From: Bacteroidia bacterium
Lineage (GTDB): Bacteria; Bacteroidota; Bacteroidia; Cytophagales; Cyclobacteriaceae
Direction of reading: 5' to 3'
NCBI GenBank assembly: GCA_030432655.1
Contig: JAUILA010000006.1
Span: 62,001-126,000 of the forward strand
Length of the DNA stretch: 64,000 bases
The first letter of the stretch is position 1; each line of letters opens with the position of its first letter. A program made the position numbers and the translations under genes. A model generated the notes under the pieces. It was not told the origin of the DNA. It ran no database searches and saw only the letters and a program-made list of their open reading frames with translations. Positions 1 to 64,000 of the stretch are shown piece after piece.

Positions 1-2
1 AC

Positions 3-509
3 TTCATAACATCTCCGCGTCTGAGTATCGAATCGGGCGCATTATTTAATATGACGCGAAACTATACAGGTCCGGATGAAACCAGTAAACTTAATTTGCC
101 TCCTGCCGACTCCGATTACGGGGATTTCAATGGAATTGAAATGACTTCCTGGTTCATGGAATTACCTGTCAGTTTAAAATACCGTTACAGGATTTCTGCG
201 ACTAATCATCTTGTAGGCGGAATAGGATTGTCAGCGTACCTGTACACCAGGCAGGAATTTGAATATATGTATGATTATGAAGTAGGAGGAGGCTTGATTG
301 CACCCATCGAAAAAAGTATTTATGAACGGGATCCGGCCTTGTATTTCGGATCAGCCAATTTGTCGCTTGGCTTAAGCTCCAATCTTAAAAACGGAAAGAG
401 ACTTGAAGCAAATGTATTCTACAAAAAGAGCCTTTCACAACTTGGAAGGGAAGAGTCAGACGCCGGTTTCCTGGGAATCAGAACCTCCTATATGTTTTCT
501 GTCCGTTAG
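3..509 (+). CDS. outer-membrane beta-barrel protein, N-terminally cut by window edge
   Basis: The frame is open from the first bases of the window to the stop at 507-509, so the gene begins upstream. The 168 visible residues alternate polar and hydrophobic residues in strand-like stretches and end in a strand finishing Tyr-Met-Phe-Ser-Val-Arg, as expected for the C-terminal strands of a small outer-membrane barrel (PorT/OmpW-like size class in Bacteroidota). An in-frame ATG at 51 could be mistaken for the start, but the 16 codons before it read as protein. No specific substrate can be named. The barrel call is an inference from pattern, not from a catalytic or binding motif. Confidence 0.55.
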   Translation, partial: FITSPRLSIESGALFNMTRNYTGPDETSKLNLPPADSDYGDFNGIEMTSWFMELPVSLKYRYRISATNHLVGGIGLSAYLYTRQEFEYMYDYEVGGGLIAPIEKSIYERDPALYFGSANLSLGLSSNLKNGKRLEANVFYKKSLSQLGREESDAGFLGIRTSYMFSVR

Positions 510-606
510 ATTAATTGGTTCGGGAAAGCGCTCATTTTCAGAAAGATAATCGCACAAGGGAAAAATTATTCTTACCTTGAATATAAGCTAAATAAAATTC
601 CGGCTT

Positions 607-2493
607 ATGCGATACATCATTCATTTCCTTCCTGTTCTGGCACTGATTATCATCGGATCATCCTGCGGAACATCTCAAACTGATTCTGAATCGGAAGATC
701 AGTCAACCGACACTGCTGCTACCCCTGAGATTACCCGGGATCCGTTAAAAAATGTGTTTTGGGGGGATACCCACGTCCATACTGGCTGGTCCATGGACGC
801 CGGTCTCGACGGCGCGGTCCTGACGCCAACGGATGCTTACCGGTTTGCCCTGGGTGAAGAGGTGGAATCGAACAGCGGATTGCGGGCAAAATTAAAATAT
901 CCTTACGACTGGTTTATGATTACCGATCATTCGGACGGAATGGGAGTTGTCAATAAAATAATTGAAGGCAATGAGGAAATGATGGCTGTAGAGGTGGTGA
1001 AAGGATGGGGCGAGGCAATCAACGAGGGAGGCGAAGCAGCCGCGGCAGCAAAGAGTGAATTGATCCGGATGCAGGCCAATGGGGAACTTCCGGAAATTGT
1101 CATGGATCCCAAATGGATGGTGAGCGCCTGGGAAGAAACAATAAAGGCTGCCGAAGAATTCTATGTTCCCGGTGAATTTACCACCTTCATTGCCTACGAA
1201 TGGACGGTAAATGCAGATGGTGGTGATAACCTTCACCGGAATGTTATTTTCAGGGACGGAGCAGATGAGGCAATGCAGGTTATTCCGCTAACTACCTTTG
1301 AAACACAAAACCCGGTTAAATTATGGGAATGGATGCAGAATTATGAACAAACAACCGGAGGAAAGGCGTTGGCCATTCCGCATAACGGGAATATGTCAAA
1401 CGGGAGAATGTTCATTGAACAGCAGTTTGACGGGTCGTCCATGACCAGGGAGTGGGCCGAAATGCGGGCCAGGTATGAACCGCTCTACGAATTGTATCAG
1501 ATCAAAGGGCAAAGCGAAGCCCATCCCAGCTTGTCTCCAACCGATGAATTTGCTGCTTTTGATTTGTGGGACCGGGGGAACCTGATCCTGCGACCCAAAA
1601 AAGAAGGCGACTATAAGTATGAGTATTGGCGTGAGGCATTGAAATCCGGGCTGCGTATTGAGCAGCAACTGGGTGCAAACCCCTTTAAGTATGGTGCAAA
1701 TGCTGCGACAGATACACATACCGGGTTATCCACGACCGAGGAAGACAATTTCTATGGTAAATTTAAAACACTGGAACCGTCCAATGAGAATCGGTGGGAC
1801 TTTCCTCTCCTGGAGGGAGTAAATGATAACTACATGGGATGGGAAATGGCGGCTGCCGGGATTATGGGTGTTTGGTCAGAATCCAATACACGCGAAGACA
1901 TTTGGGATGCTATGAAACGTAAGGAGACATACGCCAGCACAGGTCCGCGCATCATTCTGCGGTTTTTTGGCGGATTTGACTTTACGGAAGATGACCTGAA
2001 CGGCCGAATGACTGAGGCGGGATATGATCGTGGAGTTCCGATGGGTGGTGATCTGAACCGGTCAGGTGACGCTTCGCCCACCTTCATGATAACAGCTACG
2101 AAAGATCCGAATGGTGCCAACCTTGACCGGGTTCAAATTGTAAAGGGCTGGCTGGATGCAAACGGCGAAACACACGAGAAAATATACGATGTTATTTGGT
2201 CGGGAGACCGTAAACGGGATGCCAATGGTAAAGTTCCGGAAGTGGGAAACACGGTAAATCTGGAAACTGCGGAATACACAAACGATATCGGATCGGCTGA
2301 ATTAAAAGCAGTATTCACAGATCCGGATTTCAACCCGGAACAGAAGGCTTTTTATTATGTCAGGGTACTGGAGATCCCTACCCCGAGATGGACATTATAT
2401 GATAAAGTTCGTCATAACCTGGACATCTCCGACAATGTAGGCCTGGTACACCAGGAACGAGCGGCAACTTCGCCAATTTGGTACAATCCCTAA
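607..2493 (+). CDS. DUF3604 lipoprotein (PHP-like metal-dependent hydrolase)
   Basis: The 628-residue product starts with a lipoprotein signal whose lipobox is Gly-Ser-Ser-Cys (Cys20), so it should be anchored in the envelope. DUF3604 proteins are predicted metal-dependent hydrolases related to the PHP fold. The sequence supports this: a His-Val-His pair at residues 56-58 in a Trp-Gly-Asp-Thr context, Asp107-His108-Ser109-Asp110 after a hydrophobic strand, a later Pro-His-Asn (His259) and a Thr-Asp-Thr-His segment near residue 368 are likely metal ligands. Substrates for the family are not established. It precedes, at short range, a barrel gene on the other strand and the parvulin-HupE pair. 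DUF3604, PpiC-like and HupE-like genes are often neighbours in environmental genomes, as far as I recall. Full length, no defects seen. Confidence 0.88.
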   Translation: MRYIIHFLPVLALIIIGSSCGTSQTDSESEDQSTDTAATPEITRDPLKNVFWGDTHVHTGWSMDAGLDGAVLTPTDAYRFALGEEVESNSGLRAKLKYPYDWFMITDHSDGMGVVNKIIEGNEEMMAVEVVKGWGEAINEGGEAAAAAKSELIRMQANGELPEIVMDPKWMVSAWEETIKAAEEFYVPGEFTTFIAYEWTVNADGGDNLHRNVIFRDGADEAMQVIPLTTFETQNPVKLWEWMQNYEQTTGGKALAIPHNGNMSNGRMFIEQQFDGSSMTREWAEMRARYEPLYELYQIKGQSEAHPSLSPTDEFAAFDLWDRGNLILRPKKEGDYKYEYWREALKSGLRIEQQLGANPFKYGANAATDTHTGLSTTEEDNFYGKFKTLEPSNENRWDFPLLEGVNDNYMGWEMAAAGIMGVWSESNTREDIWDAMKRKETYASTGPRIILRFFGGFDFTEDDLNGRMTEAGYDRGVPMGGDLNRSGDASPTFMITATKDPNGANLDRVQIVKGWLDANGETHEKIYDVIWSGDRKRDANGKVPEVGNTVNLETAEYTNDIGSAELKAVFTDPDFNPEQKAFYYVRVLEIPTPRWTLYDKVRHNLDISDNVGLVHQERAATSPIWYNP

Positions 2494-2510
2494 AGCCTTT
2501 TCGGATTGAA

Positions 2511-3668
2511 TCAGTTATTCCATGAATGTCCGAAGACTATGTACCAGGCAAACTCATCCGGGCCCCGGGCTATGTCAATTCCGGCGCGCAGTTTAAACAA
2601 CCTGGCCATCAGGTACCGGAAACCTGTTCCAACATTGTAGACGGTTTGACCATCACCGAAACCTTCATCCCGTTCTAGTGCTTTGCCTATACCTGTAAAC
2701 CCAACGATACTCCAGCGCGGAGTGATATCAAATCGTTGCTCTGTTTCCATGAGAATAGTGGTGGCCCCCTGGTAACGCACAGCAGGTATGCCACGCATAT
2801 CCACAGAAGGAAGCATGTAAAAGGGAGGATTGTCAATAGCATGATTAAATTCTCCCCGGAATCCACTGATCCAATTCTCCCTTACAGGAATAAAATATAA
2901 TATTGAAGTTGACAGCAACTGAAAATTGAAATCGCTCCCGGTCCAGTCAGCATTCACATCATAGTTTATCCGGGCCAAAATCCCCTTGTCCGGCGTGAAA
3001 ATCGTATTCCTCCTGTCCATTCGGGTCAACAGTCCGAGAGAAGATGTCTTGTTGTCAAGTTCAAGAGGCTGAATAAATTCCGGCACTTCACCCTCAAATT
3101 CCTGAACCAGTTCTGATCGTGCATAACTGTACTTAAGCCCGGCATACCACTTGCTCTTCCGGATCAGCTCCTTCGAAACAGATATCGTAAAAGGCACAGA
3201 GCGTTTGTTAAAGGCAAAGGCCCGCTCACCTATTACCGGTAATTCACGGTAGTAATCGAGGTTCAGGCTGAAATAACCAGCAAACAACGTGTATTTAATT
3301 CCGGCTTTTGGAAAAGTCCCTACGCGCAGTCCACCCACACCCCAGCTGTTATTAACCGTGTACATGCCGAAGATCGAGGTCAGGTCAGGCTGAATGAATC
3401 CTTCGTAATCCTCAATTTCTTTCTTTTGGATAAACAAGGGGGCACCAATTACACCAAACCCGCCTACTGCAGGTTCCGTGATGATATTAAAAATTGGTAC
3501 AAACCCATGCGGATCCAGCAGGAACGAACTAAGGTCCAGCTGATTATCTGTGGAATCCCTGAATGAAAGCTTTTTATCCTGCCCGGGTAAGTGAAAGGCC
3601 AGAATAAATAAGCCGAAATAACTTATGATTCGTATGCAATGAGGCAGTGAAAAAAGCATAGGACTCAT
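2511..3668 (-). CDS. BamA/TamA-family outer-membrane protein
   Basis: The 385-residue protein begins with a signal sequence and is followed by beta-rich sequence. It carries the pattern of the Omp85 surface-antigen barrel domain: a Met-Arg-Gly-Ile-Pro-Ala-Val-Arg-Tyr-Gln-Gly segment near residue 290, resembling the conserved RGF/Y loop that reaches into the barrel, and a C-terminal block Gly-Ile-Asp-Ile-Ala-Arg-Gly-Pro-Asp-Glu-Phe-Ala-Trp-Tyr. It is too short to carry several POTRA domains, so it is a barrel-only member. It lies on the strand opposite its neighbours and ends 17 bases from the DUF3604 gene (convergent). A second ATG three codons in (3659) is an equally possible start. The role of such short Bacteroidota members is unknown. 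Confidence 0.72.
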   Translation of the reverse strand: MSPMLFSLPHCIRIISYFGLFILAFHLPGQDKKLSFRDSTDNQLDLSSFLLDPHGFVPIFNIITEPAVGGFGVIGAPLFIQKKEIEDYEGFIQPDLTSIFGMYTVNNSWGVGGLRVGTFPKAGIKYTLFAGYFSLNLDYYRELPVIGERAFAFNKRSVPFTISVSKELIRKSKWYAGLKYSYARSELVQEFEGEVPEFIQPLELDNKTSSLGLLTRMDRRNTIFTPDKGILARINYDVNADWTGSDFNFQLLSTSILYFIPVRENWISGFRGEFNHAIDNPPFYMLPSVDMRGIPAVRYQGATTILMETEQRFDITPRWSIVGFTGIGKALERDEGFGDGQTVYNVGTGFRYLMARLFKLRAGIDIARGPDEFAWYIVFGHSWNN

Positions 3669-3816
3669 GAATTTAACTCATTTAGTCAATCTAATGAATT
3701 GTTAAATAGCTAATTATAAAAATTCTGTTCCGGCCTGGCCTCAAATTATTTATATTTTACAGAAGATTACAAAATTGCGGCTTTCATGCCACGATGATTA
3801 TTAAAAGTAAGATCAT

Positions 3817-4689
3817 ATGACAAAACTGATAAAAGAACCACTCGTTCATTTCCTTCTTATCGGGCTGGTCATTTTCCTGGTATATGGATTGACTGCCCGC
3901 ACCGGGGATTCACGGGATGAAATAATAATTTCGGACAGTGACCTGGATCATATGGTTGGCTTATTCAGGCTTCAATGGCAGCGCAATCCGACGGAAGAAG
4001 AATTGATCGCACTTGTATCGAAAAGCATAAGGCAGGAAATACTTTACCGGGAAGCGCTGAAAATGAACCTCGATCATAATGATGAAGTGGTTAAACGACG
4101 ACTTGCCCAGAAGATGGATTTTTTGTCCAATGATGTCTCGGCGCTGGTCAATGATCCGAATGATGAGGAACTCAGACGCTATTTTGAAAAGCATGCTGAC
4201 AAATACATGGAAGCTTTCCGTTTCAGCTTTCATCAAATTGTTTTCCGGCCGGAAAATTATGAAGACCCGGTTCAGAAGGCAGAAAAAGTCCTTGATTCTC
4301 TGGAGAATGCATCAGTTGAGGAAATGATTGCTGCCGGAGACGTACTATCACTTCGCAATTATTTTGAAAATGTCGAAGCAACGCGACTGGATATCGATTT
4401 AGGCTCCGGATTTTCACGGCAGCTGGAACCCTTGCCTTTGAATAAGTGGACAGGTCCGGTGAAAGGTGGCTATGGGGTACACCTGGTGTACATCACAGAA
4501 CGGAATGATCCCGCATTGCCGGAATTCGGGCAAATCCGGGATTTGCTGGTCCGGGACTATGTTTATGACAAGGAACAGGAAAGCAAAGACATAATATACG
4601 AACAGCTAAGCAAGGAATATGATATTGAATTGCAGGTAAGCCTTGAACCTGCATTGTCAGCCAGGATATTGGACAAAGTCAGAAGTTGA
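3817..4689 (+). CDS. membrane-anchored parvulin-type peptidyl-prolyl isomerase
   Basis: The 290-residue protein has one N-terminal membrane segment (about residues 10-27) followed by a SurA/PpiD-like helical region and a parvulin domain with strand sequences Phe-Ser-Phe-His-Gln-Ile-Val-Phe at about 135-142 and a Gly-Pro-Val-Lys-Gly-Gly-Tyr-Gly-Val-His motif near 215, close to the usual parvulin Gly-Pro-x-x-S-x-x-G-x-H pattern. It should act as a periplasmic chaperone or foldase tethered to the inner membrane. Its stop overlaps the start of the next gene (TGATG), indicating translational coupling to the HupE-like membrane protein. That coupling suggests that the two act on the same client or that one folds the periplasmic domain of the other, which is inference. 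Confidence 0.85.
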   Translation: MTKLIKEPLVHFLLIGLVIFLVYGLTARTGDSRDEIIISDSDLDHMVGLFRLQWQRNPTEEELIALVSKSIRQEILYREALKMNLDHNDEVVKRRLAQKMDFLSNDVSALVNDPNDEELRRYFEKHADKYMEAFRFSFHQIVFRPENYEDPVQKAEKVLDSLENASVEEMIAAGDVLSLRNYFENVEATRLDIDLGSGFSRQLEPLPLNKWTGPVKGGYGVHLVYITERNDPALPEFGQIRDLLVRDYVYDKEQESKDIIYEQLSKEYDIELQVSLEPALSARILDKVRS

Positions 4690-5684
4690 TGGTGAAGAAG
4701 CCAATTCAATATTGCCTTCTCGCCTTCCTGGTATTAGTGCCCATGGGAATTGTTGTCGCGCATGAAATGCGACCTGCCTACCTGCAAATCAATCAGGTAA
4801 GTGAAACGACCTACCAGGTTTTCTGGAAAATACCAAGGCAGGGGGACATGGTAATCAGGCTTCGGCCGGTTTTTCCGGAAGCAGCATTAACGGAATCCGG
4901 CTTGCCTAAGTATGTTTCCGGCGCCATGCTGTACACGTATGAACTCAAATCAGTTGAAGCGATTGAAGGACAGGAGTTTTACATTGATGGATTGGAGCAA
5001 ACAATGATCGATGTGCTGGTTACTATCCGGTTTGAAAATGGCGAACAAGCCTCTTTAATGATTAAACCGGATGAGAATCGGGCATTGTTCCCGGGAAGTG
5101 CATCGAAGTGGCAGGTAATAAAGTCCTATACTGTATTAGGCGTCGAACATATCTGGTTCGGTATAGACCATCTTTTATTTGTCCTGGCACTTATTATCAT
5201 TACCAGGGGCTTCAGGAAAATTGTGAAAACAATCACAGCCTTTACCATTGCCCACAGTATTACATTAAGCCTCGCTGTGTTGGGCTTTACCAGTTTGCCC
5301 GGTCCGCCGGTCGAGGCAGTCATTGCACTAAGCATCGTTTTTCTTGCGGCGGAAATTCTGAAAAATCTCCGGGGTAGGGAAACACTTACAAGTCGCAAGC
5401 CATGGCTGGTTGCTTTTACTTTCGGATTGTTGCATGGATTCGGTTTTGCGGGAGCACTGACAGAAGTAGGTCTTCCTTCATCGGAAATTCCGCTGGCGCT
5501 GGCATTTTTTAATATAGGCGTGGAGCTCGGCCAGCTGGCATTTGTATTGGTTGCCCTGTCCATTTTAAAACTACTGGCAATGAAACCATCTTGGCCGCTC
5601 GTGCTGCAGAAAATTCCGGCCTATATCATTGGTTCGGTAGCTTCCTTCTGGGTGATAGACCGGATCCTTGCATTTTGGTATTGA
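4689..5684 (+). CDS. HupE/UreJ-family membrane protein
   Basis: The 331-residue product starts with a signal peptide and has a periplasmic beta-rich domain (about residues 25-145), then a HupE/UreJ_2-type membrane domain: His-Ile-Trp-Phe-Gly-Ile-Asp-His-Leu-Leu-Phe, Ala-His-Ser-Ile-Thr-Leu-Ser and Gly-Leu-Leu-His-Gly-Phe-Gly-Phe-Ala-Gly are the conserved histidine-bearing helices of the family. HupE and UreJ proteins are thought to move nickel or a related metal, but members with the extra N-terminal domain have no proven function. I place the start at the ATG at 4689, which overlaps the preceding stop. A TTG three bases upstream is also in frame. No hydrogenase or urease genes are near. Confidence 0.85.
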   Translation: MVKKPIQYCLLAFLVLVPMGIVVAHEMRPAYLQINQVSETTYQVFWKIPRQGDMVIRLRPVFPEAALTESGLPKYVSGAMLYTYELKSVEAIEGQEFYIDGLEQTMIDVLVTIRFENGEQASLMIKPDENRALFPGSASKWQVIKSYTVLGVEHIWFGIDHLLFVLALIIITRGFRKIVKTITAFTIAHSITLSLAVLGFTSLPGPPVEAVIALSIVFLAAEILKNLRGRETLTSRKPWLVAFTFGLLHGFGFAGALTEVGLPSSEIPLALAFFNIGVELGQLAFVLVALSILKLLAMKPSWPLVLQKIPAYIIGSVASFWVIDRILAFWY

Positions 5685-5735
5685 ATACACCGGAAGAATT
5701 CAACAATTTCAATGCCTTTCAATCTAACGGACAGG

Positions 5736-8435
5736 TCAGGAATTTCCGTTCACTGAAATATGCCTTCGCAATGATTCTATCAGTTTCTTACTGTCCAGAG
5801 GTTTTACAAAGTGCTCTTTGAAACCCATTTCTGAAGAGGTTTGAATGTATTCTTTGCTACCCAGCCCGGAGTGTGAGAAAAATATCGTTTCACTGGTATC
5901 GTACCACTCCTTTAGTTCTTTCATCAAATCAAATCCGGACATGTCAGGCAGGCCAAGATCAAGTATAGCAACTTCTGGTTTGGATTCTCCATATTCTTTC
6001 AGAGCAGATTTTCCATCCATAGCGGATCTGACATCATATCCCTTTGCCTTCAAAAGCATCGTCATAATGGTAATGAGGTCTTCGTTATCATCCACCACCA
6101 AAATTTTCACCTTTTCCTTCTCCTCTTTTTTTGCTTTTTCATCTCTCGCGGGATGATTAGCTTTTTGACCGCCTTCCATGTAAACCGGAATTTCCACCAC
6201 GAATTCACTGCCCATTCCTGGTCCGTCACTGTACGCATAAATAATTGCGTTATGCATGGCTACCAGTTTTTTCACAAGCGTTAGTCCGATTCCAAGCCCC
6301 TCCCTGGTTTGCTTGGAATTCCCGTTGAGCTGGGTAAACATGGTAAATATGGATTCGAGGTCCTCTTTATCAATGCCCGTTCCGTCATCCCGTATGCTCA
6401 CCCGTACACAATCGTCCAGCACTTCTGCCGTAAGATCGATATTGCCACCATCATCCGTATATTTGGCGGCATTGTTCAGGATGTTGGTAAATACCTGTGC
6501 AAGCCGGGTACGGTCGGCTTTTATCCAGATATCTTCATCCGGAATATTGATCGTCAGGTGATGATCATTCTGTTTAATAATTGATTTACAGGTATCCAGG
6601 CTATCCATAAGAATTTCCTGAATCGTGAGGACTTCCAGGTTCATCCTTACTTTCCCCTGAGTAATTCTTGAAACATCCAGCAAGTCATCAATCATAGTGG
6701 ACATGTTGGCTACCTGTCGCTTCATAGTATTCATCACCTGATCACGAACATGCGGGTCATCTTCCATCTCCAGCAGGGAGATGCCGGTGGCAATGGGAGA
6801 AAGTGGATTTCTAAGCTCATGAGCCAATGTGGCGAGAAATTCATTTTTGTACCGGTCCTGTAATTCAAGGTTGACTATGTCCTCTCGCATTTTCTCCTGT
6901 TTCTCCAGTGCATGTGCCATGAACACCCTGTTAAAGCGGTAGGCTACTTCCACGTCATGCGTATCCCATGGAATACTGTGACCATGAATTTTTTTAGTAT
7001 GCACCTGGAATGAACTGCGTGGGGTAAGACGATCTTTCTTTGAGGCGGTCGGACTCTTTTCCTCTGGTGTTCCCGCCCAGCGTTGGTGCTGGATTTTTTC
7101 TTTTCTGAACCAGGCGGTAAAATAGTTTTTGTTTTCAACCAGCGAGACCAGCAGCATCCCCCGGATACCATTCAACTTGTCGGTATCGCTCACCATGTCC
7201 ACCATACTGGTCGTCACCAATGGTTTGGAACGCAATCCCTTTGCCTGGTGGAATACTTCCTTCATTACCTCCAGGTCAGGCGTTTCCCCTATCCCGATAT
7301 GGTCAGACTCAGAAAAATACATAAACCCGTCTGCTTTAGCGATGTTCAGCACATCCTCCTGGTTTTGACGAAAGACGTTAACGATCGGGTTCAGAATAGT
7401 GATCTTATCGACGATCTTTTCAATTGATTTCTCCGTTTCCGATTTGCGCTTCAGCTGAAGCTCTTCCTCCTTGGCATATAAATGCCAGCTGAAGAGCTGT
7501 GACAGATTCTCACATTCAAGCCGGACATTCTGTGGTATGTAGCGCGGTTCCCGGCTGTGGCATGAAATCATCCCCCATAATTTATCGTGTGTTACCAGTG
7601 ACATGGACATGGAAGATTTTAATCCCTGGTTGCTGATGTACTGACGATGTATGGGAGATAAATTCCGCAGGAATGAATACGTCATATCCAGTGGTTCCCT
7701 GCCGCTTTCCTCAATGGAAGGGATAAGCCTGGATGGCTCAAGATCAACATTAGCCATCAGCCTGATCCAGTTTTTTTTGTACAGATCACGTGCCTGGGGA
7801 GGAATATCAGAAGCAGGGTAATGCAGGTGAAGATAACTTTCAATATCATCCACTTTTGACTCGGCGATCACCTGCCCCGATGAATCGTCATGAAACCGAT
7901 ACAGCACTACACGTTCCATATCTGTTATGTCCCGGATAGTATCCACAATTTCCTGGGACATTTGATCAAGGCTTTTGAAGCTGGAGAATTTGGGGGCTAC
8001 GCTGATGGCGTAGAGCTGGATAAAGTGCCTGGCAGAATATGCCTCCCTAAATCGACCTGCCGGTTCCAGCTCAATCACAAAAAGATCACCACTGGTGTAA
8101 ACGACTGCGTAAAAGTCCGAAGCATGTTCCGGGCGAATGAATTCCTCCCGGAATTTCAGGCGCAGCGGTAACCGTGTTCTTTTTTCCCGGGCTCGCTCAT
8201 GAGTTTCTTTTACAAATTTTGTATCATCCTCATCCCGAAGCAGATTGAAAAAATTCTCACCAATAATTTTCAGGTGATCTTTAAACAGGTTAGAAGTATT
8301 TTCACTAATGACCTTTATGATGCCATGCTCCTTTTCCAGGGCAAATAAATAACCATATCCCTGGATGGCTTCAGGAATATGGATCGGCTCATCTTCACAA
8401 TGATCAAAATCGAGTTTATCAATATCAAGTTTCAC
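5736..8435 (-). CDS. hybrid bacteriophytochrome histidine kinase with C-terminal receiver domain
   Basis: This 899-residue red/far-red light sensor has the classical order PAS, GAF, PHY, HisKA, HATPase and receiver. Cys13, in the context Asp-His-Cys-Glu-Asp-Glu-Pro-Ile-His, is the expected biliverdin attachment site of bacterial phytochromes. The GAF domain carries Pro-Ala-Ser-Asp-Ile-Pro (206-211) and the PHY tongue carries Pro-Arg-Ser-Ser-Phe (472-476). His539 in the H-box Ala-His-Glu-Leu-Arg-Asn-Pro is the autophosphorylation site. N, G1 and G2 boxes follow at about 650-720. The receiver has Asp826 as phosphoacceptor and Lys878. The start is a GTG at 8435: an in-frame stop lies three codons upstream and no ATG precedes the chromophore region. 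No bilin-making heme oxygenase is in the window. A separate output regulator is also absent, so the phosphorelay target is unknown. Confidence 0.95.
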   Translation of the reverse strand: MKLDIDKLDFDHCEDEPIHIPEAIQGYGYLFALEKEHGIIKVISENTSNLFKDHLKIIGENFFNLLRDEDDTKFVKETHERAREKRTRLPLRLKFREEFIRPEHASDFYAVVYTSGDLFVIELEPAGRFREAYSARHFIQLYAISVAPKFSSFKSLDQMSQEIVDTIRDITDMERVVLYRFHDDSSGQVIAESKVDDIESYLHLHYPASDIPPQARDLYKKNWIRLMANVDLEPSRLIPSIEESGREPLDMTYSFLRNLSPIHRQYISNQGLKSSMSMSLVTHDKLWGMISCHSREPRYIPQNVRLECENLSQLFSWHLYAKEEELQLKRKSETEKSIEKIVDKITILNPIVNVFRQNQEDVLNIAKADGFMYFSESDHIGIGETPDLEVMKEVFHQAKGLRSKPLVTTSMVDMVSDTDKLNGIRGMLLVSLVENKNYFTAWFRKEKIQHQRWAGTPEEKSPTASKKDRLTPRSSFQVHTKKIHGHSIPWDTHDVEVAYRFNRVFMAHALEKQEKMREDIVNLELQDRYKNEFLATLAHELRNPLSPIATGISLLEMEDDPHVRDQVMNTMKRQVANMSTMIDDLLDVSRITQGKVRMNLEVLTIQEILMDSLDTCKSIIKQNDHHLTINIPDEDIWIKADRTRLAQVFTNILNNAAKYTDDGGNIDLTAEVLDDCVRVSIRDDGTGIDKEDLESIFTMFTQLNGNSKQTREGLGIGLTLVKKLVAMHNAIIYAYSDGPGMGSEFVVEIPVYMEGGQKANHPARDEKAKKEEKEKVKILVVDDNEDLITIMTMLLKAKGYDVRSAMDGKSALKEYGESKPEVAILDLGLPDMSGFDLMKELKEWYDTSETIFFSHSGLGSKEYIQTSSEMGFKEHFVKPLDSKKLIESLRRHISVNGNS

Positions 8436-8584
8436 ATCCGGTAGTTAAAAGAAATAATTATATCTGTTATTCACAGACGGTAATCTGTCAGAGAAAATAA
8501 TGCCAATGCCTGGAAATGAAGGAAATAATTAATCCGGGCAGAATTGTGGAAAAAAATACTCAATCATTTGTACCCACTTAGCCA

Positions 8585-8611
8585 CAAAAAAAGGATGCCG
8601 GGGAGGCATCC
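8585..8611 (-). terminator. intrinsic terminator of the DUF1508 gene
   Basis: A perfect 7-bp stem GGATGCC / GGCATCC (8593-8599 and 8605-8611) with a five-base loop is followed, reading the minus strand, by a run of seven T (complement of 8586-8592). It sits about 30 bases after the DUF1508 stop. Confidence 0.85.
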
Positions 8612-8640
8612 TCATTAAAATTTACAACTGCGCAAGGCAT

Positions 8641-8964
8641 TTACTCTTCAGTGATATCAGCACCCGGTGCATTTTTCATCACAGAAGCAACTCCATTCTC
8701 CCGGGCTGCTTTGGTCGTATACACTTCACTCGTGCCAATCACTTCCTTATTTGCTGCTTTCAGGGTGAACGAAAATTTACCGTCACCGTCTTTACGCTCA
8801 AACTGCGCATCGCTGGCAGCGTTTTTTTGTACGGAGGTTATTCCTCCTTTGCATCCCTGTTTGGACTTGTAACCCTGGCTGGCCAGGATGATCTGTCCAT
8901 TGGAAGCCTTAAGACGGAAATAGTAATCTCCGTTTTTGCCTTGAAATATTTGAAATTTTCCCAT
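8641..8964 (-). CDS. DUF1508 (YegP-like) protein with two tandem repeats
   Basis: The 107-residue protein consists of two copies of the DUF1508 unit. Copy one (about 1-52) has Phe-Arg-Leu-Lys-Ala-Ser-Asn-Gly-Gln-Ile and Ser-Gln-Gly-Tyr. Copy two (about 53-105) has Phe-Thr-Leu-Lys-Ala-Ala-Asn-Lys-Glu-Val and Thr-Ser-Glu-Val-Tyr, each ending in a Gly-x-x-Ser-Val-x-Lys-Asn-Ala segment. This matches the YegP family of small soluble proteins, whose role is not known. It has its own terminator and a 206-base upstream gap, so it is probably a single-gene unit. No signal peptide is present. Confidence 0.92.
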   Translation of the reverse strand: MGKFQIFQGKNGDYYFRLKASNGQIILASQGYKSKQGCKGGITSVQKNAASDAQFERKDGDGKFSFTLKAANKEVIGTSEVYTTKAARENGVASVMKNAPGADITEE

Positions 8965-9170
8965 AACGTAATAGTTGTGTTTTGACCGGAAAGAACGGTA
9001 ACCTGTTGTAATTATGCAAGTTAACCATGTTAAATTCTATAAGTATATGCTCAATTTTTATTTGTCGTCACCTGTCCGGATAATATTCATAGCCAGGTGA
9101 CACAGACCGGATACCGACAGCCATTTCTTTTCAGCAAGGATTTGGCTAACTTATCGGAAAACCACTGAGC

Positions 9171-9527
9171 ATGCAAAGTAAAAAGCTGACTGAAGAGTGG
9201 TTCCGGTGCTGGGAAAAGGGAGACTATCTGTCTATCCCTGTATCAGACGATTTTTCGCATACAAGCCCGTATGGTACGATTGAGGGTAAGTCCGAATACC
9301 TTAAAATCGTTGAGGCCAACAAGGAAAAATTTCTGGGTAACACCATAGAGGTTAGGGACTCCATCTATTCGGCGAATAAGGCCTGTGTCCGTTACCGTCT
9401 CCGGAATCCTGATTTCAGTATGGAAGTAAGCGAATGGATCTATATTTCCAGTGGCCTTATCAGCAGGATCGTATCCTATTATCATATCGGCGGCGAGATC
9501 AGTGAAGAGAGAAAATTGACCAAATAA
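9171..9527 (+). CDS. NTF2-like (SnoaL-type) small protein
   Basis: The 118-residue product has the layout of the NTF2-like fold: an N-terminal helix (Glu-Glu-Trp-Phe-Arg-Cys-Trp-Glu-Lys-Gly-Asp), a Ser-His-Thr-Ser-Pro-Tyr-Gly segment with Gly-Lys-Ser-Glu-Tyr-Leu, then curved strands ending in Ile-Val-Ser-Tyr-Tyr-His. Such proteins act as small ligand-binding or isomerase-like enzymes, and the substrate cannot be read from the sequence. It lies two bases upstream of the DUF2961 gene on the same strand and is probably co-transcribed with it. No signal peptide, so cytoplasmic. Confidence 0.75.
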   Translation: MQSKKLTEEWFRCWEKGDYLSIPVSDDFSHTSPYGTIEGKSEYLKIVEANKEKFLGNTIEVRDSIYSANKACVRYRLRNPDFSMEVSEWIYISSGLISRIVSYYHIGGEISEERKLTK

Positions 9528-9529
9528 TT

Positions 9530-10714
9530 ATGAAAAGCCAACGTATAACATGTCTGTCTGTCATTCTATTCATTACAGGGTTGTTTTTGCCCATGTGGCT
9601 TCAGGGACAGGAGCTTTACGATCATCCGTCCGGGAAGCAAACACGCTGGTACAGCTTTGAAAATCCGGGAGCTGACAAAGGAGAAGGAGGCCTGGAGAAT
9701 AAGGGAGCAAAAGGTCATGCCTTTGACAAGGTCCCTGCCGGAGAAGCGGTAACACTGATGGAAACAACGGAATCCGGTACGGTGCGCAGGATCTGGATGA
9801 CCTTCAGCGACCGGAGCCCGGAAATGCTCCGCTCGCTCCGTATAGAAATGCACTGGGATGGTGAGGAAAAACCTGCGGTTTCGGCTCCGGTCGGTGATTT
9901 TTTCGGAATAGGGCTGGGCCGGAAAGTACCTTTTGAGAATGTATTTTTTGCAGATCCGGAAGGAAGGTCATTTAACTGTTTCATACCTATGCCCTATCTG
10001 GACGGGGCGCGAATCACCCTTATCAACGAATCGGAGAAGGACCTCGACGCATTGTTTTACGATATCGATATAACATTGGAAGATCACGACCAGCCGATAC
10101 TATATTTTCATGCTTACTGGAACAGAAATGCGTCTACCACACCAGGTGAAGATTATGTCCTGCTTCCCGGGTTGACAGGAACGGGCAGATTTCTGGGCAC
10201 GAATATCGCTTTAAAAACACCTGAAGTTTATGACGGTACCTGGTGGGGAGAAGGGGAAATCAAAATGTACCTGGACGGAGATTCGGATTTCCCAACCCTG
10301 GTTGGTACGGGTACAGAAGATTATGTCGGCACGGCGTATGGACAGGGCGAGTATGCGCATATGTACCAGGGATCGCTGATAGTAAACGATTCAACCCGTG
10401 AATACGCCTTTTACCGGTATCATGTACCGGATCCCGTTTATTTTGATTCTTCGATCCGGATAACCCTCCAGCAGATGGGTGGTGCTCCCCGGGACAAGGT
10501 GCTTGAGATGATCAGTGCAGATGTCCCCCTGATTCCTGTGAGTGTAGCGGGCAGTGAATTCATTAAGCTGCTGGAGAACCCGCAGGACATAAGCGAAATT
10601 TCCGGCTGGGTAAATTTCTACCGCAGTGACGACGTATCGTCGACGGCATACTTTTATCTTGATCGGCCGTCCAGTGATCTCCCGTTACTTCCGGAGGTCA
10701 GTATGCGCCGCTGA
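9530..10714 (+). CDS. DUF2961 (GH172-like) secreted glycoside hydrolase
   Basis: A Sec signal peptide ends near residue 26, so the 394-residue protein is exported. The DUF2961 family includes glycoside hydrolase family GH172, whose characterised members act on alpha-D-fructofuranosyl linkages and fold like viral capsid jelly rolls. Conserved blocks are visible: Val-Gly-Asp-Phe-Phe-Gly at about 121-126, Trp-Trp-Gly-Glu-Gly-Glu (238-243) and Gly-Thr-Gly-Thr-Glu-Asp-Tyr (259-265). Glutamates in these last two blocks are the likely catalytic pair by analogy with the family. Actual substrate in this organism is unknown. It ends exactly next to the stop of the opposite-strand T9SS gene. Confidence 0.88.
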   Translation: MKSQRITCLSVILFITGLFLPMWLQGQELYDHPSGKQTRWYSFENPGADKGEGGLENKGAKGHAFDKVPAGEAVTLMETTESGTVRRIWMTFSDRSPEMLRSLRIEMHWDGEEKPAVSAPVGDFFGIGLGRKVPFENVFFADPEGRSFNCFIPMPYLDGARITLINESEKDLDALFYDIDITLEDHDQPILYFHAYWNRNASTTPGEDYVLLPGLTGTGRFLGTNIALKTPEVYDGTWWGEGEIKMYLDGDSDFPTLVGTGTEDYVGTAYGQGEYAHMYQGSLIVNDSTREYAFYRYHVPDPVYFDSSIRITLQQMGGAPRDKVLEMISADVPLIPVSVAGSEFIKLLENPQDISEISGWVNFYRSDDVSSTAYFYLDRPSSDLPLLPEVSMRR

Positions 10715-11854
10715 TTAATTCAGGAGAACTTTTTTTATGACCTTCTGCTTGTCCGTGGTGATCACTAGCAGGTAATAGCCACGCTCAAATTCAGAAACCT
10801 GAACAGCGTGTGCTTCGAAATTCTGTGAGGATAGTTTCCATTCCTTTTTTACGTTACCCGACACATCCACCAGTTCTACGGTAAACTCTGCATTGTTTTT
10901 TGTGTCTATAAATATTTGCTCTGCGGCAGGGTTAGGGTAAAAACGGATGGCCGGTTCTGATTCAAAAACATAATCCAGTCGCATCATCGTGCTAAAGCTG
11001 TATTTCCCGTCCAGGTCGGTCTGGCGAATCCTGTAATAAGAGATTCCCTTCAGAGGTTCCTCATCAAGAAATTCATAGTAACTTTTGTCGGCGGTGGTTC
11101 CCTGCCCTTCCGCGCGGCCAATGGCGCTAAAATGTAATCCGTCCCGTGACCGTTCAATGGTAAAATAGTCATTATCCTTTTCGGTAGCAGTAGACCAAAG
11201 AACAGATACTCCGTTCGCAGACCTGCTCAGGGATGTCTCCGCGAATTCCACCGGAAGTGTTCCTCCGGTAGCAAAACTATAGAGGGCGGGATCATTGGAA
11301 GAGAGATCGTCCTCATCCTGAAAGTACCCGGGAGGGGGAGTGGAGCTTCCGTTATATTTTTCCCCGGATCCCGGTGAAGTTAACGTCCCCATCATATAAA
11401 AATCTCCGCTGACATCCACATCGGCGCCGTTAGAAGCGGTTACATCGCCCAGCACGACAACGGTGCCGCCTACCGTATTCACACCGCCATTATTACTGAT
11501 CAAATCACCTTCTATGATCAGAATTCCGCCGGAATGAACAACCACATTCTGTTGAGAAAGCAGATCGCCGGTTATTCGCAAGGTATCATATACGTTTAGC
11601 GTACCTCCGCTACCCACCACCATGTCATCACTCAGGATAACATAGCCATATATGTTTACGGCATGCCAGTATCCGAATCCGGATGGTGGACTATTATTCC
11701 ATCGCGGGCGGTCCTGCATCCAGGACTTCGATTTTGTCCAGACGAATTCATCCCAGCTGGCTGTTGTATTGTCATCAGAAGTGTACTGCTGAGCTTGGGG
11801 AAAAGCGTCATTTGTATACAGTATCAGTATCAGAAGAAGTATTGAAATACGCAT
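10715..11854 (-). CDS. secreted protein with T9SS type A C-terminal sorting domain
   Basis: The 379-residue protein has a Sec signal peptide (about 1-19) and, at the C-terminus (about 305-379), a type A sorting domain with Phe-Tyr-Pro-Asn-Pro-Ala and a final Lys-Lys-Val-Leu-Leu-Asn, the signature used by the type IX secretion system to place proteins on or beyond the cell surface. The middle contains a repetitive beta-helix-like stretch (about 70-160) rich in Gly-Gly, Gly-Asp-Leu and Ser-Gly-Asp turns, similar to a polymer-like scaffold of right-handed parallel beta-helices, then a fibronectin-like region (about 200-295) with Asp-Gly-Leu-His-Phe and Tyr-Arg-Ile-Arg-Gln. No catalytic motif is seen. 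A role in adhesion or as surface structure is inferred. Confidence 0.88.
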   Translation of the reverse strand: MRISILLLILILYTNDAFPQAQQYTSDDNTTASWDEFVWTKSKSWMQDRPRWNNSPPSGFGYWHAVNIYGYVILSDDMVVGSGGTLNVYDTLRITGDLLSQQNVVVHSGGILIIEGDLISNNGGVNTVGGTVVVLGDVTASNGADVDVSGDFYMMGTLTSPGSGEKYNGSSTPPPGYFQDEDDLSSNDPALYSFATGGTLPVEFAETSLSRSANGVSVLWSTATEKDNDYFTIERSRDGLHFSAIGRAEGQGTTADKSYYEFLDEEPLKGISYYRIRQTDLDGKYSFSTMMRLDYVFESEPAIRFYPNPAAEQIFIDTKNNAEFTVELVDVSGNVKKEWKLSSQNFEAHAVQVSEFERGYYLLVITTDKQKVIKKVLLN

Positions 11855-12207
11855 AATTTAGTATTTGACTGACAACCTGCAAGCAGGCTGCCATTTGAAA
11901 AAATAGTCCTTTGAAGCGTTTGGGACCGGTTTCTGACTTACAGCATTTCCCAATTTGGGACAACATGGTTCAATACCGGAGCCGTTTGTAAACTTTAATC
12001 ATTAAAAAAATCAATAAGCTGTCTGTCAATGGATTGTATATACCAAAAATCCCGGCTTGGTCACCATTCTCCTGAAAAATAGAGTCAAGGTCCCTGATTG
12101 GGAGTTGTAAAATAAACACTTATTCCAGACGATGAACCGGGAACAGGACATCTCTGTCAAGAGGCTATTATTGACAATGGTTAACAGTTATATCACCGGA
12201 AAGAACG
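11855..12207. other. gene-free interval with two TTTGGGAC motifs
   Basis: I see no credible coding frame in these 353 bases. TTTGGGAC occurs at 11919-11926 and again at 11954-11961, 35 bases apart, and the second copy lies in the inverted repeat TCCCAA-T-TTGGGA (11948-11960). They sit upstream of the T9SS gene on the minus strand and could be regulator sites. No terminator hairpin was found for the operon ending at 12208. Confidence 0.35.
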
Positions 12208-13434
12208 TTATTTATCCTGGTTTTCAATCAGCCCGATCAACAAATCTACGGCTTTGCGAACGAACGCCGGATCTTCTGCGTGGGTTTCCATTTCAACTAT
12301 TTCTATGTTTTCCGGCAATTTGCTCCGGAGGTGATCGAAAAACGCCTTGTCAGCTTCCGGGTCGTTCAGCACGCCCCCCGGTATGGAGTACCGGCCAACC
12401 CCCTTCAGCGGGAACATAAAATAGGCTTTATTCCTGGTGTATTGTAGTCTTCGCAGAATATCATCGGCCACGCGGATCATTTCTTCTGCATTCAGCCTGG
12501 GCACAAAGATCACCGGGCTGTGAAATACCTGCTTATGGTCTTTCCATTCCTCCGGGACTTTATGCTCTGCAACCAGAATTCCGAGGTGTTCCGCACCACC
12601 GGGACACAATACCTGCGGAATACCAAGTTTGCCAGCAGCCGTCAGGCGGTCCGGTCCGCCGGCACGAAGCACATGCCATACATCATCGGCAATTTCTCCC
12701 ATGGCATAGTCAAAGACAGCGCCGATAATCCCTTCACGCATCATTTGTTCCATGGCCCGCCCACCGGAACCAACTGCGTGAAAAACAATTACTTCATATC
12801 CTTTTTCTTCGATATAATTGATTGCTTCAATAGCTCCTCTTGTGAGTACGCCCAGGTTGGTCATGCCGATAAGGGGCTTTTCCCCTTTCCGCATCAGAAA
12901 TTTTTCTTCCACATCTGCCATTCCACAGGCAGCGGCGGCCGCATTGGCGAGTATTTTTCGTGTAAACGGATTAAGCCGGAGAATATCGCTGACCGAGAAC
13001 ATCATCGTGATATCCTTGATCCCAACAAATCCGGACATATCCCCGGCGGCGATTGTTGACACCATGATCTTTGGAAATCCATAGGGAAGGGCCTGCATGA
13101 TCTCGCAGCAGGTGGAAGTTCCCTGGGTACCGCCCAGCCCAAGGACAGCATCTACTTCACCCGCAGCGATCTTACGGTTGAGTATGGCAATACATCCCTT
13201 TACCATTACAGGAGCCGCTTCATCCCTGGTGGGGTTGCGGAGCAGTTCTGACAGCGGTTTGCCCCCTTCTTCGGCAATTTCCTCCCTGCTTATGTCGGCG
13301 GTGATACCCGGCTCGCCAACCACCCCGATATCCATAAGGAGTGGAGATTTTCCCAGTTTTGTAATTTCATCAACCAGGAATCCCGCTTCCTGGTCTTTGG
13401 TATCGAGCGTTATGAGGAGGGCGATTGTTTTCAT
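12208..13434 (-). CDS. Tm-1-like ATP-binding protein (UPF0261)
   Basis: The 408-residue protein matches the UPF0261/Tm-1-like family throughout: N-terminal Ile-Ala-Leu-Leu-Ile-Thr-Leu-Asp-Thr-Lys, a glycine-rich Leu-Gly-Leu-Gly-Gly-Thr-Gln-Gly-Thr and Gly-Met-Thr-Asn-Leu-Gly-Val segments. The N-terminal half of the tomato virus-resistance protein Tm-1 belongs to this family and binds ATP; its natural bacterial role is not established. A longer reading frame upstream overlaps the preceding gene, so I choose the ATG at 13434, four bases after that gene ends, giving the canonical N-terminus. It is the last gene of a four-gene operon. The preceding gene is the TIM-barrel partner that is fused to it in Tm-1, which strongly supports joint action. 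Confidence 0.9.
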   Translation of the reverse strand: MKTIALLITLDTKDQEAGFLVDEITKLGKSPLLMDIGVVGEPGITADISREEIAEEGGKPLSELLRNPTRDEAAPVMVKGCIAILNRKIAAGEVDAVLGLGGTQGTSTCCEIMQALPYGFPKIMVSTIAAGDMSGFVGIKDITMMFSVSDILRLNPFTRKILANAAAAACGMADVEEKFLMRKGEKPLIGMTNLGVLTRGAIEAINYIEEKGYEVIVFHAVGSGGRAMEQMMREGIIGAVFDYAMGEIADDVWHVLRAGGPDRLTAAGKLGIPQVLCPGGAEHLGILVAEHKVPEEWKDHKQVFHSPVIFVPRLNAEEMIRVADDILRRLQYTRNKAYFMFPLKGVGRYSIPGGVLNDPEADKAFFDHLRSKLPENIEIVEMETHAEDPAFVRKAVDLLIGLIENQDK

Positions 13435-13438
13435 GTGC

Positions 13439-14299
13439 TTATTTTTTAGGAAATCGAAGGTCTGCGAATTCTTTGGCAGTATTGTATACCGCCTTTTCAA
13501 TTGGGATCCGCTCTGTGGATGAACCTGTCCAGATACCGTCACAGGAGGTGTTGTTCAGAATATACTGCGCGTCTTCCGGAGTCTCCAGGGCAGCACCATG
13601 TGCAATGAGCAGGATGTCAGGTTTGATTTTACGCAACTCTTTATTTGCTTCTTCTGTCCGTGCGGCAGTCTCGTCAATCGTTTCCCCGGAATCATACCCT
13701 TTCAGTCCGCCTTTCGTGGTACCTGCGTGGAAGCAGAAAATATCGGGCCGGGCTTCTTCCACCATTTTGAGGCTGTCCTCCATATTAAATGCAAGTCCGA
13801 TCGACACCATATCCATCTCCCGTGCCAGCTTCAGCATGGCAATCTCATTATCCAGGGTAATCCCGCTCTTGGTCAGGACCCTGAATATTTCGCTGTCTTT
13901 ATCGACATAACTGATCGACGGACCGATATTGGAAACGGAGAATACACCGATTCGCTTTAAATCTTCCAGGAACCAGCGCATGTCTTTCAGCGGGTCATTG
14001 GCGTTGATACAGGCACAAATAAACGCATCGCCTTTTATGGCAGGCATAATATCTTCCCTGGTATAATCAAAGGTCTGTTTGTTGGAATCAAGGATAGGCC
14101 AGAGCATGGACATCGTTCCCATTCCATTGGCGCGTAACCGGGCTCCGGAAAATGTATTAATGCAGTCAGCGCCTGCTTTTTCAAGTAAACTGGCTACCAG
14201 GCCGCTGCCTGCGCTGGCTATGAATACGGGGATATGCTGTTCAACTTTTTTACGCAGTTTCGACATGATCTCCTCGCGGGATGTTCTGGGTACTATCAT
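13439..14299 (-). CDS. TIM-barrel protein of the phosphoenolpyruvate hydrolase-like family
   Basis: The 286-residue protein belongs to the PEP_hydrolase-like TIM-barrel family, which forms the C-terminal half of plant Tm-1. Visible blocks include Phe-Ile-Ala-Ser-Ala-Gly-Ser-Gly near 26-33, Asp-Cys-Ile-Asn-Thr-Phe-Ser-Gly-Ala-Arg near 45-54, and Phe-His-Ala-Gly-Thr-Thr-Lys-Gly-Gly near 188-196. The family is related to isocitrate lyase/PEP mutase-type barrels, so a carbon-carbon or phosphonate bond reaction on a small keto acid is plausible but not proven. It is separated by 19 bases from the aldolase/dehydrogenase gene upstream and by four from the Tm-1-like gene downstream. Confidence 0.88.
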   Translation of the reverse strand: MIVPRTSREEIMSKLRKKVEQHIPVFIASAGSGLVASLLEKAGADCINTFSGARLRANGMGTMSMLWPILDSNKQTFDYTREDIMPAIKGDAFICACINANDPLKDMRWFLEDLKRIGVFSVSNIGPSISYVDKDSEIFRVLTKSGITLDNEIAMLKLAREMDMVSIGLAFNMEDSLKMVEEARPDIFCFHAGTTKGGLKGYDSGETIDETAARTEEANKELRKIKPDILLIAHGAALETPEDAQYILNNTSCDGIWTGSSTERIPIEKAVYNTAKEFADLRFPKK

Positions 14300-14318
14300 A
14301 ATTTTCTGGTTTGTAATT

Positions 14319-16286
14319 TCATATCACACGTTCATTTCCACCGTCGATAGGCACTTGTGCACCTGTTGTTTTGGAGAATACTTCACCCAGCATGGTGGCT
14401 ACAAGGGTAGCGACATCAGCCGAAGTCACTTCTTTCTTCAGGACATTGTTGGTTTTGTATTCTTCTACACTCAGGCCGTAGTGACTGGCCCGTGCCTTAA
14501 GGACTTCATCGGTCCAGATGGCCGTATCATATACCGCATTCGGGTGTACTACATTTACACGGATGCCGTATTCTCCAAGTTCAAGAGCGGCAACGCGTAC
14601 GAGCTGGGCAAGGCCTGCTTTGGCGACTGAGTAAGCCCCCGCGCCCGGCCCCGGGGCCGGGACGTTCTTGCTTCCTACTATAACTACCGATGGATCAATG
14701 CCATGTTTCAGGAACGGTAATGCCATGGTAAGCAGGCGTTGGTGACTGGTCAGGTTCAGTTCGAGACTCTTCGACCAGGTTTCTTCCGTCATTTTTTCGA
14801 TTCGTGAACTCGGCGGAAAAATTCCTGCGTTGGAAACGATCATGTCCAGTCCGCCGAACATGCTGACTACGAACTTCAAGGCATTGTCGACTTCCTCTGT
14901 TTTGGTCATGTCACATTGTATGCCTGTTACAGATTTGTCATCAAATGCCTGTCCTACGGCATTATCGATATCCAGGGCAGCCACGGTGGCCCCTGCCGCC
15001 ACAAGCGCATTAACACAGGCCTTTCCTATTCCGCTGGCCGCACCTGTGACCAAAGCGATTTTACCCTGAAAGGGTTTCGGCGCGCCTGCTTTTTTCAGTT
15101 TTGCCTGCTCCAGTTCCCAGTATTCCATTTCAAACAGGTCCTTTTCGGAGAGGGCTGTCCAGCCCCCGAGCTGTTCGGCTTTATAAATAGCTTCGCGGGT
15201 GTGTTCTGCTATATCCTCAATTATGGTAACATGCTTAACTGAAGGACCAAATGACAGGGTCCCGTGTCCCGGAAGGATTCCCCACCTCGGGGCCGTATCA
15301 AGCATGGTTTCACCGGAATTGTACCGGTTGAAGTAGGAGGTATATTCAGCTGTAAACCTGTCCATCGAAGAAGTTATATTATCACCGATCACAACAGGGG
15401 TTCTCTTGGTCCGGATGATATGGTCAGGGGTCAGCGGACCGCGGTCGGCGATGTTCCTGATGTCGCCCAGTTTACTGAAACCAATGGCCTGCGGCCGCTG
15501 GTCGAGCCGGGACAACATGGCCATTCCGGCTGTATGACTGACCGACTTTCGTATGTCAGCAAGTACCTCCGGATCCGGATCTTCGGCCGGTTCTTCCGGA
15601 AGATCTTCCAGACCCTTTTGTTCCATATATGCTTCCGCCTTGCTAACCAGCTCTATCATTTTCTCATAACTGCTTCCGGCATCATCGGCAAATGTAAAAA
15701 CACCGTGATGCAGCAGGATCATACCTTCTATGGACGACCAGTCCAGGTCTTTGGTCATCTCATATATTTTCCTGGCCAGCACAAATCCGGGCATGACATA
15801 GGGCACGACCAGCACCGTGTCTCCATACACCTCATTGATGATCTTTTCCCCCTCCGGTGTATTGGATAAAGCGACTACCGCATCTGCATGGGTGTGGTCA
15901 ACATATTTGAAGGGAATGATCGCATGCAGGATGGCTTCAACTGACGGATTGGGTGCGGAAGGATTAGTCATGGCCATTCGTTGATTTTTGACCATGTCAC
16001 TGTCAGACAGTTCCGGGAGTTCGGCCAGTTTCAGCAGCGTTTCCATACGTACAGGCGCAAAGCCTTCTGCTTCAATGGTCGCAAGGTCCCAGCCGCTTCC
16101 TTTCACAAGGAGCAACTCTTCTTCTTCCCCGAAAATATTTTTCTGACGTACCTTGACCGAGGTATTTCCCCCGCCATGAAGGACCAGGTCGGGATTCCGG
16201 CCCAGCAATCGGGAGGTATATACACGCATTGCCAGCGGATCATCTTTAAAGCCAGCAGCCTCATCTTCATTCCAAAAACTCTTCAT
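14319..16286 (-). CDS. bifunctional class II aldolase / short-chain dehydrogenase (RhaD-like)
   Basis: This 655-residue fusion has an N-terminal class II aldolase domain (about 1-390) and a C-terminal short-chain dehydrogenase (about 400-655). Aldolase features are Gly-Gly-Gly-Asn-Thr-Ser, the zinc-ligand segments His-Thr-His-Ala-Asp-Ala and His-His-Gly-Val-Phe. The dehydrogenase has Thr-Gly-Ala-Ala-Ser-Gly-Ile-Gly for NAD(P) binding, Asn-Ala-Gly-Ile and the catalytic Tyr-x-x-x-Lys (Tyr-Ser-Val-Ala-Lys). Characterised relatives oxidise lactaldehyde and cleave rhamnulose-1-phosphate or related sugar phosphates in methylpentose breakdown. No kinase or isomerase for rhamnose is nearby, so its substrate here may differ. 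Its start lies three bases after the stop of the hydrolase gene. Confidence 0.92.
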   Translation of the reverse strand: MKSFWNEDEAAGFKDDPLAMRVYTSRLLGRNPDLVLHGGGNTSVKVRQKNIFGEEEELLLVKGSGWDLATIEAEGFAPVRMETLLKLAELPELSDSDMVKNQRMAMTNPSAPNPSVEAILHAIIPFKYVDHTHADAVVALSNTPEGEKIINEVYGDTVLVVPYVMPGFVLARKIYEMTKDLDWSSIEGMILLHHGVFTFADDAGSSYEKMIELVSKAEAYMEQKGLEDLPEEPAEDPDPEVLADIRKSVSHTAGMAMLSRLDQRPQAIGFSKLGDIRNIADRGPLTPDHIIRTKRTPVVIGDNITSSMDRFTAEYTSYFNRYNSGETMLDTAPRWGILPGHGTLSFGPSVKHVTIIEDIAEHTREAIYKAEQLGGWTALSEKDLFEMEYWELEQAKLKKAGAPKPFQGKIALVTGAASGIGKACVNALVAAGATVAALDIDNAVGQAFDDKSVTGIQCDMTKTEEVDNALKFVVSMFGGLDMIVSNAGIFPPSSRIEKMTEETWSKSLELNLTSHQRLLTMALPFLKHGIDPSVVIVGSKNVPAPGPGAGAYSVAKAGLAQLVRVAALELGEYGIRVNVVHPNAVYDTAIWTDEVLKARASHYGLSVEEYKTNNVLKKEVTSADVATLVATMLGEVFSKTTGAQVPIDGGNERVI

Positions 16287-16289
16287 TAT

Positions 16290-17072
16290 TTATTGATGGT
16301 TAATTGGTATTTCATTTAAAAATTCACTGATGGCGGAAACGACTGTTGATTGGTGAGCATCGGGCTCCGCATAACGAGAAGGTGCTTTTACCAGAATACT
16401 TCCCGGGATTGCCTGGTGCCACATGTCAGCCATTTCCCAGGGATGTAATGGATCCTCATCATTTCCTATGACCAGCGTAGGCAGCTCAATAGCGGGTATT
16501 TTTTCGTGCGGACATGGTTGGTCTTTGACCATGGCCCGGAGAAGCCGACTGGTAAATTGCTGCTGGTCCCTGTCAAACATGCCCATAACAGAGGCTGCCG
16601 CTGCAGGAAGATCTGCCTGCATTTTCTGAAAAAGGGCATCTTCCTTAAAAATTTTGTCACCATCCTTCAATTCGAGACAGTCAGCCAAGCTGAGGAGAAT
16701 TTTAAGGTTATCCGGAACCGGTGAACAGAACCAGGCCGGACGAAGAAGGATCAGGGCAGCCACCCGTCCCGGGTAACGCAGGGCCATATTAATCGCGATC
16801 CCGGAGCCCATCGAAAGCCCTCCGATTACTGCCTGGTAAATCCCGTTGATGTCCATTACCCGAATTACCTCGTCAGTAAACCAGTCAAATGATGGCGTAC
16901 AGCCGGGATCATAGGGAAAATGGCCGTGTCCGGGTGCATCCATGGTCAGCAGGCGTGTATTCTCCAGTGTCTTGAGCAGGGAAGTAATCTGGAACCGGTT
17001 AGCTCCCAGGCCATGTTGAAAAACCAGGGGTTTGCCGGATCCTTGAATTGTGTATTGATTTGAGTTTACCAT
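16290..17072 (-). CDS. alpha/beta hydrolase
   Basis: The 260-residue cytoplasmic protein has an alpha/beta hydrolase fold: Phe-Gln-His-Gly-Leu-Gly-Ala near 18-24 (oxyanion loop), Gly-Leu-Ser-Met-Gly-Ser-Gly around 94-100 (nucleophile elbow with Ser), Asp of Gly-Asn-Asp-Glu-Asp-Pro-Leu-His near 209 and a C-terminal His of Asp-Ala-His-Gln. It is the first gene of the four-gene operon that contains the aldolase/dehydrogenase, TIM-barrel and Tm-1-like proteins. It probably opens an ester, lactone or similar bond in the same catabolic route. The family is broad, so the substrate is unknown. Confidence 0.85.
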   Translation of the reverse strand: MVNSNQYTIQGSGKPLVFQHGLGANRFQITSLLKTLENTRLLTMDAPGHGHFPYDPGCTPSFDWFTDEVIRVMDINGIYQAVIGGLSMGSGIAINMALRYPGRVAALILLRPAWFCSPVPDNLKILLSLADCLELKDGDKIFKEDALFQKMQADLPAAAASVMGMFDRDQQQFTSRLLRAMVKDQPCPHEKIPAIELPTLVIGNDEDPLHPWEMADMWHQAIPGSILVKAPSRYAEPDAHQSTVVSAISEFLNEIPINHQ

Positions 17073-17190
17073 GGAGAAACGGAGGATTCAAATTACGAAG
17101 TAATCCAGAATAATCCTTGCCGGTTGTGGGAGAAGCTCCGGATATCTTCTGACCTGATTAAAATCATTTCTTAACAGGACACATATCTGC

Positions 17191-17219
17191 TTTGATCATT
17201 GTCAATTTATGTAGTTTAA
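17191..17219 (+). promoter_or_regulatory. candidate Bacteroidota-type promoter of korAB
   Basis: TTTG at 17191-17194 and TAGTTTAA at 17212-17219 are 17 bases apart. Bacteroidota promoters use TTTG near -33 and TAnnTTTG near -7, so this is a near match placed 12 bases before the korA start. The second box has one departure from consensus. Confidence 0.3.
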
Positions 17220-17231
17220 ATTAATCACTAA

Positions 17232-19097
17232 ATGCAGAAAATCGTGGAAAAAACCCTGACAAAATCCGATGAGGTCGTCATACTCTTTGCAGGCGACAGT
17301 GGAGACGGGATCCAGTTAACCGGCGGTCAGTTTACCGAAACGGTTGAATTATTTGGAAACGATATAAGCACGTTTCCCAACTATCCCGCTGATATACGCG
17401 CCCCGATAGGCACGCTTTCAGGGGTTTCCGGGTTCCAGCTGAAATTTGGCTGCGTTGAAGTATTCACTCCCGGCGATAAATATGATGTCCTCGTGGTTAT
17501 GAATGCTGCTGCCCTGAAGGTCAACCTGGCCAACCTTAAGACCGGTGGGGTAATTATAGCCAACCTGAGCGGCTTCGATGCAAAAAACCTGAAGCTGGCA
17601 AAATACATCGATAATGAGAATCCGCTTACCGATCATTCCCTGGACGGCTACAAGGTGCATGCCATCGATATTACCAAAATGACCAGGGAGGCGTTGAAAG
17701 AATCTTCCCTGGGCATGAAGGAGATCGATCGTTGTAAAAATATGTTTGTACTCGGCTTTGTATACTGGATGTTCAGTCAGAAGCCTGACAACACGATCCG
17801 ATTTATCCGGGACAAATTTAAAAAGAAGCCGGAGGTTGCCGAAGCAAACATCACGGCACTGAAAACCGGCTACCATTTCGGGGATACAAGTGAAACATTT
17901 ACCAGCCGATTCCAGGTCAAAGCAGCCAAATTGCCTCCCGGAAGGTACAGAAACATTAACGGGAACCAGGCGGTGGCCCTTGCCCTGGTCGCGGCTGCCC
18001 GGCGTAATGACCTGGACCTGTTTTATGCCAGTTATCCTATTACCCCGGCATCCGATATTCTGCATGAATTGAGTAAACACAAGAATTTCGGGGTAAAGAC
18101 CTTCCAGGCTGAAGATGAAATTGCTGCCGCCTGTGCGGCTATCGGTTCTTCCTTCGCAGGGGGGCTTGCTGCAACAGGATCGTCCGGACCTGGTATCGCC
18201 CTAAAGGGAGAGGCACTCGGACTTGCGGTAATCCTCGAACTGCCCATGGTCATCGTGAATGTTCAGCGCGGGGGACCATCTACCGGCCTGCCGACCAAGA
18301 CAGAACAAGCCGACCTGATGCAGGCCATGTTCGGAAGGCATGGGGAAGCGCCGATGCCTGTCCTGGCCGTGGCATCGCCCAAAGATTGCTTTGATACAGT
18401 GTATGAAGCTTCAAGGATTGCCGTCGAGCATATGACCCCGGTGCTGGTATTGTCTGACGGCTACATTGCCAATGGCGCCGAACCGTGGAGATTCCCTGCA
18501 TCCGAAGACCTGCCGGAGATTAAGAAACCGCCGCTCCCTGACAACGGGAAGGCGTTCAGGGAAGACGCTTACCTGCCCTATATCAGGGATGAAAATGAAG
18601 TTCGGCCCTGGGTTCCGGTGGGTACCGAAAAGTACGAGCACCGCATTGGCGGACTGGAGAAAGAGCTTCTGACCGGAAATGTCAGCTATGATCCTGAAAA
18701 TCATGAACGGATGGTAGCTATTCGCGCCCGAAAAACCGAGCAGATCGCCGGTGACATTCCGCAACAAACAATTAACCGCGGAACTGAAGGAGCAGACTTG
18801 TGTGTGCTTTCCTGGGGTTCTACTTACGGGGCTATTGAGACTGCGGTCAGGGACCTGGTCGATGAGGGAGTCCCGGTAGCACATGTGCACCTGCGGTACA
18901 TAAATCCTTTCCCATCGAACCTGGAAAAATTGCTCAGGACTTTCCGCAAAGTAATCATCCCGGAAATGAACCGGGGACAACTTTCAGTGATGATCCGTGA
19001 CCGGTTCCTGATTGACGCCAGGACCGTAAGCAAGATGAAAGGATTGCCATTTACGGTTGATGAAATTAAAGAAGCCATTCAAAATGAACTGCCATGA
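17232..19097 (+). CDS. korA: 2-oxoacid:ferredoxin oxidoreductase, alpha (gamma-alpha fused) subunit
   Basis: The 621-residue subunit combines the gamma domain (about 1-200; Phe-Ala-Gly-Asp-Ser-Gly-Asp-Gly-Ile near 19-27) with the alpha pyrimidine-type domain from about 235 (Gly-Asn-Gln-Ala-Val-Ala, Tyr-Pro-Ile-Thr-Pro-Ala-Ser, Gly-Ser-Ser-Gly-Pro-Gly). With KorB it converts 2-oxoglutarate plus CoA to succinyl-CoA, passing electrons to ferredoxin, in the cytoplasm. The gene pair is used in the citric acid cycle or reductively in many Bacteroidota. The stop overlaps the start of korB by four bases (ATGA), so the subunits are made together. Other 2-oxoacids are possible substrates for this fused class. 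Confidence 0.93.
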   Translation: MQKIVEKTLTKSDEVVILFAGDSGDGIQLTGGQFTETVELFGNDISTFPNYPADIRAPIGTLSGVSGFQLKFGCVEVFTPGDKYDVLVVMNAAALKVNLANLKTGGVIIANLSGFDAKNLKLAKYIDNENPLTDHSLDGYKVHAIDITKMTREALKESSLGMKEIDRCKNMFVLGFVYWMFSQKPDNTIRFIRDKFKKKPEVAEANITALKTGYHFGDTSETFTSRFQVKAAKLPPGRYRNINGNQAVALALVAAARRNDLDLFYASYPITPASDILHELSKHKNFGVKTFQAEDEIAAACAAIGSSFAGGLAATGSSGPGIALKGEALGLAVILELPMVIVNVQRGGPSTGLPTKTEQADLMQAMFGRHGEAPMPVLAVASPKDCFDTVYEASRIAVEHMTPVLVLSDGYIANGAEPWRFPASEDLPEIKKPPLPDNGKAFREDAYLPYIRDENEVRPWVPVGTEKYEHRIGGLEKELLTGNVSYDPENHERMVAIRARKTEQIAGDIPQQTINRGTEGADLCVLSWGSTYGAIETAVRDLVDEGVPVAHVHLRYINPFPSNLEKLLRTFRKVIIPEMNRGQLSVMIRDRFLIDARTVSKMKGLPFTVDEIKEAIQNELP

Positions 19098-20131
19098 TCG
19101 CTCCTAAAATAAAGAAGAAAACAGCCGATGTAAACGGACTCACTCCGAAGGATTATGCTTCGGACCAGGATATTCGATGGTGTCCGGGATGCGGAGACTA
19201 TTCAATTCTTAAACAAGTCCAGAGTGTATTACCTGAATTCGGACTTCCCCGTGAGAAAACGGTTTTTATTTCCGGAATCGGTTGTTCCTCACGGTATCCA
19301 TACTACATGAATACCTATGGGATGCACGGGATCCACGGACGGGCCATCGCCATTGCCAGCGGGGTGAAAGCCACAAATCCTGAACTTGACGTTTGGGTGA
19401 TCACCGGGGACGGTGACTCGCTCTCCATTGGCGGAAACCACCTTATTCACGGGCTGAGAAAAAACTTTGACCTGAACATCCTGCTCTTCAATAACGAGAT
19501 CTACGGATTGACAAAAGGTCAGTATTCTCCTACATCGCCTACAGGTAAAGTTACCAAATCCACTCCGTTTGGTTCTGTAGATACTCCTTTCAACCCTGTT
19601 GCGCTGGCATTGGGAGCAGAAGGGTCATTCGTGGCAAGAGGGATTGACCGCAATCCGGTCCAGCTTAGGGATATCCTGAAAGCGGCACATGCCCATAAGG
19701 GGGCAAGCCTTGTTGAGGTATATCAAAACTGTAATGTATTTAATGACAAGGCCTTTGATCTTTTCACCAACAAGGAGACGAAGGACGATCATGTGATTAA
19801 CCTGGAGACCGGCAAGCCGCTGACCTTTGGTGGAGGTACCCGCGGGATAATCCTTGATGGATTTACTCCCCAGGCGGTTGATCTGGAAAAGGTCTCGGAG
19901 AATGACTGCTGGATACATGATCCTTCGGATAAGATCAAGGCATCCATCCTGGCAAGGTTCTTTGATTATACGGTGGTCCGGGGCGATCTGCCCAGGCCAT
20001 TTGGCATATTTTACCAGCATGAGCGACCGACGTACGAGGAGGTGCTTGTTCAGCAGATCAAGGATCACAGCCATGAAAAAGCAGATCTTGATACACTTCT
20101 GAGCGGAGCCAACCCCTGGGAAATCAAGTAG
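19094..20131 (+). CDS. korB: 2-oxoacid:ferredoxin oxidoreductase, beta subunit
   Basis: This 345-residue thiamine-pyrophosphate-binding partner of KorA carries Cys30-Pro-Gly-Cys33 in Trp-Cys-Pro-Gly-Cys-Gly-Asp, Gly-Ile-Gly-Cys-Ser-Ser near 61-66 as [4Fe-4S] ligands, and the TPP motif Gly-Asp-Gly-Asp (105-108) followed by Asn115. The C-terminal extension to about 345 is typical of KorB. It overlaps korA and is followed about 50 bases later by a strong terminator, so korAB is a complete two-gene operon. Ferredoxin itself is not encoded nearby. Confidence 0.94.
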   Translation: MIAPKIKKKTADVNGLTPKDYASDQDIRWCPGCGDYSILKQVQSVLPEFGLPREKTVFISGIGCSSRYPYYMNTYGMHGIHGRAIAIASGVKATNPELDVWVITGDGDSLSIGGNHLIHGLRKNFDLNILLFNNEIYGLTKGQYSPTSPTGKVTKSTPFGSVDTPFNPVALALGAEGSFVARGIDRNPVQLRDILKAAHAHKGASLVEVYQNCNVFNDKAFDLFTNKETKDDHVINLETGKPLTFGGGTRGIILDGFTPQAVDLEKVSENDCWIHDPSDKIKASILARFFDYTVVRGDLPRPFGIFYQHERPTYEEVLVQQIKDHSHEKADLDTLLSGANPWEIK

Positions 20132-20173
20132 ACAGTTGAGCCGGGTCAGACGTAGGTATTGCCTGCCTGAAAT

Positions 20174-20211
20174 AAAAAAGGACCACCTGTTAAGAAAGGT
20201 GGTTCCTTTTT
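20174..20211 (+). terminator. intrinsic terminator of korAB
   Basis: Stem GGACCACC (20180-20187) pairs with GGTGGTTCC (20199-20207, one bulge-like G-T) around a loop of about 11 bases, with an A-run before and a T-run after on the plus strand. Confidence 0.85.
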
Positions 20212-20220
20212 GTTTTATAT

Positions 20221-20282
20221 CTCTTTCTCCCCTCTCATACTCTTAATCCCTCTCTTTCTCCCTCTCCCTTTGTTTCTGTTCT
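20221..20282 (+). repeat. pyrimidine-rich tract before the ATP-cone nuclease gene
   Basis: About 60 bases are almost all C and T, with repeated CTCTTTCTCC-like units and only a few purines. It lies between the korAB terminator and the ATG at 20307, so it would be in the promoter or leader of the nuclease gene. Confidence 0.6.
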
Positions 20283-20306
20283 CAAACATTTCCTATCTTC
20301 AGCCCT

Positions 20307-21155
20307 ATGGCACCTGTTTCTATCAGAAAGGCATCCGGAGAAACTGCTGAATTCTCCGCTAAAAAATTGTCACGCTCCCTGGAAAAAGCGGGCGCAGGAC
20401 CAGATCTGATTGATGAAATAGTCTCTGCCATTGAGGATGAGATTTACGAAGGGATGTCCACGCATAAAATCTACAAGCGGGCGTTTTCCTTGCTTCGTAA
20501 GGAATCCAAACCACTTGCCGGCCGGTACAAGATCAAGCAGGCTCTTCTGGAGCTGGGTCCGACCGGGTATCCGTTCGAACGGTTTGTCTCGGAAATCCTC
20601 CGGTACCAGGGGTACAGTACCAATGTAGGCATCACTGTTCAGGGGCATTGTGTGAGCCACGAGGTAGATGTCGAAGCATTTAAAGGAGATCGTCATTACA
20701 TGGTGGAATGTAAATTTCACAACCGGTCCGGATACAAATGTGACGTGAAAGTGCCGCTGTATATTAAATCCCGGTTTGAGGATGTGCGCAAACAATGGCT
20801 CAAGCACGAAGATCATCAGCAGAAATTTCACGAAGGATGGATTGTTACAAACACCCGTTTTACCGAGGATGCTATACGATTTGGTAAGTGTGCGGGATTA
20901 CGGCTGATTGGATGGGACTATCCGGAACAGGGCAGTTTACGTGACCGGATCAACCTTTCCGGGCTTCATCCGCTCACCTGCATGACAACCATCACCAATG
21001 CAGAAAAGCAGCGCCTCATTGACATGTCCGTGGTGCTAAGCCGGGAATTGGGTGAGAATCCCGCCCTGTTGGAAAAAATCGGTATAAATGAGACCCGGAT
21101 TCAGAAGATTGTGAAAGAGGCGAGGGAAATTTGTCAGCGAAAAAATGAAAATTAA
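20307..21155 (+). CDS. ATP-cone / Mrr-like restriction endonuclease fusion
   Basis: The 282-residue protein joins an N-terminal ATP-cone (about 3-85; Val-Ser-Ile-Arg-Lys-Ala-Ser-Gly-Glu start and Arg-Arg-like helix ends), the nucleotide-sensing module of ribonucleotide reductases and NrdR, to a PD-(D/E)xK nuclease of the Mrr type. Nuclease residues are His118-Glu-Val-Asp121, then Glu134-Cys-Lys136, with Trp-Ile-Val-Thr-Asn-Thr-Arg-Phe-Thr following. A short C-terminal helical segment (about 231-282) looks like a helix-hairpin-helix DNA contact. The order suggests nuclease activity controlled by ATP or dATP, which is inference. No methyltransferase is adjacent, so it is not a standard restriction pair. 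Confidence 0.85.
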   Translation: MAPVSIRKASGETAEFSAKKLSRSLEKAGAGPDLIDEIVSAIEDEIYEGMSTHKIYKRAFSLLRKESKPLAGRYKIKQALLELGPTGYPFERFVSEILRYQGYSTNVGITVQGHCVSHEVDVEAFKGDRHYMVECKFHNRSGYKCDVKVPLYIKSRFEDVRKQWLKHEDHQQKFHEGWIVTNTRFTEDAIRFGKCAGLRLIGWDYPEQGSLRDRINLSGLHPLTCMTTITNAEKQRLIDMSVVLSRELGENPALLEKIGINETRIQKIVKEAREICQRKNEN

Positions 21156-21186
21156 CCTGATGGGCCACTGCCCTGATTAACGAATC

Positions 21187-23592
21187 ATGATCAAAAAAAT
21201 TTTACTCGGATTACTGACGGTACTGGTTCTGCTTGGCGCCGGCGGCTACCTGTATTATCGCTTATTTCTGTATGAGGCCCCGCTGATCTCGGAAGATGAC
21301 AGGACACGAATTCAGCTGATGCCGCTTCCGGCATCCCTGGAGATCAATTCAGGCCTGCCTGATATTTCGGAAGGCATTTACCTGACGGCTGGTCATGACG
21401 CCATTAAGGATACAAGGGTATACGATTTCCTGAATCGAAAAAGGGATATCCTCGGGCTTAATGATAATAAGGAAGGCTTACCGCTATCAATTAATGTGAG
21501 TGATGCGGGTGATCATGGGATTGTTGACCCCATAGAAGATGAATGGTATGCGCTGGATATTGAAGCTGACGAGATCATGCTGGCTGCTCGTTCCACCATC
21601 GGTGCTATCCGGGGCCTTACAACCCTGACCCAGCTGGTCCAGTCTGCACAAAATAATACAATCCCGGCGATGTCGCTCACCGATATACCGCGGTATTCAT
21701 GGAGAGGGCTGATGCTGGATGTCTGCCGGCACTGGATCCCTAAGGACGTGGTATTACGTACGCTTGACGCCATGGAGCAGGTAAAAATGAATGTGCTTCA
21801 CCTGCACCTGTCGGAAGACCAGGGCTTCCGGGTGGAAAGCAAAGCCTTTCCGAGGCTGCATGAGATTGGTTCGAACGGGTACTATTACACCCAGGAGGAG
21901 ATCCGTGAGATCATCGCTTACGCTGATGACCGTGGGATTCGTGTGGTTCCCGAGTTTGATCTTCCGGGCCATTCCAAAAGCTGGCAGATCGCCTACCCGG
22001 AACTGAGTTCACTGGATACGCCCCTTCAGTTTGGCAGCAAAAAGGGGTATACCTTTACCGCTCCCGTAAATCCTGCCAGGGAATACACCTATGAATTTAT
22101 GGATGTATTCATTGGCGAAATGGCCTCTCTTTTTCCGGATCCCTATTTTCACATCGGGGGAGATGAAGTAAATCCGGAAGCGTGGCTGTCCAACGATTCC
22201 ATCAGGATGTTCATGGATCAGCAATCGCTTGCTGATGCCCCTGCGCTGCAGGCCTATTTCATCGGGCGTATGCGTGAACTGATTGAAAAGCATGGGAAGA
22301 AAATGATTGGCTGGGAGGAAGTATTCCACGAAGGGAATAATAAGGAAGTGGTAATTCAATCCTGGGTCAACCAGAAATCGCTGTTTGAAGCGGTTAGGGG
22401 GGGTACACAGGGTATACTTTCAGCCGGGTACTACCTCGACCTGATCATGACAGCCGGTCAGCATTATGCGGTGGACCCCGCGGTCATTCCCAATGCGGTC
22501 GAGATCAGGCCGGACAGCTCGCATTGGAAAATGTTTGAACTCACCATAGAGATCGCGGATGATCCGCGTCAGCTTGACCTGGTATTGTTTGACCGTGATC
22601 CGGGGGATGTTTACGGATTCATGAATATGCTTGGACAGATGACCGCGTTCACGGGTGGGTCGTACCGGGACGGCCAACTGGATTTTCTGATGGATACCCC
22701 GTACGGCGAAATGACGCTCAATGCGATGGTGGAGAATGATTCACTTAGCGGTGAGCTTTCCGTGGCATTGATTGGCCTGGATGTGACGGGCCACCGGTCC
22801 GGCGGATCTGATATGGAGGGAGGGAAACCCATGCCGGCCATCGAATACCTTCCGCCCCTTGCGGAAGAAGATAAAGAGCTGATCTTGGGTGGAGAAGCCT
22901 GCATGTGGGCGGAATTTGTAGATGGGAATAATGTGGAAAGCCGCCTTTGGCCACGGGCGGCGGCCATTGCTGAAAAACTTTGGTCACCTGCTTCCCTGAC
23001 CACCGATGAAAATGACATGTACCGCCGGCTTGCATTTGCAGACAGCATAATCAGGGCCGGTGGAGTTCCCTACCTGGATAACCGGGACAGGATCCTGCGT
23101 AAAATCTGCCAGGGTGAATGCTATGAAAATCTGGTGCCGCTTTCCGAAATATTTGAGGAGGTAAAATATCACGGGAGAATGGCCGGGCTGATGGAGCTCG
23201 ACAGTCTTTATCTTCCGGCTTTCCCGCTTGACCGCCTGGTTGACGCCTCTGCCCCGGAGAGCTACATAGCAAGGGAATTCAACCTCCGGGTTGAAAGGTG
23301 GGGTAACGATGCATCCGAAAAGGAATCCATACTGGCAGACCTGGAAAAATGGAACCGGCAGGCGACAAACCTAATGCCGGATACCGCTCAATATGAAAAG
23401 CTGGGAGACATCAGCAATTTATTGAAATCCTTCGTGCGTACTTCGGATAACGCGCTTCTTGTGCTTAGCGGGAAGCCTCTCACGGCCCCGGCAGATGACC
23501 TTGAGGACGATCTTAGGTTGCTGGAGAATGGTGAAAACGGGGTGATCATTGCGATATACCCGGGCCTCCGAAAGTTATTCTCCAATAACTAA
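21187..23592 (+). CDS. GH20 beta-N-acetylhexosaminidase with inserted domain
   Basis: The 801-residue exo-enzyme releases terminal N-acetylhexosamine. It has an N-terminal membrane anchor or uncleaved signal (about 5-28), the GH20b domain (about 40-165) and the GH20 barrel from Trp172-Arg-Gly-Leu-Met-Leu-Asp onward. The catalytic Asp326-Glu327 pair lies in His-Ile-Gly-Gly-Asp-Glu-Val-Asn, and Trp-Ala-Glu and Arg-Leu-Trp-Pro-Arg close the barrel at about 574-589. Between His-Tyr-Ala-Val-Asp-Pro (about 426-431) and Leu-Gly-Gly-Glu-Ala-Cys-Met-Trp there are about 130 extra residues not expected in the core. The remaining C-terminal part (about 610-800) is helical. It follows the nuclease gene by 31 bases and ends against the permease gene. 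Confidence 0.93.
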   Translation: MIKKILLGLLTVLVLLGAGGYLYYRLFLYEAPLISEDDRTRIQLMPLPASLEINSGLPDISEGIYLTAGHDAIKDTRVYDFLNRKRDILGLNDNKEGLPLSINVSDAGDHGIVDPIEDEWYALDIEADEIMLAARSTIGAIRGLTTLTQLVQSAQNNTIPAMSLTDIPRYSWRGLMLDVCRHWIPKDVVLRTLDAMEQVKMNVLHLHLSEDQGFRVESKAFPRLHEIGSNGYYYTQEEIREIIAYADDRGIRVVPEFDLPGHSKSWQIAYPELSSLDTPLQFGSKKGYTFTAPVNPAREYTYEFMDVFIGEMASLFPDPYFHIGGDEVNPEAWLSNDSIRMFMDQQSLADAPALQAYFIGRMRELIEKHGKKMIGWEEVFHEGNNKEVVIQSWVNQKSLFEAVRGGTQGILSAGYYLDLIMTAGQHYAVDPAVIPNAVEIRPDSSHWKMFELTIEIADDPRQLDLVLFDRDPGDVYGFMNMLGQMTAFTGGSYRDGQLDFLMDTPYGEMTLNAMVENDSLSGELSVALIGLDVTGHRSGGSDMEGGKPMPAIEYLPPLAEEDKELILGGEACMWAEFVDGNNVESRLWPRAAAIAEKLWSPASLTTDENDMYRRLAFADSIIRAGGVPYLDNRDRILRKICQGECYENLVPLSEIFEEVKYHGRMAGLMELDSLYLPAFPLDRLVDASAPESYIAREFNLRVERWGNDASEKESILADLEKWNRQATNLMPDTAQYEKLGDISNLLKSFVRTSDNALLVLSGKPLTAPADDLEDDLRLLENGENGVIIAIYPGLRKLFSNN

Positions 23593-25995
23593 TTACTCGT
23601 AACGAATACTTTCAATGGCATTCGTGGTACTAAGCTTGAAAAATTGATAGGAAACCGACGCCAGCGAAAAAAACAGCAGGATCAGTACAGGTAGTAACAT
23701 AGGCCATGGGGTTATGATAATCCTGTTGGGATAATTTTGTAACCAATTAGTTACTAGTACATAGGCAACCGGTAATGCAACAATGGAAGAAATCAATACC
23801 ATCGCTGAAATACCGCCGGATAATTTTCCAAAAAGGGATATTGATGATGCGCCAAGAATTTTTCGTATCCCCATTTCCTTACTTCTGCTTTCAAGGGTAA
23901 AAATCGATAATCCGACGAGACCTATGCATGAAAGGAATATGGCCAGTCCGCTGAACAGGCCCATCTGAATGTTCAGTTTTCGTTCGGCATTTAATTTGTC
24001 CCGGAAAACCTCATCCGGGAAGGAATAATCAAACGTCCCTTCAGGAAAATAAGTCTGGAAAACGCTTTCGGATAAGGCGACAATGTCGGAAGAACTTTGA
24101 AGCGGCGTATCGCCTGTATGATAGCGAATCGTATAAAACTGTGGGTTTCTGTCCAGAAGCATCACGGTAGGGGAGTAAGATTGCCTGGAGGTCTGGTGAA
24201 AATAGTTGCCAACTACCCCGATCACCTTCATTTCCGTATCCCCATTGATCAGGACACGATCCACTGCTTCTTCCGGGGAGGTAAAACCAAGGGATTTTGA
24301 TGCCGCCTCATTGATTAAAATTTTTAAAGTGTTGTCTTCATCCTGGTAAGCACCAACACCTGCAAGCAAATTAATATCGTAGGTGTGCACAAAATAGTTA
24401 TCAATATAGGTGACTGCATACAATGTTTCCCGCTGATCATTCTGACTGCCTTTGACCTGCAGTGCATTGGTGCTCCAGTTGAATCCATTCCCCGGAACAC
24501 TTCCGCTCACGGTGACAGATGAAACCGGAGCCATTGCCCGTAAAGCATTCTCAAATGACAGCGAAGCCTGGTTAGTGATATCTTTGCTGTCTTTCGGGCG
24601 TTCGATGATCAGTAAGTGATCTATATTCATTCCGAGATCAAGATTTTGCATATATCGGACCTGTCGCTGGATCAGAATAACCCCGCAGAGGAGGATCAGG
24701 GAGATAACCATTTGAAAGATGACCGAGAATTTACGGAAAGACCTTCCCCCGGATGAATATTGAATTTTTCCCTGTATTACTTCCCTGAGAGAAAATCGTG
24801 ACAGAATCCAGGACGGTTGCCAGGCCGACCAGAAGAGTACAGGAATAATTACAATCAGCAATAGAAATGTTTCCTTTAAATTCCATTCGGCATAGATACT
24901 TCTGCCCATGATTTCCTCCAATACTGGTTTGAGGAGTTGATAAAGCGTAATTGTGATAAGGAAAGAAATGGCAAGAATTATCATTGCTTCCAGGCTGAAC
25001 TGCCGGATGATCCCCGATCGTGATCCCCCCATATTTTTTCGTAAACCGACTTCTTTGGCCCGTTTCAGGCCTTTTGCAGAAGTCATATTAATATAATTGA
25101 CCGCCGCAATGACGAGGATAAAGAATGATATGGCCATCAGGGAATGAAGAATAGCCGCATTGGTGCCTTCAGAATATTCATTTTGCTGATTGATCGTCGT
25201 ATGAACTTCTCCCACAGGGATAAATTGGACAGATAGTTTTTGCTGTTCCCTGTATTCTGCACCTACGTACTTATCAAGCAATTGAAGAAGTTCTTCTTCT
25301 TCTGGCTGATGTTCCATTCTGACGTAAGTATAAAAGCTGTTCCATCCCCAGTTATCGGTTTTGGCCCAGAATGAATTCTGGTTGTATAATTCAAGCGTAC
25401 TTAAGGAAACAAAAGCCTGAATGGGCACATGCGTTTGTTCAGTCCGGTCTTTGTAGATTCCGGCCACGGTGAGCTTCATTTCGCCGAAATTGTTTTCATA
25501 AATGAGAACTTCCTTCCCAATAAGCTCATCCGCCTGGTCGAATAATCGCAGGGCGACAGATTCTGAAATATAAATCCTGCCCGGATTAACCATCTCATTC
25601 CTGCTGCCTTTCAGTAACTGAAGATTAAATGAAGTGAAGAAGTCACCATCACCCATTACAATATCCTCCATTTCAAAACCAGCTTCGTTTGTGCCGGCCT
25701 TTATAATTCCGCGTAGCGGAGCAAACCGAATATATTCCGTTACGGCAGTGAGCTCGTTCTTTAAGGCGGGCCCGGTAGGTACGGGGGTACTTGCAGACGC
25801 TTCTTCATCTTCAAGAATTCCTATCCGGTACAGGTTATCCGGCAAATCGGAATCATAATTCATTTCATAGGAGACAAACCTTAATAACAGAATGCACGCG
25901 AGTAAACTAAGTGAAAAACCCATCACACTGATCAGAAAATATAATGGGGATCGTTTGAGAAGGCGGATGGCAATAAGCAGGTGATTACGAAGCAT
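23593..25995 (-). CDS. FtsX-like ABC transporter permease
   Basis: The 800-residue protein has the layout of the large Bacteroidota FtsX/MacB-type permeases: a first membrane helix (about 20-40), a periplasmic MacB_PCD domain (about 45-270), three helices (about 285-400), a repeated half with another helix near 425-445, a second periplasmic domain, and three final helices (about 675-790). The Glu-Val-Gly-Leu-Arg-Lys-Asn-Met-Gly and Glu-Met-Gly-Ile-Arg-Lys-Ile-Leu-Gly segments are the conserved cytoplasmic coupling motifs of each half. No ATPase gene is adjacent, so it must pair with one elsewhere. Function (lipid, peptide or drug export) cannot be set. It converges on the GH20 gene with abutting stops. 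Confidence 0.9.
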   Translation of the reverse strand: MLRNHLLIAIRLLKRSPLYFLISVMGFSLSLLACILLLRFVSYEMNYDSDLPDNLYRIGILEDEEASASTPVPTGPALKNELTAVTEYIRFAPLRGIIKAGTNEAGFEMEDIVMGDGDFFTSFNLQLLKGSRNEMVNPGRIYISESVALRLFDQADELIGKEVLIYENNFGEMKLTVAGIYKDRTEQTHVPIQAFVSLSTLELYNQNSFWAKTDNWGWNSFYTYVRMEHQPEEEELLQLLDKYVGAEYREQQKLSVQFIPVGEVHTTINQQNEYSEGTNAAILHSLMAISFFILVIAAVNYINMTSAKGLKRAKEVGLRKNMGGSRSGIIRQFSLEAMIILAISFLITITLYQLLKPVLEEIMGRSIYAEWNLKETFLLLIVIIPVLFWSAWQPSWILSRFSLREVIQGKIQYSSGGRSFRKFSVIFQMVISLILLCGVILIQRQVRYMQNLDLGMNIDHLLIIERPKDSKDITNQASLSFENALRAMAPVSSVTVSGSVPGNGFNWSTNALQVKGSQNDQRETLYAVTYIDNYFVHTYDINLLAGVGAYQDEDNTLKILINEAASKSLGFTSPEEAVDRVLINGDTEMKVIGVVGNYFHQTSRQSYSPTVMLLDRNPQFYTIRYHTGDTPLQSSSDIVALSESVFQTYFPEGTFDYSFPDEVFRDKLNAERKLNIQMGLFSGLAIFLSCIGLVGLSIFTLESRSKEMGIRKILGASSISLFGKLSGGISAMVLISSIVALPVAYVLVTNWLQNYPNRIIITPWPMLLPVLILLFFSLASVSYQFFKLSTTNAIESIRYE

Positions 25996-26245
25996 GGGAA
26001 ATCAATTTATGAATTCTTTGCCAATGGACATGCCAATGGGGTAAAATACAGAAAACCAGATAGTTAAATAAATATGACCCGTTTGTTTGTATCGATTTGA
26101 CACATAAGTGTATCAGAATGAAACAAAGATTCCATGTTGGAGTTTATTCAAATTAGCTTAAATTGATACTAGCAAGAAGGCATGCTGAAAACATCGTATA
26201 ATACGGCAATTTTTATTTGAATTTCGGTGGTAACAATTTGATGCT

Positions 26246-28537
26246 ATGAAAACACTGCACTTTCATATCGAAGGCATAGTTCAGGGGGTGGGTTTCCGTC
26301 CCTTTGTATATCATCTTGCTAAGGCCAACCATCTGTCCGGTTGGGTTAAAAACGGTTCTGACGGAGTTCACATTGAGGTATCCGGTCCGGCCCGGCGGAT
26401 AAATAATTTCAGGGACATGCTCCGTATTTCACCACCCGGGAATGCAGTGATCAAGGCCCGGCACGAAAAAGAGTTGGATCATCACCACCACGGACCTTTT
26501 AAAATCATTACGAGTGAAACATCAGGCGGAAAAAAGGTCCTGTTTACACCGGATTATGGCATGTGTGACGATTGCGAGCAGGAATTGAATAATCCGGCTG
26601 ATCGCAGATATCGTTATCCCTTCATTACCTGTACACAATGCGGGCCCAGGTATAGTATTATCAGGGACCTGCCTTATGACCGCCCCAACACTACCATGGA
26701 CTGGATGGTAATGTGTGATCGATGCCAGGATGAGTATGATTCTCCGGAGAATCGCAGGCATTTTTCACAAACCAATTCATGTCCGGACTGTGCAGTTACA
26801 ATGAAGTATTACGAGCGGGACCGTATCATCAGCAACCAGGACATGATCATTGACTATGCTGCCGGTCAGTTGCTGGAAGGTAAGGTGGTCGCGGTTAAAG
26901 GAATTGGCGGCTTTCTGCTGCTCTGTGATGCCACAAATGAAGACAGCGTGCAGGCGTTGCGGTGGAGAAAGATCAGGCCTGATAAGCCCTTTGCCCTGAT
27001 GTACCCGCGGGAATCAATGATACGGCGTGATGCACATATCACCACCGCAGAACGAACAGCAATTTATTCTCCGGAATCACCCATCGTTCTGCTTAGAAAA
27101 CGGCATGAACAGGATACCGGACTGGCAGCGGATGCAGTGGCTCCGGGATTGAACCGTATCGGCGTGATGCGGCCGTATGCTCCTCTTTTATCACTGATTT
27201 CCAATGCAGTAAACCGGCCGCTTGTGGCTACCAGTGCCAACGTGAGCGGGTCTCCGATCATTTATGAAAACAAGGTGGCACTTGACGAACCCTATGATAT
27301 TGCCGACGGGATACTTGTGCATAACCGGGATATCATTATGGCGGAGGATGATTCGGTGGTCCGGTTTACACGCGACGGAGTACGTATCATTCTGCGCAGG
27401 TCCAGGGGACTGGCACCCAATTACCTGCCGGATGTGATACGCAATAACCAGTCCAGGCTGGCGGTGGGTGCATCCATGAAAGGTACGTTTGCTCTTACGC
27501 AAAGCAGTACAACCTATGTCAGCCAGTATCTCGGTGACCAGGATAACTATGAGGCAGAAGAATCGTACCACGCCTGTCTTTCCCATATTACCAACCTGCT
27601 TGACTTTGTTCCGGATGTGATTTACGCAGATATGCATCCGAAATACGCATCTACGCGGTATGCGCTGGAGCTTTCCCGGGAGCTTGATATTCCATTCGAA
27701 TTGGTGCAGCACCACGAAGCTCATTTTGCGGCGGTTCTGGCCGAAAATAAATTATCAGAAAGCGGGAAACCGGTGCTTGGCGTTATCTGGGATGGTACAG
27801 GGTACGGGCATGACGGCAATATCTGGGGCGGAGAATTCATGATGTTTGACGGCGGTAAAATTGAAGGATTCCGGCGAATGAAATATTTCCGGCATATCAT
27901 GGGCGACAAAATGGTGCGGGAGCCAAGGATTTCTGCGCTCAGCATTCTTCATGAATCGACTCATGCCGGTCAGCTGAAACAATTTTTTAATGACGGAGAA
28001 TGGAATCTTTACCAGGGACTTCTATCGAAAGGAACCTTGAAAAGCAGCAGTATGGGGAGGCTTTTTGACGCGGCCGCCTGTTTGCTGGGCATTTGCGAGG
28101 TATCGACCTACGAAGGAGAGGCACCTTCGCTACTGGAGGCAGAAGCTGAGCGATTTGACCGGAAAGGTCAGTGGGAAGAATCGCCGGGAGATCACCTGCT
28201 TGATCCGGCCTATCATCTGCTGCAGGTGCTGCTTCGTAAGAATATGGGTATCCATGTGCAGGAGAATGCCTACCATTTTCATTACGGTCTGGTCCGGACG
28301 ATCGTCTATGTCGCCAGGCTGGCTCGGGTGAAGCGAATAGCCTGTTCTGGCGGAGTATTCCAGAATGGCCTGCTGGTGGAATTGCTTCAGTCAGTCCCGG
28401 ATATCGAAGTGTATCTGCACAAAGAATTATCTCCCAATGATGAGAATATTTCATTTGGTCAGCTTGCCCATGCTGACCTCCGGTGGAAAGAAGCAGAGCG
28501 AAATTCCATGCGCAAAGAAGCAACTACAATAACCTGA
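26246..28537 (+). CDS. hypF: carbamoyltransferase HypF
   Basis: The 763-residue protein has all HypF domains in order: acylphosphatase-like (about 1-90; Gln-Gly-Val-Gly-Phe-Arg18 and Asn36), two zinc-finger units with Cys pairs at 107/110, 129/132, 157/160 and 179/182, a YrdC-like domain (about 200-385) and a Kae1/TobZ-like C-terminal domain with His-His-Glu-Ala-His. It makes carbamoyl-AMP used by HypE to build the cyanide ligands of NiFe hydrogenases. No other hyp gene or hydrogenase gene is in the window, an isolated location for this enzyme. It ends at a bidirectional terminator. Confidence 0.96.
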   Translation: MKTLHFHIEGIVQGVGFRPFVYHLAKANHLSGWVKNGSDGVHIEVSGPARRINNFRDMLRISPPGNAVIKARHEKELDHHHHGPFKIITSETSGGKKVLFTPDYGMCDDCEQELNNPADRRYRYPFITCTQCGPRYSIIRDLPYDRPNTTMDWMVMCDRCQDEYDSPENRRHFSQTNSCPDCAVTMKYYERDRIISNQDMIIDYAAGQLLEGKVVAVKGIGGFLLLCDATNEDSVQALRWRKIRPDKPFALMYPRESMIRRDAHITTAERTAIYSPESPIVLLRKRHEQDTGLAADAVAPGLNRIGVMRPYAPLLSLISNAVNRPLVATSANVSGSPIIYENKVALDEPYDIADGILVHNRDIIMAEDDSVVRFTRDGVRIILRRSRGLAPNYLPDVIRNNQSRLAVGASMKGTFALTQSSTTYVSQYLGDQDNYEAEESYHACLSHITNLLDFVPDVIYADMHPKYASTRYALELSRELDIPFELVQHHEAHFAAVLAENKLSESGKPVLGVIWDGTGYGHDGNIWGGEFMMFDGGKIEGFRRMKYFRHIMGDKMVREPRISALSILHESTHAGQLKQFFNDGEWNLYQGLLSKGTLKSSSMGRLFDAAACLLGICEVSTYEGEAPSLLEAEAERFDRKGQWEESPGDHLLDPAYHLLQVLLRKNMGIHVQENAYHFHYGLVRTIVYVARLARVKRIACSGGVFQNGLLVELLQSVPDIEVYLHKELSPNDENISFGQLAHADLRWKEAERNSMRKEATTIT

Positions 28538-28565
28538 GAGTGAATTCCAGCGAGGAAATTAAGCC

Positions 28566-28597
28566 AAAAAAAAGCCGGGTCAATCACCCGGCTTTTC
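28566..28597. terminator. bidirectional intrinsic terminator between hypF and DinB-like gene
   Basis: GCCGGGT (28574-28580) and ACCCGGC (28586-28592) form a perfect 7-bp stem around CAATC, preceded by eight A and followed by TTTT. It can end transcription from both converging genes. Confidence 0.85.
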
Positions 28598-28619
28598 TAA
28601 TAAAATAATTGCAGTCTGA

Positions 28620-29138
28620 TTATTCTGACTGACTCCATGGAGGGGTCACATCATTTGACCTTGCGTAAGCAATCAGCTGCCCCATATGTTCTTCACAATG
28701 ACCGAATGCAAACAGTAGAGCAGAGCGTACCGACATGGTTTGTCCGAAAATATCTTTCATTTCTTCCAATTTACTGTCAGGTACACTTTTGATCGATTCG
28801 ATCATGTGTGCGTAAGAATCTCTGAGCGCCTCTATGATGGCTTCCTTACCCTGCACGGTATTGGCCATGTTCCGGGGATCTATCCCTTCCGGCATGGCAA
28901 CATCGGCAAACGTCGGAAAGAAATAATTGGCGCCTGCAATGTGAAAGATTACGCCTTTGACATCACGTACCCCTTCAGCAGGACTCCAGTCATAATGATC
29001 TGCCGGAATGGCCTCCGCCAGGGCGATTACTTTTTCGGAATTGGCCTGGACAACAGCAGCCAGGTCATTCTGAAAAGTTGATTGACTAAAGCCAGCCAAT
29101 GGTATTAAGACAACGAGTAGTAGTAGTATTTTTTTCAT
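28620..29138 (-). CDS. secreted DinB-like four-helix protein
   Basis: The 172-residue protein has a Sec signal peptide (about 1-19) and then the DinB/YfiT metal-binding four-helix fold. Three likely metal-ligand histidines are His48 of Asp-His-Tyr-Asp-Trp, His67 of Phe-His-Ile-Ala-Gly and His151 of Glu-Glu-His-Met-Gly-Gln-Leu. Cytoplasmic members are thiol-dependent transferases, but the exported Bacteroidota kind has no known role. It reads toward hypF. Confidence 0.87.
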   Translation of the reverse strand: MKKILLLLVVLIPLAGFSQSTFQNDLAAVVQANSEKVIALAEAIPADHYDWSPAEGVRDVKGVIFHIAGANYFFPTFADVAMPEGIDPRNMANTVQGKEAIIEALRDSYAHMIESIKSVPDSKLEEMKDIFGQTMSVRSALLFAFGHCEEHMGQLIAYARSNDVTPPWSQSE

Positions 29139-29234
29139 GAGAGTATTATGTGGTTTCAGTACAAGTTAACGAATTTAAGCGAGGAAAGATACAACTGCCT
29201 GTAAGAAAGGGTGATACTGCAGACGGGGCCGGAA

Positions 29235-30332
29235 TTATGATCGCGGGGAAAGGGTAAATAAATGAACGCTTTCATTTTTGCCGCGAAGCAATTGAATACC
29301 CTTGTCGTGAATCTGGAATTGATCAGTTAAAGCAGGGCGAACAGGTTTCAGCACCTCTTCTGAAACCAGGTGGTCGGCGTTGAGGTCTTTGCAAAGCTCC
29401 ATGATCCGGGATGTAGCATTGAGGACGTCGCCACTGAACATAATGTCCTTTTTGATCGTGCCTATTTCTCCTGCCGTTACCATGCCCCCGTGAATTCCGG
29501 CCTTAAACTCGGGAACCAGGCCATAATCCCTGATATATTCTCCTTTCCTCTCTTCAATTTTCGCTTTCATTTCAAAAAAGCAATGAATTGCATTATGACC
29601 GTGTTTATGGCTCCAGCTGATAACTATTTCGTCACCGACGTACTGGTAAATACTGCCCCGGTTTTTAAGCACTACATCACTCAGGTCCGAGAAAAAGTTA
29701 TTGAGCAATGAGTGGTAAGCAATGTTGCCAAGGTTTTCCGCGATGGTGGTGGAATGGTTCAAATCCAGGAACATAAATATTCTTCGTTCCACTCTTGGAG
29801 AATGATACCTGCCTGTAAAGAAGTTCCAGAAAACGGACGGTCCCTGGCTGTCGGTAAGTTCGAATATGAACAGATATAGTACATTCACAAATCCGGCATA
29901 GATCATTATACCCCAGAATGAATAGGAAATGACAAAACTTAAAACGCCACGTAACACTTCCCGGTCATAGAATGGCAGATCGAGGGTGGCCGCATTTGAC
30001 ATAAGTCCCGCTATGGTAAGGGTGAGAAATATCACCGCGCCAAATACCACACTCTTGACAACAAGCTTGATCATAAAGGGCTGATTCCTGATCACGCGGT
30101 TAATGATCAGAACATCCAGGCTTTTCAAATAGGCCCCGCCGATAAATGATACAAGTGGAACCAGCAGGAGGCTGTAAAAAAAATTATATGCCACACCGGT
30201 GGACGGGTAAGAATTCAGCGGCCCCAGGAGTGCTTTTTCGAGGATTACATATACCAATCCGCCGATCCCCCATAAAACTCCAAATGCAAGAATCCGGTAA
30301 AGATTGCGCCGCTGAGCCGGGTAAAGTTTCAC
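29235..30332 (-). CDS. membrane-bound class III adenylate/guanylate cyclase
   Basis: The 365-residue protein has four membrane helices in the first 160 residues and a class III nucleotide cyclase domain at about 180-350. Metal-binding Asp in Phe-Leu-Asp-Leu-Asn and Asp in Tyr-Val-Gly-Asp-Glu-Ile are present, and Phe-Ser-Gly-Asp-Val-Leu-Asn-Ala-Thr-Ser-Arg carries the substrate-binding positions. It should make cAMP (or cGMP). It lies two bases after the stop of the GH109-like oxidoreductase gene, so both are probably one transcript. No cAMP receptor is in the window. Confidence 0.9.
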   Translation of the reverse strand: MKLYPAQRRNLYRILAFGVLWGIGGLVYVILEKALLGPLNSYPSTGVAYNFFYSLLLVPLVSFIGGAYLKSLDVLIINRVIRNQPFMIKLVVKSVVFGAVIFLTLTIAGLMSNAATLDLPFYDREVLRGVLSFVISYSFWGIMIYAGFVNVLYLFIFELTDSQGPSVFWNFFTGRYHSPRVERRIFMFLDLNHSTTIAENLGNIAYHSLLNNFFSDLSDVVLKNRGSIYQYVGDEIVISWSHKHGHNAIHCFFEMKAKIEERKGEYIRDYGLVPEFKAGIHGGMVTAGEIGTIKKDIMFSGDVLNATSRIMELCKDLNADHLVSEEVLKPVRPALTDQFQIHDKGIQLLRGKNESVHLFTLSPRS

Positions 30333-30334
30333 AT

Positions 30335-31726
30335 TTACTCGATTGAAACAGTTGTTGTACCGGCTCCCTGCAGGCTTATGTCGACCGGACTGTTGGATTT
30401 CCAGGCACCCCTGGTGAAATCGGGAACATCCACTGAATTGGACCGGTTGGCAACCGAATGTTCACTTAACGGGGCGATTGAACTCCATAAGGCGGCGTCA
30501 TACACATCCTGGTCGAGCGCCAGTCCGTTCCGCAAACAGTCAATCAGGCGCCAGTCCATGATGAAATCCATTCCGCCGTGTCCTCCAACCTTTTTGGCAA
30601 GTTCTCCCACTTTTTTGACGATCTCAGGCTCATACTTATTCTCAAATTCAGCCATTTGCTCCTCGTCTGCCCATTGGTGACCTACCGAGATCTTACCCGG
30701 GGATGGCCATTTACGGGCTGTTGCCTTTGATCCCGTAACCAGGTGGATCCGGCTGTACGGCCGCGGCGAACTTACGTCGTGCTGGATCATCAGGCTGCGA
30801 CCATTTTTTGTGCGAACAAGCGTTGTATTCATATTGCCGCGGTAGCTGGCATTTGCGTAATCAGCAAAGAATGAATCCTCTGCCGCCAGTTCGCGTGCAT
30901 GCTGACCCATATTGAAGTCGTTACTTGACAGGGAGGTTAGGTAATCCATCTGGTCACCCCGGTTAATGTTCATGATCTGGCAGACAGGGCCAAGTCCGTG
31001 AGTCGGGTACAGGTTCCCGTTACGTGTAGCATTCTCCCGCAAACGCCACATGCCCTGGTAGCCGTCCTTATTAAAATTCAGATCGACCAGCGTATGTATA
31101 TAGGCTCCTTCGGCATGAACAATTTCACCGAAAAAACCCTGACGCGCCATATTGAGCGTAAGCAATTCAAAGAAATCATAGCAGCAATTCTCCAGCATCA
31201 TACAATGCTTTTTGGTCTTCTCCGAGGTCTCCACAAGCTGCCAGCATTCATCAATGGTTTTAGCTGCCGGGACTTCCACCGCGGCATGTTTTTCATTCTC
31301 CATTGCATAAACCGCCATCGGCGTATGCCATTCCCATGGAGTGGCGATGTAGATGAGGTCAATATCATCACGCTCACAAACTTCCTTCCACGCGTATGCA
31401 GTGCCAGAATACAGATCAGGAGAATGCCTGGTTCCTTTCAGTATTTCCGCTGCTGCCTGGGTTTTTTCTTCACGCAGGTCACAAAGTGCTTTTATTTCTA
31501 CGCCTTCAATATAACTGAGCCGTTTGACCGCCCCCGGCCCCCGCATACCCAGTCCGATGATTCCGACACGAACCGTATCGAGTTTTGGCGCCCGGAACCC
31601 GGACATGTTGGTAACCTGCGGAGGTGCGTAGGTACGTTTGGCAGTTTCCCCTAAAACAGCTGGACCCATGAGGGATAGTCCGGCTAGCGAGCCAAGCTTA
31701 AGAAAATCTCGTCGTTTATTTTTCAT
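30335..31726 (-). CDS. Tat-exported Gfo/Idh/MocA oxidoreductase, GH109-like
   Basis: The 463-residue protein begins with a twin-arginine signal (Lys-Arg-Arg-Asp-Phe-Leu-Lys), followed by an NAD-binding Rossmann domain (Val-Gly-Ile-Ile-Gly-Leu-Gly-Met-Arg-Gly). The Asn-Leu-Tyr-Pro-Thr-His-Gly-Leu-Gly-Pro-Val block matches the Tyr-x-x-His pair of family GH109, NAD-dependent alpha-N-acetylgalactosaminidases. Tat export fits a pre-loaded cofactor. I choose the ATG at 31726 because ten extra upstream codons would push the twin-arginine motif away from the N-terminus. It is followed by the cyclase gene at two bases. Substrate specificity is inferred from family only. Confidence 0.88.
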   Translation of the reverse strand: MKNKRRDFLKLGSLAGLSLMGPAVLGETAKRTYAPPQVTNMSGFRAPKLDTVRVGIIGLGMRGPGAVKRLSYIEGVEIKALCDLREEKTQAAAEILKGTRHSPDLYSGTAYAWKEVCERDDIDLIYIATPWEWHTPMAVYAMENEKHAAVEVPAAKTIDECWQLVETSEKTKKHCMMLENCCYDFFELLTLNMARQGFFGEIVHAEGAYIHTLVDLNFNKDGYQGMWRLRENATRNGNLYPTHGLGPVCQIMNINRGDQMDYLTSLSSNDFNMGQHARELAAEDSFFADYANASYRGNMNTTLVRTKNGRSLMIQHDVSSPRPYSRIHLVTGSKATARKWPSPGKISVGHQWADEEQMAEFENKYEPEIVKKVGELAKKVGGHGGMDFIMDWRLIDCLRNGLALDQDVYDAALWSSIAPLSEHSVANRSNSVDVPDFTRGAWKSNSPVDISLQGAGTTTVSIE

Positions 31727-31871
31727 GACATGACGCTGTAAATGATACAATTGCATACTAGGAATTCCTGATCATTTAAGAAAGTGAATTCTGAGAAATG
31801 GCATATGGAAATAACCGGCGGTATTGAGTCAGGCCTGGCCAGGGAAGGTAAAATTTGCGTAAATTGGTTAC

Positions 31872-32636
31872 ATGAGACCTTATATACTTGCTGAAACTAA
31901 CTGGAAAGCATTGAAAGATGCTCAGATGGACCTGGCGGTACTGCCCTGGGGTGCTACCGAAGCCCATAATTACCATATGCCGTACGGAACGGATATTATT
32001 GAGGCCGATCATATTGCTGCTGAATCTGCACGCATCGCCTGGGAACAGGGTGCACGGGTTATAGTATTACCAACCATTCCCTTTGGGGTGAATACCGGCC
32101 AGTCAGACATCTACCTGGATATCAATATGAACCCCAGTACCCAGTACGCCATTCTCAAAGATGTCATTACGGTTCTGAACCGGCAGGGCATTCATAAGCT
32201 TGTCGTATTTAACAGTCACGGGGGGAATGATTTCAAGCCAATGCTGCGCGAACTGGGCCTGGAATTCCCGGAAATGTTCCTGTGCGCGGTAAACTGGTTT
32301 CAGGCCGGGGATAAAGATGCGTTATTCACACATCCGGGAGACCATGCCGATGAGATGGAAACAAGTATGATCCTGTACCTGAGGCCGGAGCTGGTCAGGC
32401 CGCGCGAAGAATGGGGGGATGGCCGCGAAAGAAAAATGAAGATCGGGGCGTTCCGGGAAGGCTGGGCCTGGACAGAGCGCAAGTGGAGTAAGGCTACAGT
32501 AGATACAGGGGTGGGCAATCCCGTCGATTCAACGCCGGAAAAAGGCGAGGAATTTTTTAAGGAAGTGACCCGAAAAGCAGCACAGCTTTTTGTTGACTTA
32601 TGCCAGGCCGACCTGGATAGTATGTATGAGGACTGA
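31872..32636 (+). CDS. creatininase-family amidohydrolase
   Basis: The 254-residue protein shows the creatininase fold: Gly-Ala-Thr-Glu-Ala-His (about 27-32), Gly-Thr-Asp (about 39-41), Asn-Ser-His-Gly-Gly-Asn (about 116-121) and Gly-Asp-His-Ala-Asp-Glu-Met-Glu-Thr-Ser (about 156-165), which supply the binuclear metal ligands. Relatives act on creatinine, formamides or mycofactocin precursor. The real substrate here is unknown. It is transcribed away from the GH109-like gene. No signal peptide, so cytoplasmic. Confidence 0.88.
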   Translation: MRPYILAETNWKALKDAQMDLAVLPWGATEAHNYHMPYGTDIIEADHIAAESARIAWEQGARVIVLPTIPFGVNTGQSDIYLDINMNPSTQYAILKDVITVLNRQGIHKLVVFNSHGGNDFKPMLRELGLEFPEMFLCAVNWFQAGDKDALFTHPGDHADEMETSMILYLRPELVRPREEWGDGRERKMKIGAFREGWAWTERKWSKATVDTGVGNPVDSTPEKGEEFFKEVTRKAAQLFVDLCQADLDSMYED

Positions 32637-32647
32637 TCAGCTGGTTA

Positions 32648-33235
32648 TTAACCATCCGCTCCGGTAACACTTTTTCTGTCACGGACGACGTCTTCAATCC
32701 GCCCTTTCAGTTTTTTGATCCGGAAAGCGATGATTAGCATCAGCGCTCCTGCTAAAGCGGCAAATATGCCCAACATAATCATTAGGGCAGATATCGCAGT
32801 CATAGGATTGCTCAGGACGATCACTCCGAGTAATACAGATATGATCCCGCCGGCGATAATCCACCCCTCCCCGGTAACCTCCTTGCGCATCTGAATTCCC
32901 AGGGAGATTTTTACGATTCCTGAATAAATAAACCAGAAAGAAACCAGCAGTGAGACATACAACAAGGTTATTTCAGGCCGGTTGATCAGCAAAACACCCA
33001 GGGCAATACTGAGTACCGCCTCCACCAGGAACATCCATTTGTCTTCGGTTTCCTTCCAGTGGCGAACGGTTTGAATAAGGAGGATCACCCCGTCAATGAA
33101 CAGGAAGATGGCCAGCCAGAGTGCAAAGGTCGTAGCGGTGATACCAGGTGCCAGCAAAGCAAGGAGAGCAAAAACAAGGAACAGGATTCCCCTGAAAAGC
33201 CATGCCCACCAGGTAGCGGTCAGAAAAGGTCTCAT
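32648..33235 (-). CDS. HdeD-family (DUF308) membrane protein
   Basis: The 195-residue product is a six-helix membrane protein with the paired DUF308 repeat: helices at about 12-29, 35-55, 70-85, 90-110, 128-145 and 150-172. HdeD of E. coli helps acid survival at high density, but the molecular role is unclear. It converges on the creatininase-like gene with 11 bases between stops, in which TGGTTA-T-TAACCA forms a small inverted repeat. Confidence 0.85.
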   Translation of the reverse strand: MRPFLTATWWAWLFRGILFLVFALLALLAPGITATTFALWLAIFLFIDGVILLIQTVRHWKETEDKWMFLVEAVLSIALGVLLINRPEITLLYVSLLVSFWFIYSGIVKISLGIQMRKEVTGEGWIIAGGIISVLLGVIVLSNPMTAISALMIMLGIFAALAGALMLIIAFRIKKLKGRIEDVVRDRKSVTGADG

Positions 33236-33352
33236 GAGAAATGAAGGTTGGTTTTCGGAATTTAGTAAAAAACGTATAACCGACCATATTAATCAGGAAT
33301 TTTGATTTGTTGTTTTGTATCTTATGTCATTCTTACTTAACCACTCAATCCA

Positions 33353-35287
33353 ATGAAAAACAATCATCTGATTTTTACATGTCTCCTTCTTCTTTTATTC
33401 TCCTGTAATACCGCAACCGAAACAAAGGAGGAAAAAGAGGAGGTTGGTGCTTATACTATTGAACAGTTTATGGATGTGGAGGCGATTAATGGGAGCTCCT
33501 TTTCACCTGACGAATCCAAGGTGATGATAAACAGTAATGTGTCAGGCATATTCAATGCCTATGAAATCAACCTGGCAACCGGAGAGAAGAAGCAGGTGAC
33601 CAATTCCGAGGATGATGCCATATTCTCCCAGGGGTATTTTCCCGAAGATGAGCGATTCCTTTTTACCAGTGACAACGGGGGTGATGAGATCACGCACATA
33701 TATATTGAAGGTCCGGATGGTTCGCGGCAGGATATTATCCAGGATTCCACGGCCAAGGCCTCATTTGGTGGATGGAATCACGACCGTACCCATTTCTATT
33801 ATGTCTCCAACAGCAGGGACCCCCAGTATTTTGATATGTACCAGGTGAATGTGGCCAGTGAGGCGGAAGGCAATATTTCCAATGAAAAACTGGTATATAA
33901 AAATGAGAATGGATTTAATCCGCAGTCGATATCCAGGGATGGGCGCTACATTGCGCTGGTTGAGTCAATCACCACAAGTAACCAGAATATGTACCTCCTC
34001 GATACGGAGACAGGCGAAAGAAAACTGCTTACTCCCCATGAAGAGGCAATACAATACAGTCCGCAGTATTTTTCCCCCGACGGCACCCAACTTATCTACC
34101 TGACCAATGAGGACGACGAATTCATGTACCTGAAAACGTACGACATCGCGTCCGGTGAAACTGAAGTTCTGCAAAAGGAAGACTGGGATATATGGTACAG
34201 CTACCTGTCGCATAACGGGACTTATCGCGTCACGGCGGTCAATGCCGATTCCAGAACGGAGATTCAGATATTAAATACAGGTACCGGCGAGCTGGTGGAG
34301 ATCCGGGACCTCCCGGAAGGTGATATCACTTCGGTTAATATTTCCGACAGCGAGCGTCTGATGACTTTTTATGCGAGTAGTTCGAAGTCGCCGAATAATC
34401 TGTACCTCTATAATTTTGAGACTGGCGATCTCCGGAAGCTTACCGATACCATGAATGATGAGATCAACCCGGATGACCTGGTAAAGGGAGAGGTAATCCG
34501 TTATAAATCTTTTGATGGAATGGAGATTCCGGCCTTGTTGTACAAGCCGAAAATGGCTTCAGCAGATACTAAGGTCCCGGCGTTGTTGTGGATCCACGGC
34601 GGACCGGGTGGCCAGACCCGGCTGAATTATTCCGCCGGGATGCAATACCTGTTGAATCACGGGTACGCTATCCTGGCCGTGAATAACCGCGGGAGTTCGG
34701 GATATGGCAAGACCTTTTACCAGGCCGATGATCAGAAGCACGGCGACGAAGATCTCCGCGATTGTGTGGAGTCCAAGAAATACCTTGCTTCTCTTGATTA
34801 CATTGACTCTGAGAAGATCGGCATCATGGGCGGCAGCTACGGAGGATATATGGTGATGGCAGCCCTGGCTTTTCAGCCGGAGGAATTCGATGTGGGTGTC
34901 AACCTGTTTGGTGTAACCAACTGGTTACGTACTTTAAAGAGCATTCCGCCCTGGTGGGGATCCTTTAAAGACGCACTTTACAAAGAAATGGGTGATCCGT
35001 ATGCTGATTCCGTAAAGCTGTACAATAAGTCGCCTCTTTTCCATGCTGATCAGATCACCAAGCCGTTTATTGTCCTTCAGGGATCCAATGATCCGCGGGT
35101 GCTGAAAGTTGAGTCCGATGAAATTGTGGAGGCGGCCAGGGAAAATGGTGTGCCGGTTGAATATGTCCTGTTTGAAGACGAAGGACACGGATTTGTGAAG
35201 AAGGAGAATAATATAGAATCCTTTCAAAAGATTCTGCAATTCCTGGATGAGTACCTGAAAAAGGAGCAACCGGTGGCGGCAGAATAA
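33353..35287 (+). CDS. S9-family serine peptidase lipoprotein
   Basis: The 644-residue enzyme is a prolyl-oligopeptidase/acylaminoacyl-type peptidase with a lipobox (Phe-Ser-Cys, Cys18), so it is envelope-anchored. Residues about 40-390 form the beta-propeller, then the hydrolase domain with nucleophile Ser495 in Gly-Gly-Ser-Tyr-Gly-Gly-Tyr, Asp580 in Gly-Ser-Asn-Asp-Pro-Arg-Val and His612 in Gly-His-Gly-Phe-Val. It should trim oligopeptides in the periplasm. It is a single-gene unit. Confidence 0.93.
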   Translation: MKNNHLIFTCLLLLLFSCNTATETKEEKEEVGAYTIEQFMDVEAINGSSFSPDESKVMINSNVSGIFNAYEINLATGEKKQVTNSEDDAIFSQGYFPEDERFLFTSDNGGDEITHIYIEGPDGSRQDIIQDSTAKASFGGWNHDRTHFYYVSNSRDPQYFDMYQVNVASEAEGNISNEKLVYKNENGFNPQSISRDGRYIALVESITTSNQNMYLLDTETGERKLLTPHEEAIQYSPQYFSPDGTQLIYLTNEDDEFMYLKTYDIASGETEVLQKEDWDIWYSYLSHNGTYRVTAVNADSRTEIQILNTGTGELVEIRDLPEGDITSVNISDSERLMTFYASSSKSPNNLYLYNFETGDLRKLTDTMNDEINPDDLVKGEVIRYKSFDGMEIPALLYKPKMASADTKVPALLWIHGGPGGQTRLNYSAGMQYLLNHGYAILAVNNRGSSGYGKTFYQADDQKHGDEDLRDCVESKKYLASLDYIDSEKIGIMGGSYGGYMVMAALAFQPEEFDVGVNLFGVTNWLRTLKSIPPWWGSFKDALYKEMGDPYADSVKLYNKSPLFHADQITKPFIVLQGSNDPRVLKVESDEIVEAARENGVPVEYVLFEDEGHGFVKKENNIESFQKILQFLDEYLKKEQPVAAE

Positions 35288-35325
35288 TAAGTCTCTGGTT
35301 TAACTGACAGGACAGGCATAAATTC

Positions 35326-36333
35326 TCAGAACAGAATGCCGTCTACCGGTTCCACCGGAGGCGGCATTTCCTTTTCTTCCAGCATTTGTCTTAAATCCAC
35401 TTCGATGGTGCGGCTCAGGCTTGTGATCGGAATATCGTTGTAGCCTCCTTCAAACGGGTTTTCACTGTAATCACCAATCATTTCCATGGTAAAGAACAGC
35501 CATCCGATTAATGCACTGAACGGAATGGCCAGCCAGATATTGATCTGGTCAAAAGTATCAATCATACCCAGGGGAAGCAGGAATCCAAATATCCATACAG
35601 CAATCATGTTATAGGTCGCATACTGCCGCGGGAACGGGTAGTTCTTGATCCGCTCGCATTTACCCTGTTGGGTATAGAGATCGGTCAGCAGATCATGCAG
35701 TTTCATGTGCCTGAAATCATCAATCAAGTCTTTTTTTCTTAGCTCCTTCAGGCGCGAGGACTGCTTAGCCAATAACTGAGTAGCAGAATTGGCTTTGGAT
35801 AGCACCCATTTTTTTTCCGGTTCACCGATCAGTCCCTGCAGGTCATTCTCCAGCGAATGCTGGTATTCAGGAACAATCCGGCTGAAATAGGCATCTTCCT
35901 TTTTGTTCCCCCGGTGTTCCCATCCTTTCTTCTGCCGGAGCTGATGACGCAGCGCCGTCATCCAGGCGATATGACGATAGATCATTTCCCGGTGAATTTC
36001 AAGCAGGTCCTCGTCTTCCATTCCCCATTCCAGGAAGGTGTCGGTGATCAGATCCCTGACCGCGATCCCCCAGGTCCGGCTGGTATTGACAATGGCCCCG
36101 TAGATCTTCCGTGCTTCCCACTGCCGGTCATAGGAGCTGTTGTTCTTGAATCCCAGAAAAAATGCCACCGCAATACCGATTACGGACATGGGCAACCAGG
36201 GAATCCGGAGAAAGTGAAAATGGACCAGTTCGTAGCAAATCACAATCAATGCGGAATAAACGAACATTCCAATCAGGAACTTTGATGACCAGCGGACAGT
36301 CTGTCCGATAGGGTACGTACGTTTCGTTTGCAT
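35326..36333 (-). CDS. bestrophin-family anion channel
   Basis: The 335-residue protein has the bacterial bestrophin layout: a helix near 18-40, an adjacent helix near 43-60 followed by Asn-Asn-Ser-Ser-Tyr-Asp-Arg-Trp-Glu-Ala-Arg-Lys, and a helix pair near 230-275 with Leu-Pro-Leu-Gly-Met-Ile and Pro-Phe-Ser-Ala. The C-terminal Asp-Tyr-Ser-Glu-Asn-Pro-Phe-Glu-Gly block is the conserved acidic cluster region. It probably forms an ion channel in the inner membrane. It converges on the S9 peptidase gene. Confidence 0.88.
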   Translation of the reverse strand: MQTKRTYPIGQTVRWSSKFLIGMFVYSALIVICYELVHFHFLRIPWLPMSVIGIAVAFFLGFKNNSSYDRQWEARKIYGAIVNTSRTWGIAVRDLITDTFLEWGMEDEDLLEIHREMIYRHIAWMTALRHQLRQKKGWEHRGNKKEDAYFSRIVPEYQHSLENDLQGLIGEPEKKWVLSKANSATQLLAKQSSRLKELRKKDLIDDFRHMKLHDLLTDLYTQQGKCERIKNYPFPRQYATYNMIAVWIFGFLLPLGMIDTFDQINIWLAIPFSALIGWLFFTMEMIGDYSENPFEGGYNDIPITSLSRTIEVDLRQMLEEKEMPPPVEPVDGILF

Positions 36334-36508
36334 GTTGACCGGTTATTTCTCAGGAAGTTACACAGGAACGGGAGAATTATGAAATTATCTCCACACCGTC
36401 GTGAGGGAATTATATTAAGAGGTGTAGCGTGAAAATCTTATATTAGTCAGAAGTATCCGGTTGCGGTTGGCCGGATTCAGATCAGACAAGCAGAAGAAGG
36501 GAGTAACT

Positions 36509-38020
36509 ATGATTTTTAAGAAAATTCAGATAATGAATATAACGGCGCTGCTGCTGTTGCTGATTTCCTGCTCGCCGGGGACTGACCAGGAGCAGGTGAC
36601 TGAGGAGCAGGACGGCGGTCCCGATAACCGGCCGAATGTGATTTTTATTCTGAGTGATGACCACCGGTATGATTTTATGGGTTTCACCGGGAAAGTTCCG
36701 TTTCTGGAAACCCCGGGAATGGATAAAATGGCCAGGGAAGGGGTGCATTTTGTGAACGCATTTGTGACCACCTCGCTCTGTTCGCCAAGCCGGGCCTCCA
36801 TTCTTACCGGAAAATTTTCACACCGCCATGAAGTAATCGATAATCAGTCCCCGGTGCCGGAAGGAACCGTTTTCTTTCCGAGTTACCTGCAGGAAGCCGG
36901 CTATCAAACCGCCTTCTTCGGCAAGTGGCATATGGGCGAAAGCAGCTCCCAGCCACGCCCCGGGTTTGATCACTGGGAAAGTTTCAGGGGCCAGGGCACC
37001 TATTACAAACCCTTGTTAAACATAAACGGGACGGAAGAGCAGTTTGCCGACAGTGCCTACATCAGTGATCTGCTGACTGACCATGCCATTGACTGGATGA
37101 ATGGCCGGGATCAGGACAAACCGTTTTTCCTTTATTTGTCACACAAAGGGGTGCATGCTGAATTTCTCCCGGCTAAGCGACATGAGGGAGAATATGCCTC
37201 TGAAAGTCCGGCCTATCCTCCATCCATGTACCCGCCCGATCCTGCGGATTCGGCCAGATATAATTACCGGGACGTACCTGACTGGGTGAAAAATCAACGT
37301 TACAGCTGGCATGGCGTGGATTATATGTACCACGGTCAGATCCCTTTTGATGAATTTTATATGAGGTATACCGAAACCCTCCTGGGTGTGGATGAGAGTA
37401 TCCAGGATGTACTTGCCTACCTGGAAGAGAACGGGATGCTGGAGAATACCCTCGTGATATACATGGGGGACAATGGATTTTCCTTTGGCGAACACGGGTT
37501 AATTGATAAGAGACAAGCCTATGAAGAATCAATCAGGGTACCGATGCTTGCGTACGGGGGAGGCGAACTGATCCGGACGGACAGTATTCTCCAGATGGTG
37601 CAGAACATCGATATCGGTCCGACTGTGCTTGAGCTGGCCGGCGCTGATATACCGGAAGATATGGACGGTCAGTCTTTTCTGCCCCTGATGCGGGGAGAGG
37701 ATATTCCTTGGCGGGAAAGGATCTACTACGAATATTTCTGGGAGCGTGCCTTTCCACAAACACCGACGGTACATGCTGTGCGTACGGATAAGTATAAATT
37801 CATCCGCTATTACGGGATCTGGGATATCAATGAATTGTATGACCTGGAGAATGATCCGATGGAAATGCATAATCTGATACGTGATCCCCAATACAGGGAG
37901 GTCAGCGAGCAACTGAGAAATGATATTTTTGACTGGCTGGAAGAAACAAATGGTATGTACATTCCGCTTAAAAGGGATATGGGTGCCAGATTTGATCATA
38001 AATACCGGGGGACATACTAA
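36509..38020 (+). CDS. lipoprotein S1-family sulfatase
   Basis: The 503-residue enzyme has a lipobox (Ile-Ser-Cys) and an S1 arylsulfatase domain. Asp-Asp of Ile-Leu-Ser-Asp-Asp-His and Asp-Asn of Gly-Asp-Asn-Gly are metal ligands. Cys91 in Cys-Ser-Pro-Ser-Arg is the residue converted to formylglycine. A TTG-initiated extension exists upstream at 36461, but the ATG at 36509 is preceded by GGGAG and gives the proper signal, so I use it. A formylglycine-generating enzyme must be encoded elsewhere. It overlaps the next gene by one base (TAATG). Confidence 0.92.
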   Translation: MIFKKIQIMNITALLLLLISCSPGTDQEQVTEEQDGGPDNRPNVIFILSDDHRYDFMGFTGKVPFLETPGMDKMAREGVHFVNAFVTTSLCSPSRASILTGKFSHRHEVIDNQSPVPEGTVFFPSYLQEAGYQTAFFGKWHMGESSSQPRPGFDHWESFRGQGTYYKPLLNINGTEEQFADSAYISDLLTDHAIDWMNGRDQDKPFFLYLSHKGVHAEFLPAKRHEGEYASESPAYPPSMYPPDPADSARYNYRDVPDWVKNQRYSWHGVDYMYHGQIPFDEFYMRYTETLLGVDESIQDVLAYLEENGMLENTLVIYMGDNGFSFGEHGLIDKRQAYEESIRVPMLAYGGGELIRTDSILQMVQNIDIGPTVLELAGADIPEDMDGQSFLPLMRGEDIPWRERIYYEYFWERAFPQTPTVHAVRTDKYKFIRYYGIWDINELYDLENDPMEMHNLIRDPQYREVSEQLRNDIFDWLEETNGMYIPLKRDMGARFDHKYRGTY

Positions 38021-38850
38021 TGCGCGGATTATTATTAAGCATTTTGTTAATCGTTTTGGTGGCGGCACCATCGCTGGCCCAGATCAGGGTTATGTCGTAC
38101 AATATCAAGTTTGACGACAAGCGTGATTCAGTTAATAACTGGGAGGCAAGAAAGGACGGCCTGATTGGATTGCTGAATTATCACGAACCGGATATTATCG
38201 GTGTTCAGGAAGCACTGAAGCACCAGATTGATGATATGCTGTCCGGCCTTGACCATTTTAAGAAGATTGGAGTCGGACGAGATGACGGCAAGCAACAGGG
38301 CGAATACAGTGCGATATTATACAATGCGGAGAAATTTACTTTACTGGACAGCGGAACATTTTGGTTGTCAACCACCCCGGAAAAAGTAAGCACTGGGTGG
38401 GATGCAGCCCTTCCAAGAATTTGTACCTGGGCGCGATTTGAAGACGGTCAGGGAGACCGGTTTTACATATTTAATACGCATTTCGACCATGTGGGCGAAC
38501 AGGCGCGTCTTGAAAGTGCAAAGCTTATCAGGGAACGCGTTATGGAACAGGTTCAGGCCCCGGCAGTAATTATGGGGGATTTTAATTTCACATCGGACAA
38601 AGCGCCCTATGAGGTGATGACAGAATATTTTGCTGATGCAAAAAAGGAAAGCAGTACCCGTCCATACGGACCGGATGGAACGTTTAATGCGTTCCGGTTT
38701 CATGAACCGGTGGAACGGCGGATAGACTACATTTATCTTTACGGAAAATGGGAAGTGCTGGCGTATGCTACGCTTTCGGATTCACGGGATATGAAATACC
38801 CGTCCGATCACTTTCCCGTGATGACGATCATCTCACCCGTCTACGAATGA
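38020..38850 (+). CDS. secreted endonuclease/exonuclease/phosphatase-family protein
   Basis: The 276-residue protein has a Sec signal peptide (about 1-20) and the EEP fold: Ser-Tyr-Asn-Ile-Lys-Phe-Asp near 27, Gly-Val-Gln-Glu-Ala near 65, Asn-Thr-His-Phe-Asp near 152, Met-Gly-Asp-Phe-Asn-Phe near 188 and Ser-Asp-His-Phe-Pro-Val near 266, the usual Asn, Glu, His, Asp and Asp-His residues. Coupling to the sulfatase by a one-base overlap suggests that the two act on the same sulfated and phosphorylated material. Nuclease versus phosphatase activity cannot be told from sequence. Confidence 0.9.
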   Translation: MRGLLLSILLIVLVAAPSLAQIRVMSYNIKFDDKRDSVNNWEARKDGLIGLLNYHEPDIIGVQEALKHQIDDMLSGLDHFKKIGVGRDDGKQQGEYSAILYNAEKFTLLDSGTFWLSTTPEKVSTGWDAALPRICTWARFEDGQGDRFYIFNTHFDHVGEQARLESAKLIRERVMEQVQAPAVIMGDFNFTSDKAPYEVMTEYFADAKKESSTRPYGPDGTFNAFRFHEPVERRIDYIYLYGKWEVLAYATLSDSRDMKYPSDHFPVMTIISPVYE

Positions 38851-38862
38851 TACACGGCGATT

Positions 38863-40314
38863 CTATCCTTCTGAATGACCAGTCAGCGCCAGGAAGTTTT
38901 TGTATGCTTCGCGGGCTACATTCCGGCCGAGGGTGAGCCCTTCGATATTATCACTTTGTATATGATATCCCCCGAGCACCCTGGAGATTCCTGCCATATC
39001 GGCCGTTTCTGTGAAAGTCGGGAAGTGCAGTGTGACCGTATCGCCCAGGTTGTCCGGCTCCGTAAGAATCCCCGGCACCAGATCAATGGAACTCCCGAAT
39101 TCATCACTTCCGGTAAACAATTTTAGTGCCTCCGCGCAGGCGCCGCTGATCGTACTGTGCCCGGAGACGTAGCTGGGGAATGGCGGGCAAAGGAAAGTTT
39201 CAGGCGAGTAGGGCCTCCACATTTGTCCTTTTACAGAGTCCATCCCGGTCACTGGCCCGGTCCAGGCTTTGATCAGCTGATCCTGGTAGTAATCGTGAAC
39301 CAGGGCATACGGGCGGGCAAAATCGTAATACATTTTACTGTCCCAGGAGGCAATGAACGCGTCCATGGCCGTTGCCTGCACCAGGAAATACATTTTGACA
39401 TCTTCATCCAGCGTATGGTTGTCCCGTACCGATACTTGCTGTGCGAAAATAAACCAATGACCCGCCTGTTGGACCGACTGCGGACCATCCCGCATGAACT
39501 CCACCAGTGCGCGCTGCTCATCAGTGAGGTGCGCTTGCATTTCCACTACTTCTTCAATCTCCGCATTAAGCTGGGGAGAACCGATTTCCGGCGGAGGCCC
39601 CGGGCGAAATTGGCTTCCTGAATCAATCAGCAGGGGCTTGACCAGCTGCCAGTGAGGGGTAAGACAAGCAGGTGCAAAAGTGCCGCCTTCTCCATCGGCA
39701 AAGTATTTTGGCTGCCATCTTTTGAGGTCGGTAAGTTCATCGGCTGAATTGACCGGTTTGTATCCGGTATAATCTGAATAATATTCTCCGTCAGATCCGT
39801 CATGGTCGCCATATTGATTGGCACCATCATGACGACGTTGTTCAATAATTGTCTTAGCCGCAAGATTCCCAATCCCTGCAGGGGTAGTGGGATCCAGGGA
39901 ATTGTCTTCCGGATCAAGGCCCAGGTTTTCCATGGTTTCCCTGAATAATATGGAATCAGAAAAATAATATTCATTCAGCGTTCTGTAGGCGGCATAGCTT
40001 ATAGCAATTTCTTTATTGGTTAGCGTTCGTTCCGCTTCCGGTCGTCTTTCTACAGTAAGATAGAGGGGAGAGGCCACATCATCATAACGGCTCCAGGCGT
40101 CATATACGGAAGTCCAGATCAGTCCCAGAATCCGGGAAGTAATTGTAGGCCGGGGGTTGAACCATTCGGTATCATGGGCAGTGGCATCCAGCGAGATTTT
40201 TCCCCAGAGATAGGCCACATTGTCTTTTCCGAGTTTTTCCGATTTAACCTGTTCGCTGGTCTGGCAGGAGCCCACCGCGCAACACAGGACTATTAGTAAA
40301 CATAAAGACCTCAT
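38863..40314 (-). CDS. vanadium-dependent haloperoxidase-like (PAP2) lipoprotein
   Basis: The 483-residue protein has a lipobox (Val-Gly-Ser-Cys17) and the PAP2/haloperoxidase core: Arg-Pro of Met-Trp-Arg-Pro-Tyr, Ser-Gly-His-Ser-Thr near 390 and Ser-Arg-Val-Leu-Gly-Gly-Tyr-His near 440, which match the Arg, His and Arg-His residues that bind vanadate or phosphate. It is an envelope protein. Whether it is a true haloperoxidase or a phosphatase cannot be settled. It converges on the EEP-family gene. Confidence 0.88.
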   Translation of the reverse strand: MRSLCLLIVLCCAVGSCQTSEQVKSEKLGKDNVAYLWGKISLDATAHDTEWFNPRPTITSRILGLIWTSVYDAWSRYDDVASPLYLTVERRPEAERTLTNKEIAISYAAYRTLNEYYFSDSILFRETMENLGLDPEDNSLDPTTPAGIGNLAAKTIIEQRRHDGANQYGDHDGSDGEYYSDYTGYKPVNSADELTDLKRWQPKYFADGEGGTFAPACLTPHWQLVKPLLIDSGSQFRPGPPPEIGSPQLNAEIEEVVEMQAHLTDEQRALVEFMRDGPQSVQQAGHWFIFAQQVSVRDNHTLDEDVKMYFLVQATAMDAFIASWDSKMYYDFARPYALVHDYYQDQLIKAWTGPVTGMDSVKGQMWRPYSPETFLCPPFPSYVSGHSTISGACAEALKLFTGSDEFGSSIDLVPGILTEPDNLGDTVTLHFPTFTETADMAGISRVLGGYHIQSDNIEGLTLGRNVAREAYKNFLALTGHSEG

Positions 40315-40412
40315 AGAACAGTTTTTCTTAAAATGACGGCAGATAAACCCTCAGCAAATGGATAATTTATCATTCATTGTACCATTCAAATTTTAAATGT
40401 ACAAAAAATAAA

Positions 40413-40424
40413 GCAATCGATTGC
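40413..40424. promoter_or_regulatory. perfect 12-bp palindrome between divergent genes
   Basis: GCAATCGATTGC is a perfect palindrome with central CG, in an AT-rich interval between the haloperoxidase-like gene (start 40314, minus strand) and the esterase gene (start 40526, plus strand). Its symmetry resembles LacI/GalR-type operators. No LacI-type gene is in the window. Confidence 0.4.
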
Positions 40425-40525
40425 GTAAAATTTCTTCAGAATAATTATAGGTTGGGTGGTTTAAAAAGAAGGCAGATTATCGATAACTTCGGATCGGTCC
40501 AGATTGTAAAAAATATTCTCCAGCC

Positions 40526-41452
40526 ATGATTAAGCATTTTATTCCTGCGATTTTCCTTTTGTTTCCATTGGCCCTAATGTCCCAGGAGGTCAGGACCGTC
40601 ACCTATCATGATAATCTGCAAATGGATATTTACCTGCCTGACGGACGGGCAGACGGAATTGTATTGTTCGTTCATGGAGGGGGATTCAGTGGAGGAAAAA
40701 GGGAAGACGGGGATAAATTCTGCAGGAACATTCTGGAGATGAACAAGAACAGTGACGTTAAATATGCGGCAATCACGATGTCTTACCGGCTGTTACAAAA
40801 GGATAAGGGGTTTGGCTGCGATGTCTCCTCGGCACAAAAGAAAAAAGTGTTTCTGGAGTCAGGAAGGGATATTGCTTATGCGGCTGACTGGATACTAAAA
40901 AACGGGGCAGAGTACGGACTTCCTTCCGACCGCATAATCCTGGCTGGCAGCAGTGCCGGTGCAGAGGCGGTGTTGCATGCGGCTTACTGGGAGGAAACCA
41001 GAAAGACGGATGCAGGCGAGCGGATATTGCCGGCCGGGTTTCATTACTCGGCAGTGATCAGTATGGCAGGCGCCTTATTTGATCTCTCGCTCATTACGCG
41101 GGAGAATATGTTGCCAACCCTGCTCCTGCATGGAACATGTGACAACCTGGTGCCCTATGCATCGGCGCCGCACCATTACTGTGGTGAATCTGAAAGCGGA
41201 TACCTGATGCTTCACGGGAGCGGCAGTATTGCCGACCGGCTTTCTTCACTGAATGCCAATTACATGCTTGTCTCTGAATGCGGTGGCGGACATGAATGGG
41301 CTGGGAAACCGCAGGACGAAGAGTTTTCAAAGGTGAGGCTTTTTCTTTCCGGGATGCTGGCCCATGCCCGAAGCTTTTCCTATGAGGAGGTCATACCCGG
41401 TGAGGCAAACTGTAATTATCCTGACCTGGGTATTTGTTCGGCAAACGAATAA
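40526..41452 (+). CDS. secreted alpha/beta hydrolase (carboxylesterase-like)
   Basis: The 308-residue protein has a Sec signal peptide (about 1-20). His-Gly-Gly-Gly-Phe at about 52-56 forms the oxyanion hole, Gly-Ser-Ser-Ala-Gly near 141-145 the nucleophile elbow, Asp of Thr-Cys-Asp-Asn-Leu near 204 and a C-terminal His of Gly-Gly-His-Glu-Trp complete the triad. It resembles esterases or deacetylases of polysaccharides, but the substrate is not visible. A strong terminator follows at once. Confidence 0.87.
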   Translation: MIKHFIPAIFLLFPLALMSQEVRTVTYHDNLQMDIYLPDGRADGIVLFVHGGGFSGGKREDGDKFCRNILEMNKNSDVKYAAITMSYRLLQKDKGFGCDVSSAQKKKVFLESGRDIAYAADWILKNGAEYGLPSDRIILAGSSAGAEAVLHAAYWEETRKTDAGERILPAGFHYSAVISMAGALFDLSLITRENMLPTLLLHGTCDNLVPYASAPHHYCGESESGYLMLHGSGSIADRLSSLNANYMLVSECGGGHEWAGKPQDEEFSKVRLFLSGMLAHARSFSYEEVIPGEANCNYPDLGICSANE

Positions 41453-41487
41453 AAAAAATGCCCTCCGGCGGGAGGGCATTCTTATTT
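41451..41487. terminator. bidirectional intrinsic terminator
   Basis: ATGCCCTCC (41458-41466) and GGAGGGCAT (41471-41479) form a perfect 9-bp stem around GGCG, after eight A and before TTCTTATTT. It separates the esterase gene from the S41 peptidase gene. Confidence 0.85.
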
Positions 41488-41501
41488 ACATCTTTTATTT
41501 G

Positions 41502-42986
41502 TTAATCCCGAATCACTTCCGGAAGAGTTTCTTGAGGAAGATACATCGTATTCACCCCAGGTTTGTCGTCGAGGGAGAATTTGATGGCTTCTCCGCGTAC
41601 GGGTAATTCATAGGGAGCCAGTACTCTTCCGCCTACTCGACCCGGAGTACTTATTCCCATCAATTCCAGGGCTCTTGCGAGTAAAGGTTCGGACGGATCT
41701 CCAAGAGGTTCCAGGGGCAGCTGCATGAATTCCTCCACCAGGTTGTCACCGGCAGGTGAAAATCCATCGGCATAATTTGAAAGGCCATCGCTGTTATAAG
41801 TCCTGAATACGATGGGAAGCATGCCGTAATCATTATCATCGTTCTCATCATCTTCAATCGGAATGGAACCCACATTTTTTCCAATCGTTTCTTCACCGAT
41901 GATCACTACGTCCATATAAGGCAACAGGCCATTGATCATCAGTTCACTGGCCGATGCAGTACGGCTTCCTACAAGAACATAAACAGTCTGACCCGCCAGT
42001 GATTGTCCGATATTTTCTGCTTTTTCAAGAAATTTACCGCGCAGGATATCGTCACCGTCTTCCAGGCTTTCAATATATGCCTGTAGTTCGTCGTTCCAGC
42101 GGTTTTCATAGAAAATATTGGTCCCGGTAACGCCGGGTGCGATGAGACTTGCCAGGTTTCTGGCAGAGGAAACGGATCCGCCGCCATTGTAGCGCAAGTC
42201 AAGCACAAAATTAGTTACTCCCTGCGCCTTAAAGTCCGCAAAGATCTGATCCATTTCATTATCATACGCCTGGCCCGTTCCGGGAGAAAAGAAAGTGTAC
42301 ATGAAATAGCCTACTTTCTGTCCGCCAAAATCCAGTACCTGCGCAACATGGTTCGGATTATCTGCCAGTTCAATGGCAGTAAGACTCACACTTCCCTGGT
42401 CCACGTAGGCGCTGGACTCGTTAACAAAGCGCTCATAGGAAACATCATGATCGCTGTCAATATTACCCAGCAGAAACTGGTAGTTATCGAGGTCCATGGT
42501 GGTTCCATTAATCTGGGTGATTATGTCTCCGCGCATCAGCCCGGCATCCTCTGCAGGACTGTTGTGCTTCACATAAAGAATAAGGGCAATGACATTTTCA
42601 TTATCTGCACTTTCGCGGAACAGGACAAATTCATACCCTGCTTCCAGCGACACCCCATTCAGGCTGTTGATCAGGTCCTGGTAATCATCAACGATGTAGG
42701 AAAAGCGGTCTTCAGATGACAGCAGGTCATCAAAGAAATCTTCCGGATCCTGGGTACGGTTTGGATTAGATGGAATCTGGTCCGTCCACAGATAATACAC
42801 ATCCATATTATCATAGATCCAGTTGTTAATCTCCCGGTTCGGATTGGGTGGTGTAGGGGTGCCTCCGCCTCCCGGATCATCATCATCGTCATTTCCACAT
42901 CCGCTGATTGTCAGCATGCTGAGTGCGATCAATGTCGTCAGCATAAGTGACCAAGCATACTTTACTTCTCTCATTCTTTGTTTCAT
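41502..42986 (-). CDS. S41-family C-terminal processing peptidase lipoprotein
   Basis: The 494-residue lipoprotein (lipobox Ile-Ser-Gly-Cys30, followed by an acidic and glycine-rich linker) has a PDZ domain at about 125-205 and the S41 catalytic domain with Asp-Leu-Arg-Tyr-Asn-Gly-Gly-Gly (263-270), Ser347 in Thr-Ala-Ser-Ala-Ser-Glu, and Lys370 in Gly-Glu-Glu-Thr-Ile-Gly-Lys. It cleaves unfolded or C-terminal segments in the envelope. Its start overlaps the stop of the upstream small secreted protein (TAATG), so the two are co-made. Confidence 0.93.
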   Translation of the reverse strand: MKQRMREVKYAWSLMLTTLIALSMLTISGCGNDDDDDPGGGGTPTPPNPNREINNWIYDNMDVYYLWTDQIPSNPNRTQDPEDFFDDLLSSEDRFSYIVDDYQDLINSLNGVSLEAGYEFVLFRESADNENVIALILYVKHNSPAEDAGLMRGDIITQINGTTMDLDNYQFLLGNIDSDHDVSYERFVNESSAYVDQGSVSLTAIELADNPNHVAQVLDFGGQKVGYFMYTFFSPGTGQAYDNEMDQIFADFKAQGVTNFVLDLRYNGGGSVSSARNLASLIAPGVTGTNIFYENRWNDELQAYIESLEDGDDILRGKFLEKAENIGQSLAGQTVYVLVGSRTASASELMINGLLPYMDVVIIGEETIGKNVGSIPIEDDENDDNDYGMLPIVFRTYNSDGLSNYADGFSPAGDNLVEEFMQLPLEPLGDPSEPLLARALELMGISTPGRVGGRVLAPYELPVRGEAIKFSLDDKPGVNTMYLPQETLPEVIRD

Positions 42987-43612
42987 TAAAGTTTCACGTT
43001 CATTACCTGTCGGTTGATCACCAGGTTGGTCAGGTTACTTTTGCCTTTAGAGATGGTAACAGCATTTCCGAGAGAAAAATTCTCCAAAATGACCCATCCG
43101 CACTTGTCCGACTTTGCTAATATACTCCCATTTTTGTTTTTTACCGTCGCTTTGCCGACAGGATTGCCTTTATTATTGGTGATCCTGATTATAATATTCG
43201 CGAATTCCGGTTTGTTCTCATGAAGGATAAAGACACCGTCTTTACCACCCGGTCCGTAAAGATCAATGGCCTGCCGCCCGCGGATCACATCAATCCTTGA
43301 AATATTACTGTAATCAACAGAATCAGCGGATATTCTGGTTTTACCGTAAAAGAAAACGCCTTTATTCGAGGGATCAGGGCGGGAGGTGATAAGTGCTCCG
43401 TTTCTGGCGGCCGGACCATACAATTCAATGGCCCTGTCTCCTTTAAGAAAATGGATGATCACGGTAGAGTCATTCTGGATCTTTCTGAATTCTTCCTGCG
43501 TGGCCTGCTCACCATCGATGACCAGGAAAAAGCTCGTCGAATCGCTTTTCTGAGCCATTACAGCCATAGAAAAGAGCAGGAATGCGGAAGAGAGTAATAG
43601 CTGTTTCATCAT
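42986..43612 (-). CDS. small secreted protein with two TonB-plug-like motifs
   Basis: The 208-residue product has a Sec signal peptide (about 1-20). Twice it carries a motif like the end of a TonB-receptor plug: Ile-Glu-Leu-Tyr-Gly-Pro-Ala-Ala-Arg-Asn-Gly-Ala-Leu-Ile (about 63-76) and Ile-Asp-Leu-Tyr-Gly-Pro-Gly-Gly-Lys-Asp-Gly-Val-Phe-Ile (about 115-128), followed by a C-terminal stretch that resembles a carboxypeptidase-regulatory beta-sandwich (about 140-195). No barrel follows, so it is not a receptor. It is translationally coupled to the S41 peptidase, suggesting that it is a partner or inhibitor. Function unknown. Confidence 0.82.
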   Translation of the reverse strand: MMKQLLLSSAFLLFSMAVMAQKSDSTSFFLVIDGEQATQEEFRKIQNDSTVIIHFLKGDRAIELYGPAARNGALITSRPDPSNKGVFFYGKTRISADSVDYSNISRIDVIRGRQAIDLYGPGGKDGVFILHENKPEFANIIIRITNNKGNPVGKATVKNKNGSILAKSDKCGWVILENFSLGNAVTISKGKSNLTNLVINRQVMNVKL

Positions 43613-43654
43613 CGTTTTTCTCAGTATCAGTCAAATCTCATGCCGGAACTAATT

Positions 43655-44218
43655 TCACACAATAATTAATCCTTCCCCCGGATCTCCGAATGTCCTGAAC
43701 GTTTCTTTTTCGTATCTCCAGCCTGTGAGCCAGGCAAGCAGGGCGTCGACCTGGTGCCAGTTTTCCGGATCTGGCATTTCCATCGGGACCCTTTCTTTAA
43801 GGCGAATCAGGAATGCCTCTTTATCCTTTTTGTAAAATTCTCCCAGGTCCCATTCCCGGACCAGACCGGCCGGGTAGGCTTCAAACACTTCCCTTTCTTC
43901 CTTCAGCCAGTAATCCTTGTGCCGGATAGCACGGGCGGTTAATCCGCCCAGAAACATCGGCGACATAGCGGAAACTTCCCGGTCGGCCGATCGGTAAAAG
44001 TAGTCATTTGCTCCGGGTGTGCCGGTAAATACGGATGGGAGACTGAGTGGCGCATCAATGAATATCCGGCGGATATCCTGCTCGTGCACCATGCTTTCGA
44101 TGAATTTATCGGAATCGATGCCTTTTTTCGATTGCTCAATGACCCATTCATCTTCCATGAAAACACATACCGCAGTTTTCCCGGATCTTCTGGCGCCGAA
44201 ATCTATGCCGGCATGCAT
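43655..44218 (-). CDS. DUF429-family protein (predicted RNase H-like nuclease)
   Basis: The 187-residue cytoplasmic protein shows the DUF429 pattern: Gly-Ile-Asp-Phe-Gly-Ala-Arg near 4-10, Ile-Phe-Ile-Asp-Ala-Pro-Leu-Ser-Leu near 51-59, Glu-Ala-Tyr-Pro-Ala-Gly near 112-117 and Asp-Ala-Leu-Leu-Ala-Trp near 157-162, acidic positions typical of an RNase H-like nuclease core. It follows the glycogen synthase gene by two bases, so it is in the same transcript, an unexpected pairing. Confidence 0.85.
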   Translation of the reverse strand: MHAGIDFGARRSGKTAVCVFMEDEWVIEQSKKGIDSDKFIESMVHEQDIRRIFIDAPLSLPSVFTGTPGANDYFYRSADREVSAMSPMFLGGLTARAIRHKDYWLKEEREVFEAYPAGLVREWDLGEFYKKDKEAFLIRLKERVPMEMPDPENWHQVDALLAWLTGWRYEKETFRTFGDPGEGLIIV

Positions 44219-44220
44219 GA

Positions 44221-46071
44221 TCAGTGCTTGGCCGTTTTACTTTTCTTGCTCAGGCATTTATTGTACGCCTTATTGTAATAATCCACCAGGCTGCCCCAAT
44301 CAAAGTGCTCTGACAAGTCTTCGGCTCGGTTTCGCTGAACCATCCGGTTGCGCCGGGTCAGTTTGATGAATTTGAACATCATATTCGCAAGGTCTTTGGC
44401 GGCAACCTCCGGTTTCTTGCGGTAGCGTTTGAGTACATATACGCCATAATCTTCATGGTCATCCATATGGGCATTGATGTAATCACCGAAACCGGAGAAA
44501 TCAGCCGTGATGGTAGGCACCCCACGTGCAATACATTCAAGGGGGGTATAACCCCAGGGTTCGTAAAAGCTTGGGAAGATGCCCAGGTGGCAGCCCCGGA
44601 CAAATTCACCATAATCAATTCCGAATAACGGGCTGGTGCTGTCAATAAAGTCGGGGTGGTAAACGATTTTGACCTTGTCTTTCGGACTGTTCACCATTTC
44701 ATTACGGCGCACATATTGCAGGATCTCATCGTTGATATCATCGACCAGGTTGTGGGTGGTGACGATCGGCCATTTATCAGATTTCCATGACTGGAGAATA
44801 CGCCGGTACTTCAGACGGAGATAATCATCCACCATTACATTCAGGTCCGGCAGCTTGAAATCAGTCATGGATTCGGCAGCAGCCTGGAATAGCCGGTCGC
44901 CCACCTGTTTTTCAATGGCCTCGGTGGTCTTACGGATTTCCTCCATTACCCCTCGCGACTGAAGTACCTCCGGATTGATGGACCAGGTTGGCCGCTTGGT
45001 GATAAAGAACATGACCACGGTAGTATCCAGCTTGGCCTCTTTCATCATCTGGTTGAGGAGCTCCAGTGCTTCCAGGGTAATGTCAAACCCTTTGTTGCGG
45101 AATTCGTACCGGCCGGATGTAAAAAAGTAGAGCGTCTTGTCCAGGTCAAACGGTGAGCTGTTAAAGAAGTGCCCCATCACGAACTGGTGGATTACATCTT
45201 TATACGCTCCATGGAGGTTCTGCACTTCATGGAATGCCACAAATCGCTTGATATTAAGGCCGTTTGGTGTAATGACATCGGGAACGCGTGAATAGAATTG
45301 TTTGCACTCCCGGGCGGTCACATCACTTACTGTCGTGAGAATATCGCAGGATTGCGCCACGTAACGCTCAATTTCCGCAATTGCGAGAATGTTGTAATAA
45401 CGTGCTTCATTCTCCCAGTCATACATATTGAGTTTGCCATAAAAATTTTCGTCGTTCATGGCCACATAGCGTCCGATGGCCGTGGCATGCGTGGTGAAAA
45501 CGGTTTTGATCGGGAGATCTGTGTTTTTGAAGCTGAGGATGGGCAGCGCGGACATCCATTCGTGGCAATGGGTGATCAGTGTTTTTGATTCTTTATCCAG
45601 TTCCTCGGCGAGATAGCGGAAAAAGATGGTGGACAGTTCCGCCAGTGCGATGACCTGGTTCTGAAGTTCTTCCTCGGGATTAATATGGATATTGTGTTCT
45701 TGCTCCAGGCGGTTGCGCGTGGCATCACTCTGCTGGGTCATGGCCTTGAGGTCGAACAATACCGTCACCGGACGCCCGGTAACCAGCCAGACACCGTATT
45801 TCAATTTATGCCCGTCGGCCTCCATCCGGGAAACAGCTTTGCCCAGCGAACCTTTTCTTTCGTGAATATCATCAAATTCCGCCGCAATATTTTTGTTGAG
45901 GAGTGGACCAACCAGGCAATAGTTTTCACCCCACTGGCGGGTCATGGCAGGCACCTTGGACCGGATCACGGTATAGATTCCACCAACCTGGTTACATACC
46001 TCCCAGGCGGTCTCAACAAGAAAAGCAGAACTAAATTTATCGGTTGTTACTTCAGAAGGGTCTTTTTCCAT
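44221..46071 (-). CDS. GT3-type glycogen synthase
   Basis: The 616-residue enzyme resembles the eukaryotic/Bacteroidota GT3 synthases rather than GlgA (GT5). It begins with Glu-Val-Cys-Asn-Gln-Val-Gly-Gly-Ile-Tyr (about 24-33), has the His-Glu-Trp segment near 169 and, in the C-terminal domain, Phe-Tyr-Glu-Pro-Trp-Gly-Tyr-Thr-Pro-Leu-Glu-Cys with Phe-Ser-Gly-Phe-Gly following, the GT3 UDP-glucose/acceptor motif. It extends alpha-1,4-glucan chains. Co-transcribed with DUF429. No branching enzyme or phosphorylase is in the window. Confidence 0.93.
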   Translation of the reverse strand: MEKDPSEVTTDKFSSAFLVETAWEVCNQVGGIYTVIRSKVPAMTRQWGENYCLVGPLLNKNIAAEFDDIHERKGSLGKAVSRMEADGHKLKYGVWLVTGRPVTVLFDLKAMTQQSDATRNRLEQEHNIHINPEEELQNQVIALAELSTIFFRYLAEELDKESKTLITHCHEWMSALPILSFKNTDLPIKTVFTTHATAIGRYVAMNDENFYGKLNMYDWENEARYYNILAIAEIERYVAQSCDILTTVSDVTARECKQFYSRVPDVITPNGLNIKRFVAFHEVQNLHGAYKDVIHQFVMGHFFNSSPFDLDKTLYFFTSGRYEFRNKGFDITLEALELLNQMMKEAKLDTTVVMFFITKRPTWSINPEVLQSRGVMEEIRKTTEAIEKQVGDRLFQAAAESMTDFKLPDLNVMVDDYLRLKYRRILQSWKSDKWPIVTTHNLVDDINDEILQYVRRNEMVNSPKDKVKIVYHPDFIDSTSPLFGIDYGEFVRGCHLGIFPSFYEPWGYTPLECIARGVPTITADFSGFGDYINAHMDDHEDYGVYVLKRYRKKPEVAAKDLANMMFKFIKLTRRNRMVQRNRAEDLSEHFDWGSLVDYYNKAYNKCLSKKSKTAKH

Positions 46072-46142
46072 AGGAAGTTATTTATTGTAAAAGTTACATA
46101 CTTTTCACAATAAATCGGAAAAATAGCGCCTCAAACCCGAAG

Positions 46143-46814
46143 TTAAATTCCTTTGTATTCCGGTTTGAGTTTGTCTTTATATTCTTTCATGAATTTTTCC
46201 ACCTTCGGACGGGATACTGAGCGAACGTATGAATCATTGGGATGGAGCTCATAATAGTTCTGATGATAATCCTCCGCGATCCAGAATTTGTTGTAGGCCG
46301 TAATTTCGGTGGCTATTGGCTTATTGTATTTGCCTGAGTCATTCAGGCTCTTTTTCACATATTCAGCAATGGACTTTTCCTCCTGGTTTTTATACCAGAT
46401 CGCCGAACGGTATTGTTTACCTATGTCGGGGCCCTGGCGGTTTACCTGGGTAGGATCGTGTGAGGCAAAGAACATTTGAACCAGTTCCCGGTAGTTGACG
46501 GTTTCGGGGTCAAAAACCACACGTACTGATTCAGCATGGTCAGTCAGCCCGCGTCCCACTTCTTCATACGTCGGGTTCTTTTTTTCGCCTCCTGCATAGC
46601 CGGAAACGACATCAATCACGCCACTGACCCGGTGGAAAACAGCTTCGGTACACCAGAAGCATCCGCTGGCGAAATAAACGGTATCCAGGCGTGCCTCCTG
46701 TTCGGCGGATACCGGTACAGCGGTAAATTCATCACTGGCCGGTTGCTTTTCGCCAGCATTGCATCCCAGGGTGAATAGAGTTAGAAAAAATGTAAAAATG
46801 GTGAGGCTTCTCAT
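46143..46814 (-). CDS. msrA: peptide-methionine (S)-S-oxide reductase, lipoprotein
   Basis: The 223-residue enzyme repairs methionine-S-sulfoxide. The catalytic motif Gly51-Cys52-Phe-Trp-Cys55 is intact. Asp-His-Ala-Glu-Ser-Val, Ala-Ser-His-Asp-Pro-Thr and Tyr-His-Gln-Asn-Tyr follow in the usual order. A lipobox (Leu-Gly-Cys18) makes it an envelope enzyme. A longer frame reaches back to 47036, but it would overlap the radical SAM gene and lacks a signal at its start, so the ATG at 46814 is preferred. Confidence 0.93.
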   Translation of the reverse strand: MRSLTIFTFFLTLFTLGCNAGEKQPASDEFTAVPVSAEQEARLDTVYFASGCFWCTEAVFHRVSGVIDVVSGYAGGEKKNPTYEEVGRGLTDHAESVRVVFDPETVNYRELVQMFFASHDPTQVNRQGPDIGKQYRSAIWYKNQEEKSIAEYVKKSLNDSGKYNKPIATEITAYNKFWIAEDYHQNYYELHPNDSYVRSVSRPKVEKFMKEYKDKLKPEYKGI

Positions 46815-46885
46815 AATGCATTCTGTTTCTGTTCGAATATCTAACGAAAATATAAGGAAATGTGTTCTGCAGACGACAAATTCGA

Positions 46886-47941
46886 TTAAAAGAGGGTGTA
46901 ATTGCCTCCACGCCGGAAGACGGAAGTATTGTAATCCGGCATTCTTCGTCCTTTCATCGTAGCATCCTTGGCAGCACTGAAAAGCTGACTGATCGAATCT
47001 GCTATGGGCCCTTCTCCTTTGATACGGCGGCCCCACTCTGAATCATTTACTTTCCCGCCGTGGGCCTGGCTCACCTGGTTCCAGACTTTGTTGTACCGGT
47101 CCGGAAAATGTTCCTTGAGCCAGCTTTCAAAAATATCCCCGATGGTTCCGTTGAGCCTGACGACGGTATATCCGGCAGTAAGTGCCCCGGCGTCGGCGGC
47201 AGCCTTCAGGATGGCCGGTGATTCATGATGGTTAAGGCCAGGGATCAGCGGGGCGTTCATGATCCCGACGGGGATACCTGAATTGGTAAGCTTGCGGATG
47301 GCCTCCAGTTTTTTCCTGGAAGTCGCAGTACGCGGTTCGAGTTTTGCCCTGAGTTTCTCATCCAGTGTGGTGATAGAGAAGTAAACGTGAACCAGTTTGT
47401 CCCTGGTCAGGTCTTCCAGGATATCCAGGTCACGCAGGAGAAGTACGTTTTTTGTGATGATACCCACCGGATGGCGATAACGGGCGAAAACCTTCAGAAG
47501 TTCCCGGGTAATACCAAGCCGCCGTTCGATGGGCTGGTAGCAATCCGTGTTGCCGGAAATGACGATGGGCTGAGGTTTCCAGGAACGCTGAAGCAGGTGT
47601 TTCTCCAGTAATTCCGGGGCGTTCTTTTTTACGATGATCTTTGATTCAAAATCGAGTCCGGCACTGAGGCCCCAGAATTCGTGCGTGGTGCGGGCGTAGC
47701 AATATGCGCAGCCGTGTTCACACCCCTGGTAGGGGTTAAGCGAATAGGCCATTCCGACATCCGGACTGGTGACTTTATTGACTACTTTGGAAGGTGATTC
47801 GTACAGGATTTCGGTTTCAGGACGTTGTATGTATTCTTCTTCATCAATGCCTTCGTGATGTTCCTGCACAAATTTTCGAAGCAGAAAGCGGTTGGCCGGC
47901 TGGATGCGGGCTCCTCTTCCTGCTAAATGGTCGTCCTTCAT
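46886..47941 (-). CDS. PA0069-family radical SAM protein
   Basis: The 351-residue protein has the radical SAM cluster Cys74-x3-Cys78-x2-Cys81 in Gly-Cys-Glu-His-Gly-Cys-Ala-Tyr-Cys-Tyr-Ala-Arg, with Ser-Asn-Pro-like and Gly-Asn-Thr-Asp-Cys-Tyr-Gln-Pro further on (about 124-131), as in the PA0069/SplB-like family. Family members act in an unassigned role, sometimes likened to DNA photoproduct repair. It lies 71 bases upstream of msrA on the same strand. Confidence 0.9.
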   Translation of the reverse strand: MKDDHLAGRGARIQPANRFLLRKFVQEHHEGIDEEEYIQRPETEILYESPSKVVNKVTSPDVGMAYSLNPYQGCEHGCAYCYARTTHEFWGLSAGLDFESKIIVKKNAPELLEKHLLQRSWKPQPIVISGNTDCYQPIERRLGITRELLKVFARYRHPVGIITKNVLLLRDLDILEDLTRDKLVHVYFSITTLDEKLRAKLEPRTATSRKKLEAIRKLTNSGIPVGIMNAPLIPGLNHHESPAILKAAADAGALTAGYTVVRLNGTIGDIFESWLKEHFPDRYNKVWNQVSQAHGGKVNDSEWGRRIKGEGPIADSISQLFSAAKDATMKGRRMPDYNTSVFRRGGNYTLF

Positions 47942-47998
47942 TCTCCAAAAATACTAATAAAATTAGTAAATACTAACTATAATGGAGAATGTTACCGT

Positions 47999-48445
47999 CT
48001 ATATTTGTTCGCCTTTTGTGGCAAGCCTGTTCACGGCGATAAAGGCGAATAATGCGCCGGCGGCAGCACCTTCCGCCACGATCGTGGTGGCGATGATATA
48101 CGGGTTAATCAGTTTACCAAACGGAGCGGTTTCACGCAATTGCTTCATGAATCCGGGGTCAAGGAACATGAGGTACGCGAAAACAAAGAATGCAAAGATG
48201 ATACAGGAGAGCACTCCGATGTAGACACCGGTCATTACCCCGCGGAGGTAGGTGAAGTGTCCAGGATTTTCGTTGCGGATACTTTTCATTCCGTAATAAA
48301 TGCCAATGGCCAGGATAACGAATTCAACGATGCGGTATTCCAGCTGCAGGCCGAGGCCGATGAAATTCATTATCAGGAAATAAATGATCAGGGCGGCAGC
48401 TGTTTTAGCCGCCGCGGAAATCAGGGATTTACTAGTGAGTTTCAT
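47999..48445 (-). CDS. DUF4199 membrane protein
   Basis: The 148-residue protein has four membrane helices (about 10-30, 38-55, 72-95, 115-140) and matches the Bacteroidota-restricted DUF4199 family with the Gly-Val-Met-Thr-Gly-Val-Tyr-Ile-Gly stretch after helix 2. I pick the ATG at 48445 over a frame start 16 codons earlier, since AAAGGA precedes it at the right distance. Function unknown. Confidence 0.85.
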   Translation of the reverse strand: MKLTSKSLISAAAKTAAALIIYFLIMNFIGLGLQLEYRIVEFVILAIGIYYGMKSIRNENPGHFTYLRGVMTGVYIGVLSCIIFAFFVFAYLMFLDPGFMKQLRETAPFGKLINPYIIATTIVAEGAAAGALFAFIAVNRLATKGEQI

Positions 48446-48532
48446 AGTATTTTCCTTTGATGTAGTAAAAGATACAAATACCTCAGGCAGCATACTATGA
48501 TAATTATCAGGCGGACGTTGAAGTTATTCGAG

Positions 48533-48677
48533 AATCATTGTAGTTTTGTTCCGTCGGCTGAAGCTTTAGCGAAAGCTGGTCGCATCCGCCGAAGCCTCTG
48601 GCGCAGGTGGACCGAAGTTTACGGCAACGCCGAATGTCTTTATTGGCACGCCTTCGCCAAAGGCTTCGGCGCGCAGA
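48533..48677. repeat. GC-rich palindromic mosaic directly upstream of tRNA-Val
   Basis: This stretch is made of imperfect palindromes, e.g. AGCTTTAGCGAAAGCT at 48560-48575 and CGCCTTCGCCAAAGGCTTCGGCG near 48651-48673 (a CCTTCGCC/GGCTTCGG-type pair), plus a third Gly-codon-like CGCCGAAGCCTCTGGCG segment. It differs from the flanking AT-rich sequence and may be a short interspersed palindromic repeat. No open frame there is convincing. Confidence 0.5.
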
Positions 48678-48752
48678 GGGTGATTAGCTCAGTTGGTTTA
48701 GAGCACCTGCTCGACAAGCAGGGGGTCACTGGTTCGAATCCAGTATTACCCA
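48678..48752 (+). tRNA. tRNA-Val (anticodon GAC)
   Basis: A full cloverleaf fits: acceptor GGGTGAT/ATTACCC (48678-48684, 48745-48751), D stem GCTC/GAGC, anticodon stem CCTGC/GCAGG (48706-48710, 48718-48722), T stem ACTGG/CCAGT around TTCGAAT. The anticodon loop 48711-48717 is TCGACAA, giving anticodon GAC. Position 33 is C rather than the near-universal U, so the isotype call rests on this loop reading. CCA is not encoded (ACA follows). It is the attachment site of the element to its right. Confidence 0.85.
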
Positions 48753-48773
48753 CATTGATTATCAGGCACTTAC
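48708..48773 (+). repeat. attL direct repeat (tRNA 3' end plus terminator 5' arm)
   Basis: Bases 48708-48746 are identical to 54520-54558. Differences to the right copy follow at 48747, 48748 and 48755 only, within 66 bases. The acceptor end here is ATTACCC, where the right copy has ATCGCCC; both can pair with the GGGTGAT 5' end through a G-T pair. Confidence 0.9.
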
Positions 48774-48797
48774 GATTAATTTTGTAAGTGCCTTTTT
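48765..48797 (+). terminator. terminator after tRNA-Val
   Basis: GGCACTTAC / GTAAGTGCC (48765-48773, 48784-48792) with a ten-base loop and TTTTT. The same hairpin with three to four changes lies at 54577-54604. Confidence 0.85.
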
Positions 48798-48798
48798 C

Positions 48799-48819
48799 AT
48801 TTGCAAGCAATTTGCAAGC
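48799..48819 (+). repeat. paired arm-type integrase sites, left end
   Basis: ATTTGCAAGC occurs twice (48799-48808 and 48810-48819), 11 bases apart. The same pair, same spacing and orientation, lies beside the integrase start at 54385-54405. Arm-type binding sites are expected here for a tyrosine integrase. Confidence 0.7.
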
Positions 48820-48851
48820 GGATTTTGACGATTTCTGGCATGTTTTTTCCG

Positions 48852-48975
48852 GCGGAAAAAAATTTTCAAAAAAGTTTAAAAAGTCCTTATTTGTTATTGT
48901 CGAAACTGTGAATTGTGTAAAAGTCAGGAGTGGGATTGCGCCTGGGAGTTTTCCACTGTTCACGGTAAATTGAAA
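48852..48975 (+). repeat. duplicated module, copy 1
   Basis: About 120 bases are shared at roughly three-quarters identity with copy 2 at 50285-50410, including the exact 20-base segment at 48944-48963. It ends a few bases before the start of the small membrane-protein gene at 48979. Confidence 0.75.
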
Positions 48976-48978
48976 GAT

Positions 48979-49293
48979 ATGAGTCTTTTTAAGATCGTAA
49001 ATTATTTAATCCTTGGATGTGCTGGATTTGGAATGACTATCTTAACCATGTTTTGGTTAGGGACTGAAGAGGATTTTAGTTCGACTTGGAGGGTAGAGTT
49101 GTTTCTAATCAGATTGGGATTCAACCTATTGTTAACCATAATATTTTCAGTCATTATGGTTATATCTAATCGAATTTTAATGAAAGCAGTAGGAGCACAT
49201 GGACAGCCTGAATTCCCAAAAGAAATGGCCTATGTTTTCTTCATTGTACTTTCAACGATTAATCTGTTGGGATGTATATTGTTTGTATTATGA
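48979..49293 (+). CDS. small three-helix membrane protein, unknown
   Basis: The 104-residue product has three likely membrane helices (about 9-27, 39-60 and 82-103). I choose the ATG at 48979 because the 22 codons before it belong to the duplicated module and do not look like protein. I recognise no family. It is followed three bases later by the YwqK-like lipoprotein gene and both are likely one transcript driven from the copy 1 module. Confidence 0.7.
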   Translation: MSLFKIVNYLILGCAGFGMTILTMFWLGTEEDFSSTWRVELFLIRLGFNLLLTIIFSVIMVISNRILMKAVGAHGQPEFPKEMAYVFFIVLSTINLLGCILFVL

Positions 49294-49296
49294 AAT

Positions 49297-50064
49297 ATGA
49301 AATTACCTCCACGAATCGTGATCTTAATTTTTGTATTCCTCATGAACTGTGGTGATAATAACGATTATCAAATAGTGAGTTACTATCCGTCAGGTTCAAT
49401 TAAAGAAACAAGCGAGGTGAATGAACATTCAGTTAAAGAGGGCCTTAGTATTGGATTTTTTGAGAATGGTGATACCGCCAGAATAGCAACTTATAAAGCC
49501 GGTAAACTTGACTCCACTGAAGTATTATATTATCGTTCAGGTGGCCTGAATATTCGAAGGTCATGGCGTATGGGTGAATTATTTGGTGAATACCGGGAGT
49601 TCTACGAGGATTCAGAGTCTGTATACTACACTATACTGGATAAAGACACAGTGGCTATTGAGGGGCCGGTGGTTTCTAAATACATGTTTTATTATGGCGA
49701 AGGAATCAAATATTATCGAGAATATGACAGGAAAGGAAGATTGAAGGAAGAAGGGGGATCAGGCATAATAGCTTTCAATCCATTAGAAAAATCAAATGAA
49801 TTTGAATTAAATGATACCCTCAAAATTCAATTTTTATTAGCGTCTCCAAATTATGCATATCGGGAATTCGAAGTAATTACCTATCATAATGATAGTCTCA
49901 TTTCGGAGGAAAACATTAAAATTAACAATGCGTTAAGCTCAGCATTTTTAATTAAAAAGCTTGATAGACTAGGCAAATACCAATTTTATGTAAAATGCAG
50001 AATTTATGGTAAGATGGATTCCAGTGTTAAAGTAGACACACTTCATTTTGGTATTCAAATTTAA
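49297..50064 (+). CDS. YwqK/MORN-like lipoprotein
   Basis: The 255-residue product has a lipobox (Met-Asn-Cys18). Residues about 28-105 contain repeated Tyr-x-x-Ser-Gly-x-(Ile/Leu) and Gly-x-x-x-Gly-x-Phe units (Tyr-Pro-Ser-Gly-Ser-Ile, Phe-Glu-Asn-Gly-Asp, Tyr-Arg-Ser-Gly-Gly-Leu, Gly-Glu-Tyr-Arg-Glu-Phe-Tyr), as in YwqK/MORN_2 proteins, several of which occur as antitoxins or immunity-like partners. A C-terminal beta-rich domain (about 160-255) is unassigned. It is envelope-anchored. AT-rich codon use sets it apart from the chromosomal genes. Confidence 0.72.
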   Translation: MKLPPRIVILIFVFLMNCGDNNDYQIVSYYPSGSIKETSEVNEHSVKEGLSIGFFENGDTARIATYKAGKLDSTEVLYYRSGGLNIRRSWRMGELFGEYREFYEDSESVYYTILDKDTVAIEGPVVSKYMFYYGEGIKYYREYDRKGRLKEEGGSGIIAFNPLEKSNEFELNDTLKIQFLLASPNYAYREFEVITYHNDSLISEENIKINNALSSAFLIKKLDRLGKYQFYVKCRIYGKMDSSVKVDTLHFGIQI

Positions 50065-50211
50065 CGGGTATGTATTTCAGAACAATAAAATATTATCGTG
50101 AAGCATTAAAAGAGAGTTTACTCAGCTGACTCAAAAAAAAACAAAAATTTGATTTTATTAACGTCCACATTCCTGGATAATATCCAATACACACCGGATT
50201 TAGAGTAGGCA

Positions 50212-50246
50212 ATCCAGAAGCGAGCAGGAGTGGGTGTATTCTGGAT
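50212..50246. repeat. stem-loop in the interval upstream of copy 2
   Basis: ATCCAGAA (50212-50219) and TTCTGGAT (50239-50246) form a perfect 8-bp inverted repeat with a 19-base loop. An outer, imperfect arm (50182-50195) can pair with part of the same right arm. No gene is seen in 50065-50444, which otherwise holds copy 2 of the duplicated module. Confidence 0.4.
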
Positions 50247-50284
50247 CGCGAGTAACTACGAGCAATCCATTCTACAATCAAAAG

Positions 50285-50410
50285 GCAGGAGAAATTTTCT
50301 AACTAGTTTAAAAAATCCCTAATTATTGTTGTCGTAACTGTGAAATGTGGGAAAGTTACGGGTGGGATCGTGCCAGGGAGTTTTCCACTGTTCACAGCAA
50401 GTGACAAATT
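50285..50410 (+). repeat. duplicated module, copy 2
   Basis: The 20-base segment at 50376-50395 is identical to 48944-48963, and the surrounding 120 bases are clearly related. The module ends about 35 bases before the start of the secreted NTR-like gene. Confidence 0.75.
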
Positions 50411-50444
50411 CTTAATTCCTGGTTATTTTAATTTAGTAACGGAG

Positions 50445-50999
50445 ATGTTTACAAAAATGGTCCAATATACATTCTTGCTTTCGACCTTTCTTTTGATTAC
50501 AGGTAATGCTCATGCGTGTGAATGTGAATATTCAGATGAGATATTAAATGAATTGAAACAAACGGCAGATTTCATTTTCATAGGATCGGCTGTGTCTAAT
50601 TTTCATTATAATACTGAAATAGTGGAAGCGCAGAATACTGCTGGTTATGGTTCGAATGTATTTTTTAAAATTGACGATTTGATAAAGGGTGATGCAGAGG
50701 CAGGCCAGAACATTTTCATATATCAGGAGTCTTCTAGCTGTGAGCAGGATTTTGTGCTCAATAAGAAATATTTGGTTATTGGATATTCGATCAAATCCTT
50801 CGAATCAATAGATTGCCAATCTGTTCCTCCGCCACCTTCAGACATAGATACGGTCAAAATTTGCAATGACTTGGAGAAAGTCCGTTTTTTAAATAATAAA
50901 AGCTCCAATGGACTGATTTTAACGACGAATGTGTGTGGCGTATTTGTGGCAGGCACCGACTTGTTTAACGAATTACTATCCGCGTGGGGTAATGAATAA
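50445..50999 (+). CDS. small secreted protein, possibly NTR/TIMP-like fold
   Basis: The 184-residue product has a signal peptide ending before Cys-Glu-Cys. The pattern Cys-x-Cys, Phe-Ile-Phe-Ile-Gly-Ser-Ala, Phe-Lys-Ile-x-x-x-Ile-Lys-Gly, then Cys-Glu-Gln-Asp-Phe and Tyr-Leu-Val-Ile-Gly-Tyr is that of bacterial proteins related to the netrin/TIMP (NTR) domain. That is an inference from pattern. Starts at 50445 or 50457 are possible; I prefer 50445 because it adds a lysine to the signal peptide, and an upstream frame to 50340 reads through the duplicated module. It lies alone after that module. Confidence 0.65.
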   Translation: MFTKMVQYTFLLSTFLLITGNAHACECEYSDEILNELKQTADFIFIGSAVSNFHYNTEIVEAQNTAGYGSNVFFKIDDLIKGDAEAGQNIFIYQESSSCEQDFVLNKKYLVIGYSIKSFESIDCQSVPPPPSDIDTVKICNDLEKVRFLNNKSSNGLILTTNVCGVFVAGTDLFNELLSAWGNE

Positions 51000-51225
51000 T
51001 TATTTTCAGTTGAAATGCTAACCTGAACATGATGGATGAAAGGGAATATCAGCCAGGTTGAACTTGTACATATAAAAGGATTAAACCACCCTACTCCAAG
51101 TGGATCTAGTTCCTCACCAGAAAAAGATGCAAATGGTCTATCTAAATCAAACAACCTTCTGACATATGGAAGTTACATAATGGATGGTAACTCAAAGCAT
51201 TTAAATGGGGTAGATAAAACAACCG

Positions 51226-51615
51226 ATGATTAATAAAATAATAATGACATGCATTTATACAATGTTCCTATTGAGCATTGTATCATGTGAAAAGCAAGCT
51301 GAGGCAACTGAAATTATGGAATGCATAGATATCAAAATGAAGAGATCTTACTTGTTTTTTGAAAAAGGATTTCAAGGTGATGAACTTGATGTGTTTGTCA
51401 ACGGTCACCACTTTGAAAATAGAATTTTAGATACTGATCCATCTATGGATTTAGCGGGTGAGATATTTATCAAGACTGATACAGTTCAACAAATCGCATT
51501 CAAAATTAATAATCAATATTATGGGGGTTTTTGTCCATATCCATTTATTCAAATCAATAGATTAAATGATCAAATTGTAATAAAAGTAGCTGAAGAACCT
51601 ACTGCATATGAATAA
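51226..51615 (+). CDS. small lipoprotein, unknown
   Basis: The 129-residue product has a lipobox Ile-Val-Ser-Cys (Cys21). The rest is a beta-rich domain with two further cysteines at about 33 and 103. I recognise no family. A short frame just upstream (51036-51233) overlaps it but has no signal or domain and is not listed. Confidence 0.6.
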   Translation: MINKIIMTCIYTMFLLSIVSCEKQAEATEIMECIDIKMKRSYLFFEKGFQGDELDVFVNGHHFENRILDTDPSMDLAGEIFIKTDTVQQIAFKINNQYYGGFCPYPFIQINRLNDQIVIKVAEEPTAYE

Positions 51616-51630
51616 CATAAAGCTAGTATT

Positions 51631-51690
51631 ATGAATTAGTTTTTACTCCTTTTCCTTTTATTATCTCAAGCATGTGATGGTATAAGATAA
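51631..51690 (+). pseudogene. decayed lipoprotein gene start
   Basis: Reading from the ATG at 51631 gives Met-Asn-stop, then Phe-Leu-Leu-Leu-Phe-Leu-Leu-Leu-Ser-Gln-Ala-Cys-Asp-Gly, a clear lipoprotein signal and lipobox broken by a TAG at codon 3, with a TAA after codon 19. It is very short but typical of a dead lipoprotein gene. Confidence 0.4.
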
Positions 51691-51994
51691 ATTCTAGAAA
51701 AGAACCTATCCTAATTTGCGCATCAGTATATTTATTTCATAGAAATTAGCGTGGATGGCAGGTATTTATTTCTAAAGCTCCTTTTTATAATATTGATTAG
51801 ATTGATCTAACCTAGGCGGCTAACGGATGTATGATGATTTAAGGATCAAGTGAAATCCAAGTCGCGCCGGATTTTCGCTTTTTGAATCAAAAAACACATC
51901 TTGCTATAACGCTTCCATTTTCTGAACTTGCTAGGTGCCAACATGGGAAATGATGACTGAAATATTCATGTTGGTCATTGGGTAATCAAATGTT
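51691..51994. other. gene-free, AT-rich interval
   Basis: No convincing coding frame or hairpin is seen in these 304 bases. It separates the decayed lipoprotein start from the next gene and is probably remnant DNA of the element. Confidence 0.4.
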
Positions 51995-52492
51995 ATGATA
52001 ACTATTAATGGAATCTGGATAAAAGTAATAGTGACTCTGAGCATTATATCCTATTCACCAGGATCCTATTCTCAAGGTGCATGGAATTTAAAATATACTC
52101 CGATTGATCAATTAGGTAAAGAATTAGTGGGATCGGAAGTTAGGATCGATTTCAAATCTTCCATAAATGACACACTAAGCGGTGTAGTTTCTCCAATTTC
52201 AATTAGAAAACTATTATCAAATAACGATACCGTGCATTTAACTTTTGATCACGGGAGAGAAATATTTATTGAGAACTGGAAGTTATATCCTGACCATGGC
52301 GTATTGAATGAACAAGAATTAGTGAACCTGAATGGAAGTGTAATTAGAGAACAAATTTTAGAATCTATTTCTAAGAACGTCCTTACTATAAGGGTGAAAA
52401 TTTTTAGAAAAAATCGTAATGAATATGAATTCGATTCAGAGGAAGAAATAAATATTGAACGGAATATTGTTAAAGGTATAATATATAAATGA
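51995..52492 (+). CDS. secreted protein, unknown
   Basis: The 165-residue product has a signal peptide (about 1-26, ending near Ser-Tyr-Ser-Gln-Gly) followed by beta-rich sequence with Asp-Thr/Asn-Asp-Thr loops and a C-terminal basic stretch. I recognise no family and no catalytic motif. It is AT-rich like its neighbours. Confidence 0.6.
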   Translation: MITINGIWIKVIVTLSIISYSPGSYSQGAWNLKYTPIDQLGKELVGSEVRIDFKSSINDTLSGVVSPISIRKLLSNNDTVHLTFDHGREIFIENWKLYPDHGVLNEQELVNLNGSVIREQILESISKNVLTIRVKIFRKNRNEYEFDSEEEINIERNIVKGIIYK

Positions 52493-52576
52493 TAGCGATT
52501 GCATCATATCTGTTTAGACTTAGAATCAAAGAGAAAGTCTGGATTCGCTTAACCGGAAAGAAAATAATCATTCCTG

Positions 52577-52690
52577 CATTTCAAACAAGTCGTAGATAGT
52601 TCAAATGAAAGGCAGCATTGGATTGATTTCCGGGACGCTGCGTATGAAGATTATGTAAACGAGGAGTTTGAATGGCAGATTGATGGGTAA
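52577..52690 (+). pseudogene. 3' fragment of a UPF0158 gene
   Basis: Thirty-seven in-frame codons plus stop (52577-52690) encode a close match to the last part of the intact UPF0158 protein at 54757-55200: Asp-Phe-Arg-Asp-Ala-Ala-Tyr-Glu is shared, as is Glu-Glu-Phe-Glu-Trp-Gln-Ile-Asp. Similarity continues weakly upstream (Leu-x-Arg-Lys) but a frameshift breaks the frame. The intact gene lies outside the element, just past its right end. Confidence 0.85.
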
Positions 52691-52761
52691 AGATTTCAAC
52701 GAACCTTCGAATATTTTATCCGACCAGAAATCATTTGATAAACTTTAATTATAACTTCAAA

Positions 52762-53109
52762 ATGGATTCGAAAAATTTTGTTCAGATCACAAAGCAGGTT
52801 GTTATGGAATCTGCAATAAAGGATACCATTGACAATTTGGTTGAACCACTTGGTAAAAAGCCTAAGGCAGAACTCAAAGAAATGAGTGATTACTATAAAA
52901 ATTGTACGAATAACGAGCGACAAATTATAGCAAATATTATTAGAGAATCTGCAGAGGCAACTTTCTTTGGTTTCTTATGTGTAATAGATGGCGTAAGAGC
53001 TATTGAGGGTAATGGGGATAAAGGAAGTCTCGAATTATGGTACCGAAAAGGAGAATTTACGAGACTAATTAATGACGAGAATGAGGATTTTCTACATGAT
53101 TTAATCTAA
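52762..53109 (+). CDS. small acidic protein, unknown
   Basis: The 115-residue product is soluble and acidic with mostly helical sequence. A block Phe-Phe-Gly-Phe-Leu-Cys-Val-Ile-Asp-Gly-Val-Arg-Ala-Ile-Glu at about 74-88 and a terminal Phe-Leu-His-Asp-Leu-Ile remind me of small immunity-type proteins, but this is weak. I start at the ATG at 52762; a TTG nine codons earlier is in frame. It converges on the integrase gene. Confidence 0.6.
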   Translation: MDSKNFVQITKQVVMESAIKDTIDNLVEPLGKKPKAELKEMSDYYKNCTNNERQIIANIIRESAEATFFGFLCVIDGVRAIEGNGDKGSLELWYRKGEFTRLINDENEDFLHDLI

Positions 53110-53144
53110 ATGATTGATGTAAAGGTGAAATTCCAGAATTGGAA

Positions 53145-54383
53145 TTAAAATGATAATTCCTTTATAATCACTTCATCATACGAATCTATAACCTCATTCT
53201 CGAATGAATCCAGGTACACTTGGGTAACAGATTCACTTGAATGCCCCAAACTTTCCTTAATCACTGAAACCGGAACGCCTTTTCGTTTTCCCATGGTAGC
53301 GTAGGTATGGCGTGCGGTGTAAATAGTAAAGCGTTCGATATTCAGCACTCTAGAAATCTCCTTCAGCTGTTTATTTAGTTTTCGCCGGCGCTCTCCGATA
53401 ATCTCTCGGAATTTTTCTTCCGAGTACTTGTAATCCAGAATAGGAAAGATGAATGATTCCTGGTCATATTTTTCCGGCAGGTATTTCAGCATGAGTTTTT
53501 TCAAAGGGTCACTGATCTTCACGCTGAACGGTTTTCCGGTTTTCTGGCGGACATACCGGACTCTATCAAAATCACCCTGGATATTTTTCACTTTCAAATA
53601 AGCCAGGTCCATCCAGTTCATACCCCGGAGGAAAAAACTTGCCATAAAGAGATCCCGTGCCCGCTGGAGGTAATATCTTCCTTCCAGGTTACCGGAGATC
53701 AGCTTACGAAAATCAGACTCGCTAAGCGCCTTTCTGGTGGGTTGGCCATTCTTGATTTTGTAATCCGTAAAAGGATAATGATCCCGCTTGACAATTCCGG
53801 ATTTGATAGCCCGGTTGTAGGCAGCGCGAAGTGTTCTCATATAAACGGACAACGATCCTGTCCTGGCTCCCTTACTGTAATGCCAGTTCTCAAACTTATT
53901 CAGGAATACATAATTGACCTGTTCGAAATACAGGTCCTTCTTTGAGGTGAAGGTTTTGAGCATCCGAAGGGTGGCCTTGTACACCTCTGCGTTGCCAACC
54001 TTTCCTGCTGTGGTGAGATCATCTACTATTTGCTGAAGAAAAGAGAAGACAGTTATTCTTTTTTTCTTTTCACCAGTAATTAAAACTCTTAGCTGCTGAA
54101 TGCTGGTAACTTCCAGTTTTTTCTCATCGTATAATTGAGTGATGAGATCGTACGCACGGGTGCGTTTCTTTTGGATGGCGTTATTGAATCGGGTGGTATT
54201 GTCAACAAAGTGGGAAGAGGGCTTTAACCGTTCCTGCTGTTCATCCCAGTCTTTCTCCTGGAGGCTGTACCCCAACGGAATATTCGTACTCCTGCGCTCA
54301 TGGATTACCCGCATCACCAGGGGATAGGACCCGTCCTGTTTAGCCCTTCGTTTATCGAGTAATATTTTGATGTTGGTAGCCAC
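53145..54383 (-). CDS. tyrosine recombinase / site-specific integrase
   Basis: The 412-residue protein has an arm-DNA-binding domain (about 1-75), a SAM-like core-binding domain (about 100-205) and the catalytic domain with Arg253, Lys281, Arg358, His381 (in Leu-Gly-His-Ser-Ser) and the nucleophile Tyr390. The histidine of the usual H-x-x-R box is a tyrosine, as in many Bacteroidota integrases. A longer frame begins at an ATG at 54416. I prefer the GTG at 54383: it gives the standard Ala-Thr-Asn-Ile-Lys-Ile-Leu N-terminus and leaves the arm-type sites (54385-54405) outside the gene, directly at its start, where integrase binding would also repress it. It integrates or excises the element at tRNA-Val. 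Confidence 0.93.
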   Translation of the reverse strand: MATNIKILLDKRRAKQDGSYPLVMRVIHERRSTNIPLGYSLQEKDWDEQQERLKPSSHFVDNTTRFNNAIQKKRTRAYDLITQLYDEKKLEVTSIQQLRVLITGEKKKRITVFSFLQQIVDDLTTAGKVGNAEVYKATLRMLKTFTSKKDLYFEQVNYVFLNKFENWHYSKGARTGSLSVYMRTLRAAYNRAIKSGIVKRDHYPFTDYKIKNGQPTRKALSESDFRKLISGNLEGRYYLQRARDLFMASFFLRGMNWMDLAYLKVKNIQGDFDRVRYVRQKTGKPFSVKISDPLKKLMLKYLPEKYDQESFIFPILDYKYSEEKFREIIGERRRKLNKQLKEISRVLNIERFTIYTARHTYATMGKRKGVPVSVIKESLGHSSESVTQVYLDSFENEVIDSYDEVIIKELSF

Positions 54384-54384
54384 G

Positions 54385-54405
54385 ATTTGCAAGCCATTTG
54401 CAAGC
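54385..54405 (+). repeat. paired arm-type integrase sites, right end
   Basis: ATTTGCAAGC at 54385-54394 and 54396-54405, spaced and oriented as at the left end. It abuts the GTG start of the integrase. Confidence 0.7.
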
Positions 54406-54443
54406 GAAAGTACCAATTCTGCGAATCAAAAAGAAATGCGATT

Positions 54444-54487
54444 GTTCAAAAAAGTGCGTTTAAACGCTCTAATGGCACATTTTGAAC
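54444..54487. repeat. nested palindromes between integrase and attR
   Basis: The perfect 12-bp palindrome GCGTTTAAACGC (54456-54467) lies partly inside a longer imperfect inverted repeat, GTTCAAAAAAGTGC (54444-54457) against GCACATTTTGAAC (54475-54487). This is a candidate binding site for an excision factor or regulator. Confidence 0.45.
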
Positions 54488-54519
54488 CGTTTGAGATTTT
54501 TATGAAACACCGATTTTAG

Positions 54520-54585
54520 TGCTCGACAAGCAGGGGGTCACTGGTTCGAATCCAGTATCGCCCACACTGATTATCAGGCACTTAC
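54520..54585 (+). repeat. attR direct repeat
   Basis: Right copy of the tRNA-Val 3' segment; see attL for the exact match. Its ATCGCCC acceptor end probably represents the tRNA end that existed before integration. Confidence 0.9.
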
Positions 54586-54609
54586 AATGAATATTGTGAG
54601 TGCCTTTTT
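54577..54609 (+). terminator. second copy of the tRNA terminator
   Basis: GGCACTTAC / GTGAGTGCC (54577-54585, 54596-54604) with TTTTT, likely the original terminator of tRNA-Val before the element inserted. Confidence 0.8.
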
Positions 54610-54756
54610 CTTTTCTGCCCACTTTTTGCATGTTTTTTCTGCTTTTTCCTTCGTTATCGAAAGTAACGTCATATTACGTTTTGCTGAGTCATTAAACACA
54701 TTTTGCTTTATCCTTTCCTTTTTCCGACTTTAAATAACAATTAACAAGTGCATATC

Positions 54757-55200
54757 ATGCCTGGAAAAACTACACTGACCAAGGAAATGATCAAGGAAAT
54801 ATCCGGATCTCTTCAAGCCGGAATTACTTGCTACCTTCATAAAGAATCAGGAGAAATAATAGAAACAATGGAGGGCGCGGATTATGATCCTGAATGGGAT
54901 GATGGAGCTTTTGGGAAAAAGCTTTATGATATTGAAAATTCACCCGAAGACTATTTAATGTTCAGTCCTATGTCCAGCTCGCGAGCGTTTGATGTTATGG
55001 AAGATTTCGCCAATCAACTGGAAATCATGTCGCTTAAAATTGAATTGGTTAATGCGCTCGACAGAAAACAGCCGTTCAGGCATTTCAAACAGATAGTGGA
55101 TAGTTCAGACGCAAGGCAGGATTGGTTTGATTTCCGCGACGCTGCGTATGAAAATTATGTAAGAGAGGAGTTTGAATGGCAGATTGATGAAGAAGACTGA
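54757..55200 (+). CDS. UPF0158 family protein
   Basis: The 147-residue protein matches the UPF0158 family, with Met-Phe-Ser-Pro-Met-Ser-Ser mid-protein and Trp-Phe-Asp-Phe-Arg-Asp near the C-terminus. Role unknown. Bases before the ATG at 54757 include an in-frame GTG (54748), but the ATG gives a typical start. It is the first chromosomal gene to the right of the element, and a copy of its 3' end lies inside the element. Confidence 0.88.
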   Translation: MPGKTTLTKEMIKEISGSLQAGITCYLHKESGEIIETMEGADYDPEWDDGAFGKKLYDIENSPEDYLMFSPMSSSRAFDVMEDFANQLEIMSLKIELVNALDRKQPFRHFKQIVDSSDARQDWFDFRDAAYENYVREEFEWQIDEED

Positions 55201-55217
55201 TTTCATATAAAAATAGA

Positions 55218-55539
55218 TTAATCCATCATTTTCTTTAGTTTCTCCACCACTTTTTTTCTGCGTGCTGCAGCCGTGAGCGGATTTAGATGGCTTTTATTTG
55301 CAATTCGCGAATTAATGTATTCACCTATGTATTAAAAAGTAGGCCTTGAAATCCTCAAGGATGATTACTGTTTTTTGGGCTTCTCCCAGTGAAGCCCATA
55401 AAGGTTTATTCAGATTACTTCTCTCATGGAAGGATCTTGCCTTAATAGGGTCCAGTATTAATGGGGAGAATTCGTCCACTAGCAGTTTATTAACCTCTTC
55501 AATAATTTTCCCACACAACGGGAGTATATTAACAGGCAA
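55218..55539 (-). pseudogene. frameshifted remnant of an unidentified gene
   Basis: Two adjacent minus-strand frames read as protein: 55324-55539 (Gly-Lys-Ile-Ile-Glu-Glu-Val-Asn-Lys-Leu ... Val-Ile-Ile-Leu-Glu-Asp-Phe) ending at TGA, and 55218-55331 in another frame (Glu-Tyr-Ile-Asn-Ser-Arg-Ile-Ala ... Val-Val-Glu-Lys-Leu-Lys-Lys) ending at TAA. One frameshift near 55330 would join them. No initiation codon is obvious for the first part (TTG at 55539, and the frame runs further into the ABC gene region). I do not recognise the family. That both parts are one gene is an inference. Confidence 0.4.
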
Positions 55540-55550
55540 CCCACGAATAC

Positions 55551-57374
55551 ATGAGAACTCCCCGCTCCATTAAAGAAAATAAAGAGGTAAAAGGATCCTT
55601 CAGGGCCCTGCGGTATATTCCCCGGTTTTTTATGGAAATCTGGCGGACTAACCGTGCATTATTCCTGTCAAACCTCCTCTGTCGCCTCGCGAATGCATTT
55701 GTTCCTGTGGCCCTGCTTTGGGTAGGAAAGCTTATTATCGATGAGATTGTGCTCCAGGTCTCCATGGAAGACCCCGATCTTTCCTCCCTCTGGATTTATG
55801 TCGGGGTGGAATTGCTGCTTGCACTGCTTTCTGACCTTCTGAGCCGGGCCATCGGCCTTACCGATGGCCTCCTCGGTGACCTTTATGCCAATGCCTCATC
55901 CATTGTGATCATTCAGAAAACCAAAGACATCACCATCAGTCAGCTGGAAGATCCGGAGTTTTACGATAAGCTGGAACGGGCCAGGCAACAGACAACCAGC
56001 CGGGTCAACCTGATGTCCGAATCCCTCACCCAGATCGAGAATATCATTTCCATGATTTCTCTTATAGCCGGTCTCATATATTTCGAGCCCTGGTTAATTC
56101 TTCTGCTTGTGCTCAGTATCATTCCTTCCTTTATCAATGAGATTAAATTCAGTTCCAGGCGGTATTCACTGGCGCGCTCCTGGACCGCCGAGCGCCGGGA
56201 GCTGGATTATCTGCGGTACATTGGTGCCAACGACCAAACGGCCCGGGAGGTAAAGCTGTTTGGTATTTCTGACTTCATTGCAGGCAGATTTCGAAAGGTA
56301 TCCGACGAATATTACAGGCTTAACAAGGCACTGGCCGTTCGACAGACCTCCTTCGGAGCCTTATTCAACATGCTCGGGGTCCTGAGCTATTACGGTGCCT
56401 ATGTGCTGATCATTCTCCGGGTAATAGGAGGCGTCCTGACGATTGGCGAACTGACTTTTTTGTCAGGATCGTTTAACCGCCTGAGAGGCAATTTACAAGG
56501 ATTTTTTCTCCGTTTTACACGCATAACCGAGCGTGCACTCTACCTGAAGGACTATTTTGATTTTATTGATCTCGCGGTGGAGGATCGATCCGGTAATCCG
56601 CTGCCGGTACCGGATGTCATCAGGGAAGGGTTCAGGATTCAAAATGTTTCCTTCGCCTATCCGGGCGCTTCGCAGAATGTATTGTCTGATGTGAGTTTTG
56701 AGCTAAATCCCGGGGAAAAAATGGCGTTTGTAGGTCAGAATGGGGCCGGGAAGACCACCCTGATAAAACTGATCCTCCGCTTTTACGAACCAACTTCCGG
56801 CGAGATCACGCTGGAGGGAGTTAATATCAACCGGTATGATCGCGAACAATATCAGCGGATCTTTGGGGTGATTTTCCAGGACTTTTTCAAATATGAGTTT
56901 ACCGTTAAAGAGAATATTGCAGTAGGCAATATTGAGGAGCTGGAGAATACGGAACGGATCGAGAATGCAGCGGAGCGAAGTCTTGCAAATGAGGTAATCG
57001 CTGAATTTGAATCTGGCCTGGACCAGCAACTCGGGCGACGTTTTGCCCAGGGAAAAGAGTTGTCCGGCGGACAATGGCAGAAGGTTGCCCTGGCGCGGGC
57101 GTACATGAAAGATGCACAGGTGCTGATTCTTGATGAACCAACCGCTGCCCTCGACGCCAAAGCGGAATATGAAGTATTTCAGCGTTTTATAGGATTGACA
57201 AAGGACAAAACCAGTATCATAATATCTCATCGTTTCAGTACGGTTCGCATGGCCGATCGCATCCTGGTACTGCAGGAAGGCAGGGTTGTTGAATTGGGCA
57301 CTCATGAAGAATTAATGCAGAACAAGAAATTGTATGCCGAACTGTTCGAGCTCCAGGCAGCCGGGTACCGGTGA
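55551..57374 (+). CDS. ABC exporter, fused membrane and ATPase domains
   Basis: The 607-residue protein has six membrane helices (about 35-330) and an ATPase domain. Walker A is Gly-Gln-Asn-Gly-Ala-Gly-Lys401-Thr-Thr, the signature is Leu-Ser-Gly-Gly-Gln (504-508), and Walker B ends in Asp528-Glu529. This half-size transporter of the MsbA/lipid-multidrug type should dimerise and export lipid, peptide or drug molecules. The start ATG at 55551 follows the remnant gene on the other strand. Confidence 0.92.
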   Translation: MRTPRSIKENKEVKGSFRALRYIPRFFMEIWRTNRALFLSNLLCRLANAFVPVALLWVGKLIIDEIVLQVSMEDPDLSSLWIYVGVELLLALLSDLLSRAIGLTDGLLGDLYANASSIVIIQKTKDITISQLEDPEFYDKLERARQQTTSRVNLMSESLTQIENIISMISLIAGLIYFEPWLILLLVLSIIPSFINEIKFSSRRYSLARSWTAERRELDYLRYIGANDQTAREVKLFGISDFIAGRFRKVSDEYYRLNKALAVRQTSFGALFNMLGVLSYYGAYVLIILRVIGGVLTIGELTFLSGSFNRLRGNLQGFFLRFTRITERALYLKDYFDFIDLAVEDRSGNPLPVPDVIREGFRIQNVSFAYPGASQNVLSDVSFELNPGEKMAFVGQNGAGKTTLIKLILRFYEPTSGEITLEGVNINRYDREQYQRIFGVIFQDFFKYEFTVKENIAVGNIEELENTERIENAAERSLANEVIAEFESGLDQQLGRRFAQGKELSGGQWQKVALARAYMKDAQVLILDEPTAALDAKAEYEVFQRFIGLTKDKTSIIISHRFSTVRMADRILVLQEGRVVELGTHEELMQNKKLYAELFELQAAGYR

Positions 57375-57386
57375 GCTGCTTGCTTT

Positions 57387-57989
57387 CTAACGCAAGTTCC
57401 GCTCCAGGGAATCCAATTCCATTAATATACTATCCATTTTAATAGCCTTCCGTGCCAGAAGTCGTGTTAGTTTGTGAGCCTGCACAAAATATTCCTGGTA
57501 AGCTTCCGGAGAATATTGCGGAGCGAATTCACTTTCCAAGAGGAAAATCAGCTTTTTCAATACTTCCGGCGGGTCGTTACCTTCAAACACTCTTTCAATG
57601 ATTGCTTTATTAGTGACCAGGCTCAATCTTCCCACTACATTTTCGTTGCAGCCAGGACACTGATGAATTTCCGGCAAAGCCTTGATTTCATCAATCCGGC
57701 ACGCGTCTGTAATCGCTATCCATTTTACCGGACTGAGTTAATGCGTATTGCGGCGAAGGAGTCGATCAGATGCTTTTTCTGTGACTATCCCCGGGGTTTC
57801 TAAACGTACTATTTTTTGTTCGATTGCTGTAAATTGTAACCGGCAATATGATTCACATACCGGGGAACGATACTCCAGGGTGATTCCTGATATCTTAACT
57901 TCCAATTCTTGTCCGCCAGCCGGAAGCACAATTAAAAAGAAACAGAGAAATACTACAAATACATTAAAGTCGATCTGAAAACCATGCAT
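57387..57989 (-). pseudogene. secreted Cys-rich protein gene split by one in-frame TAA
   Basis: From the ATG at 57989 there are 83 codons, then TAA (57740-57738), then 116 more codons in the same frame to the stop at 57387. The first part has a signal peptide (about 1-28) and Cys-Glu-Ser-Tyr-Cys. The second continues with Asp-Ala-Cys-Arg-Ile-Asp-Glu and His-Gln-Cys-Pro-Gly-Cys, then a helical C-terminus. No ATG exists early in the second part (only a TTG at 57677), so the whole looks like one 200-residue gene with a nonsense codon. Its start overlaps the stop of the upstream gene (TAATG), so it was an operon partner. Function unknown. A read error, a recent null allele or readthrough are all possible. 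Confidence 0.7.
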
Positions 57990-58426
57990 TACCTGATTCT
58001 CTCCAGTTCAAGGATGCCTTTTTCAATCGCGACCACACGGGTCGTAGCTGTGACCAGTTTGAACTGATCGCCCGGGAAGAATTGATCACCAGGGAAGAAT
58101 TGATCACCGGGGAAAAAGGGCTCCCGGGTGTGAAGTTCGATTTTGGTTTTCAGCGGGGGAAGAATTCCACGTTTCGTGAGTTCATAATCCCCCCATATTT
58201 TTCCCTTGAAAAAATTTGAATCCGGATATTTCCGTACCGCGGCTTTTTTAACCTTCGGAAAATTTTCAGATAAAATGAGATGACTCACTTCATGCGTTTT
58301 ATGCTCCACTACAAATACTACATCGGTACCGCGTAAGTCAGCCGAACGTCGATTCTGCGCTTTGAGCAGGTTCAACCCTATCATGGAAGCTAAAATTGTT
58401 ATAATCAGGATTCTTGACTTCATCAT
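57989..58426 (-). CDS. secreted protein with Phe-Phe-Pro-Gly-Asp-Gln repeats, unknown
   Basis: The 145-residue product has a signal peptide (about 1-23) and a basic C-terminal region. It contains three head-to-tail copies of the six-residue unit Phe-Phe-Pro-Gly-Asp-Gln at about residues 104-121, encoded by three 18-base repeats. No family recognised. It is the upstream partner, by a one-base stop/start overlap, of the stop-interrupted gene at 57387-57989. Confidence 0.75.
   Translation of the reverse strand: MMKSRILIITILASMIGLNLLKAQNRRSADLRGTDVVFVVEHKTHEVSHLILSENFPKVKKAAVRKYPDSNFFKGKIWGDYELTKRGILPPLKTKIELHTREPFFPGDQFFPGDQFFPGDQFKLVTATTRVVAIEKGILELERIR
58063..58116 (-). repeat. three 18-bp tandem repeats within a gene
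   Basis: Three copies of an 18-base unit (58063-58080, 58081-58098, 58099-58116) differ by a few bases each and keep the reading frame. Copy number is likely to vary between strains. Confidence 0.8.
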
Positions 58427-58525
58427 TGTCGAATTTTAATGGTAAGAATATTTTTTACGGTTTGTTTGGCAACATGTGCTTCTTTGTCCAACAAGGTATT
58501 GACCTATTACTCCTGAATGGACAGC

Positions 58526-59434
58526 CTAATCCACGGTGGTAACCTCAAGTTTGTACGGTGTGCTCCAGTAATCCGGGATTTCTTCACCTTTATTGACCGA
58601 TGGCCTTGCCATGTCATGATGGGTTTCAACAAAGTATGTCCCCGGCTCCAGGATATTCATGGTTTCCACATAAAAGAGAACCCCGGGTTCAGAAAGCGAC
58701 CCGTCTGTCGCCACTGTATTGATGCCCAGGTTGACCGCTCCGGACTCGAAAATACGCAGACCCATGCGTATGTCTGACGGACTTTCCACGATGGCTACCC
58801 GGACTTTCGATGGTTCGAAGATGCTAAACTTGTACCAGTCATAGGTTTGATCGGCCCCCGTGGCTACAAAATTTTTGATATGGCCGCCATGGGCAAATGC
58901 TTCAATTTCCAGGTCCTTGGGGATAGCTTTGGCATCTGCCATGACATCATTGGGCTCATAACAATCCATGCGTCCCTCAAACGACCAGGAAATCGAATAG
59001 CCCCATGGATATTCATCTCCTTCCACAAAAGAGATCGCCCGCAAGGAATAGCTGACCCCGGGATACCCCAGGAAGCTTCCTGTCCATAGCTGTTCATTAT
59101 TGGTTTGCGCCGATGACCCCCCAAGGATTACACCGCTTTCATCTCCATCAGCTGTAATTGACATGGCCGGTATGGCCGGCCCTTCTGTGGACAATGACAC
59201 GGTAAAAATGCCACCGCCAAGGTCATCCGGCGGAGTTGTTAACTCGGCAGGGAAAATATCTACATCCCCTGGCTCATCCCAGGTTGATACTAATCCGCCG
59301 GGTACCTGCGACGGCATATATTCTACACACTCATGTGGCTCTTCCATTTCGCAGCAATCATTGTCATCAGAATCCTCGCAGCTCATGAAGCATACTACAA
59401 GCAGGGGGATACAACTATACTTGAACTTATTCAT
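58526..59434 (-). CDS. lipoprotein with PPC-like domain
   Basis: The 302-residue product has a lipobox (Met-Ser-Cys19) followed by a Cys- and acid-rich linker. Residues about 160-300 start with Cys-Tyr-Glu-Pro-Asn-Asp and show the beta-sandwich pattern of the bacterial pre-peptidase C-terminal (PPC) domain, with Asp-Trp-Tyr-Lys-Phe and Gly-Thr-Tyr-Phe-Val-Glu. The first 140 residues are another unassigned beta domain. No protease is attached. It is divergent from the AraC gene. Confidence 0.78.
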   Translation of the reverse strand: MNKFKYSCIPLLVVCFMSCEDSDDNDCCEMEEPHECVEYMPSQVPGGLVSTWDEPGDVDIFPAELTTPPDDLGGGIFTVSLSTEGPAIPAMSITADGDESGVILGGSSAQTNNEQLWTGSFLGYPGVSYSLRAISFVEGDEYPWGYSISWSFEGRMDCYEPNDVMADAKAIPKDLEIEAFAHGGHIKNFVATGADQTYDWYKFSIFEPSKVRVAIVESPSDIRMGLRIFESGAVNLGINTVATDGSLSEPGVLFYVETMNILEPGTYFVETHHDMARPSVNKGEEIPDYWSTPYKLEVTTVD

Positions 59435-59505
59435 CTGGTTTCATATTTTATTACCAGGGAAATGTACCGTCTATATACTTCTCTTCATTGTACGTTTCGG
59501 ACATC

Positions 59506-60342
59506 ATGATTAAAACATTCGCCAGTGAACTCGAGTATGCCATTCCTTCCGAAATCCGGAAGTATCTTGTGGTTGCCTTAAACGGCCATTCCGATTCAGA
59601 TATTCAGGTCACCTATCCGGTACATGCCAATGGATTTCCTCTCCTGATTTATGTATATGGTGATCAGCCTACCCTGCACATCAACGGGGAGAGTGAATGT
59701 ACAAGGGATCGGCTTTATATAGCTGGACAAGTATATAATGTGGAGGCAAGTATTTCTATTGAAGGAAAATTCGGCCTGGTAGGCTTCCTGTTATATCCCA
59801 CAGCACCCTACTATCTTTTTCACAAATCGGGAGAATACTTTCTGAATAAGTGGCAATCGTTCAGTGATGTATGTCCGGTACAATGCAGTTCCCTGATGAA
59901 TTCATTGTCGCCGCACATGGACCGGTTGGAACAGGTGGGTTTACTAGTGAACTTTCTTAAGTTGTTGGCTGCGAATAGCCTGCCACGGGTGGAATGGCTC
60001 GATCAGTCGCTTAAAAAAATATATAAGCACAATGGTCTTTTATCTGTGGAATCGCTGGCGGACAACTGCGAAGTAAGTGTACGTCATTATCGTAGAAAAT
60101 TCAAGGAAGTTCTTGGTGTGCCTCCGAAATATTTCAGCAAGGTGGTCCAGCTGAATTCTGTATTCGAACTAATCAAATCAGGCAAGCATGAGAACCTGCA
60201 CCATCTTGCACTGGACTACGGTTACTTCGACCAGGCGCATTTTATCAGTGATTTTAAAAAACTAATGGGGGAAAGCCCTAATCAATTCCTGATGGGAAAA
60301 ACCTCATACCTGAAAACATATATGGGAAAGCGGGGATTATGA
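59506..60342 (+). CDS. AraC-family transcriptional regulator
   Basis: The 278-residue protein has an N-terminal domain (about 1-165) of the DUF6597-type sensor region and a C-terminal AraC DNA-binding domain with two helix-turn-helix units: Ser-Val-Glu-Ser-Leu-Ala-Asp-Asn-Cys-Glu-Val-Ser and His-Leu-Ala-Leu-Asp-Tyr-Gly-Tyr-Phe-Asp-Gln-Ala-His-Phe. Start at the ATG at 59506 rather than a TTG six codons earlier. It may control the divergent lipoprotein gene across the 71-base gap. Confidence 0.92.
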   Translation: MIKTFASELEYAIPSEIRKYLVVALNGHSDSDIQVTYPVHANGFPLLIYVYGDQPTLHINGESECTRDRLYIAGQVYNVEASISIEGKFGLVGFLLYPTAPYYLFHKSGEYFLNKWQSFSDVCPVQCSSLMNSLSPHMDRLEQVGLLVNFLKLLAANSLPRVEWLDQSLKKIYKHNGLLSVESLADNCEVSVRHYRRKFKEVLGVPPKYFSKVVQLNSVFELIKSGKHENLHHLALDYGYFDQAHFISDFKKLMGESPNQFLMGKTSYLKTYMGKRGL

Positions 60343-60361
60343 GCCAGTCAATTCGGTAAAT

Positions 60362-63300
60362 TTACTTCTCTCTGTTTCTTCTCAACACCCGGTTGCTGAA
60401 CCGGATATTTATCCCCATATCCCGGGCCGATGGCCTGGGATGGTCCGGATCCTGCACCAGCTGAATATAAAATTTACCCCCGGCTTTCTCAAACGTGGTT
60501 TTAGCCGGAAGTGTTAATCCATCATTTTTACCCAGATTCTTCCAGGGTACTGAGATCCAGATATCAAGATAGTCTTCGAGCCTGACCTGGCCCTCAATGA
60601 AAAGCTGGAGGGCGGAGGACTGTACTTCAGTTCTGGGTATCAGAATTTCTCCATTCTTAATATCCAGGGTCTGAACAATGGGCTGGAATTGCAGCTTTTC
60701 AAACCGCTCTTTGCTGAACAATACCACCTTGTCGAGCAGGGGGTCATATCCATATAATTTGAGTTGATGTAATGCCAGCGATACTTTGCCATTAAGTGAT
60801 TCAAAAAGCAGCTTTCCCTGTTCATCGAATCGCCCGCGTAAGTCAACCTGCAGGTCCGCAATCCCTTCGATCCGATCAGCTTCGCGCAATTCCTCATTGC
60901 CAAAATAATTGAGGTCCGTTATCATTTTATTCAGATTGAGCTGCGCAATGTTCATCTTGATATCCACCGGATAGGATTGCTGTTCGGTATTGCCAATTCT
61001 GAAGGTAAGGTCAACCGATCCGTCGTATATGTTCATAGACATTTTCTCAGCAACCAGGTCCCCGTCATTATCAAAGGAAAATGAAGTGCGGAAATCATTT
61101 ACCATCTGATCCTTGAAGAGCAACGAATCAAAGTACAGTGATAAGGTAGGATTGAAGGAATATATGATTTCATCCAGGGTTTCCCGGATCTTACGGATAT
61201 CGGCCTCCAGATTAGCGGAGTCCTTAGCTGCGGCTTCCCCGGAGTCAAAAAAGGTATCCAGGTCTTCAATATCCAGGTAGTCTGATTTTATCTGAAAGGC
61301 CGAACTGTGCCGCCCGGAGTCGCTGTTGATGAAGCTTGTAAAATTGTTAATCGTTCCGGAGAAGTCCAGCGAACTTTTACCCGGCAGATCCATATCCAGA
61401 TAGGTAAGGGTAGCCAGGTTGTTATTAATCTCTACCGCCAGGCTGTCGATTGGGATATCGAGCCCGGCTGTCGTATTATGTACCAGGGATGGCCCGATTC
61501 GCAGTGCGGCGGTGGCGTTTTGCTCCACCAGTGCCAGGCTTTCAGATTCCCCCTGGTAGGTGCCTGAAAATTCGAAGCTTCCGGTTTGAAATAAGAAATT
61601 GGTACTCCCCAGCAGGTCATTCAGGTCTGTATTCGGACCAGTCGCAATGACCGTAACCTCAAATTCAAACGGATCGTTATTGATCATGGTTTGTGATGCC
61701 TCCGGTGCCATGATGCGGCCGTTGACCTGCGCGCGGGATTGCTTATAGTAAATATCAAAATTTTCCATGCTGAGAACAGAATCATTCTCAAAAGCAATGC
61801 GCGAAGAAATATCATACATATTCAGATCCTTATACGATAAGGAGTCGATGGTTACTTGGATTGACGGATCAAAATGGTTGAGGTCCTTGAATACGGTATA
61901 CAGTTTTTTCTTCTCCCGCTCAGGCCCCTCCCGGTTCGCGGTACTTACTTTCTTTATCAGGTTTCGGACCGTATCTGCGTTCAGCCTGGGAAAGTGCAAA
62001 CGCACATCCACCGAACCTGAGGTGGCTTCTTTTCCAAGTAGAAAGTCCGGGTACCGGCTAACGCTCCCCTGCAGACGGACATCCTCATAATTTCCCATAT
62101 CAAAGGCAAAGTCATCCAGTAGGAGGCTGGAGCGTTCCACATCCAGCTTGAGTGAATCAAGGTGAATACGAAGGTCGGCTGGGACGTAGAAATAGGTATT
62201 ATCCCGGAGCACCAGCTCACCCCTGATATGGTACAGGAGGTCCTGAAACCGGTTTACACGCGCATCGACTGCACCTTCAAAATCAAATTCTCCCGATAAC
62301 ACATCCATAAGCTGAATGCGGAATAAGTCACGTAAGGCGGTCACTTTACCCCGGGAGGAGGCACGCATATCCACGCTGACCGGCTGGTTGACCGATCCGC
62401 GCGGAGGAGGTACCTGTACCGTTCCGCTTACGGAGGTGACTGATTCGTTAAAGTCAAATTCAAAGAAAGGAACTGACACCACTTCCGGCTGGTGAAGATT
62501 CAGTGATGCCCTGACATTATTCAGCTCAATCCCCTTGTAACTCAATGATTTCACGTCTACCCTGAGTTCCGGGTCAAACCGCCGGTGCAAGACCTCAATG
62601 GTTTCATGCAGATTTTTCTGATCAGTGGCGGCCCCTTGATCCGCCAGTAACCGGGTGCTGATGGCAATAATCTCATCCACATCAATATGATCTGCGATTA
62701 GTTCAGCATAACCTGTGGTCCTTGAAAAATTGTCATCGGTTAGCAGGTCACCCGGATGAGTCAGTCTGCCGGTGAAAATAATGTTGTCGCTGTCAGGCAG
62801 ACGTATCTCCAGATGACGGAGTACAGCTACATCACGTTCCAGCTGAAGGGTAAGTTTTTCTATTGGCAATCCAAGTTGATTTCTCTTAAGGGTAACGCGG
62901 GTATTTTGCAGGGAGAATGAGCCGCGGGCGTAATTAAATATCTCCGATGGATTAGGGATATCTCCGCTGATAGATGCCTTTAAATCAAAAGTTCCTCCCG
63001 TAAATTCAAAATTATCGGTACCCACCAGTCTGGCCAGGGCTTCGTTGCTGCCCTGCATTTCGACGGAGGAATTCAGGTAATTAAGGGCGTCAGGCGAACT
63101 CTGAAAATATGAGGGCCGGAATTTAACCTGAATATCGTCGGTGAGGGCAGTGAGACTGTCGATGGTTATGCGGACATCTTCACGGGAACGCTTTTGCAGC
63201 CGGATACTGTCCGTAGCATAAATATCGGTGGTTAAGTGACCGGTAAAGGAGGCTTGATCCAGTTCGATCTGATCAGCGAGGACCAGCCTGTTATCCGTTG

Positions 63301-64000
63301 TGGAGAAATCCACTATCACCAGCGGGAATTGGCCATATCCGAATCGGCCCCTGATGGTGGCTTCCGTTTTAAATGGCCTGAAAAGTTGAAACGGAGCTAT
63401 TTTGGCCTCGAGGCTGTCGGCCAGCAGGCCGCCGAGCACAGAAAGGTCGGTCTCCTCGTTAGCCAGGTAAAAGGCATAACCTGCCGAATCGGTAAGGTTG
63501 AAGGATGCCGCTGTTTCATAATGCTCATCATTCAAGGATAACCTGAACGTATCGGTACGGATTTCCTGATGCTGGCGGTCAAACGAAAAAGCGGGACGGC
63601 CGGTTACCCGGGTATTTTTGAGATACGCTCCCTTGAGCATATTGAAGCCGAGGCCCCGGACCATGACATTCATATCGGCCTCACCCCGGACCTGATCATC
63701 TTCGACAGTATATTCTCCCTCAAAGCGGTCAATCTCCATTTCAAAATATTTGTTGAGGGTGGTATCCTTCAGCAGAAGCCGTGAATGCTCCACCAGAAAT
63801 TCAGCACCGGAAGCATCCATGAAACCGGGAAGATAAAATGGCTCATTCTCCCTGTTGTTTTTCTCAAGTTTCAGGTTGATGTAATAACTGAAAGGCCGGG
63901 TGGGATGAACTTCTGAAATCAGCCGGGCATCGCTGATTGCGACTTCAGTGATATTCAGGTCCCCGAATAACAGGTCGAACGTACGTACGACAATGTCGGC
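60362..64000 (-). CDS. AsmA-like outer-membrane-biogenesis protein, cut by window edge
   Basis: The frame is open from the right edge of the window to its stop at 60362, and the in-frame ATG at 63820 is internal: the upstream codons read as a typical AsmA N-terminal beta-strand region. At least 1,212 residues are visible. AsmA/TamB-related proteins form long beta-rich bridges that carry lipid between membranes. The protein contains recurring units, each beginning Phe-(Asp/Asn)-Pro-x-(Leu/Ile) followed by strand-Ser-Leu-x-x-Lys-(Gly/Asp), at about residues 414, 680 and 920 (counting from 63820). C-terminal strands (about 985-1150) match the AsmA C-terminal domain. It is the last gene of a minus-strand transcript. 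Confidence 0.88.
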   Translation of the reverse strand, partial: ADIVVRTFDLLFGDLNITEVAISDARLISEVHPTRPFSYYINLKLEKNNRENEPFYLPGFMDASGAEFLVEHSRLLLKDTTLNKYFEMEIDRFEGEYTVEDDQVRGEADMNVMVRGLGFNMLKGAYLKNTRVTGRPAFSFDRQHQEIRTDTFRLSLNDEHYETAASFNLTDSAGYAFYLANEETDLSVLGGLLADSLEAKIAPFQLFRPFKTEATIRGRFGYGQFPLVIVDFSTTDNRLVLADQIELDQASFTGHLTTDIYATDSIRLQKRSREDVRITIDSLTALTDDIQVKFRPSYFQSSPDALNYLNSSVEMQGSNEALARLVGTDNFEFTGGTFDLKASISGDIPNPSEIFNYARGSFSLQNTRVTLKRNQLGLPIEKLTLQLERDVAVLRHLEIRLPDSDNIIFTGRLTHPGDLLTDDNFSRTTGYAELIADHIDVDEIIAISTRLLADQGAATDQKNLHETIEVLHRRFDPELRVDVKSLSYKGIELNNVRASLNLHQPEVVSVPFFEFDFNESVTSVSGTVQVPPPRGSVNQPVSVDMRASSRGKVTALRDLFRIQLMDVLSGEFDFEGAVDARVNRFQDLLYHIRGELVLRDNTYFYVPADLRIHLDSLKLDVERSSLLLDDFAFDMGNYEDVRLQGSVSRYPDFLLGKEATSGSVDVRLHFPRLNADTVRNLIKKVSTANREGPEREKKKLYTVFKDLNHFDPSIQVTIDSLSYKDLNMYDISSRIAFENDSVLSMENFDIYYKQSRAQVNGRIMAPEASQTMINNDPFEFEVTVIATGPNTDLNDLLGSTNFLFQTGSFEFSGTYQGESESLALVEQNATAALRIGPSLVHNTTAGLDIPIDSLAVEINNNLATLTYLDMDLPGKSSLDFSGTINNFTSFINSDSGRHSSAFQIKSDYLDIEDLDTFFDSGEAAAKDSANLEADIRKIRETLDEIIYSFNPTLSLYFDSLLFKDQMVNDFRTSFSFDNDGDLVAEKMSMNIYDGSVDLTFRIGNTEQQSYPVDIKMNIAQLNLNKMITDLNYFGNEELREADRIEGIADLQVDLRGRFDEQGKLLFESLNGKVSLALHQLKLYGYDPLLDKVVLFSKERFEKLQFQPIVQTLDIKNGEILIPRTEVQSSALQLFIEGQVRLEDYLDIWISVPWKNLGKNDGLTLPAKTTFEKAGGKFYIQLVQDPDHPRPSARDMGINIRFSNRVLRRNREK

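Follow-up and report, generated by a model that had tools for sequence, protein, structure and literature searches.

Heterogeneous polyimmunity loci are toxin-free arrays of co-oriented, unrelated immunity genes, several of which lie beside XerC/D-type recombinases (PMC3482391). These loci occur in Bacteroidota and were proposed to act as a shield against the toxins of non-kin; the small intergenic distances that are typical of them are not absolute (PMC3482391). A second described system, rAID (recombinase-associated acquired interbacterial defence), consists of two or more co-directional short genes that have a GC content below 41% and intergenic motifs and are preceded by a recombinase (PMC12247911). 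Homology of the recombinase to B. fragilis BF9343_RS08045 is a further mark of this system. The literature on orphan immunity clusters, so far as surveyed, concerns mainly gut Bacteroidales with T6SS. In this work, we analyzed a 64-kb stretch of DNA (the window, G000:C43:62001-126000) from a genome of 4.95 Mb in 50 contigs (Cyclobacteriaceae, Cytophagales, Bacteroidota). A first-pass annotation had placed in the window a small integrative element with an undescribed cargo. As a claim to a new kind of cargo this is not supported, since toxin-free immunity arrays beside recombinases are already on record (PMC3482391, PMC12247911), and the kind of element has precedents. We consider it probable that the element carries mainly toxin-free immunity-like genes. 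Together with its sister islands, it makes up a group of six or more tRNA islands of like build in the host genome. The features of the element and its target, by window position, are:

48678-48753 (+), tRNA-Val(GAC), the integration target (ARAGORN, Rfam RF00005), with its 3' part supplied by the element
48708-48802 (+), attL copy of the direct repeat (tRNA 3' half and terminator)
48799-48820 (+), putative left arm-type site, tandem 11-mers TTTGCAAGCAA-TTTGCAAGCGG
48860-48968 (+), repeat D2 copy 1, hairpin leader upstream of the membrane-protein gene
48979-49293 (+), small membrane protein, 104 aa
49297-50064 (+), YwqK/MORN-like lipoprotein, 255 aa, with homologs directly behind RHS toxin tips
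50292-50400 (+), repeat D2 copy 2, upstream of the netrin-like gene, 82% identical to copy 1
50445-50999 (+), exported CxC protein, about 184 aa, possibly netrin/TIMP-like
51226-51615 (+), lipoprotein of 129 aa; an RHS-HExxH peptidase-like gene directly precedes one of its homologs
51995-52492 (+), 165-aa exported protein, with homologs downstream of one RHS tip type in two families
52556-52685 (+), UPF0158 gene remnant, 85% identical to the intact gene at 54748-55200
52762-53109 (+), DUF6547-like cytosolic protein, 115 aa
53145-54383 (-), tyrosine integrase (Arm-DNA-bind_5, SAM_5 and Phage_integrase domains; GTG start)
54385-54406 (+), putative right arm-type site, tandem 11-mers, 95% identical to the left site
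54520-54614 (+), attR, the original tRNA-Val 3' end with its terminator, now displaced

The borders are set by a direct repeat of 95 nt with 92% identity, the first 39 nt of which form a perfect core (blastn E 1.6e-33). The repeat of the tRNA 3' end reported in the first-pass annotation is therefore real, and its length of 66 bp was too short, as the repeat runs beyond tRNA-Val and across the terminator. When the flanks were joined (48578-48707 and 54520-54720), ARAGORN called an intact tRNA-Val(GAC), and it called no tRNA in attR alone or attP alone. The displaced tRNA end, ATCGCCC, equals the end of the native tRNA in another genome (G026). The att repeats, the integrase and the tRNA restored on joining the flanks confirm a small integrative element in tRNA-Val, 5.8 kb in size. 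Its AT-rich interior was also borne out: the GC content is 34.2% compared to 47.6% outside, where no window of equal size falls below 44.4%. In tRNA-Val(GAC) loci of relatives from other genera the element is absent and the flanks are non-syntenic; a search by flank genes among the other-genus genomes compared found no syntenic empty site.

The tyrosine integrase was found at the right end as had been annotated, inside the element, directly after the cargo and convergent to it. Its open reading frame spans 53145-54416 on the minus strand with the GTG at 54383 as the probable start, and the C-terminal R..H..Y motifs are present. A scan of genome contigs with the integrase gave no relative; within the host genome, the closest integrase is that of the tRNA-Pro island. 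A scan of both strands of the 64 kb found TTTGCAAGC four times, at 48800, 48811, 54386 and 54397, i.e. as one 11-bp tandem pair per element end with identical orientation at both, which is the pattern expected of arm-type sites. The integrase would recombine the tRNA-Val(GAC) 3' end of the element with the chromosomal one and restore the tRNA, and the paired 11-bp sites at both ends would guide the recombination. Domain and PHROGs searches recognized no relaxase, T4SS or conjugation genes among the cargo ORFs, in agreement with the earlier statement that transfer genes are missing. As mobile DNA, the element is an ordinary tRNA island, and its intact parts suggest that it may still be mobile today.

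Small size and insertion into a tRNA by a tyrosine integrase generally fit phage satellites as well, and a kinase and RlaP genes on the tRNA-His sister island (see below) would suit an anti-phage island. We judge either origin very improbable: capsid, packaging, primase and repressor genes were not recognized, PHROGs matches were confident for the integrase alone, the integrase shares at most about 31% identity with phage integrases, and PADLOC gave no convincing match.

Six co-oriented genes make up the cargo (104, 255, about 184, 129, 165 and 115 aa), with a GC content of 30–37%. Only the first two are tightly spaced, and the remaining gaps measure 226–380 nt. The small secreted proteins or lipoproteins expected from the first-pass annotation are the YwqK-like, CxC netrin-like, 129-aa and 165-aa proteins; of the other two, one is a membrane protein and one is DUF6547-like and cytosolic. 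We found homologs for five of the six at about 21–44% identity, including orthologs of the DUF6547-like protein in Aquiflexum and Belliella (40–44%); none was found for the 104-aa membrane protein. None of the six proteins passed a Pfam cut-off, and thus none matches a Pfam Imm family. Profile searches against the PDB were negative for three families (netrin-like, 165-aa and DUF6547-like), and for the YwqK-like family matched only MORN-bearing proteins, e.g. SET7/9. A search of plasmids for the 165-aa protein found no match.

Homologs of three cargo proteins lie next to RHS genes. The YwqK-like lipoprotein genes start within, or a few bases past, an RHS-core ORF in six loci (L162, L188, L194, L195, L198 and L215), and a YwqK-like gene on the host's own tRNA-Pro island (contig C34) overlaps an RHS tip by 26 nt. 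Homologs of the 165-aa protein follow RHS genes at a distance of about 295 nt in L182 and about 67 nt in L183. The tips of these RHS genes share 50% identity over 91 aa, and the loci come from two other families. For the 129-aa family, RHS adjacency was seen in one locus only (L166), where the gene follows by 5 nt an RHS gene with the motif HEIGHTGGLHH (weak Reprolysin_3). The NCBIfam model TIGR03696 detected the RHS core in five adjoining proteins (E 1e-5 to 1e-15), two of them below the curated cut-off.

To put numbers on this association, we compared 52 loci of the YwqK-like, 165-aa and 129-aa families with 76 control loci (tRNA, ABC transporter, netrin-like and DUF6547-like). An RHS core was found in 11 of the 52 and in none of the controls (Fisher p 2.5e-5), using a home-made RHS profile seeded partly from the tested loci and a statistic that ignores relatedness. 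A simple RHS motif scan, with a motif written after seeing some of the loci, gave 8/49 against 0/78. The other 41 of the 52 loci lack an RHS core within about 1.5 kb. Within the window itself, a motif scan found no RHS core. Three RHS tips sought in the host genome were not found, a weak negative from a search that had no positive control. We also considered cassette arrays on account of repeats near many cargo homologs and rejected them; several of the repeats are RHS-core duplications, and others are coding repeats or unrelated.

Because relatives of the cargo elsewhere sit right behind genes for contact-dependent (RHS) toxins, the element most likely supplies spare antidotes. The exported or lipid-anchored cargo proteins would be located in the periplasm or outer envelope, where they would neutralize RHS-delivered tips of competitors, some of which bear HExxH peptidase-like motifs; the host would thereby be armed with spare antidotes against the toxins of its neighbors. 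That the proteins bind and neutralize tips and so benefit the host is suggested by the genomic context of their homologs. The context supports an immunity role for the YwqK-like, 165-aa and 129-aa proteins, and to this extent the possible immunity module of the first-pass annotation stands. The netrin-like, DUF6547-like and membrane proteins showed no RHS link; these three genes may be passengers. This, the lack of a nearby RHS core at most homolog loci, the single such case in the 129-aa family and the low identity of the homologs to the window proteins (21–36%) count against the immunity reading. MORN_2/YwqK repeats are common, and such proteins are not all antidotes.

The netrin-like gene raises a different explanation, namely that the cargo consists of exported proteins unrelated to one another that act in the envelope or as protease inhibitors, such as a TIMP-like CxC protein, and are not antidotes. 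Its CxC is N-terminal and immediately follows the signal peptide. The NTR-like guess of the first-pass annotation remains weak: Pfam NTR matched two of 11 homologs, with a best E-value of 0.039, and the structure prediction (pLDDT 36), like that for the DUF6547-like protein (pLDDT 45), was of too low quality to be informative. The netrin-like homologs are scattered single genes without an adjacent toxin gene, none of them near RHS. Direct RHS adjacency in three other cargo families speaks against extending this explanation to the whole cargo, and we give it little credence.

The host genome holds at least five further tRNA islands of like build, which we traced through related integrases. Both ends are visible for the islands in tRNA-Leu(TAA), tRNA-Arg(TCT) and tRNA-His, and those in tRNA-Pro(TGG) and tRNA-Val(TAC) are cut by contig ends. 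The island ends inspected share a tRNA 3' end and usually a similar terminator of the GCACTTAC..GTAAGTGC type; the terminators of two non-island tRNAs (Gly and Ser) are unrelated to it. The tandem arm pair differs per island (TTTGCAAGC, TCTGCCCA, TTACGCACA, GGTTAAACA, TTTGCAGAA and TTGCGTGC). Two of the sister islands carry RHS-type tips with lipoprotein partners. In the tRNA-Val(TAC) island, a lipoprotein gene comes directly after an LRR-RHS gene whose tip is of the HEYGH type, and there is a second tip-lipoprotein pair.

The tRNA-Val(TAC) island has its distal end at 357-9475 of locus L108 (G000:C43:1-14000), with the LRR-RHS ORF at 2455-6474, and its proximal end on contig C14; L108 also holds an RHS-core duplication, an integrase and a displaced tRNA end. 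The tRNA-Pro island (L145, G000:C34:1-16000, 101-7391) has an integrase, an RHS tip with its YwqK-like lipoprotein, an HTH gene and a further HEWGH tip with a lipoprotein partner. Other cargo includes a reprolysin-like peptidase with a T9SS sorting tail in the tRNA-Arg island (L150, 6042-7658), two RlaP-type nucleotidyltransferases and a kinase in the tRNA-His island (L151, 2020-6358), and a multicopper oxidase with DUF305 in the tRNA-Leu island (L148, 6997-9932). A third YwqK-like lipoprotein of the host lies near a gene that looks by eye like a relaxase (L222, 4003-8096, G000:C19). A conserved HTH protein (weak HTH_36) recurs in the Leu (L148, 11953-12960), His (L151, 6526-6999) and Pro (L145, 6200-7192) islands and may serve the island family as a regulator or as a replication-type protein; its gene is absent from the window element.

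To the right of the element, from 54558 onward, are an island-type terminator, an arm-like site TCTGCCCACT and the UPF0158 gene (54748-55200). Together with the UPF0158 remnant inside the element, the terminator and TCTGCCCACT indicate that the tRNA-Val site was probably occupied by an earlier element. Repeat D2 is 109 nt long, is able to form a long hairpin, and has two copies in the whole host genome, each just upstream of a cargo gene. We rejected D2 as an integron-like attC (the core motifs are absent by eye, and there are only the two genomic copies) and as a coding remnant (differences are not clearly clustered at one codon position, and each frame stops in at least one copy).

The UPF0158 remnant and the non-coding stretches show that the element has partly decayed. 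Taken further, it could be the leftover of one or more larger islands that held the HTH gene and other cargo, with small ORFs that no longer function. The 3' fragment of UPF0158, the duplication of D2, the missing HTH gene, the long gaps that separate the cargo ORFs and the traces of an earlier element would all fit. However, the element retains an intact integrase, intact att repeats and intact arm sites. Six ORFs of 104–255 aa are still open; export signals are present in several of them, and five have conserved homologs. We regard such a functionless remnant as unlikely.

The reading we prefer, spare antidotes on a tRNA island, can be widened into a more tentative proposal, which we hold to be possible but doubtful. 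Cyclobacteriaceae tRNA islands with modular att sites (a shared terminator and island-specific 11-bp arms) may trade RHS toxin-immunity cassettes; some of them would have shed the toxin and spread immunity only, and the D2 leader would mark exchangeable cassettes. If immunity is indeed the role of the cargo, the element would be a precisely bounded, possibly mobile example of orphan immunity in Cytophagales, three unnamed exported protein families would be tied to RHS tips, and toxin-bearing and toxin-free versions of one island type would exist inside a single genome. How resistance to toxins spreads independently of toxin production would then be directly testable.

With respect to known systems, the element resembles Islander-type tRNA genomic islands (PMC4383910) in that it carries an integrase, regenerates its tRNA and has its ends marked by the displaced 3' fragment, with no difference in principle. 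As in the YwqJ-YwqK LXG toxin-antitoxin pair of Bacillus subtilis (PMC8321402), the homologous loci place a MORN/YwqK-type gene immediately after a polymorphic toxin gene; those loci carry RHS-type rather than LXG tips, the window protein is a lipoprotein with an extra C-terminal domain, and the element has no toxin. Like polyimmunity loci, the element combines toxin-free, co-oriented, structurally unrelated small genes, some of which have immunity-type homologs, with an adjoining recombinase gene. Unlike them, it has precise borders in the form of tRNA att sites, lacks a Pfam Imm match, has an immunity-type context for three of its six genes only, and has larger gene gaps; because of these wide gaps we compare it with heterogeneous polyimmunity loci and do not file it as one. 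With rAID (PMC12247911) it shares a tyrosine recombinase and short co-oriented genes of low GC content, and D2, an intergenic repeat in two copies only, may be a counterpart of the rAID motifs. Its target is a tRNA and its host a member of Cytophagales, unlike rAID, and its integrase is distal, on the opposite strand and convergent, whereas that of rAID is upstream and co-directional; this position of the integrase keeps the element out of rAID. Thus, it is not a rAID member, but would be functionally like polyimmunity and rAID loci if its cargo does confer immunity.
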